Assembly (NCBI GenBank): GCA_030374765.1
Contig: JARGXX010000006.1
Location: 558,001-622,000 of the forward strand
DNA from: Agarophyton chilense
Taxonomy: Eukaryota > Rhodophyta > Florideophyceae > Gracilariales > Gracilariaceae
DNA length: 64,000 bases
Reading direction: 5' to 3'
The position numbers and the translations under genes were made by a program. This document shows, one piece after another, positions 1-64,000 of this stretch (the stretch's first letter is position 1; each line of letters opens with the position of its first letter). The notes below the pieces were generated by a model. It saw only the letters and a list, made by a program, of their open reading frames with translations, searched no databases and was not told the origin of the DNA.

Positions 1-366
1 GGGAGATGTAAGTTCGCCTCCGTTTGTAGTCTCTCGGCGTAATTCCGAACAATCGGTCCATTTAGTTGTACTCCATGAGCGTTTTTATCACAGAGCCAAG
101 TAAACAGTGCTGCTTCAAGGCGTGGAGCGGCAGGGGTACGATGCTCCTTAAAAAGAAGTGCACATCGTGTTTCGGAATGCTTGCAGTGCGGCGGTGGAGG
201 ACAAAATGCGTGAAATTGTTGCTTGGCTTGGAGTTTCTTTAAGTCGGAATTGTTGGTTTTCCCAGGCAGCAAGGGCTTTCTGTGAGAATTTATGACCGAG
301 ATCGACACGCCTTTTGTGTTCGGCTACGATTTGTTATCGTTGTCGAATGGTCAGCGCTCGCATCAT
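1..366 (-). pseudogene. N-terminal part of a pogo/CENP-B-type transposase, degenerate and cut by the window edge
   Basis: Read on the minus strand from an ATG at 364-366, the sequence gives LTIRQR, a TAA stop, then RRVDLGHKFSQKALAAWENQ followed by ETPSQATISRILSS, which looks like the first helix-turn-helix of the CENP-B/pogo DNA-binding region. After another TAA the reading continues in a shifted frame as LEAALFTWLCDKNAHGVQL, which resembles the second CENP-B HTH repeat. In this family the two HTH units bind the transposon ends, and a DDE domain, which would lie beyond position 1, cuts DNA. Two stops and at least one frameshift make it a pseudogene. The family call rests on my recognition of the HTH pattern, without an alignment. 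Confidence 0.5.
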
Positions 367-703
367 TTTGGGACCATGCCAGTGGAAAGGGGGCTGGGAA
401 TGGCGAAACTAGAAGCAAAGCTTAGCAAGTGGATATAAGTTAAATCCTTGCAGAGACGATTTGAAATATCAAATGAGAAAACTATGCATTGATGTCAGGG
501 TCAACTAGCGAAATTTTTAATGAAAACACAGAGTTACTTTCAAAAGCGGTATGCATGTATGCATCATGCATAATGGCGGGGACTCCGGCTCCGAATCGAC
601 GTCTCTCTCCCCGGAGCCGAGATCTGTATGCGCATATCCGAGTTATGCACATAACGAGACATGACCATAACGGGGAAACACTGTAGTCAGAAACATATAC
701 AGT
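367..703. other. Flank without a gene; ends with the target duplication ACAGT
   Basis: No coding sequence is supported here. The last five bases (699-703, ACAGT) are the left target-site duplication of copia element G and match 11405-11409. Confidence 0.6.
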
Positions 704-1125
704 TGTGGAATTGATAAGGCGGTAGAGCATCCATGGTTGCCTTATGAATTTAATGTGATATATTGAAAAGCACAGTGTTTTGCATTAAGCAAACCTGATC
801 GGGCTACAGGGCCCATTGCGATTATCACCACGAAACCTGATCGGGCTATAGGGCCCGTTGCGATTATCAGCACGACACCTGATCGGGATGTATCGCCAAT
901 TGCTATTATTAGCACGAAACGACAGTCAGTGCCCAAGCGAGCAGGCACATGCACATGACGAAGAGAAAAAAAGAAGACCTAACCTTAGGTTAAGGAAACA
1001 GAGGTGAGACCGCGGAGAGAGCGAGCGGAACCGAGCGTTGTGCTGAATCTTATCTTCGCCTATCCCAGACTCTGTAGATACACCCCATTGTTAATATGAA
1101 TAGTAACGTTGACCGAAACGTTACA
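704..1125 (+). repeat. 5' LTR of copia G
   Basis: A 422-bp terminal repeat starting TGTGGAATTGATAAGG and ending GTTACA. It matches 5596-5997 plus 11371-11404. It contains three imperfect tandem copies of a 42-bp unit (starts at 791, 833 and 875) and an ATG at 1096 that is in frame with gag. Confidence 0.88.
791..916 (+). repeat. Three 42-bp tandem repeats in the LTR of copia G
   Basis: Three imperfect copies, each beginning with a variant of AMACCTGATCGGG, start at 791, 833 and 875. The same array occurs in the 3' LTR at 5683, 5725 and 5767. Tandem repeats in this part of an LTR are often enhancer elements; that role is inferred. Confidence 0.8.
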
Positions 1126-2100
1126 GTTATGGGCCCAGAAGGGTTTGTATCTGCGACATCTATCAGCACATTTAACAACGCGCCGAGATTCGTTACTAAT
1201 GTTACCTCTAAAGTTCGCTACCGAGATACAGTAAGACGATGGATGAGAATGGTGAAGCAATTTCCCAAAGTTGACAAGAATTGGAAAGCCATATGTGAGG
1301 GTGCTGGCCATATCATTTACATGGCATGTGATGAGACCGCCCGACACCTACTGAAGAAAGTGGAAACGTCGGGAATATTATCGTTGGATGGGATGCAAGA
1401 AGATTCTGGAAATGAAGAAATGACTGAAGCTATCCTCCACGGAATTTCCAAAGACAGTCCAACGGAATCCATCAAAAGAGAGGTTAATATATTGACCGCG
1501 ATTCAAAAATGTGAACGGATGGACAATGAGCAAGTGTCCTCGTTTTCTAGCAGATTTACCGGAGCTGTCGCGAGCTATGCCAATCACGCTGCTGGTATCA
1601 GTGACGCAACGAGCAGACAATTTGCTTTATTGATACTTTGGAATGCCAAGCCAACCCTAGACACAATGAATTATTTTTTCTTTCAGCTCACATCATCAAA
1701 CATTTCTGCGCAATAGCAGCCCATGACTCAACTACCTGTATTAGAGAGTGAACTAAAACCATTCTCTGATCTCTTAAATTCTGCAGATGACAGCACTGAT
1801 GCTGAGTACAAGCCCTTGAAGATCAAAGTGAAGGATTCCATGAAGAAGATACAAGACCAACCTTCGTGCAATGTTCCGATGTTCACCATGGAGAATGCAT
1901 CTGAATACCTATCCCATGTGAATGACATGCAGCCGAAGATAAAATTATCAACGCAAGATAGAGTTCAGACTTGCATGCTTGGAAAGAGGAATGAGACAGT
2001 ACAACATGGTCGTGGCCAGTTTATCAAGAAGCTCAAGGAAGAGAGCGCTTGCCGTGCTTGTGGAGAAATAGGCCAATGGTATAGGGACAGAGAAAAGTGA
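1096..2100 (+). pseudogene. gag of copia G
   Basis: One frame runs from ATG 1096 (inside the LTR; ATG 1129 in the primer site is the alternative start) to 2100, broken only by TAG at 1714-1716. It encodes about 334 residues of structural gag protein, which would form the particle that packages element RNA. Near the C-terminus CRACGEIGQWYRD is a damaged zinc knuckle: the expected histidine of C-x2-C-x4-H-x4-C is tryptophan and the last cysteine is absent. The middle is rich in charged helical residues. Protease follows in another frame. The copy is non-functional. Confidence 0.7.
1126..1139 (+). other. Primer-binding site of copia G, initiator tRNA-Met half-molecule type
   Basis: GTTATGGGCCCAGA directly follows the 5' LTR. 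Its complement contains GGGCCCATAAC, the anticodon stem-loop sequence (CAU) of initiator tRNA-Met. Drosophila copia is known to prime from a 5' half of this tRNA at a very similar site. D (58931-58942) and E (44800-44811) have the same arrangement. Confidence 0.7.
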
Positions 2101-2641
2101 AATGAAAATATGAAAAGGAAGCCAGCACATTCAGCAGATTCCTACCGAAAGTCGATGAAGTTAAGTGTGGATCATTATATATGTCGCTTTTTCAGCAGTG
2201 AGGTTAGCCGGGCTCCATCCTGACCTCAGCCCAATCTTAGATGAAGGAGCTCCTACTTCCACAGGTGGCATGGGTGAGGCAACCGCGATGTGCGATGCGC
2301 TTGGTATCTCTCTTACACTAGACCCTCCACGCAACGATTACCTCCATGGTTGGGGTAATACTGCTGCAAATTCCTGGCCAATTATATGTTCGTGGATACT
2401 AGTCATCAATGACGTTAATAGTCGACCTACAGCTATCTTTTTTGATCTCGTCCAGGGATCGTCACCATTTCTGATTGGCCTAGACATCAAGCGATACTTC
2501 GATACACTAAACCGCCCGAAACAATCAACATTTCGTTTTAAACGACCAATGGACTCTGCTGAACGTGTGTTCTTGACGTACATTTGTAATGATGGCGGTG
2601 GTAACGACCGACTCTGTCTGCACATCGTACCACACCGCTAG
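2101..2641 (+). pseudogene. Protease region of copia G
   Basis: The frame at 2165-2641 contains PILDEGAPTSTGG, which I read as the retropepsin active site with DEG where functional enzymes have DTG or DSG. The enzyme would cleave the gag-pol polyprotein. It lies between gag and the integrase zinc region, as expected for copia. The frame does not join either neighbour, so at least one frameshift separates each. No clear flap motif was seen. Confidence 0.5.
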
Positions 2642-2680
2642 TCTACAATACGCACCCTGCTTAGTAGCTCTGGGAGGAAT

Positions 2681-3753
2681 ATGGAGAAGAATGCATTGAA
2701 AAAGATACACCGCTTCACGCACGCCCTCTCTTCAGAAATGAAGGCCATACAGAACGATGCGGATAAATTGAACGACGAACTGTCTCGTGCAGGCGACATT
2801 AAACATGGCGCCTGCGACATATGCGCGTCGACTGGTCAACCTACGTTGCGTAAGAAGATATCGGTTAACCACGTCAACAAAGCATTCAAGGAATCTGTGC
2901 AAGCAGACTCCCTTGTCGCCTACATTGCCGGCGAGAAATACGAAGTGCTGAACATCATAGATGCAGGCATTAGCTATGGCGAACGTGACATTGTTGCAAG
3001 AAGGGACGCGAAAGAGTTGACATGAAGGCTTGAATCGGAATGAATCTACCATCACGGTGCGCCGAAATATTTCAGTGCAGACCCTGAGTTTGAGAAGCCT
3101 GTGCCAACTAAACTCTTATCTTCGAAGACAGACCAGCAAGATCTTCTTTGAAGAACGGCAAAGCCTAGCGGAACAATGGACTGTTCAAATCCATACTATC
3201 TCGTACTGCAAAGGAGAACACGACAGCCACATCCAGAACGCTTTTCGCACGCGCATCATTCCTGAGTAACCTCTTTCACGGAAACTCCACACTGAGCGCG
3301 TTCGAACTAGCAAGAGGATACTAGCCATCAGTTCTGGGAATACCCTCGACACGAGTATCAAAAGAGCTACTCAAAGCACCTAAGCGCACCGCAGCAACAC
3401 GGGCACTACAGAATGTAATGAGGGCGCACAACAACCACTTAATTCAACTGCATTATAGTAACCGAGGCCCTTCCATCTGGGTATATTATGATACCTCAAA
3501 GCAGAATGATCCTGTTCGATGGATCAAAGCCACAGTAATCGACTCTAAGCCATTCTACGTACGTTGTAGGAGATCTAATAGAGGAACTCCAATGAGAGTG
3601 GCAAATGAGCACATTAGACTCGTATCGGAAGGGAAGCTGGCGGAAGAATTACAGGAAGGAATCCTGGAAGATATCCTCGCCGAGGACACACCCACTACAG
3701 CTTTCGAGGAGGAACCAGATGATGTGTAAGAGCACACCCAATCCGAACAGATA
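2681..3753 (+). pseudogene. Integrase of copia G, frameshifted
   Basis: 2681-3025 encodes HRFTHALSSEM then CDICASTGQP, the HHCC zinc module, followed by VQADSLVAYIAGEKYEVLN, which holds the first catalytic aspartate of the integrase core. The rest of the core lies in scattered frames up to about 3400. 3418-3729 encodes the C-terminal region, with WVYYDTSKQNDPVRWIKATV and RVANEHIRLV. The enzyme would join element cDNA to host DNA. Several frameshifts and stops make it a pseudogene. Confidence 0.65.
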
Positions 3754-4980
3754 ATGGTAGACGTCTTCGGCCCAGAAAGCCTAACATCCTACGAAGAATT
3801 AGAACCTTCGACGACACATTCTTCTTTCTTCGCTAGAAAATTCACCGGAGATCCTAAGCGAGATATTGGGCAGTCTATTGTTCAGAGCCCTAATGAAGAT
3901 GCCGACATAGAGCTTAAATCAAACGAACAGCATGTTCTGAACGAGATTTATAATGCGGTTGGTAGCGCACAGGTTATTCAAAAAAATGGACTGTGCACCG
4001 CAATGGATATTGGACAAAATGGTCGACGAGGAACTAGAAAAGGCTCCGAGAGGAGCCTACGTCGAGGTCCCTGAATGCACAGTACCTTGACACGCGAATG
4101 TGATTGGCTCACATATGGTGTACAAAATAAAGAGCGAGGAGAAGGACAAGAAGCGCATGAAAGCTAGGCTTTGTCCGCATAGCAAGAGAGAAGGAGAGAA
4201 AGAGAATATTCGAAATGATTCGGCAAATGCCCAGTTCGACATCATACGTATTGTCCTCTCATTCTATACGATTCTCAAGTTTTACCTTGGATGTATCGAC
4301 ATCAAGGGTACTTATCTTCAGAGTGGACCAATCAAACGCGAACTGTATGTTCGACCTCCTCACGAATGGAGAGGGAAACGAAATACAATATGGAAAATAA
4401 TCAAGCTACCATATGGGATCAGCGAGGCTCGACGGCAGTGGGCTACAGTGATAGATAATTGGCTTTTGTCTGATGCAAACTTTCATAGAGCGTTTGGAGT
4501 GAGCCAGCTGTACATACGACAGAGAACGAATGGGAATATCAAGATGATACTCGCAAAGCTCACGGACGATCTACTGGTCTCTCGTTCAGATCAAGACATG
4601 CAAGAGTTCACTAATGAGATTCGTTCAAGGTTTAAGATCAGTTAAACCATCGTTCATGACGAGATGAAATTCTTCGGATGCACTATCAGACAATTAAAGG
4701 ATTTTACCATACAATTGTCTATGGAAGAATACGAAAAGGATATTTAGGCCGTTAACATCAGCAAATCCAGAAAGCTCATGAAGAAAGATAGGGCCTTAGC
4801 GCATGAGATTGGGTCATATCGCAAGAGGGCTGGAGAACTTATTTGGCTCGGATGCTGAGCATTACCCCAAGCAGCATTCTATGGTTCATTGATGCAGCAG
4901 AGAATTCCACAATTGACAGTCGCTCATCTGTTAGACGCCAATCTAACACTTTCTGAACTTCGCAATCTACGACCTGTGAT
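3754..4980 (+). pseudogene. Reverse transcriptase of copia G
   Basis: After a linker (3754-4074) the frame 4100-4645 encodes the copia reverse transcriptase core: DIKGTYLQSGPIKRELYVRP, LPYGISEARRQW and the catalytic box KLTDDLLVSRS (T-D-D where Y-V-D-D is usual). It stops at 4643, and the thumb region (KFFGCTIRQL onward) continues with further stops to about 4980. It would copy the element RNA into DNA. At least three stops and a frameshift are present. Confidence 0.75.
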
Positions 4981-5564
4981 TACATTTCAACGCCCAGGGG
5001 GTACGATTACATCTGGTAAGGTCATCTCTTTTTCGGATGCTTCGTTTAACACATCAAAAAGCCAGCAGTACTGAAAAACAGGGTTTGTCTGCGGTCACAT
5101 GGTATAGAACAACGGACGGAACTGAATCTCAATCTCATCTCATTGATTGGGCCAGCATTAAGCAAGGAAAAGTTTTATATTCATCGTATGGAGCAGATAT
5201 CATTGCATGCACCGACGCCGACGAGAGAGGGTTTCATATCAAAGGAACAATGAAATCTATATTTCCTGCAGACCCATTCCCGCATATTCTCAACGTTGAT
5301 TCGAAGCGACTGTTTGATACAATTTCTACTCTGCACAAAGGCAAAGAGTATAGAGTGAGACAGACGGTACAGCGCATCAGAGATTCTTTTGAAACAAGGG
5401 AACTCAACACACTACGTTGGATCCAAGGGAAGGTCAATATCGTAGATACTCTGAAGAAATATAACCCGGTATCTCACCTTATGCTGAATCGAGTCGCAGC
5501 TACAGGTATACTCCTTCTACTCGACCATAAATCATTCTCATTGAGAAGTAATACATGGACGTAG
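4981..5564 (+). pseudogene. RNase H of copia G
   Basis: SFSDASFN (about 5027-5050) carries the first acidic residue. A frameshift near 5070 moves to a frame with DWASIKQGKVLYSSYGADI, then ILNVDSKRLFDTIS (catalytic aspartate) and RWIQGKVNIVDTLKKYNP. This domain would degrade the RNA strand during cDNA synthesis. It ends 31 bp before the 3' LTR. Confidence 0.7.
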
Positions 5565-5583
5565 TTGCACCAATACTTACTGC

Positions 5584-5595
5584 AACTGGGGGGTA
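5584..5595 (+). other. Polypurine tract of copia G
   Basis: The bases ACTGGGGGGTA lie directly before the 3' LTR at 5596, the usual place for plus-strand cDNA priming. Confidence 0.65.
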
Positions 5596-5997
5596 TGTTG
5601 AACTGATGAGGCGGTAGAGCAGCCATGGTTGCCTTACGAATTTAATGTTCTATATTGAAAAGTACATTGTTTTGCATTAAGCAAACCTGATCGGGCTAAA
5701 GAGCCCAATGCAATTATCAGCACAAAACCTGATCGGGCTATAAGGCCCGTTGCGATTATCAGCACAACACCTGATCGGGATGTATCCCCCATTGCTATTA
5801 TTAGCACGAAACGACAGTCAGTGCCCAAGCGAACAGGCACAAGCACATGACGAAGAAGACATAAGAAGACCTAGCCTAAGGTCCTGTAAACAGAGGTGAG
5901 CACGCGAAGAGAGCGAGCGGAACCGAGTGAGCGGAACCAAGCGTTGTGCTGAATCTAATATTTGCCTATCCCAGACTCTGTAAATACACCTCACTGT
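5596..5997 (+). repeat. 3' LTR of copia G, first part
   Basis: Begins TGTTGAACTGATGAGG and follows the 5' LTR closely up to the base matching 1091. It has the same three 42-bp repeats (5683-5808) and a small duplication around 5926-5938. The last five bases, 5993-5997 (ACTGT), are one of the two target duplications made by element F. Confidence 0.88.
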
Positions 5998-6169
5998 AGT
6001 AGCGTGAAGATCGGTCGTTCGTGCCCCCCCCGGTTTCCGGCGAGGCACCGCCGCCGTCGCTCGTTTATTTGTACACCCAGGGTGCTTGTGTCGGCCCCGC
6101 CACTGTAAAGTGGCCCGGTGATTGGCACTGATATTTGAACCCAGTGTGCGCCTGTCATATTGCGTCACA
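5998..6169 (-). repeat. 3' LTR of copia F
   Basis: A 172-bp repeat matching 11191-11365 with small indels and scattered substitutions. The plus-strand sequence begins AGTAGCGTGAAG (T to A at the first base) and ends GCGTCACA. Confidence 0.85.
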
Positions 6170-6570
6170 CCATCCCTCGAAGGGATCGTTGATGTTATCA
6201 ACTCTCTTCGCATCACCTCCAAGCAAGTACATTGCTTAGTCTAGCTCATCACCCGTGCGCACAGGAATTTGTTTTCAACAACATGAGCATCTTCGACACG
6301 ACAGATAGCTAATCTCAATAAACGTGACAGCGACCTAGAATTAGAGAAATACAAAGACGTTTGCTACCGTTAAAAACCTTCGATGGAAGTTAAAACCATG
6401 TAGGAGAAAGAACTTCACACAAGAAAAAGGTATAGCCTCACGTATAGTACCAAAGCATATGAATCTGTAACAAAATAGGATAGGAATTCACAAAACACAC
6501 ATCAGAAACACAAAGGAAAAGAAAACATAGTAAGAATGAGACAAGTCAGTTGAGGTTAGTGATCGAAGTG
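6170..6570 (-). other. Polypurine tract and 3' untranslated region of copia F
   Basis: On the minus strand GAGGGATGG lies directly before the 3' LTR (plus strand 6170-6178) and is the likely polypurine tract. The remaining bases up to the RNase H stop hold no gene. Confidence 0.5.
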
Positions 6571-7164
6571 CTACATCAAGATGCCAAACAAAGGGAGAAG
6601 CTTTTGTAAGTCTTGGTACGACAATGACTTAGTCAACAGGTCTGCAGGTTGCTGAGAAGATTCTACTTGAATGAGGTCAACAACTCCAGAATCAACGAGA
6701 TCCTTCACATGGTGGAAACGAATAGAGATGTGCTTATTCCTATCCGTGAACTTGTCGTTCTTCGCCATGGATCCCGCAGCTGAGCTATTAGTGTGCATCT
6801 TCACCGGATACAGTTCTGGTTCCGAGCTTAAATCCTCATTATAAACAAGCTCCCAGAACACTCTGCGAAGCCATAAAACGTTCCGTGCACTCTGTGGAAG
6901 AGCGATATACTCAGCCTCTTCAGACGAAAGTGCAACGATACTCTGTCTCTTTGAACTCCACATAATCGGAGCGTTGTTCACCTGTACCAGATACCCTGTC
7001 TTTGACCTTCTATTCTCTTTGCACCCAGCCCAATCGGAGTCGCAAAAGGCTTCCAGGGGCCCCTTGCTCATCGACGGAAATGCAAGTCGATAATGTTTCG
7101 TTCGCAATAGATACATAACCATTCGCTTCAAAAGCATCCAGTGACGTTGAGTAGCCTCATGCAC
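6571..7164 (-). pseudogene. RNase H of copia F
   Basis: This is a 197-codon open stretch with FCDSDWAGCKENRRSKTGYL (first aspartate), WSSKRQSIVALSSEEAEYIA (glutamate), a region around KMHTNSSAAGSM where the third acidic residue should be (here N), and RHVKD-like RFHHVKDLVDSG before the C-terminal QPADLLTKSL. It is the last domain of a copia polyprotein. It is open but out of frame with the reverse transcriptase upstream, and the change of the third acid to N suggests it is inactive. Confidence 0.75.
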
Positions 7165-8038
7165 TTTCCTTGCTAGATGTGAAGCGGCGTAGGATATGTC
7201 AGGACGGGTGAATACCGCTATGTACAGGATGTATCCGACGAGAGAACGGTATACGTTGTGCTCCCTCCGTCCAATAAGGGTTCATCCTCATACCTATTCC
7301 TCAAGTCTTACGTTGTAGGTAGTGGAGTACGGACCGAATTCATGTGTCGCAGTCCGTGTTCCTTAGCAATTCGTTAGATGTACTTGGATTGATCCAGAAA
7401 CATTCCATCCCTTGAACGAGTAATACTCCAACCAATTAAGAGTTTCGCAGGACCAAGGCACTGCACTTTGAACGTTGACATCATTTGTTCCTTGAAGTCA
7501 GCCATAAGAGAATTTTAGGACGAACCAAACATGATGTCGTCAACCACAACGACCATGTTTAGAAAGGATCCATCGTCCGACTTGTAGAGGTAAAGTCTGT
7601 GATCGCTCTTCGAATTTTTGAAACCCATCTGGAGAAGAACATCATGAAAAAGAGATCCCCAGATCTTACTTTCTTGTACCGACCCGTACATTGACTTGAG
7701 GAGTAAGCAGACCTTTCCCGGTTGATACGATGTTCCACTGGAGTTAGTAGGTTGTTCGATAATCAATGGCTTGTCCATATCACCATAAAGGTATGCGTTG
7801 CTAATGTCCATTGTGTCCAGGAGCAAGTCCTTTGCAGCAGCTTTTGCAATGAGGAGGCGAATAGTTTCATGACGGGCTACTGGTGCGTAGATGTCATCTG
7901 GATTGTAGTCGAGGAAAGGGAGTTGCTTGTCTCCTCAAACGACACAGCGAGCTTTGTGAAGCTACTGTTGCATGTCAGCTGTATCCTTGCGAATGAATGT
8001 CCACAAGTGTGGTATGGGCTTCATTTCATGTCCGGGTT
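7165..8038 (-). pseudogene. Reverse transcriptase of copia F
   Basis: 7515-7826 encodes MDISNAYLYGDMDKPLIIEQ, LLKSMYGSVQESKIWG and the catalytic region NMVVVVDDIMFGSS (V-V-D-D). The part between 7165 and 7514 continues the thumb (ADFKEQMMSTFKVQCLGPAK) with several stops. It would synthesise element cDNA. Frame differs from both integrase and RNase H, so there are at least two frameshifts. Confidence 0.75.
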
Positions 8039-9301
8039 TCAGTCTACACATTCCCATATGCCACGATCGATCAAGGCGTCAAATTCTCGATCGATGGCTT
8101 CTGCCCATTCCTTGACCTTCCGGGCTTCCTCGAACGATTTCGGGATGCCTGTATCGGTAGTAGACCTTGCCTTTGCGGCCATACAATGTATGAGAGAAGT
8201 TTCCATGTGATCTTCACCCTCATCGTCCCCTTCGAGTTCAGCTTCTTGGCGGTTGCGAGAAGTGAAATCGATTAAGTCGGGTAGGGAAGGTAATCGATCC
8301 GGTGTGGATGTCCGAAAATATGACAGGCGGGTGTTGATGATTTTATCCCATTGTGGCACATAAATGCGCAATAGGGTTCTCGGACTCTCCATTCCCACGA
8401 AGTGTCCAAGCACAGCGCGTGGTAGAAACTTCTTGTGCGAAGCAGTGTCGGACCGATATATGTAGGCGTGACCTTGCTGTCCAAAGGGTAGGAGATGCTC
8501 CAAGTTCAGTTATTTACCAAACCAAAGCGAGTGTGGAGTGTACATGTTAACTCTTGCACAGGGGAGACGGTTCCGTAACCAGCTTGCGTGGTTAATTGCT
8601 TCCTCCCAAAGGAGTTCAGGGAGTTCAGAAGCGAATAGCAAGGTTCTGGCTGTTGTCCAGAGATTCAGGATGAGTTTCTCAGCTGCGCCATTCGATTGAT
8701 GTGCGTAAGGCGGTGAGTACTCCAGGAGTATACCGTTGTCTTCACAAAACGCGATATGTTCGTTAGAGATGTTTTCACCCGCTCGATTTAATCGAATACG
8801 ATACATGCCGCAGTTGATCAGCTCGTTCTCGGCAAGTGCTTTGTAGCGCTTGATGCACAAGAAGTTATATGACTTGTTGGAGAAGAAGTACACAGTTGAA
8901 TGTCTCGTTTTGTCGTCAAGAATGGCCAGTAAGTACGATGATCCATTAGATGACACGGTACTAATCGGATCAGAGATGTCAATGTGAGTCAGTTCGAGAG
9001 GTTTCTGAGTAACAGAGTGCTTCTCGTACACTGGAGCACGACGTGTTGCGGCTTCCTTGCAAGAAGTACAGTCTATTGTCTCAATGTCCTCCTTTGTGAA
9101 GTGAGGAATGCCATAGGTGGAGTGGGATGCCGCAATCATTCGGTTTTGTCCGGGATGTCCAAGCTTTTCATGCCAAAGCTTGGCGTCGTCCTTGAAAGAG
9201 GCCCGAGCGGCTGTGAGATTGCTCCTTCTTACCGGTTTGGGTAAGGGATATAAACCGTCGTTGAATTGAGACTCGTAGAGACAAGTCTTATGATTCTTGT
9301 C
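8039..9301 (-). pseudogene. Integrase of copia F
   Basis: In the same frame as gag and protease, the sequence shows LWHEKLGHPGQNRM and CTSCKEA (HHCC zinc module), LTHIDISDP (first catalytic D), FCEDNGILLEYSPPYAHQSN and GAAEK (catalytic E). The second catalytic aspartate is changed: the RTDNG-like motif reads RLNRAGEN. TAA at 8510-8512 and TAG at 8039-8041 interrupt it. The tail 8039-8503 (WAEAIDREFDALIDRGIWE) leads into the reverse transcriptase. Confidence 0.75.
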
Positions 9302-10460
9302 TCAGATCTTCACACCATCAAAAGAGTCCGTGTGTTCGAAGTCGATCTTCACCAACTTTGTAAGATCGTGGAGTGAGACGAGGTTGTCGGTGAAATTTGG
9401 TGTGTGCTTTGCATGAAGCAACAAACCGTCACCAATGGGGAGTTTGATCGTCCCGGCTCCGACGATAGGAGATAGGCCGTCAGATGTCTCGACCAATCCA
9501 GTCCTCTTCTCCTGGTAGTCCCAGAAGAAATTTTTGTCGAAGACAAAGACCGAGTTTGCACCTGAGTCCAGCCAAGTATGCATCTCCCTGTCGTACTCCG
9601 AAGCAATGAAACGGGATTTAGTGGGAACAAAGAATCCCACACGTCTGTTAGGGGTGTTGTTGTTCTGGTAGTTGTTCCTACCAGGGCTTCGATTGTTCCA
9701 GTTGTTCCACGAGTTCGTAATGTTATTATCCTTTCGTGTGAACGAGGGACCACGGTTTGTGTTATTTGAGTTGTTGTTAGAAGGACGCGATCGGCAATCT
9801 CTGCGGATGTGGCCAGTCTTGCCGCACGCCCAACATTTGACTCCTAACTTCTTTCTGAAGTTCCTCTGTTGACGAGCCTTTCGTGCCCCAAGCCGGGGAA
9901 TAGACTCTTTAGTGTTGTTTGTAAAGGTTACAGGGGTTTGAATTTGATCCCTTGTTCGCCTGCGATCTAGCTCCGACTTCACGAGGGCCACGACTTGATC
10001 ATACGACATGCTGGTCGCATCTGGCAAGAGAGTGATGGCCATGAGTGAGTCGGGCAGAGATCGTAAGAGCACAGCAGTCTTTTCCATGTCGGGGATACGA
10101 TCGTTCAGTCGTGCCAGCTCGAGGAATGTCTTTTCCATTTTCGTGATATGTTTGGTGAAGTCATCCTTGTCATTGAATACCAAGGTTGATAATCGTTGAC
10201 GAAGGTTCATCTTGGACTGAAGATTGTCCTTCTGGTACGTGCTATCTAGCTTCTGCCATACCTCTCTTGCGGTAGACGACGCCTGTTCAATAATGGAGCT
10301 GACTGTTACGATTGGTTCCAGTCCGAGATTTTGTACGATTGTGGACCGAGCTTTGCGATTGTGCTCATCCCACCTTCGTCGTGCTTGTTGACTTGCACTT
10401 TCGGCGGGAGATCTTCATCCAATACATGCAAAGTTGTGTCAGCATGCATAAAATCACGGA
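9302..10460 (-). pseudogene. gag and protease of copia F
   Basis: From about 10410 the minus-strand frame reads WDEHNRKARSTIVQNLGLEP, then REVWQKLDSTYQKDN, the copia gag (UBN2-type) capsid pattern. CWACGKTGHIRRDC (about 9818-9835) is an intact CCHC zinc knuckle. An Asn-rich linker leads to the protease motif WLDSGANSVF (D-S-G). The frame ends with TGA at 9302-9304 and then continues into integrase. The true start upstream of 10410 is lost: a TGA and disturbed frame occur near 10425. Confidence 0.75.
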
Positions 10461-11172
10461 CGTATATACACCATGTTTAATAGTCGTGAGGTCTCATAAG
10501 TCTTGAAAATCTCTGACGTTCTTCGCTTTTCGTAGGTTCTATTCTTCTTAGCTTCTCTCTTCTTTCTTTTTCTACTTCTTCTTAATCTTCTTCTTCACCG
10601 GTCCACTACAGGGAGAGCAGTGTTCTAACTTAAGACGCCTTGACCAACCCTAGGTATTCAAGCTCAATACCGTAGCCAGAGGTCCCTTCTTTTTGGCAGC
10701 TAACACCCTGATTAAGCAGAGACCTGAACGAGACTTCAACGTCAAAGATACAGGGAGTCAACCGTGGCTAACAATTTCGATGAAAATATATTGCGTAGTT
10801 GCACCGAATCTTCAATTTGAGAGCGAATTATTATCGGTCGACTGCCTCACGGTTGAATTTGGTCGTAGGCGGAAGTTTGTTTCGACCTGTTGATTATTTG
10901 CTAGTAACGAAGTATTACAGCCCTGAGCGAAAGTGATGCACGCTGTCAATGATTAGAAAGAGAGGTACTAAGTTCATTTCCGCATCGAAGGGCAAACTTC
11001 TGCAGCTGTTGAATGCAAAAGAAAACGCGTTCGCGCGTTGCAGCCCGAACAAGAGCTGAAGGGTCGAATGTGTGCAAGGCAGCGGTTGGGGTAAGGCGCA
11101 AAAGGGAGAATTCGAGAGAGTATGTACGGGAGGGAGAGCTGGGGATGCGCGCGTCCTGGGAGAATCGCTTTC
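10461..11172 (-). other. 5' leader of copia F, no gene
   Basis: Between gag and the primer-binding site no coding sequence is supported. A pyrimidine-rich run (plus strand 10551-10597, mostly TTCTTCTT) stands out; it is purine-rich in the element transcript. Confidence 0.5.
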
Positions 11173-11190
11173 CCCAGGGCGATGGTACCA
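11173..11190 (-). other. Primer-binding site of copia F
   Basis: Directly inside the 5' LTR the minus strand reads TGGTACCATCGCCCTGGG. Its complement ends in CCA and is spaced like a tRNA 3' end (acceptor strand, discriminator A, CCA). The tRNA is not identified. Confidence 0.65.
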
Positions 11191-11365
11191 TGTAGCGTGA
11201 AGATCGGTCGTTCGTTGCCTCCCCAGTTTCCGGCGAGGCACCGCCGCCGTCGCTCGTTTATTTGTACACCCAAACGGGTGCTTTTGTCGGCCCCGCCATT
11301 GTAAAGTGGCCCGGTGATTGGCACTGATATTTGCACCCAGTGTGCGCGTGTCATATTGCGTCACA
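11191..11365 (-). repeat. 5' LTR of copia F
   Basis: A 175-bp repeat, TGTAGCG to TCACA on the plus strand, paired with 5998-6169 and followed by the target duplication ACTGT (11366-11370). Confidence 0.87.
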
Positions 11366-11370
11366 ACTGT

Positions 11371-11404
11371 TAATATGAATGGTAACGTTGACCGCAACTT
11401 TACA
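11371..11404 (+). repeat. 3' LTR of copia G, last 34 bp
   Basis: The sequence TAATATGAATGG to CTTTACA matches 1092-1125, the end of the 5' LTR, and is followed by the G target duplication ACAGT (11405-11409). It completes the LTR begun at 5596. Confidence 0.87.
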
Positions 11405-11409
11405 ACAGT

Positions 11410-13593
11410 ACAGTTATCCTGTCGCCCGATCCATGATTCTCCATGATTCATGGCAGTCCAATCCAATAAATGATCCTTGAATAAGTTAGTAAACATTTTT
11501 GAATTTGAACTTTAAGGCCTAACTTCTAAAGCTTTTCAATAATACGAAAAACAATCCGAACCCATTATTCCACCTTTACTCTTTAAACAATTAGAATAAA
11601 TCTGTTCCTCTGACCTAATTGAGTTCCAATACGAAGCATACCCATCCAGCCTATCCTCACTAAACTTTTTTTCGTCAAAAAGAACGACAGTCTTTCAACT
11701 TGCTGGGCGTTATGTTGCGAGTTTGTTGGTCCATTTGATACATCCTTTTCTGGTCCAGATGTCAAGAAGAAATAGTTTTATTTCTTTTTTGTTCAAATCG
11801 ATGGTTAAAAATGCGATGCTCGTCTGATGGTTGAATTTAAAACCAAATGATCCAGATTGCTCTTCAAAACGATAGTGCTTTTTCCAGTCTATTTTTTCTC
11901 TCAATAGAGACGGCGTTTTTTATGGGCGGTTAAAATTTGAAGTCTACTTCTGCGTGTTTTGGTTAAGTACGTTTTTGGAGATTTTAAGTAGTGAATGACT
12001 ACTTTTTTAAAACGTTTGATAGTATGGGCTATCTGCCTGTGAGTTTTTTTTGTCTCCGAAAAGAGCATGATAGCTTTTTTTCGTTTACGGATGAGGTCGT
12101 TCTACAAGGCTTGATGCAGGTGAAACGGTGTGCTACAGATTGAAAACTGAACAGGCCTTTTTTGCTGTTTAGAGAGGGTTCATGTGTTTCCATGGACTTT
12201 GGTTTGGCGCCAACCTAACAGGCAGCGTTTTGGTCCTATATTTTTGGTTGACTTTGACAAGGTTTTTATACGCTTCTTAAAAACGCTTGACAGTTTCCTT
12301 CTAAAATTGGAACTGGTTACTGAGATTTTAAATAGCTACACTGCGGTCCTAGTTTTGTGATGTACCACCACATATTTCTCTTTCAGCTGCCGGTCTTATA
12401 AATATGACGCCCACTGTACAGTGCGATAAAGTTTTTTCGAAAACCTCGTGTAGATAACGGGTCACTCGACAGCAAAATCGGCGGTCTTGCCTACAACTTG
12501 GGACCGGTTTGGTGCTGTCTCGTGCCCCGTTATCTGCACTCGGTTTTCGATACAACTCATTCATATTTGATGTAGAAATAACCAGGAATAACGTATGAAA
12601 AAGTGTTTTATAGGTTTAATCTAAGTGGACAAAAGAACCTTTTAATAATCGACAAAATAGCCCAAAAACACAGAAGTGGGGCTTTTTGACATGCTAATGT
12701 CTTTTTCCGAACGATAATATAATGCTTTTCCCGCAGCCCGCAGACAACATGTGGCTCGCATTTTACGAAATGTTGAGCGCTAGTTTTCCTTTCCCGATCT
12801 CGAGATACAAGCAGTCGAAGGTTTTTTTTTCTGTGAGAATTGACTAGGTACTTTGTCGTTTGGCTTCGAAGGAGAATAACGTAGTTTTCCTCAGCTCAGG
12901 GAAAAGTACGTTTTTTTCCCTCGTCTCACTGTAAGCAGAAACGATTTCAGTTTACGTGTGACGTGCGCTATCTTTCTTGCAAGTCCCGAAAGCAACTGTC
13001 AAGAATGTTCAATAGATATGAAAGCCCACGCCAAGTTGAGAGAAAACTACGATGTTCGCCCTCGGAGCTCTAAGCGCAAAGTTGTTGTCTGGCTGTGACG
13101 GAGATATTTGAGCGCTCGGGACTTTTTTCTTCCCTTGGCTTCGCCACGGGGGGAAAACCCTCGGGCTTAATCTCTCCCTCAAAGCCAGGCAATAACCCAT
13201 ACACATATCGACTACAGTTGACGACAAATGGTCCAAATTCATGCAATGGTATGACGGTGTAGAGAATATAGCTGAGCTGAATCTAAAATCTCTTACTGCT
13301 TCAAGAAGTAGTCTACTCCCCTTCGTTATTCCCAATTGAGGTGGGCCAATTTTTTCACATCGAAATAACCTAAACCAAAAGTTGCATCCATCATCGACGA
13401 CCTTGATGATGCTTCTCTTGCAACGTACAAATCCATCGCTGAAACCTCCACCATAAAAAGTTGACGGCCGAGAGAAAGTTTTTTCCGCTTCACCGGTTCC
13501 TAACGAGTTTTCGAGACACCAGTCTTCGCTCGTGCACAAGTTTGGTCGATCAGTTTACTCCGTTGTCCAGGAATTCCCGGCTCGAAGATCATC
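11410..13593. other. Intergenic region upstream of the decarboxylase, no gene seen
   Basis: AT-rich with many T runs. The open stretches on the minus strand (12349-12564, 13009-13539) lack recognisable domains, and the second has no ATG where the frame opens, so neither is called. The last few hundred bases must hold the promoter of the gene at 13594; no clear TATA box is visible. Confidence 0.5.
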
Positions 13594-15552
13594 ATGCCTC
13601 GCCCAGCATCTAATCCTGGGAAGAAGCCTTCCGCGGAACACTACAAAAATTTATTCAAGGCGAATGGCCGAGTGAAAAGAAATGCTCCAAAATGGTTACA
13701 AACTCGCCAGACCATGAGCAACTCTTTCTTTCCGTATCCGTATCGCTCAGATCGCGATAACTTCCGTTCAGAGATTAATGATGCTCTCTCGCAGCTTGAG
13801 GGCCTGAAGAAATTGGAAGGCGGTCCGGCCTATCTCGGTACTGAATACGGGCTTCCAGACTACTCAGAAGTAAATCAGGCCGTAATTCCGCAGGACACTA
13901 GTACTCTTCAGGATGTAGTGTCAGATATGCTAGAATTGTTTGAAGGTATGATCAACACGGCTCACCCACTTTCCCAACCGAATATTCTTCCCCCTGCAAA
14001 CAAGGCATCCATCATCGCCATGCTGTTTGCGAATTACTTCTCTCAAAACTTCATAGAAGGGGAGTATTCGTGGAATCTCGAGAAGGCCGAAATGGAAACA
14101 GCTGCGATGATTACTGACCTAATCCCGAATTGGGATACTGAGAAGGCGGGTGGCTTGTTCACATACGGGGGATCAGGTTGTTATCTTTACGGCATAAAGT
14201 ATGCTCTCACTCATGTAATGAAACAGCATAACAGTCGTTGCACTGGTGTTCGAGTAGATGGAAAGATTCTTGTGTCGCAGCAGGGTCATTATGCCATGAT
14301 GAATTCAACGGATTGGTTGGGTATCGGAATGAATAACATAGAAACGATTGAAACTGATGACGAAACGAACGCAATGGACACTGAGCACTTGAAGGAAAAG
14401 CTGGCTGAATTGAAAAGCCAGGGTGTCCCTGTGCTGGCAGTTATATGTACAATGGGAACCACTGATGCTTTCTCGATTGATCCTGTGAAAGAAATTCACA
14501 CCATTTTGAGCGATTATGCAAATCCCGAAGGCTACGAGCGACCGATGATCTACTGTGATGCCGTGATTGGGTGGTGCTTTCTCACGTTCAAGGGCTACAA
14601 CTTTGATGAAAACAAATATGGTATTTCAAACTCCGTTTGCAGCCAAATCAAAAAAGTATACGATAAAATGCTCGAGATCGAATACGCTGACTCCGTTGGC
14701 ATTGACTTTCATAAAACGGGATGGGTTCCATATGCTACATCAATGTTCATAGCCAAAGATTTGGTTCATTTCAAGTCCTTGATGAATCGTCCCGGGGCAG
14801 TATATCTTAACGAGCGCACACACTACAATCCTGGTCTGTATTCTTTGGAAGTTTCGCGCTCGGCAGCGCCTGCGCTGGGAGCATGGGCAACTTTCCGCTT
14901 CTTCGGGCTGCAGGGCTTCCAGGTGACCATCGCCAACGTGTTAGAGATGTCAATGTGCCTCCGAGCAATAATTGCTTCTGAACCGTCGATGATCTGTGTG
15001 AATGAAGAAGATACCGGGTTCGTTACTCTGTTCCGCATCTACAACGATGATAACGCAGAATCGCGCTACGAACAGGAACTGAATGACAGTTCCCCGGAAG
15101 GTAAAGCCCTGTTAGAGGAAAGTAATAAATTACAGGAAGACGTGGCAAATATGATGTGGTGGTGGCTTCGTTCCGGTTCAGAAATTGATGATATGTATGC
15201 TGCCCATACGACGTACACATCTGGCTTCCGAACGACAAACTATAACGACGATATGGGAGATTCTACAGCTGTGGTTTATGCCTTGAAATCGTATCCGTTG
15301 AATGTGAATATCACGCCAGCCACAATGTACCAGATGGTGGCAATGGTTAAGAAATGTCGAGAGAAGGTTTTGAATGGAGACAGTTCTGAACTAGTCAGTC
15401 CGCACATATGCAAGCCGTACTCTGAGGACGTGCCAGATGTAGTATGCGGCGGAGACGATGCCCATCGTACTCGCATTAGTGATATGTTATCTGGCGTCGT
15501 TGGTAGCCGCACGAACAAGCGAGCAGCGAAAAAGGCCGGAAGAGGTGCATAA
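13594..15552 (+). CDS. Group II pyridoxal-phosphate-dependent decarboxylase (glutamate/aromatic amino acid decarboxylase-like)
   Basis: Intact, intronless, 652 codons from ATG 13594 to TAA 15550. The family removes the alpha-carboxyl group of an amino acid using PLP; the substrate here cannot be told from sequence. Motifs in order: TYGGSGCYLYG (190-200), the phosphate-binding loop; SQQGHYAMMNSTDWLGIG (228-245), with His232 expected to stack on the PLP ring; CTMGTTDAFSIDP (285-297); IYCDAVIGW (319-327), with Asp322 expected to contact the pyridine nitrogen; and DFHKTGW (371-377), with Lys374 as the likely Schiff-base lysine. It is longer than typical 480-520 residue relatives, with an N-terminal basic segment (1-40) and an extra C-terminal region ending in a basic tail (TNKRAAKKAGRGA). 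No signal peptide or membrane segment. It is the only intact cellular gene in the window. Confidence 0.9.
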   Translation: MPRPASNPGKKPSAEHYKNLFKANGRVKRNAPKWLQTRQTMSNSFFPYPYRSDRDNFRSEINDALSQLEGLKKLEGGPAYLGTEYGLPDYSEVNQAVIPQDTSTLQDVVSDMLELFEGMINTAHPLSQPNILPPANKASIIAMLFANYFSQNFIEGEYSWNLEKAEMETAAMITDLIPNWDTEKAGGLFTYGGSGCYLYGIKYALTHVMKQHNSRCTGVRVDGKILVSQQGHYAMMNSTDWLGIGMNNIETIETDDETNAMDTEHLKEKLAELKSQGVPVLAVICTMGTTDAFSIDPVKEIHTILSDYANPEGYERPMIYCDAVIGWCFLTFKGYNFDENKYGISNSVCSQIKKVYDKMLEIEYADSVGIDFHKTGWVPYATSMFIAKDLVHFKSLMNRPGAVYLNERTHYNPGLYSLEVSRSAAPALGAWATFRFFGLQGFQVTIANVLEMSMCLRAIIASEPSMICVNEEDTGFVTLFRIYNDDNAESRYEQELNDSSPEGKALLEESNKLQEDVANMMWWWLRSGSEIDDMYAAHTTYTSGFRTTNYNDDMGDSTAVVYALKSYPLNVNITPATMYQMVAMVKKCREKVLNGDSSELVSPHICKPYSEDVPDVVCGGDDAHRTRISDMLSGVVGSRTNKRAAKKAGRGA

Positions 15553-15801
15553 AACAACGATGACGAAGCAGTTCAGTCTCAAACCTGAGAGGTTTCCGAA
15601 TATTTTTAGTTTGTGCTCGATAGTTGCATCTCCGTGGCATCAGCGATAGATACTCTGTCCAAATGTAAGCCAGTAAATTGGGGCCAAGCTGCCATCGATG
15701 ATGACCAGGGCGAAAAGGTGTCTATACGACCGATGGCCTCATGTGAGGTCAATTGGCCTCATATGCGGCCATTATTAATTTCTTTGTAATTAAGCAATAA
15801 A
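15553..15801 (+). terminator. 3' untranslated region with a possible polyadenylation signal
   Basis: AATAAA at 15796-15801 is the first such hexamer after the decarboxylase stop, about 245 bp downstream. The first two copies of the 16-bp palindrome (15735, 15755) lie within this stretch. Confidence 0.3.
15735..15770. promoter_or_regulatory. Paired palindromes GGCCTCATATGAGGCC, pair 1
   Basis: GGCCTCATGTGAGGTC (15735-15750) and GGCCTCATATGCGGCC (15755-15770) are two variants of one 16-bp palindrome with starts 20 bp apart. The role is unknown; spacing of two helical turns would suit a dimeric DNA-binding protein. Confidence 0.55.
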
Positions 15802-16163
15802 TGCAATCTACAAGCTCTGCATAACAGGAACATATTGCCAAACACTCTTCCTTTGATGGCCTCAAGATTTGAAGTATGCACTACTAGCTAGATGATTGAA
15901 AGAAATATTTCCTTTCGACACGTTTTTTTTAATAGTTTGAGGCCAAAAATATTTGGTTGTTGTTGCTTTTGCGACTACTTAAGTTTGCTACACCACAAGT
16001 ATATCGATTTAAAGAAGAGTATTAAACTCCGTTTGACTAGATTCCCGAGGCTTTTTCTCAACGATAAAGATGTATCGTTTTTATTTTTGTTTTCTTTATT
16101 TCTGCTCTGAATTTGAAAATTCACATCTTGAATGAATTTCAGTTACTTTTTAATAGAACTTTT
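15802..16163. other. Intergenic, no gene
   Basis: AT-rich. Half-sites of the palindrome occur at 15858 (GGCCTCAAG) and 15940 (TGAGGCC). No coding sequence supported. Confidence 0.5.
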
Positions 16164-16200
16164 GGCCTCATATGAGGCCAAGCTGTCCTCAAGTGAGGCC
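16164..16200. promoter_or_regulatory. Paired palindromes GGCCTCATATGAGGCC, pair 2
   Basis: A perfect palindrome GGCCTCATATGAGGCC (16164-16179) is followed by GTCCTCAAGTGAGGCC (16185-16200), starts 21 bp apart. A single further copy, GGCCTCTTATGAGGCC, is at 16814-16829. Confidence 0.55.
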
Positions 16201-16517
16201 AATTCTCCGAGCGAGTAGACACTATTGTATAGCGTAAATGGCGATTCCTGCATTAACGCACACGTATTCAACAGTATTCAGAATTCGCCCAACCATGCTG
16301 ATGATGTTTACTTGATTTTTTGCTGCTTTCATTTGCTCAGAGCAGTGCTCTGATCCGTTCTACAGTATCACTTTTGTGATCGCGTAAGAAATTACTTAAG
16401 AAACTTGTCTATACGACGGGGGCAACTGTTCGAAATAACTTACTTTTCGAATGGTATTTCTGTTTCAAAGGCGGCTCTAGAACAATTTTACACTGGTCAA
16501 AGACGGTTTTTGCATCC

Positions 16518-16572
16518 AAAAAGTGTGTTTTATATGCCAATATACTATACTAGCATATAAAACACACTTTTT
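16518..16572. repeat. Perfect 20-bp inverted repeat (hairpin 1)
   Basis: Arms 16518-16537 and 16553-16572 are exact reverse complements (AAAAAGTGTG...TATATGC) around a 15-base loop. The transcript of either strand would fold strongly. Confidence 0.85.
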
Positions 16573-16661
16573 AAATGATAAAGAATACATAATAAACTGA
16601 TTTGCAGAATAATTACTATACTCAATATAGAAATTATTCTGCCAATCATTCTTTATCATTT
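16573..16661. repeat. Compound inverted repeat (hairpin 2)
   Basis: Outer arms 16573-16586 (AAATGATAAAGAAT) and 16648-16661, and inner arms 16604-16614 (GCAGAATAATT) and 16632-16642, pair exactly with unequal gaps between them. It directly abuts hairpin 1. Confidence 0.8.
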
Positions 16662-18127
16662 TACCACTTTAGTTTTCTTCTTTCACTTAGAAAAAATTTC
16701 ACGAAGCTTCGATTTCTTTGAGAAGAGTTTACCGAGTCTTCCCTGCTTTGCATTCAAAACACGGAAACCGTCCTGTCAAAATAACAAAAACTCAGCCCTA
16801 AAAAGTTCGGTTTGGCCTCTTATGAGGCCAGTAGTTTTATAGAGACTAGCCATGCAATAAAAATTCGTACAAATTGGGGTCATATTTTTAAGATTTACGT
16901 CAAAAAAAGGCATGGGTCGCCGCTGCCGTCATTCAAGTAAACATTAGAACATAATGTATATACTACGCGACTGAAACCAATATGGCTGCTTACAATATGG
17001 CTGCTTACATATAAGCAACGCGTACGTTGAGGAACATTTATAGTGCTTCTCTCTCTAGTAATCAAGACTAGTTGACACATTCGCTCTCGTCTGTAGCTAG
17101 CATCACCGCTGTACTAAAAACCATTACAGAACCAAAAAAAAAGAACCAGGTAGAAGACAATCATGTTATATATCATGTAATTTAGCTACAACAGTTCAGA
17201 AAAATGCGTCGGATTTGTTCAGATGCTTTTTATAGTTGCCAGCCCAGTTACATAGTCTCAAGATCACGTAGGGCACATTATATCCCAAACTACATTTGAT
17301 TTTTTCGGAACGTTTGAGCACATTCTTTCAATACCACCCCTTGTTCCAAACTTCAAATATTCACTCCAATAATTTTACAAAAACGTGTGTGCTTTTTGCT
17401 ATGCAGCAATTTCTTGAATCGGTCAACTGTCATTATATTTGTCAAGATGTGCTCAATAGTGAACCTTCTCTCATCGACAGCGTTTTTACTAGGTGTTTTT
17501 ACTGGGTGCTACGTGACGTTAATGTCGTTCGTTTGTTTGTTGACAACTTCATATTTGCTGAAAGATATTGAGCCTTCATTGCCTTCATAAATTAGCACAG
17601 TATCACTATTGGTTTGTGTTGCCTCCATCGTCCAGCCTTGTTACCAGAAAAACCTTCATAGCCTAAGTCTAAGCGACAAAGCCCTTTTCAATTAAGGATT
17701 TTGGCCTTATGGTTTAGACCTTCATTTCCAGCTCATTCCTTTTTCTGAAATAAGGGCAAGAAGCAGACCAGGTTCGTTTGGTGTACACGCCTAGACATAC
17801 ATCCTGCACTTTTGACTGCCCTTATATCCTGTCGCCTCAAGCTAAACGAAGAATACCATGTAGAGCACCTCCCACGACGGGTCTAACAATTGCGCTACTG
17901 ATATCACTGCAAATGATCCAGACTACCAGGCACACAGACATGCTCGTGCAATAGGATGTTCTTATGTCATTCTCAAAATATACCCAAAATGAAGGCCACA
18001 GCGATAGCATCAGCGAAGATGATGGTCCAAGAAAAGAAAACTCCTTGACAGGTAGCAAGTTAACGTATCTTCGACGCTCGGCGTCTCTTTTTTATAAACA
18101 AATGCGGAGGACGATTCTGATGTACAT
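16662..18127. other. Intergenic, no gene seen
   Basis: AT-rich. It contains the single palindrome at 16814-16829. A small open stretch at 17964-18191 may hold degraded N-terminal sequence of the following transposase, but no domain is recognised in it. Confidence 0.5.
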
Positions 18128-19097
18128 TTGTTCAAGACGAATGTTCACGTCATGCGACAGGAGTTTGATGCACTTCATAGCGTCTCCGTAAACGCGATAG
18201 CTCAACCTTTGGACGTTAGAAGAGAGCATAGTACTGAAACAGCACGAACCACAAGAAAGCGAAAACTCAACACCAGGAGATGCTCTTTATGTTCATCGAC
18301 TTGCTTGGTGGCCCTAACAAAGTCTGGATTGGGTTCGAACGCGTTTCGTACCAGTACGGTCTTCCGCCGGTGTCCATCTCTAACTACTTTCGTCACGTTT
18401 TCTACGCCGTTTTCAAGTATTTGGACGAGCCGAAATCAAAGCTCATCAAATGGCTTTCTGCAGAAGAACGATTGGCAGCAGAGGGTTTGGTCATTGGGTT
18501 TCTTAAGTGCGTGTTATATATAGACAGAATCAAGAACAAGCGATGGCGGCCAAAAGCAATCGAAAGCAAGAGAGGGCATATGGTGGGTACAAGAAATCGC
18601 ACGCATGGGCCATCGTGGTGTTTAACGACCTCTTTGGACGCTTCATCCGATTGGAGATATCCGATAAAGGGGCGGAGAGTGATCAGAATCTCTACACGAA
18701 CTTCGAGGTATACCAAAACCCGTCCGCGTTCTTAAGGGATGAGCAACATGGCATGGCGGACATGGGATTTGTTCGAGATGGGCTTTGAGTTGTTGCATAC
18801 AAGCGCAACGAAAGCACTGACTGGATGTATCGTGCTGTTTACAATCGATATATTAGGAAGCGAAAGATGGTCAACGAATGGTGCATCGGGTTCGTAAACA
18901 ACAGGTATGTGTTGTTTTTGGGAAGATGGCCTTTCCAGAAAAACATTGTTCCTATCGCGTACACTACTGCCGTAATGATTTGTAATTGGCAGTCTACAAA
19001 ACTGGAATTCGCGCTGAAACTTAAAGAGAGGTATGAGGAGAAGCTCAAGGGAAATTTGCGAGGTTCGGACCCAGAGCCGGACTCATATTTGGATTGA
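18128..19097 (+). pseudogene. Harbinger-like DDE transposase pseudogene
   Basis: Three frames together give a PIF/Harbinger-type transposase. 18128-18280 reads HVMRQEFDALHSVSVNAIAQ and RKRKLNTRR. After a shift, 18280-18560 reads YGLPPVSISNYFRHVFYAVF, then VLYIDRIKNKRWRPK, where the first catalytic aspartate should lie. After another shift, AWAIVVFNDLFGRFIRLEIS and DEQHGMADMGF (second D) are followed by TGA at 18786, then MYRAVYNRYIRKRKMVNEW (catalytic E) and LFLGRWPF. The enzyme would cut and paste a Harbinger element. At least two frameshifts and one stop inactivate it. No terminal inverted repeats were found. Confidence 0.7.
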
Positions 19098-19163
19098 ATC
19101 GGAGAGCAAAACACCGCACCTTTGTTTTCTTTTCTCAAATCCAAAAGATGTTAGAGAGACGCG

Positions 19164-19566
19164 GAGCTTTAAGGTAAAGACAAAGCCTCACCGCTGTCGT
19201 CTCCGGCGGTTCTTTCCTCATCTGCACCACTGGGCCAACAAACCTCCCTGAGCGTGGATGGAGGCGATATAGAGGATCGATAGGGCGGTTCGGCAGCCAC
19301 AGCAGCGGTACTAAGAGTAGGGTTGATCACCAAGGGAGCATCAGGTAACGGCAGTGGCAAGGGAGTGGCGGGCTTTTGTGTGACAAAGTTGTGGCAGCGG
19401 GCAAAAAGGTCAGTAAGGAAGCCGAACTGCTCACTTTGGCCGAGCAGAAGTGCAGCACTTGCATTTGCCCCATTGGCAATGCGTGCTTACGCGCGTAAGA
19501 GTTGCAGATCGGCGGCAGAAAGACGACGTTCACGCTGCTCTCCCACGTTAGCGGGACGCTTCTTGT
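19164..19566 (-). pseudogene. Unknown host gene, 3' half, split by element A
   Basis: Minus-strand continuation of the gene at 29677-30434. Removing element A and one CTTGT copy joins EVYK to KRPANVGEQRERRLSAADLQ in one frame. A TAA interrupts at about 19496, then ARIANGANASAALLLGQSEQ and a Pro-rich tail (KPATPLPLPLPDAP) run to TAA. Function unknown. The stop and the 10-kb insertion make it non-functional. Confidence 0.6.
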
Positions 19567-20430
19567 TGTAGGACAATGCCCCCGAGGGGGAAACCCCACG
19601 AAGACGTCCGGATCTTCCTCTCACGAGGTAACCGGCGCGGTAGAGCCCTCCCAGGGATCGGCGCGCAATGCCGGGTGTAAGCCGGAGCCGAACCGTCGCG
19701 ACGGGCGCAGGGAGGCTGAAAGAAGCCGAGAATATCCGCGTAATGCGGTGCTTGCGTATCCTCTGAGGAGTCAAAACCCACAAGAGTGGCGAGCACGACA
19801 GGTGTCAGTGCGAGCCGCAAGAGCGGGAATTGCCCAATGAAGGGGAGGAAAAGGGAAGGAAAATGGGAACGGTGGCAAGAGGGCGAGGTTGACCACGAGT
19901 CGCATGAGGAAACTCGGGAATAGCCGGCACTGCCGGGTGTAGCAAACCGTATACACGGGCGGAACCACGAAAGTGGGAATAGATATCCAACACACGAAGG
20001 CTGCTTGAACGTCCAAGGGGGTTGGGAAGCCGTGCACCACAGGAAATCCCTCCGTAAGGAGTTGTATATCCGCGCAGGCGGTTTGACCCAGAGCCAAGAT
20101 CTGGAAGACCAAGATCATCCTTGTTGGGGAGACTTTACTGGACCGGCGGCCGCGAGGCCGGCAGCCTAAGTACTGTAGTCACCGTAGAATAGAATAAATA
20201 AAGTCTATCCTAAATAGCTAAATGTCCGTCTAACAAAGGGGCCAATCTGGCGGCCACGTGTCGCGCGGGCGCTGCGGCCACGTGTATGGCACCCGGTCCC
20301 GCCGGTGCATCACCGGCGTTCCGGCAACGCCGTGAAAACGGATTACTCCTACTCATGACGAGGTTGCACGCCGGAGGCTCCGGAAAAAACTTAAGTCCCC
20401 AAAAACCTCCCTGGAGGACGTTGCTCTTCA
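19567..20430 (-). repeat. 3' LTR of element A
   Basis: 864 bp, TGTAGGACAATGCC to GTTGCTCTTCA on the plus strand, paired with 28813-29676. Two CACGTG boxes at 20255-20260 and 20279-20284 and a CCAAT at about 20241. Confidence 0.93.
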
Positions 20431-20443
20431 TATACCCCCCTTA
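20431..20443 (-). other. Polypurine tract of element A
   Basis: The minus strand reads TAAGGGGGGTATA directly before the 3' LTR. Confidence 0.7.
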
Positions 20444-20476
20444 AGACAGGGCGAACACCTCGAAGAGGAAGTCGGC

Positions 20477-22267
20477 ATGGCAGCTCGTCATGATAAGAGC
20501 GGGTCCGACTCCGGGTCTCCGGAAACCCACACACCTTCACCAAGGATCCCACGCACGCTCTCCGCATCCGATTCCAACAACAGCACACCAACACGCACCA
20601 TGTCCAACCCCGACCGTCATAACACATCCGCGACTCCCGCCCTTGGCGGTTCCACCGGCTTCCGGTCCGCGCTCCACCCTGGGGATATTACCAACCTCGC
20701 GTACGAAGACCGCCGTATTGGCGCCCGCTTTCGCAGACAGGCGGACCCACCGCAGTGGCCGATCTACGACGCCCTTGTGGGTGCGAATCCGAGAACTCGG
20801 CATGGCTCCGCGAGGTTGCGGTATGCGCCTTGGTTTCACCCATTGGCTGTCCGCGACGAGGATTTGATTCAATCCTACACCGATAACTCGGAGATGCTCC
20901 CGGGCGACCTGCCCGGCGTGGTGACCCTGTCCTGGGATTGGCGTAATCGTATCGCCATCCCGGTACACCACATACTCCGCCGACGCGGTGAATCCTCTGC
21001 GGAGGCTCAAGCCGAGCTCGTGCGGATCGCTTATCTCAGGCACCATCGGGCGCCTTTCGAGTTCCCGATACCGCCAGAGGTCGAATTCGACGTCCACCTT
21101 TACCGCACTCGCGGGGAAATGTCGTACTGTGACCTTCTAAACGAATTGGAAACCCTCGCTTGGAGGGGCACACCGATCGCTCGGCAAGAAGCCCTTTGCT
21201 GGGTACGACCGATTCTTCGGGCAGAGTTCCGCTACCAACCGCGGCAGTCGCGCTCGAACTTCCTTCAGAACTTCATCCGCGATGAGCGGCGTTGGCGGGC
21301 CCGGACCGGGTATTTCGTACCGTACCAGAACACGGAGATTGAGCGCATCGCGCCTGCTCACCGACGTGGTCGGTACGTCAGTCTCCCAGACTGGTGGTCC
21401 TCCTTGGAGGCGTGCTGGGGTTGCTTCATTGAGCTGCCCCCAGTCTTCACCTATGTAGGGTCGTCGTTCTTGAACGATCCCCAGTCGGGGTGGTGGTCCG
21501 TCATGGTAAGCGAATGGGCCGTCCGCACTGCGGCTTTTATCCTCGCTGAGGCGTACGACCAATACCGATTGTGGTACGTGCCACCGCGTGTGCGGGCTGC
21601 GATCCGCCGTTTGGACATGCGCATCCCCCTCGGGGGCTAGGCGAACGAAGAAGAGATGCTGGGCCTCCTCGACTTTGTGGAGGGGGTCCAGTGGGATGAG
21701 GTCCCGCTGGAGAACTCCCAACGCATTCAACCGCGTCGCGGGTCTGGCCCCGGATTCGGGAGGAATACCGCACTAGCGGGGGATTTCATCTACTTCGACC
21801 CCTGGGAGTACCACTAGATCAGCCGCGAGGAAGCGGAAGCCAACCGGCATGCGCCGCGTGAAGTCCCGGCCGACCACCCGCGAGTGTATGTCGACTCGAG
21901 CGACTATTACCGCGACTATGCGGATGGTGACCCGACGGTCGACAACGAACCGGAGGATCCGGGTTAAGCTCCGATGGAGGATGACGAGTCCGGCGAGGCC
22001 GGTGAGGAGTCCGTTGAATACGGTGGTGCGGCTCCATCCGGGGCTGCTGATGCCGTGCGGACGGATTCCTATCCGACTCCATCGGTGGCGGGCCCGCCTG
22101 CAACTGCCGCTGGCGCGGAGCGGGGCGAGGTCATCGCGCGCTTCCTTCGGGAGGTGGGGCTTCGCCCTTCCGAGATCTCGGGTGATGTGGCCGCCATACG
22201 GGATGCCTTAGCCAACCGCCTGGGCGGGGTCCACCTCGTGCGGAGGAATGACCGGAGCTTCCGGTAG
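20477..22267 (+). pseudogene. Antisense accessory protein gene of element A (aORF family), three stops
   Basis: Plus strand, opposite to gag-pol. One frame from ATG 20477 to TAG 22265 (596 codons), interrupted only by TAG 21638, TAG 21815 and TAA 21965. It aligns along its length with 34009-35865 (B) and 47180-49048 (C): APWFHPLAVRDEDLIQSY, then DVHLYRTRGEMSYCDLL, RPILRAEFRYQPRQ, LPDWWSSLEACWGCF and WYVPPRVRAAIRRLDM. The C-terminal block VIARFLREVGLRPSEISGD resembles C more than B. Trp-, Tyr- and Arg-rich; no membrane segment or known catalytic motif seen. Function unknown. Confidence 0.75.
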
Positions 22268-22583
22268 AATGTAGGGCGGCGCCACTAGGGCGCCCTTGCC
22301 AGTAGTGAGAAATAAAAGAAGAGGGTCGCCTTTCAGACGCTTTTTCCCAAGTCCACTTCTTTCTTTCCGGGGTACCGGCCTTCAACCGGGGTTCCGGCGT
22401 TGCAGGGAACCAGCCTAGCTGGGAGTTCCGTGTTTAACGGTGGGCGCTTCGCGCGCGGACCAGGTAACTGGCACGACCACCAACGACGTTGGGATAGCGT
22501 GAGCGGTTGCTTCCTTCCCTGCGTTGGGGCATGGACGGAGATGGCGCGTGGCGCCATCAGCCATTCCATTCCGTGTTCACGGT
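22268..22583 (-). other. Gap between the convergent antisense frame and the chromodomain in A
   Basis: No gene. Contains a short pyrimidine-rich stretch and an AATAAA on the plus strand (22311-22316) that could end the antisense transcript. Confidence 0.4.
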
Positions 22584-23654
22584 TTATCCCTCTTGGGCGT
22601 TTACCAGCGTGGCTGGGAGTGCGGTCCCCGCAAGGCGGTGGTATCGCATTACCGCGGAGCGCGGGAGGTGCTCGATGAGCTCCGGGGTGTCCCACTCCGG
22701 CCCGTATCCGTACCAGCGGGTCCGGTACTGGAGCACCCCGTGCTTATCGTAGCTATGTCCGACGATTCGGTCGAGGACGTACTCCTGCACGTTAACTTGC
22801 CGGCCTTGCCAGGTGGTGGTGGCCCGAGCCTCAGCGCCGCGTGGTGCTGGGCTCGTCGTCGCCTGTTTCGGGTCACCCGGTTTGTCATTCCGCTCTGCGG
22901 TTGTTGCCGGGTTGCCGGGGCTGCCGTACCGCTTCGCGGAAGTTGCCGGCGCGGCCGGGTTGTGTTTCCACTGGGCGGTAGGGGCTTCCCTGAAGTCCGC
23001 CCTTACCGCGAGTTTGCGGGGGTCCTTCCGTCTTGGTGACGGTTCGCCGGAGGCCTCCGCTTGATTTGCGGCATGCGGCGTTCCCATTGGTGGGCAGTTT
23101 CCGCTGTGCGGTGCGCCGTGGGCGGTGAGTGGTTCACCGTCCCGGCGATCCGCCTCCGCGGGGTGACTGTCAGCCAATGACTGGGATGCCGGGTGCCCAT
23201 TGGTCCGATCTCCCGCCCGGGTCACGTGACCTTGAGGACGGGTGGTCGGGCCGTCGCGGACGGTTGGCTCCGATTGTTCGGCAAGGGAGCCGGTTTTCGA
23301 CTTGTCGTCGCGCCCCTTTTCACCCATGGGGTTCGTACCGTTCTCAACGGATTGGCTCGCTAAACCTCCTTGCGCAGCGCCCGCCGGAGTAGCGGTATCG
23401 ACCGAAACGCTCGGTGTGCGACCGCGAATGTGCGGGGAGCCCTCAGTTGCTTCCACGCGATGCGGAGCGTCCGTAGGGTCTCGCTTCCCGGCTTCGGGTC
23501 TTCGAGCGCCTTGGTTCCCCTTTCGGGGTTGCGTGGCGGTCGGGTTGACCGCCGCGTCCCGCGGGAGCGGATTGGCGTCCGGCGACGATGACGGTTGCCC
23601 GCTCGGGGGCCTTGCCCGGGGTGTCCGGTTAAACTTCCGTTGCGAAGGCGGTGC
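22584..23654 (-). pseudogene. pol C-terminus with chromodomain, element A
   Basis: In the same frame as reverse transcriptase and RNase H but after one TAA at 23655-23657. A Pro/Thr/Arg-rich linker leads to the chromodomain near 22800-22600: VQEYVLDRIVGHSYDKHG, TRWYGYGPEWDTPELIEHLP. Chromodomains of chromoviruses bind modified histones and steer integration into heterochromatin. The tyrosine and tryptophans of the aromatic cage appear present. Confidence 0.75.
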
Positions 23655-25649
23655 TTACGCGATTGAGCGGGTCCCCTCCCCCTCCTTAGACGGAGCGACG
23701 GGTGATGGTGGGCTAACCGCATGGCGGGTATAAATACCGCTGCGCGTCGCCCGTAAGGGTAGCTGGCCGCGAGGGCCAGGTGTTTCCGGCATTGCCGGTG
23801 GTTCCGATAAAGTCGGTATATCGGAGAGACCCCGTGAGGGGTGCGGTACCACGGCGGGGCTTCTAAGCCATGGTTCCACGGGTACGGGTGTTTCATTCTC
23901 GCGCGCTGCGAGTAGCTCATCCATTTCCGTGGTGTCTTCCCCGGTTTTGGGCCAATCCGACTCCGTCGGTGTTTCCCTTTCCAAGGTAAAGCACGAGATC
24001 TCGTCGACCTCCGGCTCGGCAAGTGCTTCACCTGTCGTAGGTAATCGAGAGAGGGCGTCTGCTTGGGTGTTCTGGACACCCTTTTTGTAGACGACCTCGA
24101 AGTCGAATTCCGCTAAGCGGAGGCGCCACCGCATTAAGCGGCCAGAAGGATCTGCGATGTTCAGCAGCCACCTCAACGAGGCATGGTCCGTGTACACGGT
24201 GAAATGAACGCCCATGAGGTATGGGCGCAGAGTGGATAGCGCCCAGACCACGGCGAGGCACTCCTTCTCGGAGACCGAGTAGTTGCGCTCGTAGACGTTC
24301 AGCGTGCGGGACCAATAGCCAATTGGTTTGCGTTCCCCCTCGGGGGTGGTTTGGAACAGTGCGCAGCCCACCTGGTGGTCGCTGGCGTCGGTGTCGATGG
24401 AGTAGGGAAGCCCAGGTTTTGTCAAGGATAGGATGGGAGCTGTCGTAACTGCCTTAATCAAGGAGCGAAAAGATTCCGACTGATCGGTGGTAAATGGCGC
24501 AAGCTTTGGTGGCTGGCCCTTCCGCAGTAGCGCGTTTAGCGAAGCGGCGATATCCGAGAAACTCGGTATAAACCGTCGATAGACGTTGACCAGACCTAAA
24601 AAGGAGCGGAGCTCCGTTTGAGTACGGGGCTCCTTCGCCTCGCAGAGGGACTTGATACGAACTTGTTCGATCATTAACCGTCCTGGACGGATGACGTGCC
24701 CGAGATACTTCACCGTGTCGGTGAAGAACTCGCACTTCCTCAACTTGAGGGTTATTCCTGCGTCTCGCAGTACAGTCATCACGTCCCGCACGTGGGTCAG
24801 GTGATCGTCCAGGTTTCTGGAAAAGACAATGATGTCGTCCAAGTAGACAAGGCACGTGCGCCACTTGAAACGCGACATCAGTATGTCTATTGCCCTTTGA
24901 AAGGTGGCCGGTGCATTGGTTAAACCAAACGGCATCCGCTTGAAGCGGTAGGAACCCGAGTGGCAAACAAACGCGGTTTTGTCTCGGTCCTCTTCCCCGA
25001 CTGGGACTTGCCAGTAGCCCCAGTTAGCATCCAGAGCCGTAAACACGGTAGCGTCCCCGAGCGAGTATATACACTCGTCTATGCGCGGAATCGGGTAGGT
25101 GTCCCTCACGGTGACGGCATTGAGGCGGCGGTAGTCAACGCAAAACCGCCACGTGCCGTCAGCCTTGAGGGCCAGCACCACCGGTGAAGCCCAAGGAGAT
25201 TGGGCGGGCTCGATGACTACAGCACGGAGCATCTTGTCCACCTGAAATTCTTCCTCCTCCCGAGCTTTCGGTCCCGCCCTGTAAGGGGGTTGTGCAACCG
25301 GACGTGCGTCCGGTAGCAAGTCTATCCGATGTTCGGTTGTATTGATCTCACCCACTGAGCCGTCCCACATTGTGGTAAACTCGCGTAGCATTCCGCGTAA
25401 GCGGTCCCGGTGTGAGACCGGTACATGACTCAGGTCCAGGTCCTCGAGGGCCTTGATCGGGTCTATCTTATCGTAGCTCGTAGGCTGTGCCCTGGTGTCA
25501 GGTGTGGGAACCGACGAGGTCGGAAATGCATCCGTCTTGACGGTTTTATCGAGCGCCAACTGCTGTGCCTCCCCGGAGGTTTCTGCACCGGATACCGGGA
25601 GACCATCCTCGGTAGAGGCAGTTATCCCGAGTACTTCGGCAGCCGTCAC
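23655..25649 (-). pseudogene. Reverse transcriptase and RNase H of element A
   Basis: A 664-codon open frame. Reverse transcriptase: HRIDLLPDARPVAQPPYRAG, WASPVVLALKADGTWRFCVD, FGLTNAPATFQRAID and the catalytic YLDDIIVFSRN. RNase H: YSIDTDASDHQVGCALFQ (D), NYSVSEKECLAVVWAL (E), YTDHASLRWLL (D). Both domains look intact. After the tether (FEVVYKKGVQNTQADALSRL) there is no integrase; a linker runs to PSKEGEGTRSIA and TAA. The protease is in a different frame, so a frameshift lies near 25646. Confidence 0.88.
23673..23690 (-). other. Internal polypurine tract-like sequence, element A
   Basis: The minus strand reads CTAAGGAGGGGGAGGGG, nearly identical to the 3' polypurine tracts of B and C. It encodes SKEGEG at the end of the pol frame. 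A central polypurine tract is one explanation. Confidence 0.45.
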
Positions 25650-26577
25650 CTTGTAGGGAGCATCGCGAGCGGGTGCGGCGTCACAGACCCAATGACTTGG
25701 TTCTTTGCCAGCGTCTGGGGAGCCTTCCCCAGATTGGCAACCAACACCCTGAAAGGGGAATTCGGCGTGACTTGCACGATTCCGTTCGCGACGGTTAACT
25801 GAAATTTCTCGTACAACGAGGGCAAGGGCTGAACAACCCGAAGACCGTGTTGACGGGAATTGACTGAAACCATAACCTGGCTCTCCGGGGGTATGGTTAC
25901 TGACGAGGCAACGCGTAGCTTCGTAGAATCCCGGTTCGCCGGTGTGGGTTTCTGCGCAGCAGGTAGAGGAACGTGTTTCCTCGATGCCCGCTTCAGCGGT
26001 TGACGAACAATGGGGACGGTCGATCCGTCCTCAAGTTCCACCTGCTTAAGGCGTGGGCGGATGGCGTCGACAAACCTGTCGCAGTAGTCACATCCCAGTA
26101 TAACTGGCGCGGCCAGCGAGCGGCACACAATAAAAGTTAGTTTAGCCACCATCCGCCCTAGCCTGACGACCAGGTCGATCACACCAGCCGTTTTCAACGG
26201 GTTGTTATTGGCGTCCGACACGTCGGGTACCGTTTCAGAACGGATGAGTGACCGCAATGGCGGGGGTAAAACCGATTCCACAATAAAGTTCGGCCCAGCA
26301 CCTGTATCCAGGACAGTGAGATGTCTCACCATAAACTGCGTGTACAGACCAAGGTCAGCGTAAACCTTGTAGTCACGCTTGGCCATTACCAAGACTCTAT
26401 CCGGGATCCGGTTATTTCTAATCCGTATCCACGGTCGACGCAAAACACTGAGGTGTTTAGAGTCCGCGTCTGCGGTGTCCTTCCTTGTCAGGATTTTCAC
26501 CGGGAAGCGAGGCATCGGCGCCTCGGGCGTCGTCCGCCTCAACTCTGAGGACGCCTCTCCCGAAGGGGAGACTCCCT
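25646..26577 (-). pseudogene. Protease region of element A
   Basis: Starts in the -1 frame relative to gag, without an ATG of its own at the overlap (first residues GVSPSGEASSEL). Motifs: SVLRRPWIRIRN, then VLDTGAGPNFIVE, the retropepsin active site, and FIVCRSLAAPVILGCDYCDR, matching the second conserved protease segment. A tail related to KNQVIGSVTPHP links to reverse transcriptase. It would process gag-pol. Frame ends at 25646 with a stop, so the copy has a frameshift there. Confidence 0.8.
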
Positions 26578-28689
26578 CTATTCTTTTCCCTGTACAGGGT
26601 CTTGGTCGGGCGAAGGCCCGACTTCCTCGGCAACGAGTGCATGATTCCGTTGCATGGTAGCTACCGCAAGAGCGGGTTGAGATCCATCAGCGTGGTTTGG
26701 CGCTGGTGCGGCGCGTGCCGGCTGAGCCGGTTTGTACCGAGAATTCGGAGTGTGAGCTAATGCGTTGGGGAAGTCCGTCTTCGCGCGGAGATATGACGTG
26801 AGTGGCACGGAGCCCTTCTCCTGCGGGGAGAGGGCTTCGTAATTATCCACCACTCGCGCCATATCGCGTAGCGATAAAAGGCATTGCGGGGAAGTGTGCC
26901 CGCGCTCGTAGCACAAGTGGCACACCAACGTCACTCCCGCGTTTCGCGGTACGGCATTCCGAGCATCGGTGTATCTTCCGGGTTCCCGGTTTCCAACCCA
27001 TCCAGGGCGCTGACTTCGTGTCATTCCGTTCGAGTACGGCATACGGGGGGCCAGAGTGCGGCGGTCATTAAGATAAAAGACCTGCCCGTTCTCCGTGTCC
27101 CTTGCGGTTGAGTCAACCGAGCCATCCGTCGTAGACGGTAATTCCGTTGTCGGAATAGATAAACCATCGTGATGGATGACATTCATATTGTCATAACCCT
27201 GTTTGGGGATGCCATCCGTCGCTAATGACGGTGAAGAAAAGTCCGACTCAGGCGGCGATGCCTTAGCGGCCTTCGACCGGGTTCCCGGATTGCGTGCACG
27301 TAGTGCATCTCCCTCTGCGCGGGCAAACTGTACGAGTTCAAGGTAGGTCACCTTCGGCTCTTGTTCCCTGTAACGGGCGACAAGAGTCTTGATGGCTGGA
27401 TCCAAGCCATCAAGAAACATCGTACAGCGTTCCCCAGCGGGGTATACATTACCACAACGGTGGAAAGCCTTTTTCAGGCGTACCGAGTAATCGGTCTCGA
27501 GCTCGCCGGAGCGTTGTCGAGTGTCTCACAAAGCGAGTATCGCCGCTTGTATCGCGTAGTTGGTTGCGTAGGAACGCAGGAGGTACTGCACGGCCTCGGG
27601 CCAGCAGGTCACACCTCCTTCGGAGGCTCGCGACGAGCCCCGAACCGACAAAAACTGATCTTCAGCGACACCCCGTAGAAAGTAGGGTAGCGCCACGTAG
27701 GCTTGTCCTTCCTTCATTCCGAGTATATCGGCTTCCGCTACAAAGCGGTGTAGGAAATCCAAGACGAGAATTGGATCATCCCCAGTAAATGACTGGTTAC
27801 GAAGTGAAAGCTGCATCCGCTTGATGCAGTCTTTCACTTTACCCGTGTCACGCGGTGTCCGACCTAAAGAGGAATCTTCTAGCCGGTAATACCGGTAGGA
27901 CAGGAGTGTCCTGTACAGAAGGTTGGTGGGCTTCAAGGGTTTGAGGCCCGGATGTCGCCGACCCTTGGGGCGCGACCGGATGGCCCCGTAGGTGGCAGAG
28001 GACCGCTTTCAGCGGGAAGAGCGCCCATAACGATCCTGTGGGTCATCGCTCACCGACGAATCGGAACTCTCCGAGTCACCCGGTTTACCGTCCGACTCAG
28101 ATGATGAGTTGGACGGGTGTCCGTGCTTACGGTTAGAATCCCGGTTCTTTCGGCTCTTCCGGTTCCGCGACTGGGTCTCTCTATGAGAGACAACCGGTCT
28201 AGCCGCGTTCGCGGGCGAGGTTAACGTCCTCTCGACCGACTCAAGTCGGCTTCGGAGACGCTCGAAGCGATTCTCCATACCTTCTGCGAAGGAAGACGGA
28301 GCGCCAAAACACTCGAGTAGTGTATTGACGTCCGACCGCAATACGCGGATATCCTCGGCTAACTCACTTGTAGGGGGGTTAGCGAGGCTTCCTCGTAAAG
28401 AGGTGAACTCCCTCGAGAGGGTATTGTGAGCAGCCCGCGGGGAGCGGAGCTGCTCTTCCAAGCGTACAATCCGCGCTTGGTCGACCAACCGCGGAGGCGG
28501 AGAAACCACCGTTGCGACGGTCGTTAACCCGGAATCGGGCTGCGGGTCTTCAGTGCCGGTGACCGGTATCTCCCGGGAATCCGGTGTTGGAGCCAGGGCC
28601 TGTGGAACATCAGTGCCCCTGGCATCACCGCTTTGGCGGGAACGGCTGCGTGTTGCGGGAGGCTCCATGCTAGGCGGTTTCCTTGGCAT
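26578..28689 (-). pseudogene. gag of element A, two stops
   Basis: One frame from ATG 28689 (MPRKPPSMEPP) to TAG 26578, broken by TGA at 28009 and TGA at 27526 (the latter from a CGA arginine codon, compare RDTRQ in B and C). An N-terminal Ser/Arg-rich region with coiled-coil propensity precedes the capsid (IKRMQLSLRNQSFTGDDPIL and CWPEAVQYLLRSYAT). CHLCYERGHTSPQC is a CCHC zinc knuckle. The gag packages the RNA. GGGAAAA lies just before the stop, next to the -1 pol frame. Confidence 0.85.
26584..26590 (-). other. Candidate -1 frameshift heptamer, element A
   Basis: The minus strand reads G GGA AAA in the gag frame, followed by GAA and the TAG stop. It fits the X XXY YYZ rule, and pol is in the -1 frame. 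Confidence 0.5.
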
Positions 28690-28791
28690 TGGCTACACCG
28701 TCTCGACGGAAGAATAGAAAGCAAACCGGTGAGACCGGAGAAAACCCGTTAAACGGAAAACAACCTCAGAGAGGACACAAGCGGTCTTGAC

Positions 28792-28809
28792 TTCTAAGTC
28801 GGGAGACCA
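28792..28809 (-). other. Primer-binding site of element A
   Basis: Minus strand TGGTCTCCCGACTTAGAA, three bases inside the 5' LTR. Its complement is spaced like a tRNA 3' end (T-stem, acceptor, A, CCA). B and C have the same site; the tRNA is not identified. Confidence 0.7.
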
Positions 28810-28812
28810 ATT

Positions 28813-29676
28813 TGTAGGACAATGCCCTCAAGGGGGAAAACCCACGAAGACGTCCGGATCTTCCTCTCACGAGGTAACCGGCGCGGTTGAGCCCTCCCAG
28901 GGATCGGCGCGCAATGCCGGGTGTAAGCCGGAGCCGAACCGTCGCGACGGGCGCAGGGAGGCTGAAAGAAGCCGAGAATATCCGCGTAATGCGGTGCTTG
29001 CGTATCCTCTGAGGAGGCAAAACCCACGAGAGTGGCGAGCACGACAGGTGTCAGTGCGAGCCGCAAGAGCGGGAATTGCCCAATGAAGGGGAGGAAAAGG
29101 GAAGGAAAATGGGAACGGAGGCAAGAGGGCGAGGTTGACCACGAGTCGCAAGAGGAAACTCGGGAATAGCCGGCACTGCTGGGTGTAGCAAACCGTACAC
29201 ACGGGCGGAACCACGAAAGTGGGAATAGATACCCAACACACGAAAGCTGCTTGAACGTCCAAGGGGGTTGGGAAGCCGTGCACCACGGGAAATCCCTCCG
29301 TAAGGAGTTGTATATCCGCGCAGGCGGTTCGACCCAGAGCCAAGATCTGGAAGACCAAGATCACCCTTGTTCGGGAGACTTTACTGGACTGGCGGCCGCG
29401 AGGCCGGCGGCCTAAGTACTGTAGTCACCGTAGAATAGAATAAATAAAGTCTATCCTAAATAGCTAAATGTCCGTCTAACAAAGGGGCCAATCTGGCGGC
29501 CACGTGTCGCGCGGGCGCTGCGGCCACGTGTATGGCACCCGGTCCCGCCTGTGCATCACCGGCGTTCCGGCAACGCCGTGAAAACGGATTACTCCTACTC
29601 ATAACGAGGTTGCACGCCGGAGGCTCCGGAAAAAACTTAAGTCCCCAAAAACCTCCCTGGAGGACGTTGCTCTTCA
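28813..29676 (-). repeat. 5' LTR of element A
   Basis: 864 bp, same length as 19567-20430, and followed by the target duplication CTTGT (29677-29681). Transcription of gag-pol starts here on the minus strand. Confidence 0.93.
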
Positions 29677-30434
29677 CTTGTATACCTCGAACGCCGCCCT
29701 GCGCTCCTGATTGCGTTTCTGTTTCCGCCAGCGAGAAGCGTGTGACGTGGAGATGGTTTGTCCAGCGTCATATTCAGACGTCAACTTCCGTTTGGACGCG
29801 GCATGTTTGTATTCTATTACAGCTTGATCCAGCGAATGCTGTGCATCACAGTTCTTTCCCTGGGCCGTCACCACTGGTCCTTCTTCCCCGTCACCGCCGG
29901 TCATCGGCTCTATTTTAACTTTTTGGCCATATACTTGATGCTGCCGGCAACATGCCGTACGTTGTCAGTGGTGATGTGCAACATGTATCCCTTTCTCCAT
30001 CTCATTCCCAGATCGTTCTGTTCCTGTAACATGGTGGCATCAGAGATATGGCGCATGTGCGCATTGGCGGCCATATAACCGCACGTAGCGTTGAGAGTTT
30101 TCATTTTCTGTACCGGCGCGTCGAGAGCTATAAGCTGCCGAATCACCCAAGTATTTTCGACCTTATTCATGACAAAGCGAGTTGTTTTCTGACCCGTAGC
30201 GGCAGGAGAGGAAGCGACAGCTACAGAGACGACATCGCAGTCGGATATATGAGTTGGTTTCTGACCCGCAGCGGGGGGAGAAGAAGGAACAGCCACAGCA
30301 ACGACATCGCTCTTGGATACACCAAGTGGCCCTGTAGTTCTGTCTGTGCGCGATTCAATGCTTTCGTCACCACTCTTGGACATTCTTGTGTCCTGCCGGG
30401 TAGATAGAGGCAAGGTAAGAGTGGTGTCGTTCAT
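29677..30434 (-). pseudogene. Unknown host gene, 5' half, split by element A
   Basis: From ATG 30434 the minus strand encodes 174 codons (MNDTTLTLPLSTRQDTR) with two imperfect copies of a short repeat (DVVAVAVPSSPPAAGQKP and DVVSVAVASSPAATGQKT), then a globular-looking part (KVENTWVIRQLIALDAP, MRWRKGYMLHITTDNVRHV). A frame change near 29910 leads to EPMTGGDGEEGPVVTAQGKN and a basic RKQKRNQERRAAFEVYK, which joins 19566 in frame. No known domain recognised. An undetected intron near 29910 could explain the frame change. Confidence 0.6.
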
Positions 30435-30848
30435 GTCAAACAGAAGGAAGGATTTGGTGGAAGCCGCCGAAGCGTGCCGTTAAAATCTTGCTTATTCTCA
30501 ATTAAGCTGGAAAATCAATGGTTCGGCTCTCACAAATTAAATATGGTGTTGAGGAAGTGACTCTTGTTTCTCAAATACTGTCCACTTTTGCTTCATTAAA
30601 AAGAGCTAGTAGTTTGTGCAACCACTAGCTAGACCTTTCAAATAAATACAGCACGTTGACGTAAATAATATTTCGTCACTGGAAGACAGTGGTCTCCATG
30701 TACACATGAGTATTTGCGTAAAAAAGCAGCGATCATGACGAGATCGTTATTTTTCACTGTAATGCCTTCTCGCTAGAAAAGATACAGTAACAATGTATTA
30801 ACTCGTCATATAGATAACACTTCAGTCTGAAATATAATTACCTAGTTA
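30435..30848. other. Intergenic, no gene
   Basis: AT-rich spacer. Ends with the TA target dinucleotide (30847-30848) of the Tc1-like element. Confidence 0.5.
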
Positions 30849-30977
30849 CAGTGCGTTTCAAAAACATATCCCTTTACAAGAACTGCGCCAAAAAGGCATT
30901 TCACGTACTGTAGAGCACATTTCACAACAAATAAAAACCACTAAGTCAATAACACTGTTTCAAAAGTATATCCTTTA
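30849..30977 (+). repeat. Left double terminal repeat of the Tc1-like element
   Basis: Outer repeat 30849-30874 and inner repeat 30953-30977 share TTTCAAAA followed by a CATATCC or TATATCC block. In elements such as Sleeping Beauty each transposon end has two transposase-binding repeats arranged like this. Confidence 0.75.
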
Positions 30978-30996
30978 TACAATCATTCGCTCAATT

Positions 30997-31991
30997 ATGG
31001 CTCGTGGCGCACCTCTGACACGCTCTGAACAGCTGGAAATCATGGAATTAGTAGGTCAGGGTATGATTCCAGCAGATATACCCGAAAACTCAAGCGCAGC
31101 CCAAAAACAATCAGCAACTTCATCAAAAACCCCGCTACATACGGAACAAAGCGTTCAACCGGCCGTCCTACGGCACTATCCCCGGCCGATAAGCGTGGAA
31201 TTAAGCGAGAACTATGCCGCAACACTTCATCTTGCGGGAAAATTGTCAAAAATCTAAATTTGCCTCTATCACGATCTACAATATGGCGTGAATTCAACCG
31301 TCAAAATTTGTTCAAGTACACAAAAATGAGGAAAAATTTTTTTTTAAAAGATAATCACAAGAAAAATAGAGTTAAATGGTGTGCTCAAAAGGCTTATTGG
31401 AAAACCGAATGGAATAATCTTATCTTTTCCGACGAAAAACAGTTTAACCTTGGTGGTCCAGATTGCTATAAATTTTATTGGCATGATCTACGAAAATAAA
31501 AGAAGGAATTTGTGACTAGGCATTCAGGAGGCGCATCAGTAATGGTTTGGGCTGGAATCTCCACGAAAGGAGCAACTGATATGGCTTTTTTTGAAACTAC
31601 AATGAACTCTGAGAAGTATGCTGAGGTTCTAGAAAACTATCTTTTACCTTTTTCATACTGTATGCACGGAGAAGAATTCATTTTTCAGCAAGATAATGCA
31701 CCTGTGCATAAGTCTAATTCTATGAAACAGTGGTTCAATAGTCTAAATATGTCGGTTATGGAATGGCCTGCGCGCTCTCCTGACCTCAACCCTATCGAAA
31801 ACATTTGGGGAATGTTGGCCCGAATGGATTATGGGCAAGGAAGGCAATTTGATACAGTTTTTGATCTGAAAAATTGTATCAAAGATTGCTGGGAAAAGAT
31901 TGACTGTAATGCTATCAATCCTTCTATAGAATCAATGCCAAAGCGTGGTATAAGTGTTATACAGGCTAGAGGAGCAAAAATAAACTACTGA
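30997..31991 (+). pseudogene. Tc1-type (DD34E) transposase
   Basis: Start ATG 30997 (MARGAPLTRSEQLEIMELVG, first HTH). A frameshift near 31090 leads to TISNFIKNPATYGTKRSTGR with the PAIRED linker GRPTALS and second HTH (LSRSTIWREFNRQNL). Catalytic core: IFSDEKQFNL (D1), a TAA stop at 31497, VMVWAGI, FQQDNAPVH (D2) and SPDLNPIENIWG (E), with 34 residues between D2 and E as in Tc1. The C-terminus KRGISVIQARG is typical. The enzyme excises and inserts the element at TA. One frameshift and one stop inactivate this copy. Confidence 0.88.
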
Positions 31992-32018
31992 ACTCGCGTT
32001 AGAATAAAAAGGATGCAA

Positions 32019-32147
32019 TAAAGGTTATGATTTTGAAACAGTTTTTTTACTTCAAAATTTTTTCACACTGATTTTGTTAGTCGTACTGTAGCCAAGACGT
32101 CGATTTTTGGAAAATTTGCGCAAGGGATATGATTTTGAAACAGACTT
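32019..32147 (+). repeat. Right double terminal repeat of the Tc1-like element
   Basis: Inner repeat 32019-32042 and outer repeat 32122-32147, both containing ATGATTTTGAAACAG, mirror the left end with about the same spacing. Confidence 0.75.
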
Positions 32148-32249
32148 TACTACGCAATGAAGCAGTATTGATGTAAGATGTTGATCATCTCTCAAGTACC
32201 ATGACGTATAACTCTAAACTTTACCAATTCCACTCTACTCGTCTTCAAC

Positions 32250-33011
32250 ATGAGCCATAATAACCCCGAGCATGCAGCCCAAGTGGTAGATCTTCTTACG
32301 GAAAATGCGCTTGAGCGTGAAAACAACTTACAGCAGTACTCCTCAAAAAACCGTCATTGAGACAAAGAAACCGATTCAGCAAGTTCCAAATATGACTCGT
32401 TTTATTTCCAAAATCCATCACATAAAATCATGGAAATGATTAATTCTTCTGCAAAGAATTAGACATACTGTGGAATAAGATGTCAACAATTATCGAAGAA
32501 AATTGGAAGAGTGGAAATGGGCGTCGAAATTCGTTTACGGATACTTTTTTTATGACGCTAGCAAACATGCGGCATGGAAAAAAATGGAAATTTCTTGGCC
32601 AACTATTTGACATCAACTGGGCTACATTTGAGAGGTTGATAATGATATTTGTCCGTTCTGTTTGCTATTTATTAAACAATAACTATGTCGATGAAGTCGA
32701 TGAGCTTTGGCAATAAAGCGTATTTTGGGCCGCAGTTCGGGATTCAAAATTTTTAATTTCTTTATATACGCGACAGATGTTATTCTCCAACATTCTTTCC
32801 GTCCAAGTGGTTGCATGGCCGAAGGAAAAAATATTTCAGCGGCAAACATAAGCTTTATTGTCTTAAAAAAGAATTCTTTGTACTTCTATATGGGATGACA
32901 ATTAATATTTCTCCACATGCCCTTCGCTCAAAAGCAATCATTGGTTTATTTAAATCAAATTTACGGAATCACAAAAGTATGGTGCAAAAGAGAAAAGATG
33001 AAGGTAATAGT
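32250..33011 (+). pseudogene. Harbinger-like DDE transposase, 5' half, split by element B
   Basis: Possible start MSHNNPEHAAQVVDLL at 32250; the clear part begins at ELDILWNKMSTIIEENWK and continues FMTLANMRHGKKWKFLGQLF, DINWATFERL. After a frame change, FFIYATDVILQHSFRPSG holds the first catalytic aspartate, then YFSGKHKLYCLK in a shifted frame. It ends KRKDEGNS exactly at the insertion and resumes at 43327. The pattern matches a DDE_Tnp_4/Harbinger family common in repeat-rich eukaryotic genomes. Several frameshifts and stops: long dead. Confidence 0.7.
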
Positions 33012-33927
33012 TGTGGAGCGAAACCCGGCGACGGGAAGTGCTCTCAAGGTGTTCGAAGCCTTGCTCCCTGGGGGGAGGCAGACTCAGAGACAGAGCCCTC
33101 CGTTCCACCCGTAGTGTGGGGTGTAACTCCCACGAGGGATTCCGGCAGTACCGACGGAGGTGAGGGGTAGAAACCGTTGGATCGGGAATGGGTATGGGTA
33201 TCCCAAAGAATGGGGGAAAATCCGGCGAAGAGGGAAAACGGGGCGAGGGTCGGGCACTAACAGGCACCGGACCCGAGAACCAGAAAAGGGGCGAAACAAC
33301 AAAAGAAACCCAATACAGGGGCGAAAACCTGTCCTCGAAAGGAAACCCAAAAAGCACGCAACAAGTAAGCAGAACCCCCACGGGGTATCGTGCACGCAGG
33401 TCGTCTGAGCGGTCCCAAGGGGGTGGTTGCACGGAACCCAAACGTGGGCACTCTCCAAGTGGAGTCGTGTCCCTACGCAGGCGTTGCTAACCAGAGCCCG
33501 TTCCGGGTTGTAAGGCCGAAACGATGGCGACGAAGAACCTCTAAAGGTATCGAAGACCAACCTTGGTTCCCATTTACTTTGAGCTTCGGACTGTCAGATC
33601 TCATCTCCCTAAGTAGGGCCCACTAACTAAACTCTACAGTAGTGCACACCTGCTCAGGGCCATACACGTGAAGATCCAACTGTCAGGGCCCAAAAATCCA
33701 ACGTTCTAACAAATATCCGAAAATCGGTGCCAAAATTAAGCCACGTGTATCACGGGGCCAATCCAACCATGGGCCATCCGAATTTTCCCTTATAGGCGAA
33801 TTCTAACCAGAAAACAGTGCCACCTCAGCACACCTTAGAGGGGATCATAGTCATAACCCTCGGAGGGTTCAATCCTCATTCTATGAGTTGCATCTTCAAG
33901 TATCCCCTAACTGGGCGTTGCTCTACA
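33012..33927 (-). repeat. 3' LTR of element B
   Basis: 916 bp, TGTGGAGCGAAACCC to GTTGCTCTACA on the plus strand. CACGTG boxes at 33665-33670 and 33743-33748; a CCAAT at about 33759. Confidence 0.93.
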
Positions 33928-33943
33928 TCTCCCCCTCCTTAAG
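33928..33943 (-). other. Polypurine tract of element B
   Basis: The minus strand reads CTTAAGGAGGGGGAGA directly before the 3' LTR. Confidence 0.75.
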
Positions 33944-34008
33944 ACGAGGAAGAACATTCCGAGCCGCGGGTGTCTCGCTTTCCGGTCACTATACATACTT
34001 CTCTCCCA

Positions 34009-35865
34009 ATGGGGTCCTTCACCACTTCTGAGGATCGCCACAAAACCGGCACATCGGTACAACTTTCTTCTACTTCTCCGACTTTCGGCGATCAGCAACT
34101 TCTCGCAACAGCAGTCTCAACCAGCCCTCTCAAGGGAATGAACCCATACGTCCTCAACCCACTGTCGGGGCCATCGGCCTCCGCGCCGGCGGACAACGAA
34201 GCTCCCCAGCAGGGTGGATATTTCTCCGGTTTGGATGCGGCTCCGTCAGGTACCGAACCTTCCGCCTCGGCGAGCAACCGACATCCTCAGGAGGATTTGG
34301 ACATTAACGCGGTGGCGTGGAACTCCGCTCATGCGATGCCCTTGGTAGCAAACTCCAGAGGTTGGATCTCAAACGAATCCTTTCGAAGTTGGAGTCCCCT
34401 TACCGATCCGGTGATATATTCCCGCGCTCCGTGGTTCCATCCGACAGCGGTTCGCGACGATGAGCTCATCGACTCCTACGTGGAGGACGGCTTCTTGCCG
34501 GGTGGCCTACCTGTCGAGGTTGTACGTTCTCCCGATTGGAGGGCGCGGGTAGCCATAGAGCCTCAGTACCTATACCGCGGTCGCGGGGAGTCCCTGGACA
34601 AGGCTCGTGCAGCGATGGCGGCTCTGGCCTACCAGCGATTGGAGAGGTCAGGCTTTGACCATCTGGTTCCCCCGGAGTACGGGTTCGATGTCGCCTATTA
34701 CCGCACGTACGGCGAGGTCTCCTACGGGGATAACCTGGCAGCCTTGCCCGAAGCCGAGTGCCGCGGACCGAGTTTTCCTCTCCGAGAAGATATGCCCCAG
34801 TGGAGTCGTCCCATCCTTCGGGCTGAATTCAGGTACCTTCAACGGCAGTTTACCCAGTATGGGTTCGATCGACGCGTGCGCTTCGAGCGCCGCTCGCGCT
34901 CCCGTTTCGGGTTCCTTGTCCCGTATCCTCACGTGGAACTGGAGCGTATCTGTAACACGGCGAAGGTTGGGCGATTCGTGCCCCTTCCAGCTTGGTGGAG
35001 TAAGGTCGAGGTCCCCCGAGGGTGCTTTGCTGAACTGTCCCCATGCATCTACTATATCGGGTCTCGTTTGATGCACGACCCGAACTCGGGATACTGGGCC
35101 CTCGTTGCAGCCGAGTGGGCAGCCCGCGTAGCGGCGCACCTCCTCTGGGATGCTCATGACTATTTCCGTATCTGGTATATTCCTCCGATGCTACGGACCA
35201 TCATGCGTCAGATCGACCTTGTCCCAGCGTTGGGTTCGGCCAGCAGCGTGCAGGACCTGTATCCAATCTTGGACGTGATCGACAACACGCAATGGGATCG
35301 AGTTCCAGTGGAAAATCAGCCCGCAGGTGAAGGATCCGCGCGAGACAAGTCTCCTGGCCGGTACGATCCGGGCTCCGGTAACTGGGTCTATTACAATCCC
35401 TTCGAAGGGGTTCGCATCAGCGCGGCGCAAGCACGGGCGCTGATGGACTCGCCTCGACCGATGCCGGTGGGACACCCGACGGGGTTCATTTATACCGACG
35501 ATTACGAGTACGAGCCTCCAGTAGACCTGGACGATCCAGCGTTGGATAACGACATGCCAGCTCCTAGTGGAGTACTCCCTGTAGAGCCATCTGCACCCTT
35601 CCAACCAGTGGGAACGACCTCAGCTGCAGCGGCGAATGCATCCGGTGGCGGTCCATCTGCTCCCCCCGGGTGGGGTGTGAACACCCTTGCGCAGGCGCCG
35701 GTTGCCACTCCGCAAGCGGATAGTGTGCGACAAGGCCTCGTGAACGCGGGCATTCCGATTCCCTCGGGTATGACGAATGTGAGCCAGATGTTGGCTTTCG
35801 CCTCGGCGTACCATCAGGGTCAGAATCCCAACGGTGGGGCGGGTCTCTCCTCGGGCTTTCCGTAG
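34009..35865 (+). CDS. Antisense accessory protein of a gypsy chromovirus (aORF family), intact
   Basis: 618 codons from ATG 34009 (in-frame codons upstream to 33970 lack an ATG) to TAG 35863, on the strand opposite gag-pol. Residues 1-135 are Ser/Thr/Pro-rich and look disordered, with a GGYFSGLDAAP motif (69-79) shared with C. The conserved core starts at APWFHPTAVRD (140-150) and includes GFDVAYYRTYGEVSYGDNLA, RPILRAEFRYLQRQ, FLVPYPHVELERI, LPAWWSKVEVPRGCFAELSP, ALVAAEWAARVAAHLL and IWYIPPMLRTIMRQIDLV. The tail is Gly/Pro/Ala-rich. No signal peptide, membrane helix, zinc finger or catalytic signature seen. Retained open while pol of the same element is broken, which suggests selection. Function unknown. 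Confidence 0.75.
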   Translation: MGSFTTSEDRHKTGTSVQLSSTSPTFGDQQLLATAVSTSPLKGMNPYVLNPLSGPSASAPADNEAPQQGGYFSGLDAAPSGTEPSASASNRHPQEDLDINAVAWNSAHAMPLVANSRGWISNESFRSWSPLTDPVIYSRAPWFHPTAVRDDELIDSYVEDGFLPGGLPVEVVRSPDWRARVAIEPQYLYRGRGESLDKARAAMAALAYQRLERSGFDHLVPPEYGFDVAYYRTYGEVSYGDNLAALPEAECRGPSFPLREDMPQWSRPILRAEFRYLQRQFTQYGFDRRVRFERRSRSRFGFLVPYPHVELERICNTAKVGRFVPLPAWWSKVEVPRGCFAELSPCIYYIGSRLMHDPNSGYWALVAAEWAARVAAHLLWDAHDYFRIWYIPPMLRTIMRQIDLVPALGSASSVQDLYPILDVIDNTQWDRVPVENQPAGEGSARDKSPGRYDPGSGNWVYYNPFEGVRISAAQARALMDSPRPMPVGHPTGFIYTDDYEYEPPVDLDDPALDNDMPAPSGVLPVEPSAPFQPVGTTSAAAANASGGGPSAPPGWGVNTLAQAPVATPQADSVRQGLVNAGIPIPSGMTNVSQMLAFASAYHQGQNPNGGAGLSSGFP

Positions 35866-36384
35866 TTCCGCCTTCGGGCAATTTTGGGGCCCATAGCTTG
35901 GCAACAATAGTAAACTTCTGATATTTGCATAACTTCTTTTCTTCTTCCTTCCTAGGATCTTAACTTCTACTTCTTTTCTTCTTCCTTCTTAGGATCTTCT
36001 TCATCTTCGTCTTCATCTTCTTCCCTTCCTAGGGTCCAATCTTCTTCTTAATCTTCTTCTCCACTTCGTGGGTCTTCTTTTTTCTTTTTTTCATCATAAA
36101 CTGTCCCGATAACCGGTGCTGTGTTTCCCGGTTAACGGCGCTAGGCCGAGGGCCAGTAGACATTCCCTCTCAATACGTGTTCTTCGGGATACTCTCCTCA
36201 ATTCCTTTTCAGAGGTCCAACATCTTCCTCACTTCGAGATCGCATCCACACCAGTTCCCGTGGTGGCTTACCCGACTTGGGCACGATCCAGACCTGGAGG
36301 CAAGGTTACCCGAGCGCGTCGGTGATAGGATAAAACCTTAGACCTCGGAAGGTGCTCAATGGGTTCCACTGTATCCTCATCAGG
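35866..36384 (-). other. Polypyrimidine tract and spacer between the convergent frames of B
   Basis: 35930-36090 is almost pure C/T on the plus strand (TCTTCTTCC repeats), downstream of the antisense stop and 3' of the chromodomain on the minus strand. C has a similar tract at 49129-49250. No gene in the rest. Confidence 0.6.
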
Positions 36385-36615
36385 CTAGAATCCGTACCAT
36401 CGGACTTGGTAGCAAACTTCTCCCTCGGGGGTGTAGATGTGACGCACGATGCGATCGATAACGAATTCCTGCGGGTACACTTTTCCCTGTTCGGGCTTTT
36501 CTTCCATCTTGGAACGCTCTAGTTCCCTTGAGGGTGTCAACGTAGGGTCTAGACACACCCCGGTGGGTTCTTTTCCGTGTTGCGAGCGGGTCTCAGCACT
36601 TCGTCCAAACGGCAC
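36385..36615 (-). pseudogene. Chromodomain fragment of element B
   Basis: The minus strand encodes YPQEFVIDRIVRHIYTPEGE then YQVRWYGF and a TAG-like stop; downstream the frame would have continued GPDGTDSSL-like sequence. It matches the first two-thirds of the chromodomains in A and C. It is not in frame with the upstream RNase H. Confidence 0.6.
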
Positions 36616-37108
36616 CGAGTGGCCTGTGGGCTACGTTGTAACTTCGGTCTACGGAGTCAAAACGGCCCAGTTTTGGGGTTCTTCTTAAAGCTGAGATCTT
36701 CCCGATAACAACAGTGTTCTTAGATTCCGTGACGATTGAGAAACCGCGACGCGGTAGCGTCTCCAATCTCAGGGGGGTAAGACTTCAACGTCAACCCGAG
36801 CTACGGGGACATAGGTTGCTCTTGTGCAAGGCGCCGTGCGACGGAAGCGGTTTGCGCGACGGTTGGTCGTCAGAGCCTTTTGATTGGCTCGGTGAGGCGG
36901 TTTGCGCAACGGTTGGTCGTCAGAGCTTGTTGATTGGCTTGGTGCCATTCGACGTGTGCCACATAACTGCGCGGGCGCCGGTTGCCACTCCGCAAGCGGA
37001 TGTGAGGTGGCGCTTTCGACACGCGCTAGCACTCTCCTGAGCTGTCCCCGACGGGTCTCACTCATTTCTTTCCCATTTCTGAGGGTTCCAGTGTCTCCAT
37101 AGGAGTTT
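36616..37108 (-). other. Scrambled spacer of element B with two duplications
   Basis: Two tandem copies of a 50-bp unit start at 36848 and 36898. 36969-37001 copies 33 bp of the antisense gene (35689-35721) with one mismatch. No coding domain is recognised. Confidence 0.6.
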
Positions 37109-38557
37109 CTATTCCCATTCCATAACGGAGAGCCAAATTTGGTCAACCTCGTCGTCGAGATCTTCCCCGTGCGGGTCCGCTGACACAGCTCGTTCCCAAG
37201 AAAGCGGGGTTTGAGTGTGCGACACCTCAGTGTCTCTTCCGCGGCGGCGGGTGATCGTCGCCTCTGTAGGCGTTCCAGGTGCGGAGTTCCCCACACGACT
37301 CTCCCTAGGCGGGGTTTCGTCATCTTTTCTGACGTCGTGCTCGGCTGGATCGGCGGTGATGTCGCTACCCATACGCTGGGGTTGTGACTTCTCTGTCGCC
37401 GGCTCGGTCGGGCTCGCCGTCTCACTGTGAGAACTAGATTCCCTGTGAGGGCGACTGGCTGACGCCGAAGCATCGTCCTGCGAAGGAACTAAATCCTCCT
37501 CCCCCTCCTTAGGCGGAGAGCCAGGAGGCTTGATTACCTCCGGTGGGGGAGTAACTCTGTAAGAGTTCGTTGACTGGGCCCTTGAGGGAGCGGGCCCAGG
37601 TTCAGGAGCATCCGAAGTTTCCGCTGTGGTTCCCAAGCGGGATAGTGCATCAGCCTGAGTGTCCAGCTTCCCTTTCTTGTACAGGATCTCAAAGTCGAAT
37701 TCCGACAGTCGGAGACGCCAGCGCATAAGGCGGCCCGAGGGTTCGGAGATCTCCAGGAGCCAACGCAAGCATGCGTGGTCCGTATGGACTTTGAAACGAG
37801 TACCCATCAGATAGGGGCGAAGTGTAGCTAAGGCCCACACAATGGCTAAACATTCTTTCTCGGAGACCGAGTAGTTCCTTTCATGGACATTCAGGGAACG
37901 TGACCAGTACCCAATAGGGTGACGTTCACCATCCTCAGAGGATTGGAACAGTGCACACCCTACTTGGTTTGCACTAGCATCGGTGTCCACTTCGTAAGGG
38001 AGCCCAGGATTGGGTAGAGCCAAGATTGGCGGTGATGTTACGGCATTCACCAGTGCCGTGAAGGCAGACGCTTCCGCGTCGCCAAAAGATTCCAGTTCAA
38101 CTGGTTGTCCCTTCGTCAGGAGCCTGTTGAGGGGGGTGGCAATATCCGCAAAGTTCGGGACGAATCGGCGATACACGTTACACAGACCTAAGAAGGATCG
38201 CAACTCCGTTTGAGTTTTCGGGTGTTTTGCTTCCTTCAAGGATTTCACTCGTACTTCATCGATTGAAAGCTGTCCGGGACGGATGATATGACCCAGATAT
38301 TTAACCGAATCGGTGAAAAACTCGCACTTCTTGAGTTTCAAGGTGATTCCCGCGTCGCGGAGTATCTTCATTACGTCCCTGACGTGTTCGAGGTGATCAT
38401 CCAGGTTGTTGGAGAAGACAATAATGTCGTCTAAATACACTAGACACGTACTACACTTGAAGGGAGCCAACAGAATGTCTATCGCCCGTTGAAACGTTGC
38501 GGGGGCATTTGTCAACCCAAAAGGCATCCTCCGGAATCGGAAAGTCCTTGATGACAC
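37109..38557 (-). pseudogene. Reverse transcriptase (C-terminal part) and RNase H of element B
   Basis: 482 codons: FRRMPFGLTNAPATFQRAID, catalytic LVYLDDIIVFSNN, thumb, then RNase H with YEVDTDASANQVGCALFQ (D), NYSVSEKECLAIVWALATLR (E), VHTDHACLRWLL (D). After KLDTQADALSRLGTTAETSD the integrase is missing; a Ser/Pro-rich linker with PPGSPPKEGEED follows and ends TAG-like at 37109. The frame joins the upstream half by a frameshift near 38555. Confidence 0.87.
37495..37513 (-). other. Internal polypurine tract-like sequence, element B
   Basis: Minus strand CCTAAGGAGGGGGAGGAGG, coding for PKEGEED. Another copy lies at 39162-39176 in the protease-reverse transcriptase linker (DPKEGEDT). Confidence 0.45.
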
Positions 38558-40146
38558 ACGAAAGCCGTTTTGTCTCGATCTTCCTCCCTAATAAGGACTT
38601 GCCAGTAGCCCGAATTGGCGTTGAGGGTAGAGAAAACAGTAGCGCTCCCAAGGGAGTCGATGTATTCGTCCATCCGAGGGATCGGGTACACATCCTTAAT
38701 GGTTACCTCGTTCAGGCGACTGTAATCGATTCAGAAACGCCACGATCCATCCGGTTTCGGAACTAACACCACTGGTGAGGCCCAAGCGGACTGGGCAGGT
38801 TCAATTACGCCCGCTTTAAGCATCTTCTCCACCTGAGATTTCTCCTCTTCCCGAGCTTTCGGTCCAGCCCTGTAAGGGTGTTGGGCAATAGGCCGAGTGT
38901 TCGGTAACAAGTCGATGCGGTGTTCTGTAATCCCAATAGTTCCAAGGGAACCATCCAACATGGGGGTAAATTCACGAAGCATGTGCCTCAGCTTCTCCCG
39001 ATGAGATGCGGGTACATGGTTGAGATCCCATTTCTCCAATTCCTGAACAGAATCCGTCTGGTCTGCTCCAGTGATAGGGGCCGTAACCTTCTGAGGTTTA
39101 AAGTATCCAGCGTGTGGAGCTACAGCCGTATGCTCACCGTCTTCCGCGATTTCTTCAGTGTCCTCCCCCTCCTTAGGGTCCGCCACACCAAGGACCTCTG
39201 CGATAGAGATCTTTGTAGGTACGAACGCATGCGGGTGTGGAAGAACAGAACCCAGGATCTGGTGTTTGACCAAATGCTGCGTTGTCTTTCCAAAGTTGGC
39301 TACCAAAACCTTGAAAGGTTTATCCGGTTCCACGGAGACAACCCCATTCGCAAGGGCGAGTTGACGCCGCGTATACAGAGACGGGTTCGGTTGTACCACA
39401 TGCACACCAATTTGCTTGGTAACAACTGTGACCCAAACCTGGGTTTCTCGCGGGATAGCCACTGACTTTGCAACCTTTACCCGTGTAGACACCGGGTCCT
39501 TCTTCACAGATTCCTGCGCGACAGGGAGAGGAACGCGTGTTCGCGCTGCTCCCTGTAAGGGTGTACGAACGATTGGGATCGTAGACCCGTCTTCGAGTTC
39601 GACAGTTCTATTCCGAGGACGGATGGCTTCCACGAAGCGGTCGCAAAAGTCACAACCCAGTATGACTGGTGCTGCAAGTGACTTGCATACAATAAACTCT
39701 AGTTGAACGAGATAGGAGCCTAACCTCACCATGAGGGAAATTGTACCCAGTGTCCGTAGCGGGTTGTTGTTCGCATCGGCGATATCCAAATGTGGACCGG
39801 TACGAACTTGAACCCGGAGCAGCGGGGGTAACAATTCAACATGAATTAAGTTAGGAGCGGCTCCTGTATCCCGGACAGATATTTGACGAACCATAAACTG
39901 GTTTGACAGGCCGAAGTCGGCGAATACTTTATAATTCCGCTTGGCCATTACCATAACTCGATCCGGAATACCGAGATTACGGGACCGTATCCACGGGCGA
40001 CGGAGGACACTAAAGTATCCCGAGTTAACGTCGGTGTCAGCCGTTCTCCTTGAAAGGATAGTCACAGCTGGGGAGCGAAGCTGGAGCGCCTCGGGCGTCT
40101 TCAACTCCGACTTAGAAGACGCCCCTCCCGCAGGAGAGACTCCCAA
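38558..40146 (-). pseudogene. Protease and N-terminal reverse transcriptase of element B
   Basis: Begins in the -1 frame overlapping the gag end by about 46 bp (GVSPAGGASSKSELK). Protease: SVLRRPWIRSRN, VRDTGAAPNLIHVE (D-T-G), VCKSLAAPVILGCDFCDR. Linker EVLGVADPKEGEDTEE. Reverse transcriptase start: HRIDLLPNTRPIAQHPYRAG, WASPVVLVPKPDGSWRF, then TGA at 38731 in place of the expected Cys of CVDYRRLN, and continuing NEVTIKDVYPIPRMDEYIDS. It would process the polyprotein and begin cDNA synthesis. Confidence 0.87.
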
Positions 40147-42179
40147 GTTTTGTTTTTCGAAGCGGACCCCACCGAATTCGGTGCAGCTGCCTCGAAGAGG
40201 ACCGGTTGTTCCCCGTTCGCGGGTACAAGTTCTGTATCCCTGTCAGCAAGGTGAGCTCGGAGTATCCTTTGTTCCTCATAGGACCTACTCGGGACTCGAG
40301 CTTTCTCCTCAGGGGTCAGAGTCTCGTACTGAGCGATAATTCGTGAACCCTCCCGCAGGGGAAATGTGCAGTCTGGTGCTTTGTGCCCACGGAGGTAACA
40401 CAAATAGCAAATCAGCTCTGCCGGGTTCGGTTGTGGACGTGAATCCACGCGACGTGGTGCTGTATCCCTCCATCCGGGGGGAGAGAACCGAGCAGCGGTA
40501 TTCGCAAAAGGTAGCGATGCGGCTGGCACCCTCCGTCCGTGGGTATAGAGCGCAGGGTCTTCATCCGTAGTCGGAGCGGATGTCGACGGCAACTCAGACG
40601 TACCCATAGATTCGGGGTTACTTCCCATGAAGTGAATGTTATCATTGACCCCCACAGGGGCAGAGCCTCCTGAGAGTGACAAAGACGAGTTACCTCCATC
40701 GGCGAGGAGTGCACGTGTCGGCCGACTCTTTCGGTTCTGCTGGGCACGGAGAGTATCCCCCTCAGCCTGGGCGTACTGAAACAGTTCCAAGTAGGTCAGC
40801 TTGCGCTTCTCTTCCCAATGTCGGGCAACCAATGCCCTTATCGAGGGGTCCAAACCATCCACAAACATGGAGCATCTCTCGTAGGCGGGGAATACATTCC
40901 CGCATCGGTGAAACGCTTTATTCAAGCGAGTTGAATACACCGTTTCGGTTTCCATCGGCTTCTGCCGCGTATCCCTTAATGCAAGGATTGCTTCCTGAAT
41001 CGCATTTCCAGTAGCGTATGACCTCAAGAGGTACTGCACCGCTTCGGGCCAGCACGTGACTCACCCTTCCGAGGCTCGGGATGATCCACGGACGGAGTTG
41101 AACTGGTCTTCAGCCATTCCCTTTAAGAAATAGGGTAATGCAAGATACGCTTGCGCTTCACTCATACCGAGGATGTCAGCCTTCTGGACGAACCTCGCAA
41201 GGAAATCGAGCACCAGAATTGGGTCTGTTCCTGTGAACTCCCTCTTCTGTAGGGTGATGCTCAGCCTTTTGATGTAGTCCTTGACCTTACCCGTTCCGCG
41301 GGATGTTCGATCTCCCGAAGGCTTATCCAACCGGTAGTAGCGGTACGATAGCAGCTTCCGATAGAGAGGATTCGTCGGCTTCAGCTCCCTTAATACAAGG
41401 TGTTTCCTACCCTTCTTCCGGGTACGGATTGCCCCTTGAGAGGTGTAAGTAGCCTTCGACCGAGTCGCCCGGGATGACCGGCGTTCATCTTCACTATCCG
41501 AAGATTCGGAGGACGAACTCGATGGCGAGCGATTGGGATCGGAATCCGATAAATCCTCTTGGAGGTAAACCCTCTTCTTGGACTTGCGGCTGTCCCGTTT
41601 AGCGGAGCGGTGTTCTTCGTCTTCCGAAACGTCGGGTTTATCCTTCGAGGCTTCTGCGTCTCCGTCCATACGGATAATGGCCTCGAGGGTGTCCAGCCGA
41701 GCTCGGAAGCGTTCCGCTTGCACGCGGTGTTCCTCCACGAGGCTCCGGTACTCCTGGATAAAGACCCCAGGGGTACCAAAGCTTTCCAAAAGGGAGTTCA
41801 CATCCCTCCTCAGGGTACGAAGGTCATCGGCGACTCCCCGCACCGGGGCGTCCTTCACCTTGAGGCGGAGGGTAGTAACCTCCTGAAGGAGCTCGACGTG
41901 AGCCGCGTTGGCGATATCGATTCGAGTCTCCAGGCGCTGTAATTCAGGGTCGGCCCGACTTCGGGGTGCTGCTGAGGGGGTCTCCACCACTGGAGCTGGG
42001 CCCACAGCCACGACCTCTCGAGGACCTGAAACCACTGAGGGTGCTCTCCGAGTGTCCGGATCGATACCGGAATCGTTCCGGACTTCGGGAATTGAGCTCC
42101 TCGACCTAGGCGGGGCCGGGGGCACTGAATCCGCTTGACGGTTCGATCCAGTCCTGGAACCACAGGTAGGCGGCGACAT
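40101..42179 (-). pseudogene. gag of element B, one stop
   Basis: One frame from ATG 42179 (MSPPTCGSRTGSNRQ) to TGA 40101, interrupted once by TGA at 41061 (SEG*VTCWPEA; A and C have an extra residue codon there). Residues 80-180 have heptad-like leucines (coiled coil), followed by a Ser/Asp/Glu/Lys low-complexity region. Capsid: KDYIKRLSITLQKREFTGTD, LDFLARFVQKADILGM, CWPEAVQYLLRSYAT. Zinc knuckle CYLCYLRGHKAPDC. Pol starts in the -1 frame within the last 46 bp. Confidence 0.87.
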
Positions 42180-42386
42180 GCTGCAGACACGACACCGACG
42201 ATTCGGGGTAACGATGAAATTCGATCACGAGATTCCCGGAGAACGGATGACGTAACACAAAACAAAAATAAAAACCAATTCCAACCTTTCCAAAGGGGAC
42301 CACTACAACAAATCTTCACGACGGTGCTTCCTCTTCCAAGAGATATTCCAACACGTGGATGACCAACCCAAAAGTCCGAGAACGGA

Positions 42387-42404
42387 TTCTAAGTCGGGAG
42401 ACCA
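42387..42404 (-). other. Primer-binding site of element B
   Basis: Minus strand TGGTCTCCCGACTTAGAA, identical to that of A, two bases inside the 5' LTR. Confidence 0.7.
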
Positions 42405-42406
42405 CT

Positions 42407-43321
42407 TGTGGTGCAAAACCCGGCGACGGGAAGTGCTCTCAAGGTGTTCGAAGCCTTGCTCCCTGGGGGAGGCAGACTCAGAGACAGAGCCCTCCGTTCC
42501 ACCTGTAGTGTGGGGTGTAACTCCCACGGGGGATTCCGGCAGTACCGAAGGAGGTGAGGGGTAGAAACCGTTGGATCGGGAATGGGTATGGGTATCCCAA
42601 AGAATGGGGGAAAATCCGGCGAAGAGGGAAAACGGGGCGAGGGTCGGGCACTAACAGGCACCGGACCCGAGAACCAGAAAAGGGGCGAAACAACAAAAGA
42701 AACCCAATACAGGGGCGAAAACCTGTCTTCGAAAGGAAACACAAAAAGCACGCAACAAGTAAGCAGAACCCCCACGGGGTACCGTGCACGCAGGTCGTTT
42801 GAGCGGTCCCAAGGGGGTGGTTGCACGGAACCCAAACGTGGGCATTCTCCAAGCGGAGTCGTGTCCCTACGCAGGCGTTGCTAACCAGAGCCCGTTCCGG
42901 GTTGTAAGGCCGAAACGATGGCGACGAAGAACCTCTAAAGGTATCGAAGACCAACCTTGGTTCCCATTTACTTTGAGCTTCGGACTGTCAGATCTCATCT
43001 CCCTAAGTAGGGCCCACTAACTAAACTCTACAGTAGTGCACACCTGCTCAGGGCCATACACGTGGAGATCCAACTGTCAGGGCCCAAAAATCCAACGTTC
43101 TAACAAATATCCGAAAATCGGTGCCAAAATTAAGCCACGTGTATCACGGGGCCAATCCAACCATGGGCCATCCGAATTTTCCCTTATAGGCGAATTCTAA
43201 CCAGAAAACAGTGCCACCTCAGCACACCTTAGAGGGGATCATAGTCATAACCCTTGGAGGGTTCAATCCTCATTCTATGAGTTGCATCTTCAAGTATCCC
43301 CTAACTGGGCGTTGCTCTACA
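42407..43321 (-). repeat. 5' LTR of element B
   Basis: 915 bp, TGTGGTGCAAAACCC to GTTGCTCTACA, followed by the target duplication ATAGT (43322-43326). Confidence 0.93.
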
Positions 43322-43326
43322 ATAGT

Positions 43327-43830
43327 TATATAATTGACACTGGAGATATATAAGAAAAATACCCCGATCATTGGGGGGTCTTAATGAAAAAGGGATACGA
43401 AGGTGTTCAGAGCATGTTCGTGCAGTTCACCCGAAAAAAAACCTGGTGAGAAAAATATTATTTTAATCAGAAATTATATATTCAAAAGATTTCTACGGAT
43501 ACGATTATTGTGGAAGAGTACTTCGGCCGATTAACACAGTTATGGAATGTTACAGAGTCAAAATACCGATGGAGTGAAAAGTTTTATGACGAACCATTTT
43601 TATTCTTTGTGTCCGTGACAAACGCGCATGTTGGGTAGCATTTACTTCGGACCGAAGATGATGCCCATCATAATAGGATTAAAAGTCGGTTATATGCAAT
43701 TGGCGAGGAAATTGGGAAAAATCGAAAAAAGGCGCAACAGAAGTATAAAGAGAAACATCAGAGACATATGGAATCCAAATATCATGAAATAGATTCGGAT
43801 GAAGATATTATTAATCCAAACAATTTCTAG
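43327..43830 (+). pseudogene. Harbinger-like DDE transposase, 3' half
   Basis: Continues 32250-33011 in frame: GNS joins YIIDTGDI, then a TAA, EKYPDHWGVLMKKGYEGVQ (the second acidic site, weakened) and, after a TGA, STDTIIVEEYFGRLTQLWNV with the catalytic glutamate (EEYFGR). YRWSEKFYDEPFLFFVSVTN, a TAG, and RIKSRLYAIGEEIGKNRK follow to a TAG near 43830. Confidence 0.7.
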
Positions 43831-44715
43831 TGATTAGTGTAATAAGTTGATCTTTGTGTAAAACATTTCTTTGTTGTGCAGTTTGGGATCAATTGGGATT
43901 AAGCTATTATTATGATGTGTTTGATTAAATTGGGTTATTGATTTAGTTCTTTGCATATAGTCAACACTTCTACAAAAAGAGTGAAGTAATGTAACAATTC
44001 AGGATTAGTTTTGGAGATCTACTGTTTGCTTCTTACTTCAACAGAAAGAATTGCCTCTATTCTTTATAAAACCATAGCCACTCTTACACTTGCGGTCTTT
44101 CTTATCACTTGAAAATCCGACTCCGACTAACTAACCACTACCGCATTCTGTCCTTCATCGTAGACAATCACTATTTCTTATGTGGACGAAACGTAGTTCA
44201 GTAATTTTTGAGTTGTCTTTCAGTGCTTAATTGAAAATAATTACATGTAGCGCAAAAGAAATACAACATAAAACGCAACATCAGGAGCACAGTATTCGTA
44301 ATATTCACTAGAGATCCCATGAGCTCTCTATATGGAACGTTTATTTCTTCTTATTTGCATTTATTGCGCTCACGTCTGAAATAGTTTGTACAGTAACTGT
44401 GAGTCGTTTCTCTTTTTCTATCTGAAACTGAAATGCCAGCTGTTCGATCATGGATTTGTGGTGGACCTGAATCTTTTTCCCATCTACAGTAGTTTGCAAA
44501 ATTAATCCAAAACATTTGGTAGTTGTAGCATTCAGGACTCACGTGGATGCCAATGATCCAAATATTTAAAAGGCAATGCCCGACATTCATGAGCGACTCT
44601 TAATATGGCACTCACCATCTAGAAGACATGAGACTGGTTATAAAATGTACATTTCGTGAAGCTTGTTTTCTATGTCTTAGAAATTTTCACCGCTTGCACG
44701 TGGTTATGAGTCTCG
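43831..44715. other. Intergenic, no gene seen
   Basis: AT-rich spacer between the transposase remnant and copia E. An open stretch on the minus strand (44351-44590) has no recognised domain. Confidence 0.5.
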
Positions 44716-44799
44716 TGTCAATCATTACAGTGCATAGAAAGTACATAAGCCAGACCACGACGACGACGGTGAAGTAAAGAGTTTGTGCCTTCACTAACA
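44716..44799 (+). repeat. Probable 5' LTR of copia E
   Basis: TGTCAATCATTACAG to CACTAACA directly precedes the primer-binding site at 44800. It shares short blocks (CCAGACC, GAAGTAAAGAG, TTGTGC) with the 98-bp LTR of D. The partner LTR would lie beyond 64000, so the left end is a guess. Confidence 0.4.
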
Positions 44800-44811
44800 G
44801 GTTATGAGCCC
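44800..44811 (+). other. Primer-binding site of copia E, initiator tRNA-Met half-molecule type
   Basis: GGTTATGAGCCC, complementary to GGGCTCATAACC, an anticodon-loop sequence with CAU. One base differs from the D site (GGTTATGGGCCC). Confidence 0.6.
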
Positions 44812-45050
44812 TTCGCTAACCACATAGCGCATTTCACGAACAAACGCCCCCCCACCACCACCCCGACGACGCCGTCACGGATTCCCAGCAACTACGCCTG
44901 GCCCGCCGCCTCGGGTGTGAGCTGCGACGCGACCCACACATACAACAGCTCTACTCGAACGCAATACACAATTCCAACGACAATCACACACCCACCGACT
45001 CAACACAACATACCTCACACGTCACATTCCACTCACTCGCCGCACCACCC

Positions 45051-46235
45051 ATGGACACCGACAGAGCCCCTAAAATCCCTGATCTCGACATTACCAAGTT
45101 TTTTTCATGGTTTCTAGCACTCAAAACTTATCCAGCAACCATAGATGCACTCGAACATTCACAAAGCAACGCTCAACCTCCAACCGATGAAACAGCCAAC
45201 AAAACATTCACCATCAAGAAGAATCGTCTGCTCTCAGCCGTGCTCAGCAGCGTCGCCATAGACATTCTGGGCTTACTTCTGATATCAGGAGAAGAACCCT
45301 TTCCCCACGACCTAATTCAAAGCATCATCAAGCACATCTCACAAACCTCCAAGGAGGATCACCAATTCCTCAAAACGGAGGCCGAAAGCATCAAACTAGA
45401 AGACATTACCAAGATCGTAACGTACTTGAAAGATCATTTCGAAGTTCGAAAAAAAATAGTCGCCGCAAGATATCCGAACATAGCGGAAGAGGACATAACT
45501 ATCGACTTCCTAATATATGGACTGAAGAAGCACGCCACACTCACACGAATACTAGGTCACATACTTGCGAACAAACCCGCCACAGTTCGGAACTTCATTC
45601 GAATCTTTAAGTAACTCAACAACCTATATCAACTGGCACAAGCTCCAGTTCCACCGCAGCCGATATCAAGTTTCACCGGGGACTATAACACACTACGTCC
45701 GAACTACAGATGCCCGGCATACCCCGTACGACGCATACCATTTAAGCAACTCTGTTTCTACCATAACTCCCTCGGCATACGATGCAACCACAGCGACGCA
45801 CAATGCCGTGATCAGTCCCATCCCAAATTTCAAAGGCACAACACATAGGCCAACTACATGCACGCCGGACTACATCAGCACGTATCTGCTACCACCACCC
45901 CCTCACCGCAGAAGAGCTATCCCAACATCCTCCCTCAACAACACACATCGGCACACGATAAAGACGTTGGTCCTGAACAAGAAACGGAAGTCAACGGTAC
46001 GTTTGTCGTAGACACTGGAGCACACCGGACGCACATCTCACAACCAACAGCCAACATGACACCGCTCCCCAAAAACCTTCTAACACAAATTGCCACATCA
46101 CAACAGAGCCGATGAACCCACAGTGGCACCCTACACTTGGAAACCAACAAGAATAATGCAATACGCACTTACGCTGTCGCGAACCCCCACCTGCGTCACA
46201 ATCTCCTCTCAGTCAATGATCTTGCTACCAGATAT
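45051..46235 (+). pseudogene. gag and protease of copia E, 5' part
   Basis: One frame from ATG 45051 (MDTDRAPKIPDLDITKFF) with TAA at 45612 and TAG near 45847. Capsid-like DHFEVRKKIVAARYPNIAEE matches D. CFYHNSLGIRCNHSDAQC is a zinc motif of C-x2-H-x8-H-x4-C form. Protease active site FVVDTGAHRTHIS (D-T-G). After a frame change the protease tail HLRHNLLSVNDLATRY runs into element C. Confidence 0.75.
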
Positions 46236-47144
46236 TGTAGGACAACGCTTGGAGCGGAGAAACCACGAAGATGTTCGGGATCTTCCTCTCTTGAGAGACA
46301 CGCCTCAGGCGGAGGAGACGCGTCCCAGCGGAGCACAGAAACAGAGCTACTCTGGAAAGGCAAGACGGAGTCGGGCGCACGACGGAGTCGGGTGTAAGAC
46401 CGAGGCCAATCCGGCGGGATATACCTAGAGTGTTTAGGTGAGCACGGCACAGTCCGGGGTGTGACCAATCCTAGGCGGAGCGGTATCACGGCGATTGTCG
46501 TAATAGGAGCGAGGAAACACTTGTATGAAGGAGAATACAAGCGGAGTGAGTGAGGCAGCCACTCACGAGAGCCAATAAGGAAAACAAGAGGAAAACAGGG
46601 GCGAAACCCTATACAGGGGTGAGACTACGACAAGTGTCGGCGATTAAATATGAACCCACGGTGGTGGTAGCACTCTGTTCGACCGAGGGGTGCATGAACT
46701 AAAGTGCGACGGGCGCTCCCGCAGTATGCGGTGAAGACGCGCCGAAGGCGAAGAGTTCAGAGCCAAGACTCCCTCCTTGGGATCTCTCAAGAGGGTGTTT
46801 ACTGGGGAGCAGTGCTCAACCTCCTAAATATTGTGGCGCGCGGCCCCTGACAGTGGGCTTGCGCCCGAAAAATAGACACTAGATAGCGATAGCGCAGCTA
46901 AATAACTACTAGAAAATACTACATAATACTAACCATTAGGTAGAATCCGGGCCACGTGTGGCACGCCTCGCACTCGAGCGTCGGCATCCGTGCAGTACGC
47001 GTGTTCCACCAGTGTGTACTTCCGGTCCTAACCGGCCGTCGGCACTCAATATCGGAATAGTTTGTCATAGCCCAACCTAGTCCTCAAGCGAGCGAACTCT
47101 CTAAGTCCTGCGAAGAAACCCCCCTTGAAGGGCATTGTCCTTCA
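46236..47144 (-). repeat. 3' LTR of element C
   Basis: 909 bp, TGTAGGACAACGC to GTCCTTCA on the plus strand. The first bases resemble the LTR of A. A CACGTG box lies at 46953-46958; a second is intact only in the other LTR. Confidence 0.9.
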
Positions 47145-47158
47145 TATCCCCCTCCTTA
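47145..47158 (-). other. Polypurine tract of element C
   Basis: Minus strand TAAGGAGGGGGATA directly before the 3' LTR. Confidence 0.75.
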
Positions 47159-47179
47159 GGTTACGAACAAGTCGTCGAC

Positions 47180-49048
47180 ATGGCGGGGAGGCAACGGTCC
47201 AACCGGCATAAGAGCGAGCCGGTTAACGCGTCCAGCGACCACTCGACTGTCGAAGGCAGAGCTGCACAACCGAACGACAAACGCACCAACGCGGTAACCA
47301 CTCCTCGAACTTCGAGCGCTCTTCCGCATCGTACGCCAACTTCCCGCGACCACATCCCGATAACTCGGCGACCAGTAGTCCCGATGAGCGGTGGAAACAA
47401 TCCCCGCCGGGGTTACTTCTCCGGTTTCCATTCGGCTCCCCTTCCGCGGGGGAGTGCCTCGTCAACCGCGCCGAGCCGATCACGGGGTCCCGTTGAAGCT
47501 TCAAGCCACATCACTTCTGCCGAGGACACCTGGCCCAGTTACGACGAACTCGTCGGGTTAAACCCGCGTCAACATGCGGCGATTCTCCGCAGAGCTCCGT
47601 GGTTCCATCCGACAGCGGTCTTCGACGAAGAACTCGTGGCCGCGTATGCTGATGGCAATGCGCGTCTCCCGGGCGAGCTGCCGGCTTTGATCATCACTTC
47701 GTGGGACTGGCGACGCCGTGTGGTGGTTCCCATTCACGCAGTTCTGCGGCGAAGGCGCGAATCGGCGGAAGAGGCACATTGTATATTCGTCCGCATCGGC
47801 TACTCACGGATCAGCCGGGCGAACTTCCAATACCCCATCCCCGAGGAATTCGGCTTCGACCTAAGGATGTACCGGACTCAAGGTGAGATCGGCTATTGTG
47901 ACCGCTTTGCGGCGTTGGAAACTTAAGCATGGCGCGGTCAACCGCGAGCGCGTCAAGAAGCGATCTGCCGGGTCCGTCCAATCATTCGTGCCGAGTTCCT
48001 TCATCTTCGTCGTGAGTCCCGATATCGGTGGTTACAGAACTTCATCCGCGAGGAGTGTCGGGGCAGATCCCGCTTTGGGTTCCTTGTTCCTTATCAAAAC
48101 ACGGAGATGAACCGGATGAGTCCCTTCTATCAGTTCGTGCGATACGTTCCCCTGCCTGGGTGGTGGTCCTCCGTCGTGGTGTGCCCGGGATGTTACGTGG
48201 AGTTGCCTCCAGTCGTCTCCTATCTGGGCTCGTACCTCCTCGAGGATCCGCACCCCGACTTATGTTCCGTGGTCCTAACCGAATGGGCAGTCGGCGCCGT
48301 GGCGTACATCTTGTGGGAAGCCTACGACCAGTATCGACTGTGGTATCTTCCTCCGCGTTTGAGTGGTTACATCCGGCAGCTGGACCTTCAACTCCCTCTT
48401 GGAGGTGTCAATAACGCTGATGAAGCTCAGGAGCGCATCGACATCATCGGGCGTGTCGACTGGACTGTTGTGCCTGTCCGGCAGAGCGGCCGTGGTCAAG
48501 AAACCGGTGGGGCTGATCGGTCTCCGGGGTGTTCCACGCTGTTGGCAGGAGATTTCATCTTCTTTAACCCATGGGAGCAGCAAGAGATCTCCAAGGCGGA
48601 GGCGTTGGCACTCTGGATGGCTCTGCGAGGCATACCATACGGGCACCCCGTGGGGTTTGTCAACTCGGATGACTTCTACTACTCCTATGGCGGTGATGAT
48701 CTCCCGGAGGAGGAGGGCGAATACCGTGGCGACGAGGTCATGGGAGACGTTGGAGATCCCGATGGTGCCGATACTACGGTGCAGCAGGCGCGGGGAGCGA
48801 CTCACGCAGGTGCGGTCGTCGATCCAGTGGCGGCGGCGTTGCCGGACGAACCGGAAGTTATCGAGGTTCCCATACGCCCAGAGGCGGCCGTGATCTCCCG
48901 GTTCCTTCGTGGTGTCAGACTAAACTCGCAAGCGGCGAGCGGCGACATCGGTACGATGAGAGACGCCGTCGTGGCACGCCTGGCCGGCGGGAGTAACTCC
49001 GCTAGCGATTCGGCTGGCGCGCACGGTAATCCGGATTCTTCCAACTGA
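47180..49048 (+). pseudogene. Antisense accessory protein gene of element C (aORF family), one stop
   Basis: 622 codons from ATG 47180 (MAGRQRSNRHKSEP) to TGA 49046 in one frame, broken only by TAA at 47924-47926 (ALET*AWRG; A has LETLAWRG). Shared blocks: RRGYFSGFHSAP, APWFHPTAVFDEELVAAY, FDLRMYRTQGEIGYCDR, FGFLVPYQNTEMNRM, LPGWWSSVVVCPGCYVELPP, EWAVGAVAYILWEAYDQYRL, WYLPPRLSGYIRQLDLQL and C-terminal VISRFLRGVRLNSQAASGD. Frames upstream to 47135 lie in the LTR and lack ATG. Function unknown; same strand and position as in A and B. Confidence 0.75.
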
Positions 49049-49260
49049 TCCCTTGGGAACTTGGTTAGTATATCCCGCTGTGCGGTAGTGTGTGCAGCAA
49101 CTTCGAAAATAGTAAACTGCTTCCGTCTATGACGTATTTGTTTTCTTTTTTCTCTTCCACTTCTTCTGAGTGTCCTTCGCCAGGTCTTCTGTGCATCTTC
49201 TCCTTTTTCGAAGGGTTCTTATCCAGATCTTCTGTTCCTTTACCCCCATCGGGTGTCTTC
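49049..49260 (-). other. Polypyrimidine tract between the convergent frames of C
   Basis: 49129-49250 is C/T-rich on the plus strand (TTTTCTTTTTTCTCTTCC and similar). It lies downstream of the antisense stop, as in B at 35930-36090. Confidence 0.6.
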
Positions 49261-50037
49261 TTATCCCACTTGGGCTCGGTCTATGGTAGCCGGCAAAGCC
49301 GTAACAGTACAACGATGATACTGTACCACCTTTGACCGAGGTAGGTGCTCTATCAGTTCGTCTGAATCCCGTTCGGGGCCGTACCCGTACCAACGGACCA
49401 AGTATTGGATATACCCCTCTGGGTGGTAGGAGTGCTCCAAAATGCGTCCGACCACGAACTCTTGTCGGTACACTTCCCGGCCATCCCGTATAACGGTGTC
49501 GCTATTTCCGGGTGGTACCCGTCCTGAGCCCGAGGGTACCGAATTGATCACGCGTTGGGCGGCTTCGCTCCGGTCGGACCGTGTAGCGCGCAAGTCAGTC
49601 CTCGGCTGAGTGCAATGGCGACCCGCCTTCGGCGGTTCATCTTCCCCAAGTGCCTGGTTTGCTTCGGCGTTTCCCACTCCGGTTGGAGGGCCCACACCGG
49701 CGGGTAACCCGGGTGGTCGTTCTGCTAATCGGCGTGGTGAAGCTCGCTTCGGCGGTGAGATTCGCTGGGGCGGTGGCGCATTGTCGCACCTCTCTGTCCC
49801 ACAGCGAGGTTCCGTGTAGTCACATGAGGGTTCCAATGGCTGGCTGTCCGGCGTTGGCGCCGTGGATGTATCCGCCTCCCTGTGCGGGGTACTTGGCGGT
49901 GCGTCGTCCACTCGTACTGTATCAGGCTGCGGTGCGTCGAGCGCATTTGCATTCCGTGTTACACGTGTGGTGACACCTCGGCGAGTGTTGTTAACGTTAT
50001 CGGCAGCTGCGTTCTGAGGCTTGGATAGCGACTCCGT
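49261..50037 (-). pseudogene. pol C-terminus with chromodomain, element C
   Basis: Same frame as integrase, after one TAG at 50038-50040. A Pro/Arg/Thr-rich linker precedes the chromodomain EVYRQEFVVGRILEHSYHPE, LVRWYGYGPERDSDELIEHL, then a short tail. It would target integration to chromatin. Confidence 0.75.
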
Positions 50038-51867
50038 CTAGTCGTGCAGGACGTCGGTATCAGGCACCCCTGATGGGCGAAGAATGACACGCGACGGTGT
50101 GGTGTTTGCAGCGACGGTGTTGACCGGATTACGACGGCTGTCGGGCGCCTCCCCCTCCTTAGACGATGCACCGGAGTTGGTGTCCGTCGGGTGGACTGGG
50201 GAGGAGCGACGAATGCGCGACACGATTCCTTGCGGGTTGGGCGCCGCGGGTAGCGGAAGTTCAGACAAACCCCGAGATGGGTGTGGTAACGCGTAGGGAC
50301 GCGGGTGAAACTGGGGTAAGGGGGTCGATGAATCCGTTTCAACGGGAGCACTCACACCAGTAGGTTGGGATCTTAGCGGCGGAGGAGCCGATACCACGCG
50401 ATCGCGGGAGATGCGTTCGTGATTACCAGCGAGGTGAACGACGACAGTGTCGGGAGCCACCGAAATAACCCGAAAGGGGCCGTCGGCAACGGGTGACAGC
50501 TTGAGGCGTTTCTCCTTCTCTGGGTTCCAATACTCCTTGCGGATGAATACATAACCGCCGTGGGCGAGACGTGGCGGCGAGCGAGGGGCTTTGGTATCAA
50601 AGTCACGCTTGTAAGCGGCCTGGGCTCGGCCCATTGAACGCCGTGCGGCGGGAACGAGCTTCGTGAGCCAAGTTTTCCACGCTTTGCGGTAAGCAGTCGG
50701 TGACGGAAAGGTGTCCAGAGTGGGCTGTGGTTCCAGCGCCACGGGCGGTGGGGTACGAGACAGTACCAGCTCCAAGGGCGTTAATCCAGTTGTCCTGTTC
50801 ACCTGCGTATTGTACGCAAAGGTGAGCGCATCAGTGAACAAGTCCCAATCTTTGGGGTGGTCTGCAACGTATGAACGGAGTGTCGCAAGTAATGTCCGGT
50901 TGAACCGTTCGGCCTTCCCGTTAGGTTGGGGGTGGTAAGTGGTCGTGAACAGGTTCTTAATGTCCAAGATGCAACACACATCCTCGAGGAAACGAGAGAC
51001 GAACTGTCTCCCGTTATCGGAGAGGAAGTTGACCGGTGGGCCGTAGACGAAGACCCAGTGTAGGACGAAGGCTTGAGCCACGCTCATAGCGGAGATCTTC
51101 CGTAACGGTACGGTCCGGACCAGCTTGGAGAAGCGATCCGTAATTACGAGTAAGAACTTGTAATTCCACTTAGTGGTAAGGAAGGGACCAATTATATCGA
51201 TGGCCACACACTCCAATGGAGCGCGAGCTGGGAACAGCTTCAACTTCGTCGCATGACGGCGGAGTTGGACACGGTTCCGAGCGCAATCGGTACAAAATCG
51301 CACCGTTGCGTAGCAGTCCACTGCCATGGCAGGCCAGTAGAAGTTACGGCGTAGGGTGAGGTAGAGTTTCCGTCCCCGGACGTGGCCACTCAGTTTGGAG
51401 TAGTGCGACATCCGCAATACTCTCGACTGGAGGTTATGTGGTACGACGATTTGTGGGTGCGATCCGACGGTCCGTACAATGTATCCGGCGTCATTCACCT
51501 GAAAGAGGAGAGTACCTCCTCCATTGAGTTGAGCGCGGTCCTTCGCGCAGAACGGGTCAGCGAATTGCTCCCGTATCATCTCCTCTGGAGTAATAGGCAC
51601 GACGTTCCCTGGTAAGGGTTTCTCGGAATCTTCCGAGAGAAGAAAGTCGTCCAATTCGGAACCGGAATCTGAAGAGTCCGTGTCTCGTTCCTCTTCCTCG
51701 ATTGTAGCGTCGTCGCCATTCACTGCAAAGGGTATTTCATCGTCTTTGACGGGTAGTGCTTCGCCAGTAGTGACCAGGCGGGAGAGAGCATCGGCTTGGG
51801 TGTTGCACGATCCTTTTCGGTACTGCACGTCAAAGTCAAATTCCGCTAGACGGAGACCCCAACGCAT
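50038..51867 (-). pseudogene. RNase H remnant and integrase of element C
   Basis: An open 609-codon frame. It begins in the RNase H tether (WGLRLAEFDFDVQYRKGSCN), then a linker. Integrase: zinc module HYSKLSGHVRGRKLYLTLRR with CTDCARNR; core with VAIDIIGPF (D), NFLSDNGRQFVSRFL (D), TTYHPQPNGKAERFNRTLL (E). A GPY-like C-terminal module reads GYVFIRKEYWN, LSPVADGPFRVISV, VVHLAGNHERISRDRV. A Pro-rich tail with SKEGEAPDS precedes TAG. It is the only gypsy integrase in the window and its catalytic triad is present. Confidence 0.88.
50147..50162 (-). other. Internal polypurine tract-like sequence, element C
   Basis: Minus strand CTAAGGAGGGGGAGGC, encoding SKEGEA near the end of the integrase frame; nearly identical to the 3' polypurine tract at 47145. 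Confidence 0.45.
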
Positions 51868-53683
51868 CAGGCGGCGGGAAGGCTCCGAGATGGACAGTTG
51901 CCATCGAGACAGAGTAATTCTTCTCGTGGGCGTTTAGCGAACGGGACTGGTACCCTACGGGGCGTCGTTCCCCATTGGGTGCAGTTTGAAACAGTGCAGA
52001 ACCTACTTGGTAGTCGCTGGCGTCCGTATCTACGGTGAAGGGCCTTCCAGGCTTGGGCAACGAGAGGATCGGGGCGGAGACGACAGAATCCTTAAGAGAG
52101 TTGAAATATTCCGTTTGAACGGGGGTTAAGGGGTTCATTTTTGGTGGTTGGCCTTTCCGCAAAAGCGGGTTTAACGGTGCAGCCTTGTCCGCAAAGTGCG
52201 GGATGAGTCGTCGGTAGACGTTCGCGAGTCCCGGAAAGGAACGAAGCTCGGTTTGCGTCCGCGGTTCTTTAGCCTCTTTGAGTGACTTAACACGAGTCTC
52301 CTCGATTGTAGCACGTCGTGGACGGATAACATGGCCGAGATACTTCACGGTGTCCGTGAAGAAGTCACGTTTCTTCAACTTAAGAGTGACACCCGCATCT
52401 CGAAGCGTGGTCATGATATCCCTCACATGAGTGAGATGTTTGTCCAGATTATCTGAGAAGACGACTATGTCATCCAGGTAGACCGGGCAGGTACGCCATT
52501 TGAAGCGGGCCAATAGGATGTCGATGGCTCGCTGGAAAGTAGCGGGGGCGTTGGTAAGACCAAAAGGCATCCGTTTGAAACGGTAGAGACCGGAGTGACA
52601 CGCGAAAGCGGTTTTATCCTGGTCTCGTTTCCTTACCGGAACTTGCCAGTATCCCCAATTGGCGTCCAGGGTTGTAAAGACGGTGGCGGTTCCCAGCGAG
52701 TCAATGTACTCGTCCATTCTTGGGATTGGATACACGTCCATGACGGTGACGGCATTCAACCGACGGTAGTCGACGCAAAACCTCCGGGAACCATCCTGCT
52801 TTGGAGCCAGTACTACTGGAGAAGCCCACGGCGACTGAGCCGGTTCAATGACTCCTGCTCGAAGCATTTCATCCACTTGTGCCTTTTCCTCAGCACGTGC
52901 GGCGGATCCGGCACGGTATGGGTGCTGAGAGATGGGTCGGGTGTCCGGTAGCAAATCAATCCGGTGTTCCGTAGTGGCAATCTCACCAAGGGAGCCGTCC
53001 CACATAGTGGTGAAGTCCTTCAAAAGTTCTCGCAATCGATGGCGGTATGACTCCGGGACGTGGCTGAGATCCAGGTCCTCGAGTTCTTGAACTGGATCGG
53101 GGCGGTCAACACTCGTTGAAACGGGCTGCGTCCCTGATGTTACAGGTTGAACCCAGGGTACCGGCGATGAAACGGGTTCCGGGCTGTCCCTTTTCTCAGA
53201 GTGAACGAGTCCGAGAACGTCAGCTGCGGTCAGCTGTGTCGGCACCATAGCGATGGGGTGCGGCATGACGGACCCTATCACTTGGTTCTTCACCAGATAC
53301 TGGGGTACAGTCCCTAGATTGGCGATCAGCACTTGAAACTGTTGGTTTGGCTCCACATGGACGATTCCATTCGCAATTGAGAGGCTGTGCTTGTCATACA
53401 GTGACGACAATGGTTGCAAGACCCGGAGTCGGTGTTGACGGGAGATTACTTTCACCATCATTTGGGACTCAGTCGGGACGCACAACGACGCTGCGACGCG
53501 GAGCTTATTAGATTCACGGTTATCCGGTCCAGTTTCCTGTGCTGCCGGTAGCGGGACATGCTTCTTCGTGGCACGCCTAAGCGGACGACGAACGATCGGA
53601 GTGGACGATCCATTCTCCATCTTGACACCCCGTTGGCGGGGGAAGATGGCTTCGACGAAGCGGTCCCAAAAGTCCCAACCCAA
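51836..53683 (-). pseudogene. Protease tail, reverse transcriptase and truncated RNase H of element C
   Basis: Reverse transcriptase is complete: HRIDLLPDTRPISQHPYRAG, RFCVDYRRLNAVTVMDVYPI, FGLTNAPATFQRAID, catalytic VYLDDIVVFSDN. RNase H keeps FTVDTDASDYQVGSALFQ (first D) but is cut after NYSVS: about 38 residues holding the catalytic E and the YTDHA aspartate are deleted near 51905, shifting the frame into the integrase frame. The upstream protease joins by a frameshift near 53680-53580. Confidence 0.85.
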
Positions 53684-54166
53684 GATGACTGGGGCGGCTA
53701 ATTTCCGACATACCGAAGTCTAGTTTCACCACGCGAGCGCCAACGCGGACTGCCAGTTCTATGAACCCCACCGTATCCAACGGTTTGTTGTTCGCGTCAG
53801 CGACCTTCGGGACGTGGTCGCGGCGGATCCTAGACTGCAAAGCAGGCGGTACCACTTCCTCCACGACAAAGTTCGGACCGGAACTGGTGTCTAAGACGGT
53901 AAAGTGTCGCACCACAAACTGGGGTGAAAGGCCAAGGTCAGCATAGACCTTGTAATTTCTCTTGGCCATCACCAAAACTCTATCCGGGAACCGGTTATGG
54001 AAAACAAGTTTCCACGGACGACGCAGAACACTAAAGTGTTCCGATTTCACTTCATTGACGGCCTCTTTCCTTGAAAGGATTTTGACCGGGGAGCGAGGCT
54101 TGGACGCCTCGGGCGCCGTCGACCTCGACTCTGAGGGCGCCCCTCCTTGAGAGGAAACTCCCACAT
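53577..54166 (-). pseudogene. Protease of element C with altered active site
   Basis: In the -1 frame relative to gag (GVSSQGGAPSESRSTAPE). SVLRRPWKLVFHNRFPDR precedes VLDTSSGPNFVVEE, where the catalytic D-T-G of A and B reads D-T-S. DANNKPLDTVGFIELAVRVG follows; then a frameshift. Likely inactive. Confidence 0.75.
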
Positions 54167-56225
54167 TTAGTGTTTCTGGGCCTGCTCCGCCGTAGTCGGC
54201 TGCTCAGGACGTTGAGCTGGCAACGCCGGGGCATCCGGTCCAGAAGGTACCGCAGAAGCGGTGGGGTGACCGACCACATCGGTGACACGGGATTCCGGTG
54301 CAGGTACCACCCGAGCTCGGGGAAGCGACACGTGACGTGGAACATCCGTTCGAGCACGGATATACGATGCTATTGGAACAGCTGCTTTGTCCTCCGGGGA
54401 TAGGGCCTCGTAATGGACTACGACTTGTGCCCATTCTCGGAGAGACAACACACATTGTGGAGAAGAATGGCCTGGTTTGTAGCAGAAATGACAAATCAGA
54501 CCAGAAGCCGGTGTTGGGTGGCGAGGATCAGCGAACTTCACCGCGGGGCGGGTATCTCTCCAACCAGGACGCGAAAAGCGGACATTACCACTCTCGTGTG
54601 GGACGCGTGGCGCACGAACGCGGCCATTATCCGCATAGAGTAGCGTGTCATCCTCAATCACGTATAGTGACTCGTCCAAGGCTGAGGGTAACTCCGTTGT
54701 CGGGATGGAATGAACGTCGATATGGGCTAGCTGCACGTTATCATAATCCCTTCGAGAGGCCTGTTCGTCGATCATCGAAGCTGACGGGACCCGGTTGTAA
54801 CATCAACGCTTTTGCGGACCTAACCCTGGATCCAGGAGTGCGTGCGCGCGGGGCTTCACCTTCTGCGCGAGCGAACTGCACTACTTCCAAATACGTGGCT
54901 TTAGGTCTATCTTCTCGACGTCGCGCAACAAGAGTCCAGATCGCCGGGTCCAAACCATCGAAAAACATGGTACAACGCTCTTCAGCGGGGTAAACATTGC
55001 CACAGCGGTGGAAGGCCTTGTTAAGGCGCGACGAATAATCGGTTTCCGACTCGCCTGGCCGTTGGCGAGTGTCCCTCAGGGCCTGTATAGCCTGTTGAAT
55101 GGCGTAGTTAGTAGCATACGACCTCAGGAGGTACTGAACTGCTTCGGGCCAGCAGGTTACCCCTCTTTCGGACGCGCGTGATGAACCTCTGACAGAGTGA
55201 TACTGTTCTTCTGCAAGCCCACGTAAGAAGTACGGTAAGGCAATTTAGGCCTGTCCCTCGTTCATTCCAAGGATGTCAGCTTCCGCGACAAAGCGTGCCA
55301 AGAAATCCAAAACCAATATTGGGTCTTCTCCAGTAAACAACTGGTTGCGAAGTGAGAGCTGCATTCGCTTAATGCAGTCCTTCACTCTTCCCGTACCACG
55401 GGGTGTACGATCCAAAGAGGAGTCCTCCAAACGGTAGTACCGGTATCATAAGAGCTTCTTAGAGAGCGAATTGGTCGGTTGCAGCTCCTTCAAACCTGTG
55501 TGCTTCCTTCCCTTCGTGCGGGCACGGATCACACCATGGGTGGCTGTTGACCGCTTAGAGCGTGAGAAACGCTCACGGCGAGCTACTTCCACCGATGAAT
55601 CGGAAGAGTCGGACTCCGAGGATGAGGAGTCTGACGGTTCGGGATCCGTTTTCCTTCGCTTCTTTCGAGCCTGTCGGTTCTCTTCCTTTCTTCCCTTGTG
55701 GGATACTGCAACCGGCTCGGCCGGATCATTCCCCGACATTAGGGTTTGTTCCAACGTCTCGAGACGGCTTCGGACGCGCGAGAACTTGTCCGCAACGTCC
55801 TTGACAAAGGCCGAGGGTCCACCAAGGGACTCTAGACTCGAGTTCACATCCGCACGGAGGACACGGAGGTCCTCAGAAAAATCCTGCGTAGCAGTGTCAT
55901 CCACCTTCTTGCGAAGAGAATCAAACTCCTCTGCAAGGATGACTTGAGCTTCCCGCATAGAGCGGGATTGCTCTTCCACAGCTGCAAAGCTGGGATGGAG
56001 AGTGACATCCCTAGCAGGGGAGAGCATCTGGGCGGCGGCAGACGACGGTCCTGCTCCACTTGCTGGGGGTGTGGACTCAGAGACAGGAGGTCTCGAGGTC
56101 CTTCCACCTGGCACGCCAGTCGATCCACCGGTATGAGACCGTGAATAGACCAGGATACGGGATGGTTGCGATGGTTCCGTTGCACCGGTTTGACTCCGCG
56201 TCCTCCGACGGTCTTTGGACGACAT
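54167..56225 (-). pseudogene. gag of element C
   Basis: ATG 56225 (MSSKDRRRTRSQTG). Same frame with TGA at 55446 and TAA at 55245; a frameshift near 54760 leads to the last part (54167-54775). Coiled-coil region EEFDSLRKKVDD and ADKFSRVRSRLETLEQTL, a Ser/Asp tract, capsid IKRMQLSLRNQLFTGEDPIL, CWPEAVQYLLRSYAT, zinc knuckle CHFCYKPGHSSPQC. The end QAQKH overlaps the opening of the -1 pol frame. Confidence 0.83.
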
Positions 56226-56369
56226 AATATCAGAATCCGTTACACGTGAGTATCCAAACCCGATCGGCTAGTAGGGCCAAAAAACTTCTTCAAAGAGGGC
56301 AAATGAAATCAACCTAAATTTGTGAGTCCTCTTTCCGAATAATCGTGACTGAGTGTGCCCGACTCAAAC

Positions 56370-56387
56370 TTCTAAGCCGGGAGACCA
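56370..56387 (-). other. Primer-binding site of element C
   Basis: Minus strand TGGTCTCCCGGCTTAGAA, one base different from A and B, three bases inside the 5' LTR. Confidence 0.7.
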
Positions 56388-56390
56388 GTT

Positions 56391-57282
56391 CGTAGGACAA
56401 CGCTTGGCGCGGAGACACCACGAAGATGTTCGGGATCTTCCTGTCTTGAGAGACACGCCTCAGGCGGAGGAGATGAGTCCAAGCGGAGCACAGAAACAGA
56501 GCCACTCTATAAAGGCACGACGGAGTCGGGTGTAAGACCGAGGCCAATCCGGCGGGATATACCTAGAGTGTTTAGATGAGCACGGCACAGTCCGGGGTGT
56601 GACCAATCCTAGGCGGAGCGGTATCACGGAGATTGTCGTAATAGAAGCGAGGAAACACTCGTATGAGGGGGAATACAAGCGGGGTGAGTGAGGCGGTCAC
56701 TCACGAGAGCCAATAAGGAAAACAAGAGGAAAACGGGGGCGAAACCCTATACAGGGGCGAGACTACGACAAGTGTCAGCGATTAAACATGAACCCACGGT
56801 GGTGGTAGCACTCTGGTCGACCGAGGGGTGGATGAACTAACGTACGACGGGCGCTCCCGCAGTGTGCGGTGAAGACGCGCCGAAGGCGAAGAGTTCAGAG
56901 CCAAGACTCCCTCCTTGGGATCTCTCAAGAGGGTGTTTACTGGGGAGCAGTGCTCAACCTCCTAAGTAGTGTGGCGCACGGCCCCTGACAGTGGGCGCGC
57001 GCCCGAAAAATAGACACTAAATAGCGATACTGTAGCTAAATAATTACTAAAAATCACTAAATAATTCTAACCATTAGGTAGAATCCGGGCCACGTGTGCC
57101 ACGCCTCGCACTCGAGCGTCGGAATCCGTGCAGTCCACGTGTTCCAACAGTGTGTACTTCCGGTCCTAACCGGCCGTCGGCACTCAATAGCGGTATAGCT
57201 TGTCATAGACACAAGCTAGTCCTCAAGCGAGCGAAATCTCTAAGTCCTGGGAAGAAACCCCCTTGAAGGGCATTGTCCTTCA
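56391..57282 (-). repeat. 5' LTR of element C
   Basis: 892 bp, CGTAGGACAACGC (T to C at the first base) to GTCCTTCA. CACGTG boxes at 57091-57096 and 57136-57141. Confidence 0.9.
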
Positions 57283-58257
57283 AATATGGCTTAGTGGTAT
57301 TCACCGCCAAACAAGGCTATGTCATCGACACGAGGCAAAAACCACCTGCGATACTAGCAACGGCACCTTGGCGCCACAATCTATACACCGTGAATGCCAA
57401 ACACATAAACAAGGCTCCAGCGAGCACGGCTCGAGCGATTCCCTTGACCAGAACCAAGCAAAATAGCGCACATCTCATTACCGAACACGTTATCCACAAA
57501 CACAAACCACCACGACCTACAACACATACAGCAGCTTCTGAACTACCCCCCACCGCCTACACAGGGTAAAGCGCCAAAGATCGACTCCAAGTCGCTAAGA
57601 ACACTATCCAATCTCGCCCTACCAAGAGGACAATCCAACATACAACTGACCATGCAGGACTGGCACATCCGCCTAAACCATGCCAATCCACGAAAACTAG
57701 CGCACAGAGCCAACCGCCGTCTCGTCCCCAACACGCCCACCAATTTACCTACCGACACCAGACTCACATGCAGCGCGTGTGCACGTGCCAGATGCCAACC
57801 AGCACCTCATCCCCGCAAGCAACATCAGTACCCCACAGGCGCCTACGTAAGATCTGACACCTGTGGACCCATAAAACCCACCTCAACTCATGGTAACAAT
57901 CACATGCTATTCATCATTTGCGCTACCAGCAAGTTTGTCATAGCCCTTTTCCTCCAGAATCGCAAAGACATACCACAGCACATAGATGACAAACTACCAC
58001 ACATTCGCTCCCACATGGGACACCCGCTACGCGACTTTCGCAGTGACAACGCCAAAGAGTATATCTCCGACAAGATGTACGCCATATACAACAAACACCA
58101 CATACGATACCATTTCAGGACGCCCCATCAGTCGCAGGAAAACGGCATCGCAGAACGCCTAAACCGAACCATAATGGACTCTGTCCGCGCGTTACTAACC
58201 ACAGCAGGCCTAGATGACTCTCATTGGGAGGATGCAGCCAGAGACACCATATTCTAG
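57283..58257 (+). pseudogene. Protease tail and integrase of copia E
   Basis: 57288 resumes as GLVVFTAKQGYVIDTRQK. After a frame change integrase reads QDWHIRLNHANPRKLAHRAN and CSACARARC (HHCC), YVRSDTCGPIKP (D), FRSDNAKEYISD (D), PHQSQENGIAERLNRT (E). Triad intact. Ends with TAG at 58255. Confidence 0.82.
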
Positions 58258-58832
58258 TACAACCTCATGCATCACGCAACCACAGACGACTCCCCATATC
58301 ACAGGTGGTATCAAACTACACCCAAGCTAAAACGCATTTTCACCTTCGGACAACTGGGTACTGTTCCAGTGTACGCCCCCAAAAAGAAACTGCAACGGCA
58401 AGCAGATCCAGTTCGATACATGTACGCAACTTCATTGGAACATATCGTCATCCCCAATCTTCGCAGCACCACCTACCTTCCAATTCGATCAGAAGATTTC
58501 CACCAATACAGCGTCAACACAAACCCGGCCAACACAACCACCAAAGCATTCAAAACGAGATCTCCATACCCGCACCATATCCCCAACGAAATCAACATCA
58601 ACACACCTTCACCGGTTACCATTCAACAAGCTCGCAATTATCCCGATGCAAACGACAGGAAAGAAGCGCATGATCAAGAACTCGACAACATCGACGCCCA
58701 TAACAGTATCCAATGGCTCCCAAAGGACTTCAAACCTCCCCCAGAAGCCATCATACCCCTCATGATACTGTACCGATATAAAAGATCAGCGGAAGGAACC
58801 ATCGTGCAACGCAAGGCAAGGTGCAACCTCCG
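58258..58832 (+). pseudogene. Integrase C-terminus and start of reverse transcriptase of copia E
   Basis: Same frame as the integrase after TAG 58255: RIFTFGQLGTVPVYAPKKKL, then DRKEAHDQELDNIDAHNSIQ and MILYRYKRSAEGTIVQRKAR, the N-terminal copia reverse transcriptase. CNLR is cut by element D; GDLVKPGIHFDP continues at 63333. Confidence 0.8.
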
Positions 58833-58930
58833 TGACAGACCGTACACGTTGCCTCCAGACCAAGGAATAGATAGTCCACCAGACGCCGACGTCGACCCAA
58901 GTAAAGAGAGACATCTTGTGCACTCCGTCA
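58833..58930 (+). repeat. 5' LTR of copia D
   Basis: 98 bp, TGACAGACCGTACACG to CACTCCGTCA. Very short for an element with full coding capacity. Confidence 0.9.
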
Positions 58931-58942
58931 GGTTATGGGCCC
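58931..58942 (+). other. Primer-binding site of copia D, initiator tRNA-Met half-molecule type
   Basis: GGTTATGGGCCC immediately follows the 5' LTR; its complement GGGCCCATAACC is the anticodon arm of initiator tRNA-Met. The copia of Drosophila has the same core. Confidence 0.75.
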
Positions 58943-59100
58943 TCACTCACAAATCGATCCCACATCCGCACGATCCCGCCGACTCCGCCGCCGCCAAGAG
59001 CAAGCACCATTCGTCGACATAACAGCGGACCTCTTAAGACTCGTCTACCAAGAACAAAAGTATACCTTACAAGCAGATAACACCACACACTATCACACCA

Positions 59101-60229
59101 TGGCGAACGACTCCAAATCCGAAATCCCACAACTCGAAAAAGCAAACTACGGACCTTGGCTCGTAGCGCTACGCGCCTACGACGCAACGAGTGCCTAGAT
59201 CATCTCACAAGAAACTTACCCAAACCACAGGCAGCCGCTGAACTCAAATCATTCAACAACAAGGAAGACCTGCTCGTCGGAAAAATACTATCCACGACTC
59301 CCACAGATATCTTAAACCTACTGATAACACCAGAAAGCGATCCATCACCACACGATCTCCTGCAGTACATAAAGAACAATCTTAACACGGCAAACCAAGA
59401 CAACCACAAATACCTCAAACAAGAAGCAGAAGACACCATCTTCGAATCCGGGATGGACATTACGGAGTATCTCGAGAAGCATCTAGATATCAGAGCTCGT
59501 ATGGTAGCCGCCAGATACCCGGGAATATCAGACCAAAGCCTCACAGTCTCTTTCATGATCGAGGGACTAAAACACAATCCAGACACCGCACAGATTGGCA
59601 TCACCTTCTTCTCAACAAAACCCAGCACCCCACAAGAATTCGCCAGCCAATTCAAAACGATACACAAATACGTACACACAGCATCCCGCACTTTCGGACT
59701 CTCTGCCCACGGCCTTACCGGGGACCACACACGTACTCCTACCCAACGCCAACGGACTCATACCACCCCGCGGTACAAAGAGCGCCACGCGAACCCGTGC
59801 CAGCACCACATCGCCCTCGGCGTGCGCTCTCCACGCCACACAGACACTGAATGCCGAGACCCCAACCACCCGCGTCACAGAAACGAACGCGCACCAGCCC
59901 GCGGCCGACGCCCCCAACCGCGCGCTCGGGCCCTATATGTCGTAAACAACGACGACGAAAACCCCCTGCAAGAATTGCAATACGCCTCAGAGGACTCTGA
60001 CAGCCACGGTAAGCTAATTTTGGATTCCGGAGCACACCCAACACATGTCCCAAGCCCTTCCGCATTACTACATTCCACACGCCAAACACTGCAAACGAAA
60101 ACTGCAACTAACCAGTCCGTGCCCTGTACGCACGCCGGCCAGACCACGATCCTCACCAGCGAGGGTAAAAACCTCACACTACCCGCCGTGTGCACACCTC
60201 GAGTCCCCGACACCCTTCTGTCTGTCTAA
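59101..60229 (+). pseudogene. gag and protease of copia D
   Basis: ATG 59101 (MANDSKSEIPQLEKANYGPW) is favoured by its match to the E start; a frameshift near 59190 leads to CLDHLTRNLPKPQAAAELKS. Capsid: KHLDIRARMVAARYPGISDQ. Zinc motif CQHHIALGVRSPRHTDTEC is C-x2-H-x9-H-x4-C. Protease: KLILDSGAHPTHVP (D-S-G) with the tail CTPRVPDTLLSV and TAA 60227. Confidence 0.82.
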
Positions 60230-61285
60230 GACATCTCAGTGCGGTCAGGCGCAGTAACCTTCGACCCCGTTAGAGCCTCCATCATTCAACTAAAGAAAGA
60301 CAGGCTCCCCAAAGTTATAGGCGTCGCCCCATGGAGCCCTATACACAACGCCTACATCCTCTCGCGATCACGAAAAACAGCAGTAGTTCGCACAAGCCGC
60401 ACAATCCCAATCTCGAAACGCTCTGCTCCCCCCAAAAAGCAAACGCATCTGCACACGAATCCAACCGCCAACGACCAACCCCACCCACGAACAAAACTTT
60501 CCACCAAGAACATCCACAGCCACCACGGCCCATCCTCCTACCGATCAGCGAGGCGTGAACCACTAATCCACAAAGACTATCCACCACCAGACCCGACCCA
60601 CCGACCATCGCCATCCCAACTTATATACCACGACTGGCACCTTCGGTTAAACCACGCGCCGATGCGCGCCATACAAGTCATGGAAAACAGGAAAATACTC
60701 CTTAACATGCCTGGAAACCTCCGAAACCACCCGCCGCCCCTAACCTGCACATCCTGCGCATACGGCAAACAAACATCACGCCCACATCACCTCACCTCAC
60801 ACCACTATGCCCTTGGCTACTACTTCAGCTCGGACACATGCGGACCGATCAACCCTCCCTCTCGCCACGGAAACCGACATTTCCTCAGCTTCATAGACAG
60901 CCACAGTAGATACCTCATCCTCTACTTCCTCAAATCACGCTCTGAAGTCCTTCCCTGCATCCGGGAACTCCTGACCATACTCCACACAAGCGACCCTCGT
61001 ACTCCCGCAATATACCGCACCGACAACGCCAAGGAATTCCTATCAAAGAAGGCATCTCAACTGTACCGCACATACGAAATAGAACATCGCACAAAGACCC
61101 CACATCAACCCCAAGAAAACTCCATCGCTGAACGGATCAACCAAACACTCATGCGCGCTGCCCGCGCGAACCTACATCACTACCAACTCCCCGACAACTA
61201 CTGGGAGGACGCCGTACGAGACGCAGCCTTCAAGTATAATATCATGTACCACCGCTCCATAGACAACTCCCCTGCAACCCTTTAG
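60230..61285 (+). pseudogene. Integrase of copia D
   Basis: Same frame as gag-protease after TAA. HDWHLRLNHAPMRAIQVM and CTSCAYGKQ form the zinc module; YYFSSDTCGPINPPSRHG (D), AIYRTDNAKEFLSKKA (D), PHQPQENSIAERINQT (E) form the core. TAG at 61283 interrupts between PATL and NNCQLNPSRIFSFGQL. Confidence 0.85.
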
Positions 61286-63232
61286 AACAACTGCCAGCTT
61301 AACCCCAGCCGCATCTTTTCCTTCGGCCAACTAGACCATACACCCATACAAAAAGCACAAAAACACAAACTCGAGCCCCGCGCCGACCCCGCTCGATATA
61401 TGTATAGCATCTCCGACACAATGATAGTCGTACAGAACCTCCGCACAAATCAAACACAAAAATTGAGAGTCGTCGACTTCATACCATACTACCCAGAATC
61501 CGAACCCACCGTCTCAAACCCCACAGTACGCAGGGCCCTCACAAAGAACCCCAACCCGCCAACCATAAGCCCTCTTACACGCGACCCAACTTCCAGAAAA
61601 GATGCGGGACGATTCCCCGACGCAGAGGCATGGTCTGCAGCACACAACACCGAAATTCGAAAATTGGACGACAACGGCACGATCAAATGGATACACAACT
61701 CCGATCTACCCACGACATCCAAACCCATACCACTCAAAATGACATACCGGTACAAATGGTCTGAGCACGGCCAAGTCCTAGAACGCAAGGCCAGATGCAC
61801 AGTGCGCGACGACCGCATGCTCCCGGGCATTCACTACGACCCTTCCAACGTCGCCACCCACATGGCCGAGAAGACATCTATTCGAGCCATCTTTGCGATA
61901 GCTGCACAAAACAAATGGCCTATCGAACACTTCGACATATCTTCGGCATACCTCTATGAGAATTGCGACACCTCCTTCGCGGTACACGTCCGACAGCCCC
62001 CGCTATTCGATGGTACCTTCGCTCATCCAGGTAAATATGGACGCCTCATCGGTAACCTCTATGGCACACCACCAGCTGCTTTCATCTACGCCAATGCCCT
62101 TCGAAACTACCTCAAGATCCACGGCTACGACACCACCTCAGCTGACCAAAACGCCATCTTCCACGAAAACCACCGGGGCAAACTCATATGCGCACTTAGT
62201 ATGGACGACTTTCTAGTCACGGCGACCGACACACATATCATCACCGACCTTTACACCAAACTGTCCAAGAAGTACAATATTAAGCGCCTGGGCCACCCCA
62301 CCAAATACCTGAACTGGATCGTCCATCGAACGGACAACGGAAACATACACATATCACAACCACACGTAATACAGGACATCCTTCAGACCAACAACATGAG
62401 CGCATGCAACACGAAACCAACCCCACTGCCAAACCAAAAAATGCTCCTCACAACACAAAACCGGCCACTCTCCTCACAGGACACATCCGAATACCGCCAC
62501 ACCTTAGGATCACTGCGCTATCTCGCCGATTCAACGCGGCCCTACATTACCTTTGCAACCAACTGCCTCGCCTGTGCCATGCAAAAACCCACTAGGAGCG
62601 ACTAGCAGAAATTAAAATGGCTCCTACGGTATCTAGCTGGTACCCGCAACCTCGGCATCCTATACACCAGCAACCAACCCACAAAACACCCACTCTGATC
62701 TTTCTCTGATGCAGACTACGCGAACGCAACAAACCGTCGCTCCTACAGCGGCTCTGTACACCTACTGTACGGATCCCCCATCTGCTGGTCTTCCAAGAAA
62801 CAATCTATCACCGCACTCAGCACGTGCGAAGCTGAGTATATCGCCGCTTCTTCTACGGTCCAAGTCACCAAGTGGCTTAGTCGCCTACTCCAGGACATCG
62901 GCATCGACCCAATAACACCATCTCCGCTTTTCATAGACAACTCCAGCACCCTCCAAATCATCGACAACACGGCTCCCACAAAACGACGCAAACTTATCGA
63001 TATCCGCCATCATCACATCGCCAACAACAGACAGCGAGGAGTTGTCACCTCAATACACGTCGAAAGCTTCCGAAACTCGGCCGACCCATTCAAAAAGCCG
63101 CTAAACCGCGTGGCACACCACAACCATCTCAAGCGACTGCACATGACCACGTCCGCCCCTCCATCAGCGCAGCAGCACCGGGAACTGACAGACCGTACAA
63201 GACCTCATGCTGCTGCGCCCAGCCAACACTGA
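61286..63232 (+). pseudogene. Reverse transcriptase and RNase H of copia D
   Basis: Same frame. Reverse transcriptase: MTYRYKWSEHGQVLERKARC, HFDISSAYLYENCDTSFAVH, catalytic LSMDDFLVTATD (M-D-D), KRLGHPTKYLNWIVHR. TAG at 62603 and TGA at 62696, then RNase H: SFSDADYANATNRRSYSG (D), ALSTCEAEYIAAS (E), LFIDNSSTLQIID (D), LIDIRHHHIAN (H). The final TGA (63230-63232) is made by the first three bases of the 3' LTR. Confidence 0.85.
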
Positions 63233-63327
63233 CAGACCGTACACGTTGCCTCCAGACCAAGGAATAGATAGTCCACCAGACGCCGACGTCGATCCAAGTA
63301 AAGAGAGACATCTTGTGCACTCCGTTA
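63230..63327 (+). repeat. 3' LTR of copia D
   Basis: 98 bp, TGACAGACCGTACACG to CACTCCGTTA (last CA changed to TA), followed by the target duplication CTCCG. A 14-bp copy of its start (TGACAGACCGTACA) lies at 63186-63199. Confidence 0.9.
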
Positions 63328-63332
63328 CTCCG

Positions 63333-64000
63333 CGGCGACCTGGTGAAACCCGGTATACACTTCGATCCCAAGAAGACAATTACGTACACAGCGGATCGAA
63401 CCACATAGAGAATTGTCATCGCCCTCCATGCCATCATGAATATCCTGCTGGAGCATTTCGACATCAAGTCGGCGTACTTACACGAACAAAATCAACACGA
63501 TCGTCCCATATTCGTAAAACAAATGCAGCGATTAAATGGCACATATCGCCACAACAGCACGTATGGCAGACTCATAGGTAACCACCTATGGTTCTCCACC
63601 AGCAGCTTATTACTACAATCACGGGCTAAAAGGCTTCCTAGCTTCCATAGGCTACACATGCTCGGAAGACGACCCCTGCCTGTACTCACGAAAAACGAAC
63701 AAAGGCTTCATAATCGTCAGTACCACTATAGACGACTTTCTGGTACTAGCCTCCCAGCAATCTCTCATAAATGAACTGCATCAGCAAATGCTCAACAAGT
63801 ACCAAATCAAACGATTAGGATCGCCAACGCGCTTTCTCAGTTGGGCAATAACGCGCACAAACAACGGCACTCACATCTCCCAACCAGACGCAATCAACGC
63901 CATCTTACACGACACCGGTATGCAGGACAGCAATCCCACACTGACACCGTACAATAATCTCAAAGCAGTAGACCAACGTGAACCCACCAAGCTACTATCA
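63333..64000 (+). pseudogene. Reverse transcriptase of copia E, continued past the window
   Basis: GDLVKPGIHFDPKKTITYTA, a TAG, then MNILLEHFDIKSAYLHEQNQ and YGRLIGN; a frameshift near 63580 leads to FLASIGYTCSEDDPCLYSRK, the catalytic IVSTTIDDFLVLAS (I-D-D) and KRLGSPTRFLSWAITR. It runs off the right edge before RNase H. Confidence 0.8.

What the first reader, a model, noticed from the sequence alone, without database searches (positions are those of the whole stretch)
34009..35865. Conserved long antisense gene in three gypsy chromoviruses
A, B and C each carry, between chromodomain and 3' LTR and on the strand opposite gag-pol, a frame of 596, 618 and 622 codons encoding clearly homologous proteins (shared APWFHP, RPILRAEF, LP-WWS and WY-PP blocks). 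The protein is open in B although B's own pol has a stop, a frameshift and no integrase. Antisense frames are known in some plant LTR elements and in deltaretroviruses, but I recognise no relative of this protein. Conservation of position, strand, length and sequence across elements with different LTRs argues for a real, selected function such as regulating element transcription, silencing or particle assembly (inference).
Basis: partly seen in the sequence, partly recalled or inferred. Interest (0 to 1): 0.88.

Follow-up and report, generated by a model that had tools for sequence, protein, structure and literature searches.

The report
Selected antisense gene in seaweed retrotransposons
Jumping genes of a red seaweed carry, on the opposite strand to their usual genes, a second gene for a nearly lysine-free protein that evolution has kept intact across related seaweeds, so it probably helps the element deal with its host.

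Summary
Real, but details need correction. The B frame (34009-35865, +) is open for 618 codons. The A and C copies in the window are interrupted; intact relatives (591, 622 codons) exist elsewhere in the genome. All named homologues are gracilarialean red algae. In 45 of 45 distinct places with enough flank a chromodomain lies downstream on the opposite strand; in 42 of 45 a known LTR ends 36-181 bases before the gene match. Selection acts on this frame: between families core omega is about 0.05, 161.5 lnL above omega 1; no other frame is both stop-free and constrained. Gracilariopsis chorda homologues fall one beside A, one on the B side of the tree, so both lineages look older than that split unless transferred. 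No Pfam, NCBIfam or PDB relative; AlphaFold failed. New: a lysine desert (1-8 Lys per full-length protein, against 2.8-5.4% in gag-pol), in all 7 lineages checked and beyond base composition in A and C, not clearly in B. Best reading: an LTR-driven accessory protein of the known aORF-3R kind, acting in trans on host control. Expression and function are untested.

The parts
33011..33927 (-). B element, 3' LTR (917 bp); U3 end faces the antisense gene
   Evidence: 98.5% identical to 42406-43321; strand from gag-pol
33928..33945 (+). pyrimidine-rich tract next to the LTR = complement of the presumed polypurine tract; lies in the antisense gene's 5' leader
   Evidence: sequence read; role inferred
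34009..35865 (+). antisense gene of element B, 618 codons, open
   Evidence: selection
34189..34263 (+). stretch coding residues 61-85, which holds a short motif (F-R/H-S-A-P-L-P-like in several lineages) in the variable N-terminal tail; degenerate in B
   Evidence: no clear selection of its own
34411..35523 (+). conserved core, residues 135-505
   Evidence: omega about 0.3 on the tree of 23 copies
35689..35826 (+). C-terminal module, residues 561-606, two predicted helices
   Evidence: omega 0.4, gain 5.9 lnL
36268..36483 (-). B chromodomain region, with one in-frame stop in this copy
   Evidence: named by alignment to the A segment, which hits Pfam Chromo below its cut-off
37109..38587 (-). 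B pol piece: end of RT, and RNase H; no integrase hit
   Evidence: Pfam hits
38731..40242 (-). B pol piece before RT
   Evidence: no Pfam hit of its own
40101..42224 (-). B gag region (two open pieces, 40101-41060 and 41061-42224)
   Evidence: named by position, no Pfam gag hit
42406..43321 (-). B element, 5' LTR
19566..20430 (-). A element, 3' LTR (5' LTR at 28812-29676, 97.7% identical)
20477..21640 (+). A antisense gene from its ATG to the first in-frame stop (387 codons); homology continues to about 22228
22584..22799 (-). A chromodomain
46227..47144 (-). C element, 3' LTR (5' LTR at 56384-57282, 92.0% identical)
47180..49048 (+). C antisense gene region, with an in-frame stop at 47924-47926
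49261..49497 (-). C chromodomain region

Best explanation
Each of the three element families carries a third gene, read from the strand opposite gag-pol. SHOWN: position, orientation, open frames, purifying selection in this frame only, lineages shared with Gracilariopsis, variable tails around a conserved core of about 370 residues, and very few lysines. INFERRED: (1) the mRNA starts in the U3 part of the 3' LTR, because in 41 of 45 places the LTR ends only 36-82 bases before the ATG, and that gap includes the complement of the polypurine tract; (2) the protein acts in trans as an accessory factor that helps the element against host control (silencing or restriction), in the manner of retroviral accessory proteins, rather than being an enzyme or a capsid part; (3) its lack of lysine protects it from ubiquitin tagging while it works, possibly next to a ubiquitin ligase. 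Step 3 is the least certain.
For: Anatomy: chromodomain on the opposite strand in 45 of 45 distinct places with flank, LTR just upstream in 42 of 45. Selection: omega 0.35 over 23 distinct open copies; core best at 0.3, 139.6 lnL above omega 1; three-family core 0.05, 161.5 above 1, against 0.02 (edge of the grid), 178 above 1, for an RT-RNase H block of the same elements. Frame control: in the core the other five frames carry 1-18 stops per sequence. Decay: 41 stops in 71 x 618 codons of the antisense gene and 34 in roughly 30,000 codons of RT, counted by eye, so copies look open at insertion and then decay much as RT does. Age: one G. chorda protein groups with A, the other lies on the B side. 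Lysine: 1 of 591 (A), 2 of 622 (C), 6 of 618 (B), 1 of 617 and 5 of 565 (G. chorda); against base composition lysine is the most depleted residue in A and C but above expectation in 7 of 8 gag-pol pieces.
Against: No RNA or protein evidence was available, and no promoter was shown. No fold: AlphaFold mean pLDDT 36 and 42. In B the lysine shortage is within reach of base composition (314 of 5000 draws as low), and one of 8 gag-pol pieces is also slightly short of lysine (2.8% against 3.1% expected). The AAA/AAG triplets are about as rare in the +2 frame as in the coding frame. Silent sites between families are near saturation (dS about 2), so omega between families is rough. Gag has about half as many stops per codon as the antisense gene. 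The N-terminal motif shows no clear selection on its own. The copies in the codon tests were chosen for being open and are best-scoring matches, not a random sample.
Confidence: 0.55

Rival explanations
1. HBZ-like regulator: the protein acts in the nucleus on the element's own or host transcription, damping sense transcription and limiting copy number.
For: Same place and strand as HBZ and as maize Grande gene23, which is nuclear (PMC7264820, PMC11963269, passages). Variable tails and many arginines.
Against: No Pfam domain at all, so no bZIP or TRP28. Core net charge runs from -9 to +4. A purely self-limiting gene should be easily lost from the fittest copies (inference), yet it is open in 41 of 71 B and 65 of 97 A matches (by eye).
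Confidence: 0.22
2. A structural or assembly protein of the particle (a second gag-like or env-like protein).
For: Length and conservation like a structural protein; found beside gag-pol in the three window elements.
Against: No profile similarity to a B gag piece (probability 0.0), no Pfam gag or env; lysine-poor while the main gag piece is lysine-rich.
Confidence: 0.08
3. The element captured a host gene in antisense, and the function is that of the host gene.
For: Transduction is known for LTR elements (PMC7264820, PMC11963269, passages); two G. chorda relatives are annotated as genes, on contigs of up to 445 kb and 70 kb.
Against: All 45 distinct places with flank have a chromodomain on the opposite strand; no cellular family matches. 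But only best-scoring copies were seen, and the G. chorda surroundings could not be read.
Confidence: 0.1
4. The antisense RNA matters (double-stranded RNA control) and the frame is incidental, or is conserved through the opposite strand.
For: Antisense transcripts without coding capacity are known, e.g. micropia (PMC7264820, passages).
Against: Codon-position identity 0.56/0.64/0.34 (A-B), with selection in this frame; stops in all opposite-strand frames.
Confidence: 0.03

Closest known systems
Antisense additional ORFs between pol and 3' LTR (aORF-3R): maize Grande gene23, rice RIRE2, Silene Retand (TRP28 domain), bean PvRetro13, Botrytis Boty
   Same: LTR elements, same position and strand, kept in most copies, unknown function (PMC7264820, PMC11963269, passages seen)
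   Different: Red algal chromodomain elements; unrelated protein with no Pfam match (so no TRP28); ATG mostly 36-82 bases from the LTR, whereas Grande gene23 is said to have its own promoter upstream of the gene (PMC7264820); lysine desert; selection measured here
Deltaretrovirus HBZ / APH antisense genes
   Same: Antisense gene beside the 3' LTR; LTR promoter inferred here and stated for HTLV (PMC7264820, passages)
   Different: No Pfam domain, so no bZIP (that HBZ has one, and that it is much shorter, is recalled); in B the gene does not overlap the chromodomain frame (402-base gap)
Lentiviral accessory adaptors (Vif, Vpr/Vpx, Vpu)
   Same: Only a functional analogy: accessory protein that may work next to ubiquitin ligases (PMC8360603, PMC6212966, starts of abstracts in the listing; Vif recalled)
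   Different: Opposite strand, no homology shown, no binding data
Lysine-desert proteins (VHL, SOCS1, CRL receptors)
   Same: Lysine-free stretch of at least 150 residues (definition in PMC10665810, passages) met in all 7 lineages checked; 584-610 residues in A, C and one G. chorda protein
   Different: No sequence relation known; ubiquitin link unproven; that paper also finds such stretches to be more disordered and richer in A, G and P, which could be part of the cause here

Membership tests
[quoted passage not shown]
aORF-3R (antisense additional ORF between pol and 3' LTR) | Present in all or most copies, not one or a few | tested here: inconclusive
   many copies have it: 71, 97 and 110 scored matches for the B, A and C queries (best-scoring only, lower bounds); elements lacking it were not counted
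aORF-3R (antisense additional ORF between pol and 3' LTR) | Transcribed antisense | not testable with these tools
   no RNA data at hand
Retand TRP28 antisense proteins | TRP28 domain (PF04195) | tested here: not met
   no Pfam match at E up to 1 in 20 members, up to 10 in 4 members
Chromovirus (Ty3/gypsy with chromodomain) | Gypsy-type RT-RNase H, chromodomain after integrase, RT in the chromovirus clade | tested here: inconclusive
   RT, RNase H and (in C) integrase hits; Chromo 20.8 bits is below Pfam's cut-off 25.1; RT phylogeny not made
HBZ / APH | bZIP domain (recalled), antisense 3' LTR transcript | tested here: not met
   no Pfam domain; transcript untested
Lysine-desert protein (PMC10665810 definition) | Lysine-free stretch of at least 150 aa or 50% of length | tested here: met
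   B 171, P0001 183, P0002 238, P0004 244, A 584, C 588, P0003 610
Ubiquitin-ligase adaptor (Vif/Vpr-like) | Binds a ligase and a host target | not testable with these tools
   needs experiments

The most novel reading that the evidence does not exclude
A retrotransposon-encoded antisense protein that evolved to be almost lysine-free so that it can sit on the host's ubiquitin machinery and have a silencing or restriction factor destroyed without being destroyed itself: an independent, antisense counterpart of the lentiviral accessory adaptors, in red algae.
Probability: 0.12. Interest if true: 0.88.

Novelty: new variant of a known kind. Interest (0 to 1): 0.6.

Why it matters
Antisense genes next to the 3' LTR are known in plants, but the two papers seen call their function unknown. 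Here one is held under strong purifying selection in large families of a red alga and shared with another genus, and it has an odd, testable property: hardly any lysine. If it acts against host control, it opens element-host conflict in red algae to direct test.

Tried and rejected
Fungal origin, first assumed from the genome size and used for the early literature searches, was dropped when all named homologues proved to be Gracilariopsis and Agarophyton (four of nine homologues are unnamed). Chance frame or opposite-strand constraint: rejected. Gag duplicate: rejected. Relatives in IMG/VR (64 pattern matches) and prokaryote genomes (35 pattern matches): none confirmed. PDB: none at E up to 10. 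PHROGs: two single-member hits at E 0.17 and 0.37, taken as chance. Structure: two AlphaFold jobs gave pLDDT 36 and 42; no fold search was run because such models give meaningless matches. The N-terminal motif as a selected unit: not supported by omega (gain 1.2 lnL, 21 codons). A first codon-model comparison fixed kappa as well as omega and timed out; it was replaced by profiles over kappa. Searches held one C copy twice (L038 = L052); one search repeated the main tests without it and changed little. No paper on this gene was seen in the listings of searches (several listed only part of their hits); the library lacks most subscription papers. PMC3248453 on fungal LTR elements has no antisense passage (term search); PMC12477816 on Ectocarpus has none on antisense genes (passages).

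Full report
WHAT WAS CHECKED. The window lies in an unnamed assembly of 79.76 Mb in 135 contigs. The named relatives of the antisense protein come only from Gracilariopsis chorda (two proteins) and Agarophyton chilense (three partial ones, 81-94% identical over 30-40% of the core); four further relatives are unnamed. Both genera are Gracilariaceae, red algae. The published G. chilensis assembly (76.07 Mb, 138 contigs, 48.9% GC; PMC10388701, passages) is similar but not the same; the species is not settled.

The frame 34009-35865 is open for 618 codons from an ATG. LTRs of element B are 33011-33927 and 42406-43321, 98.5% identical; A's LTRs are 97.7% and C's 92.0% identical. Translated comparison of the three elements shows gag-pol and chromodomain matches in minus-strand frames and the antisense protein in the plus strand. 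The A copy has three premature in-frame stops and the C copy one, so only B is intact here.

HOW GENERAL IS IT. Searches of the whole genome scored 71 (B), 97 (A) and 110 (C) matches out of 1859, 2094 and 1589 candidates. Counted by eye from the listings, 41 of 71 B copies, 65 of 97 A copies (query: first 434 residues of the A frame) and 33 of 110 C copies (query: last 373) have no stop inside. These are the best-scoring copies, so the fractions are not genome-wide. As yardsticks, stops per 1000 codons are about 0.93 for the B antisense gene (41 stops, 71 x 618 codons), about 1.1 for RT (34 stops in the 87 first-piece matches, codons summed roughly from the listing) and about 0.44 for gag (18 stops, 113 x 362 codons). 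The antisense frame decays like RT after insertion; gag is cleaner.

Among the loci held (not a random sample), 45 distinct places had enough flank, the three window copies included: 21 B, 12 A, 12 C. All 45 had a chromodomain match downstream on the opposite strand, and 42 had an LTR ending 36-181 bases before the gene match: 36 or 39 in nine C copies, 47 in twelve A, 80-82 in twenty B and 181 in one B, where the LTR is of the A type. Of the three exceptions, L039 and L042 do have the LTR, but their gene match starts late; L038 keeps only the last stretch of a C-like LTR.

SELECTION. Twenty-three distinct open copies (7 A, 11 B, 5 C) give pairwise dN/dS of 0.54-0.61 within families, where neutral decay since insertion is mixed in, and 0.25-0.40 between families, with dS near saturation. 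These copies were chosen for being open, which removes nonsense changes but not missense ones. A codon model gives omega 0.35; the core (369 codons) is best at 0.3 with 139.6 lnL over omega 1, the tails (200 codons) at 0.6 with 13.0. Finer: residues 135-320 0.2, 321-505 0.4, C-terminal module 0.4 (gain 5.9), N-terminal motif 0.6 (gain 1.2); linker and residues 1-60 near neutral, residues 86-134 0.45 with gain 3.8 (with one copy held twice). One sequence per family: core 0.05, gain 161.5; RT-RNase H block of the same elements 0.02, the edge of the grid, gain 178. Control: of the other five frames, four are best at omega above 1; the fifth (-1) is best at 0.2 (gain 52), which I take to mirror the gene's codon positions, and has 15-18 stops per sequence. 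Identity by codon position is 0.56/0.64/0.34 for A-B.

AGE. A maximum-likelihood tree of 16 proteins puts G. chorda P0003 (and unnamed P0002) beside A with full support, and P0004 (and unnamed P0001) on the B side of the deepest split (100/100). P0004 and P0001 sit on long branches, so their exact place is less sure. Two lineages thus look older than the Gracilariopsis split, unless elements moved between species. Four Gracilaria species alone are dated to about 100 million years (PMC12502185, passages).

THE PROTEIN. No match in Pfam, NCBIfam or the PDB, and none convincing in PHROGs. Layout: a variable N-terminal tail with a short F-x-S-A-P-x-P-like motif in several lineages, a conserved core with many invariant W, R, Y and P, a variable linker, and a C-terminal module.

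LYSINE DESERT. A has 1 lysine in 591 residues (position 7), C has 2 in 622, B 6 in 618, G. chorda P0003 1 in 617 (position 7) and P0004 5 in 565, P0001 5 in 581, P0002 2 in 488; across the open copies the range is 1-8. Gag-pol pieces of the same elements have 2.8-5.4%. Given each gene's own codon-position composition, as few lysines arise in 3 of 5000 draws for A, 7 for C, 314 for B. Lysine is the most depleted residue in A and C and fourth in B (after H, C, T); it is above expectation in 6 of 6 gag-pol pieces and in 7 of 8, the exception being B 40101-41060 (2.8% against 3.1%). Asparagine, whose codons also begin with AA, is above expectation in all three antisense genes. AAA/AAG triplets number 6, 1 and 2 in frame (B, A, C) and 10, 12 and 14 in the +1 frame, but only 4, 2 and 6 in the +2 frame, so the frame comparison is not clear-cut. 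All 7 lineages checked meet the 150-residue definition of a lysine desert (PMC10665810, passages). In that paper such regions are frequent in the ubiquitin system and lysines added to VHL lowered its stability; they are also more disordered than average. This is a lead for function, not proof.

MECHANISM. The short, constant distance from the LTR suggests that the 3' LTR drives the gene, as stated for HTLV (PMC7264820, passages); no promoter was tested. Selection in large, recently active families and conservation between genera argue that the protein helps the element. I favour an accessory factor against host control; a self-limiting regulator is the main rival.

NOVELTY. Position and strand are those of the known aORF-3R kind (PMC7264820 and PMC11963269, passages only). 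The protein family, the red algal host, the measured selection and the lysine desert are new as far as the listings of searches show. In PMC7264820 the words algae and chromovirus do not occur.

Noticed in passing
37109-38587 (B), 22584-26030 (A): The A and B window copies show no integrase hit. Of 87 scored RT matches in the genome, 17 run through the B frame to its last residue in one piece, as if sharing the same deletion, several in open frames over 1000 aa; the other 70 stop near residue 326, and 24 second pieces (residues 320-492) lie apart from them. This suggests an integrase-less lineage that multiplied, probably mobilised in trans.
   Followed up: partly
L030:296-1342: A B-type antisense gene with an A-type LTR match (867 columns, 95%) ending 181 bases upstream: nested insertion or recombination between families.
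   Followed up: no
L038:560-780: A C-type gene whose upstream LTR keeps only its last stretch, next to sequence unlike the C LTR.
   Followed up: no
8510-10414: Copia-type gag and gag-pre-integrase/integrase pieces on the minus strand.
   Followed up: no
13504-15552: Open frame of 682 codons with a pyridoxal-dependent decarboxylase domain (Pfam E 4.4e-24), a likely host gene.
   Followed up: no
57448-62605: Five neighbouring open frames of 254-439 codons on the plus strand in a region of strong GC skew (-0.31 to -0.38 from 58001 on), not examined.
   Followed up: no
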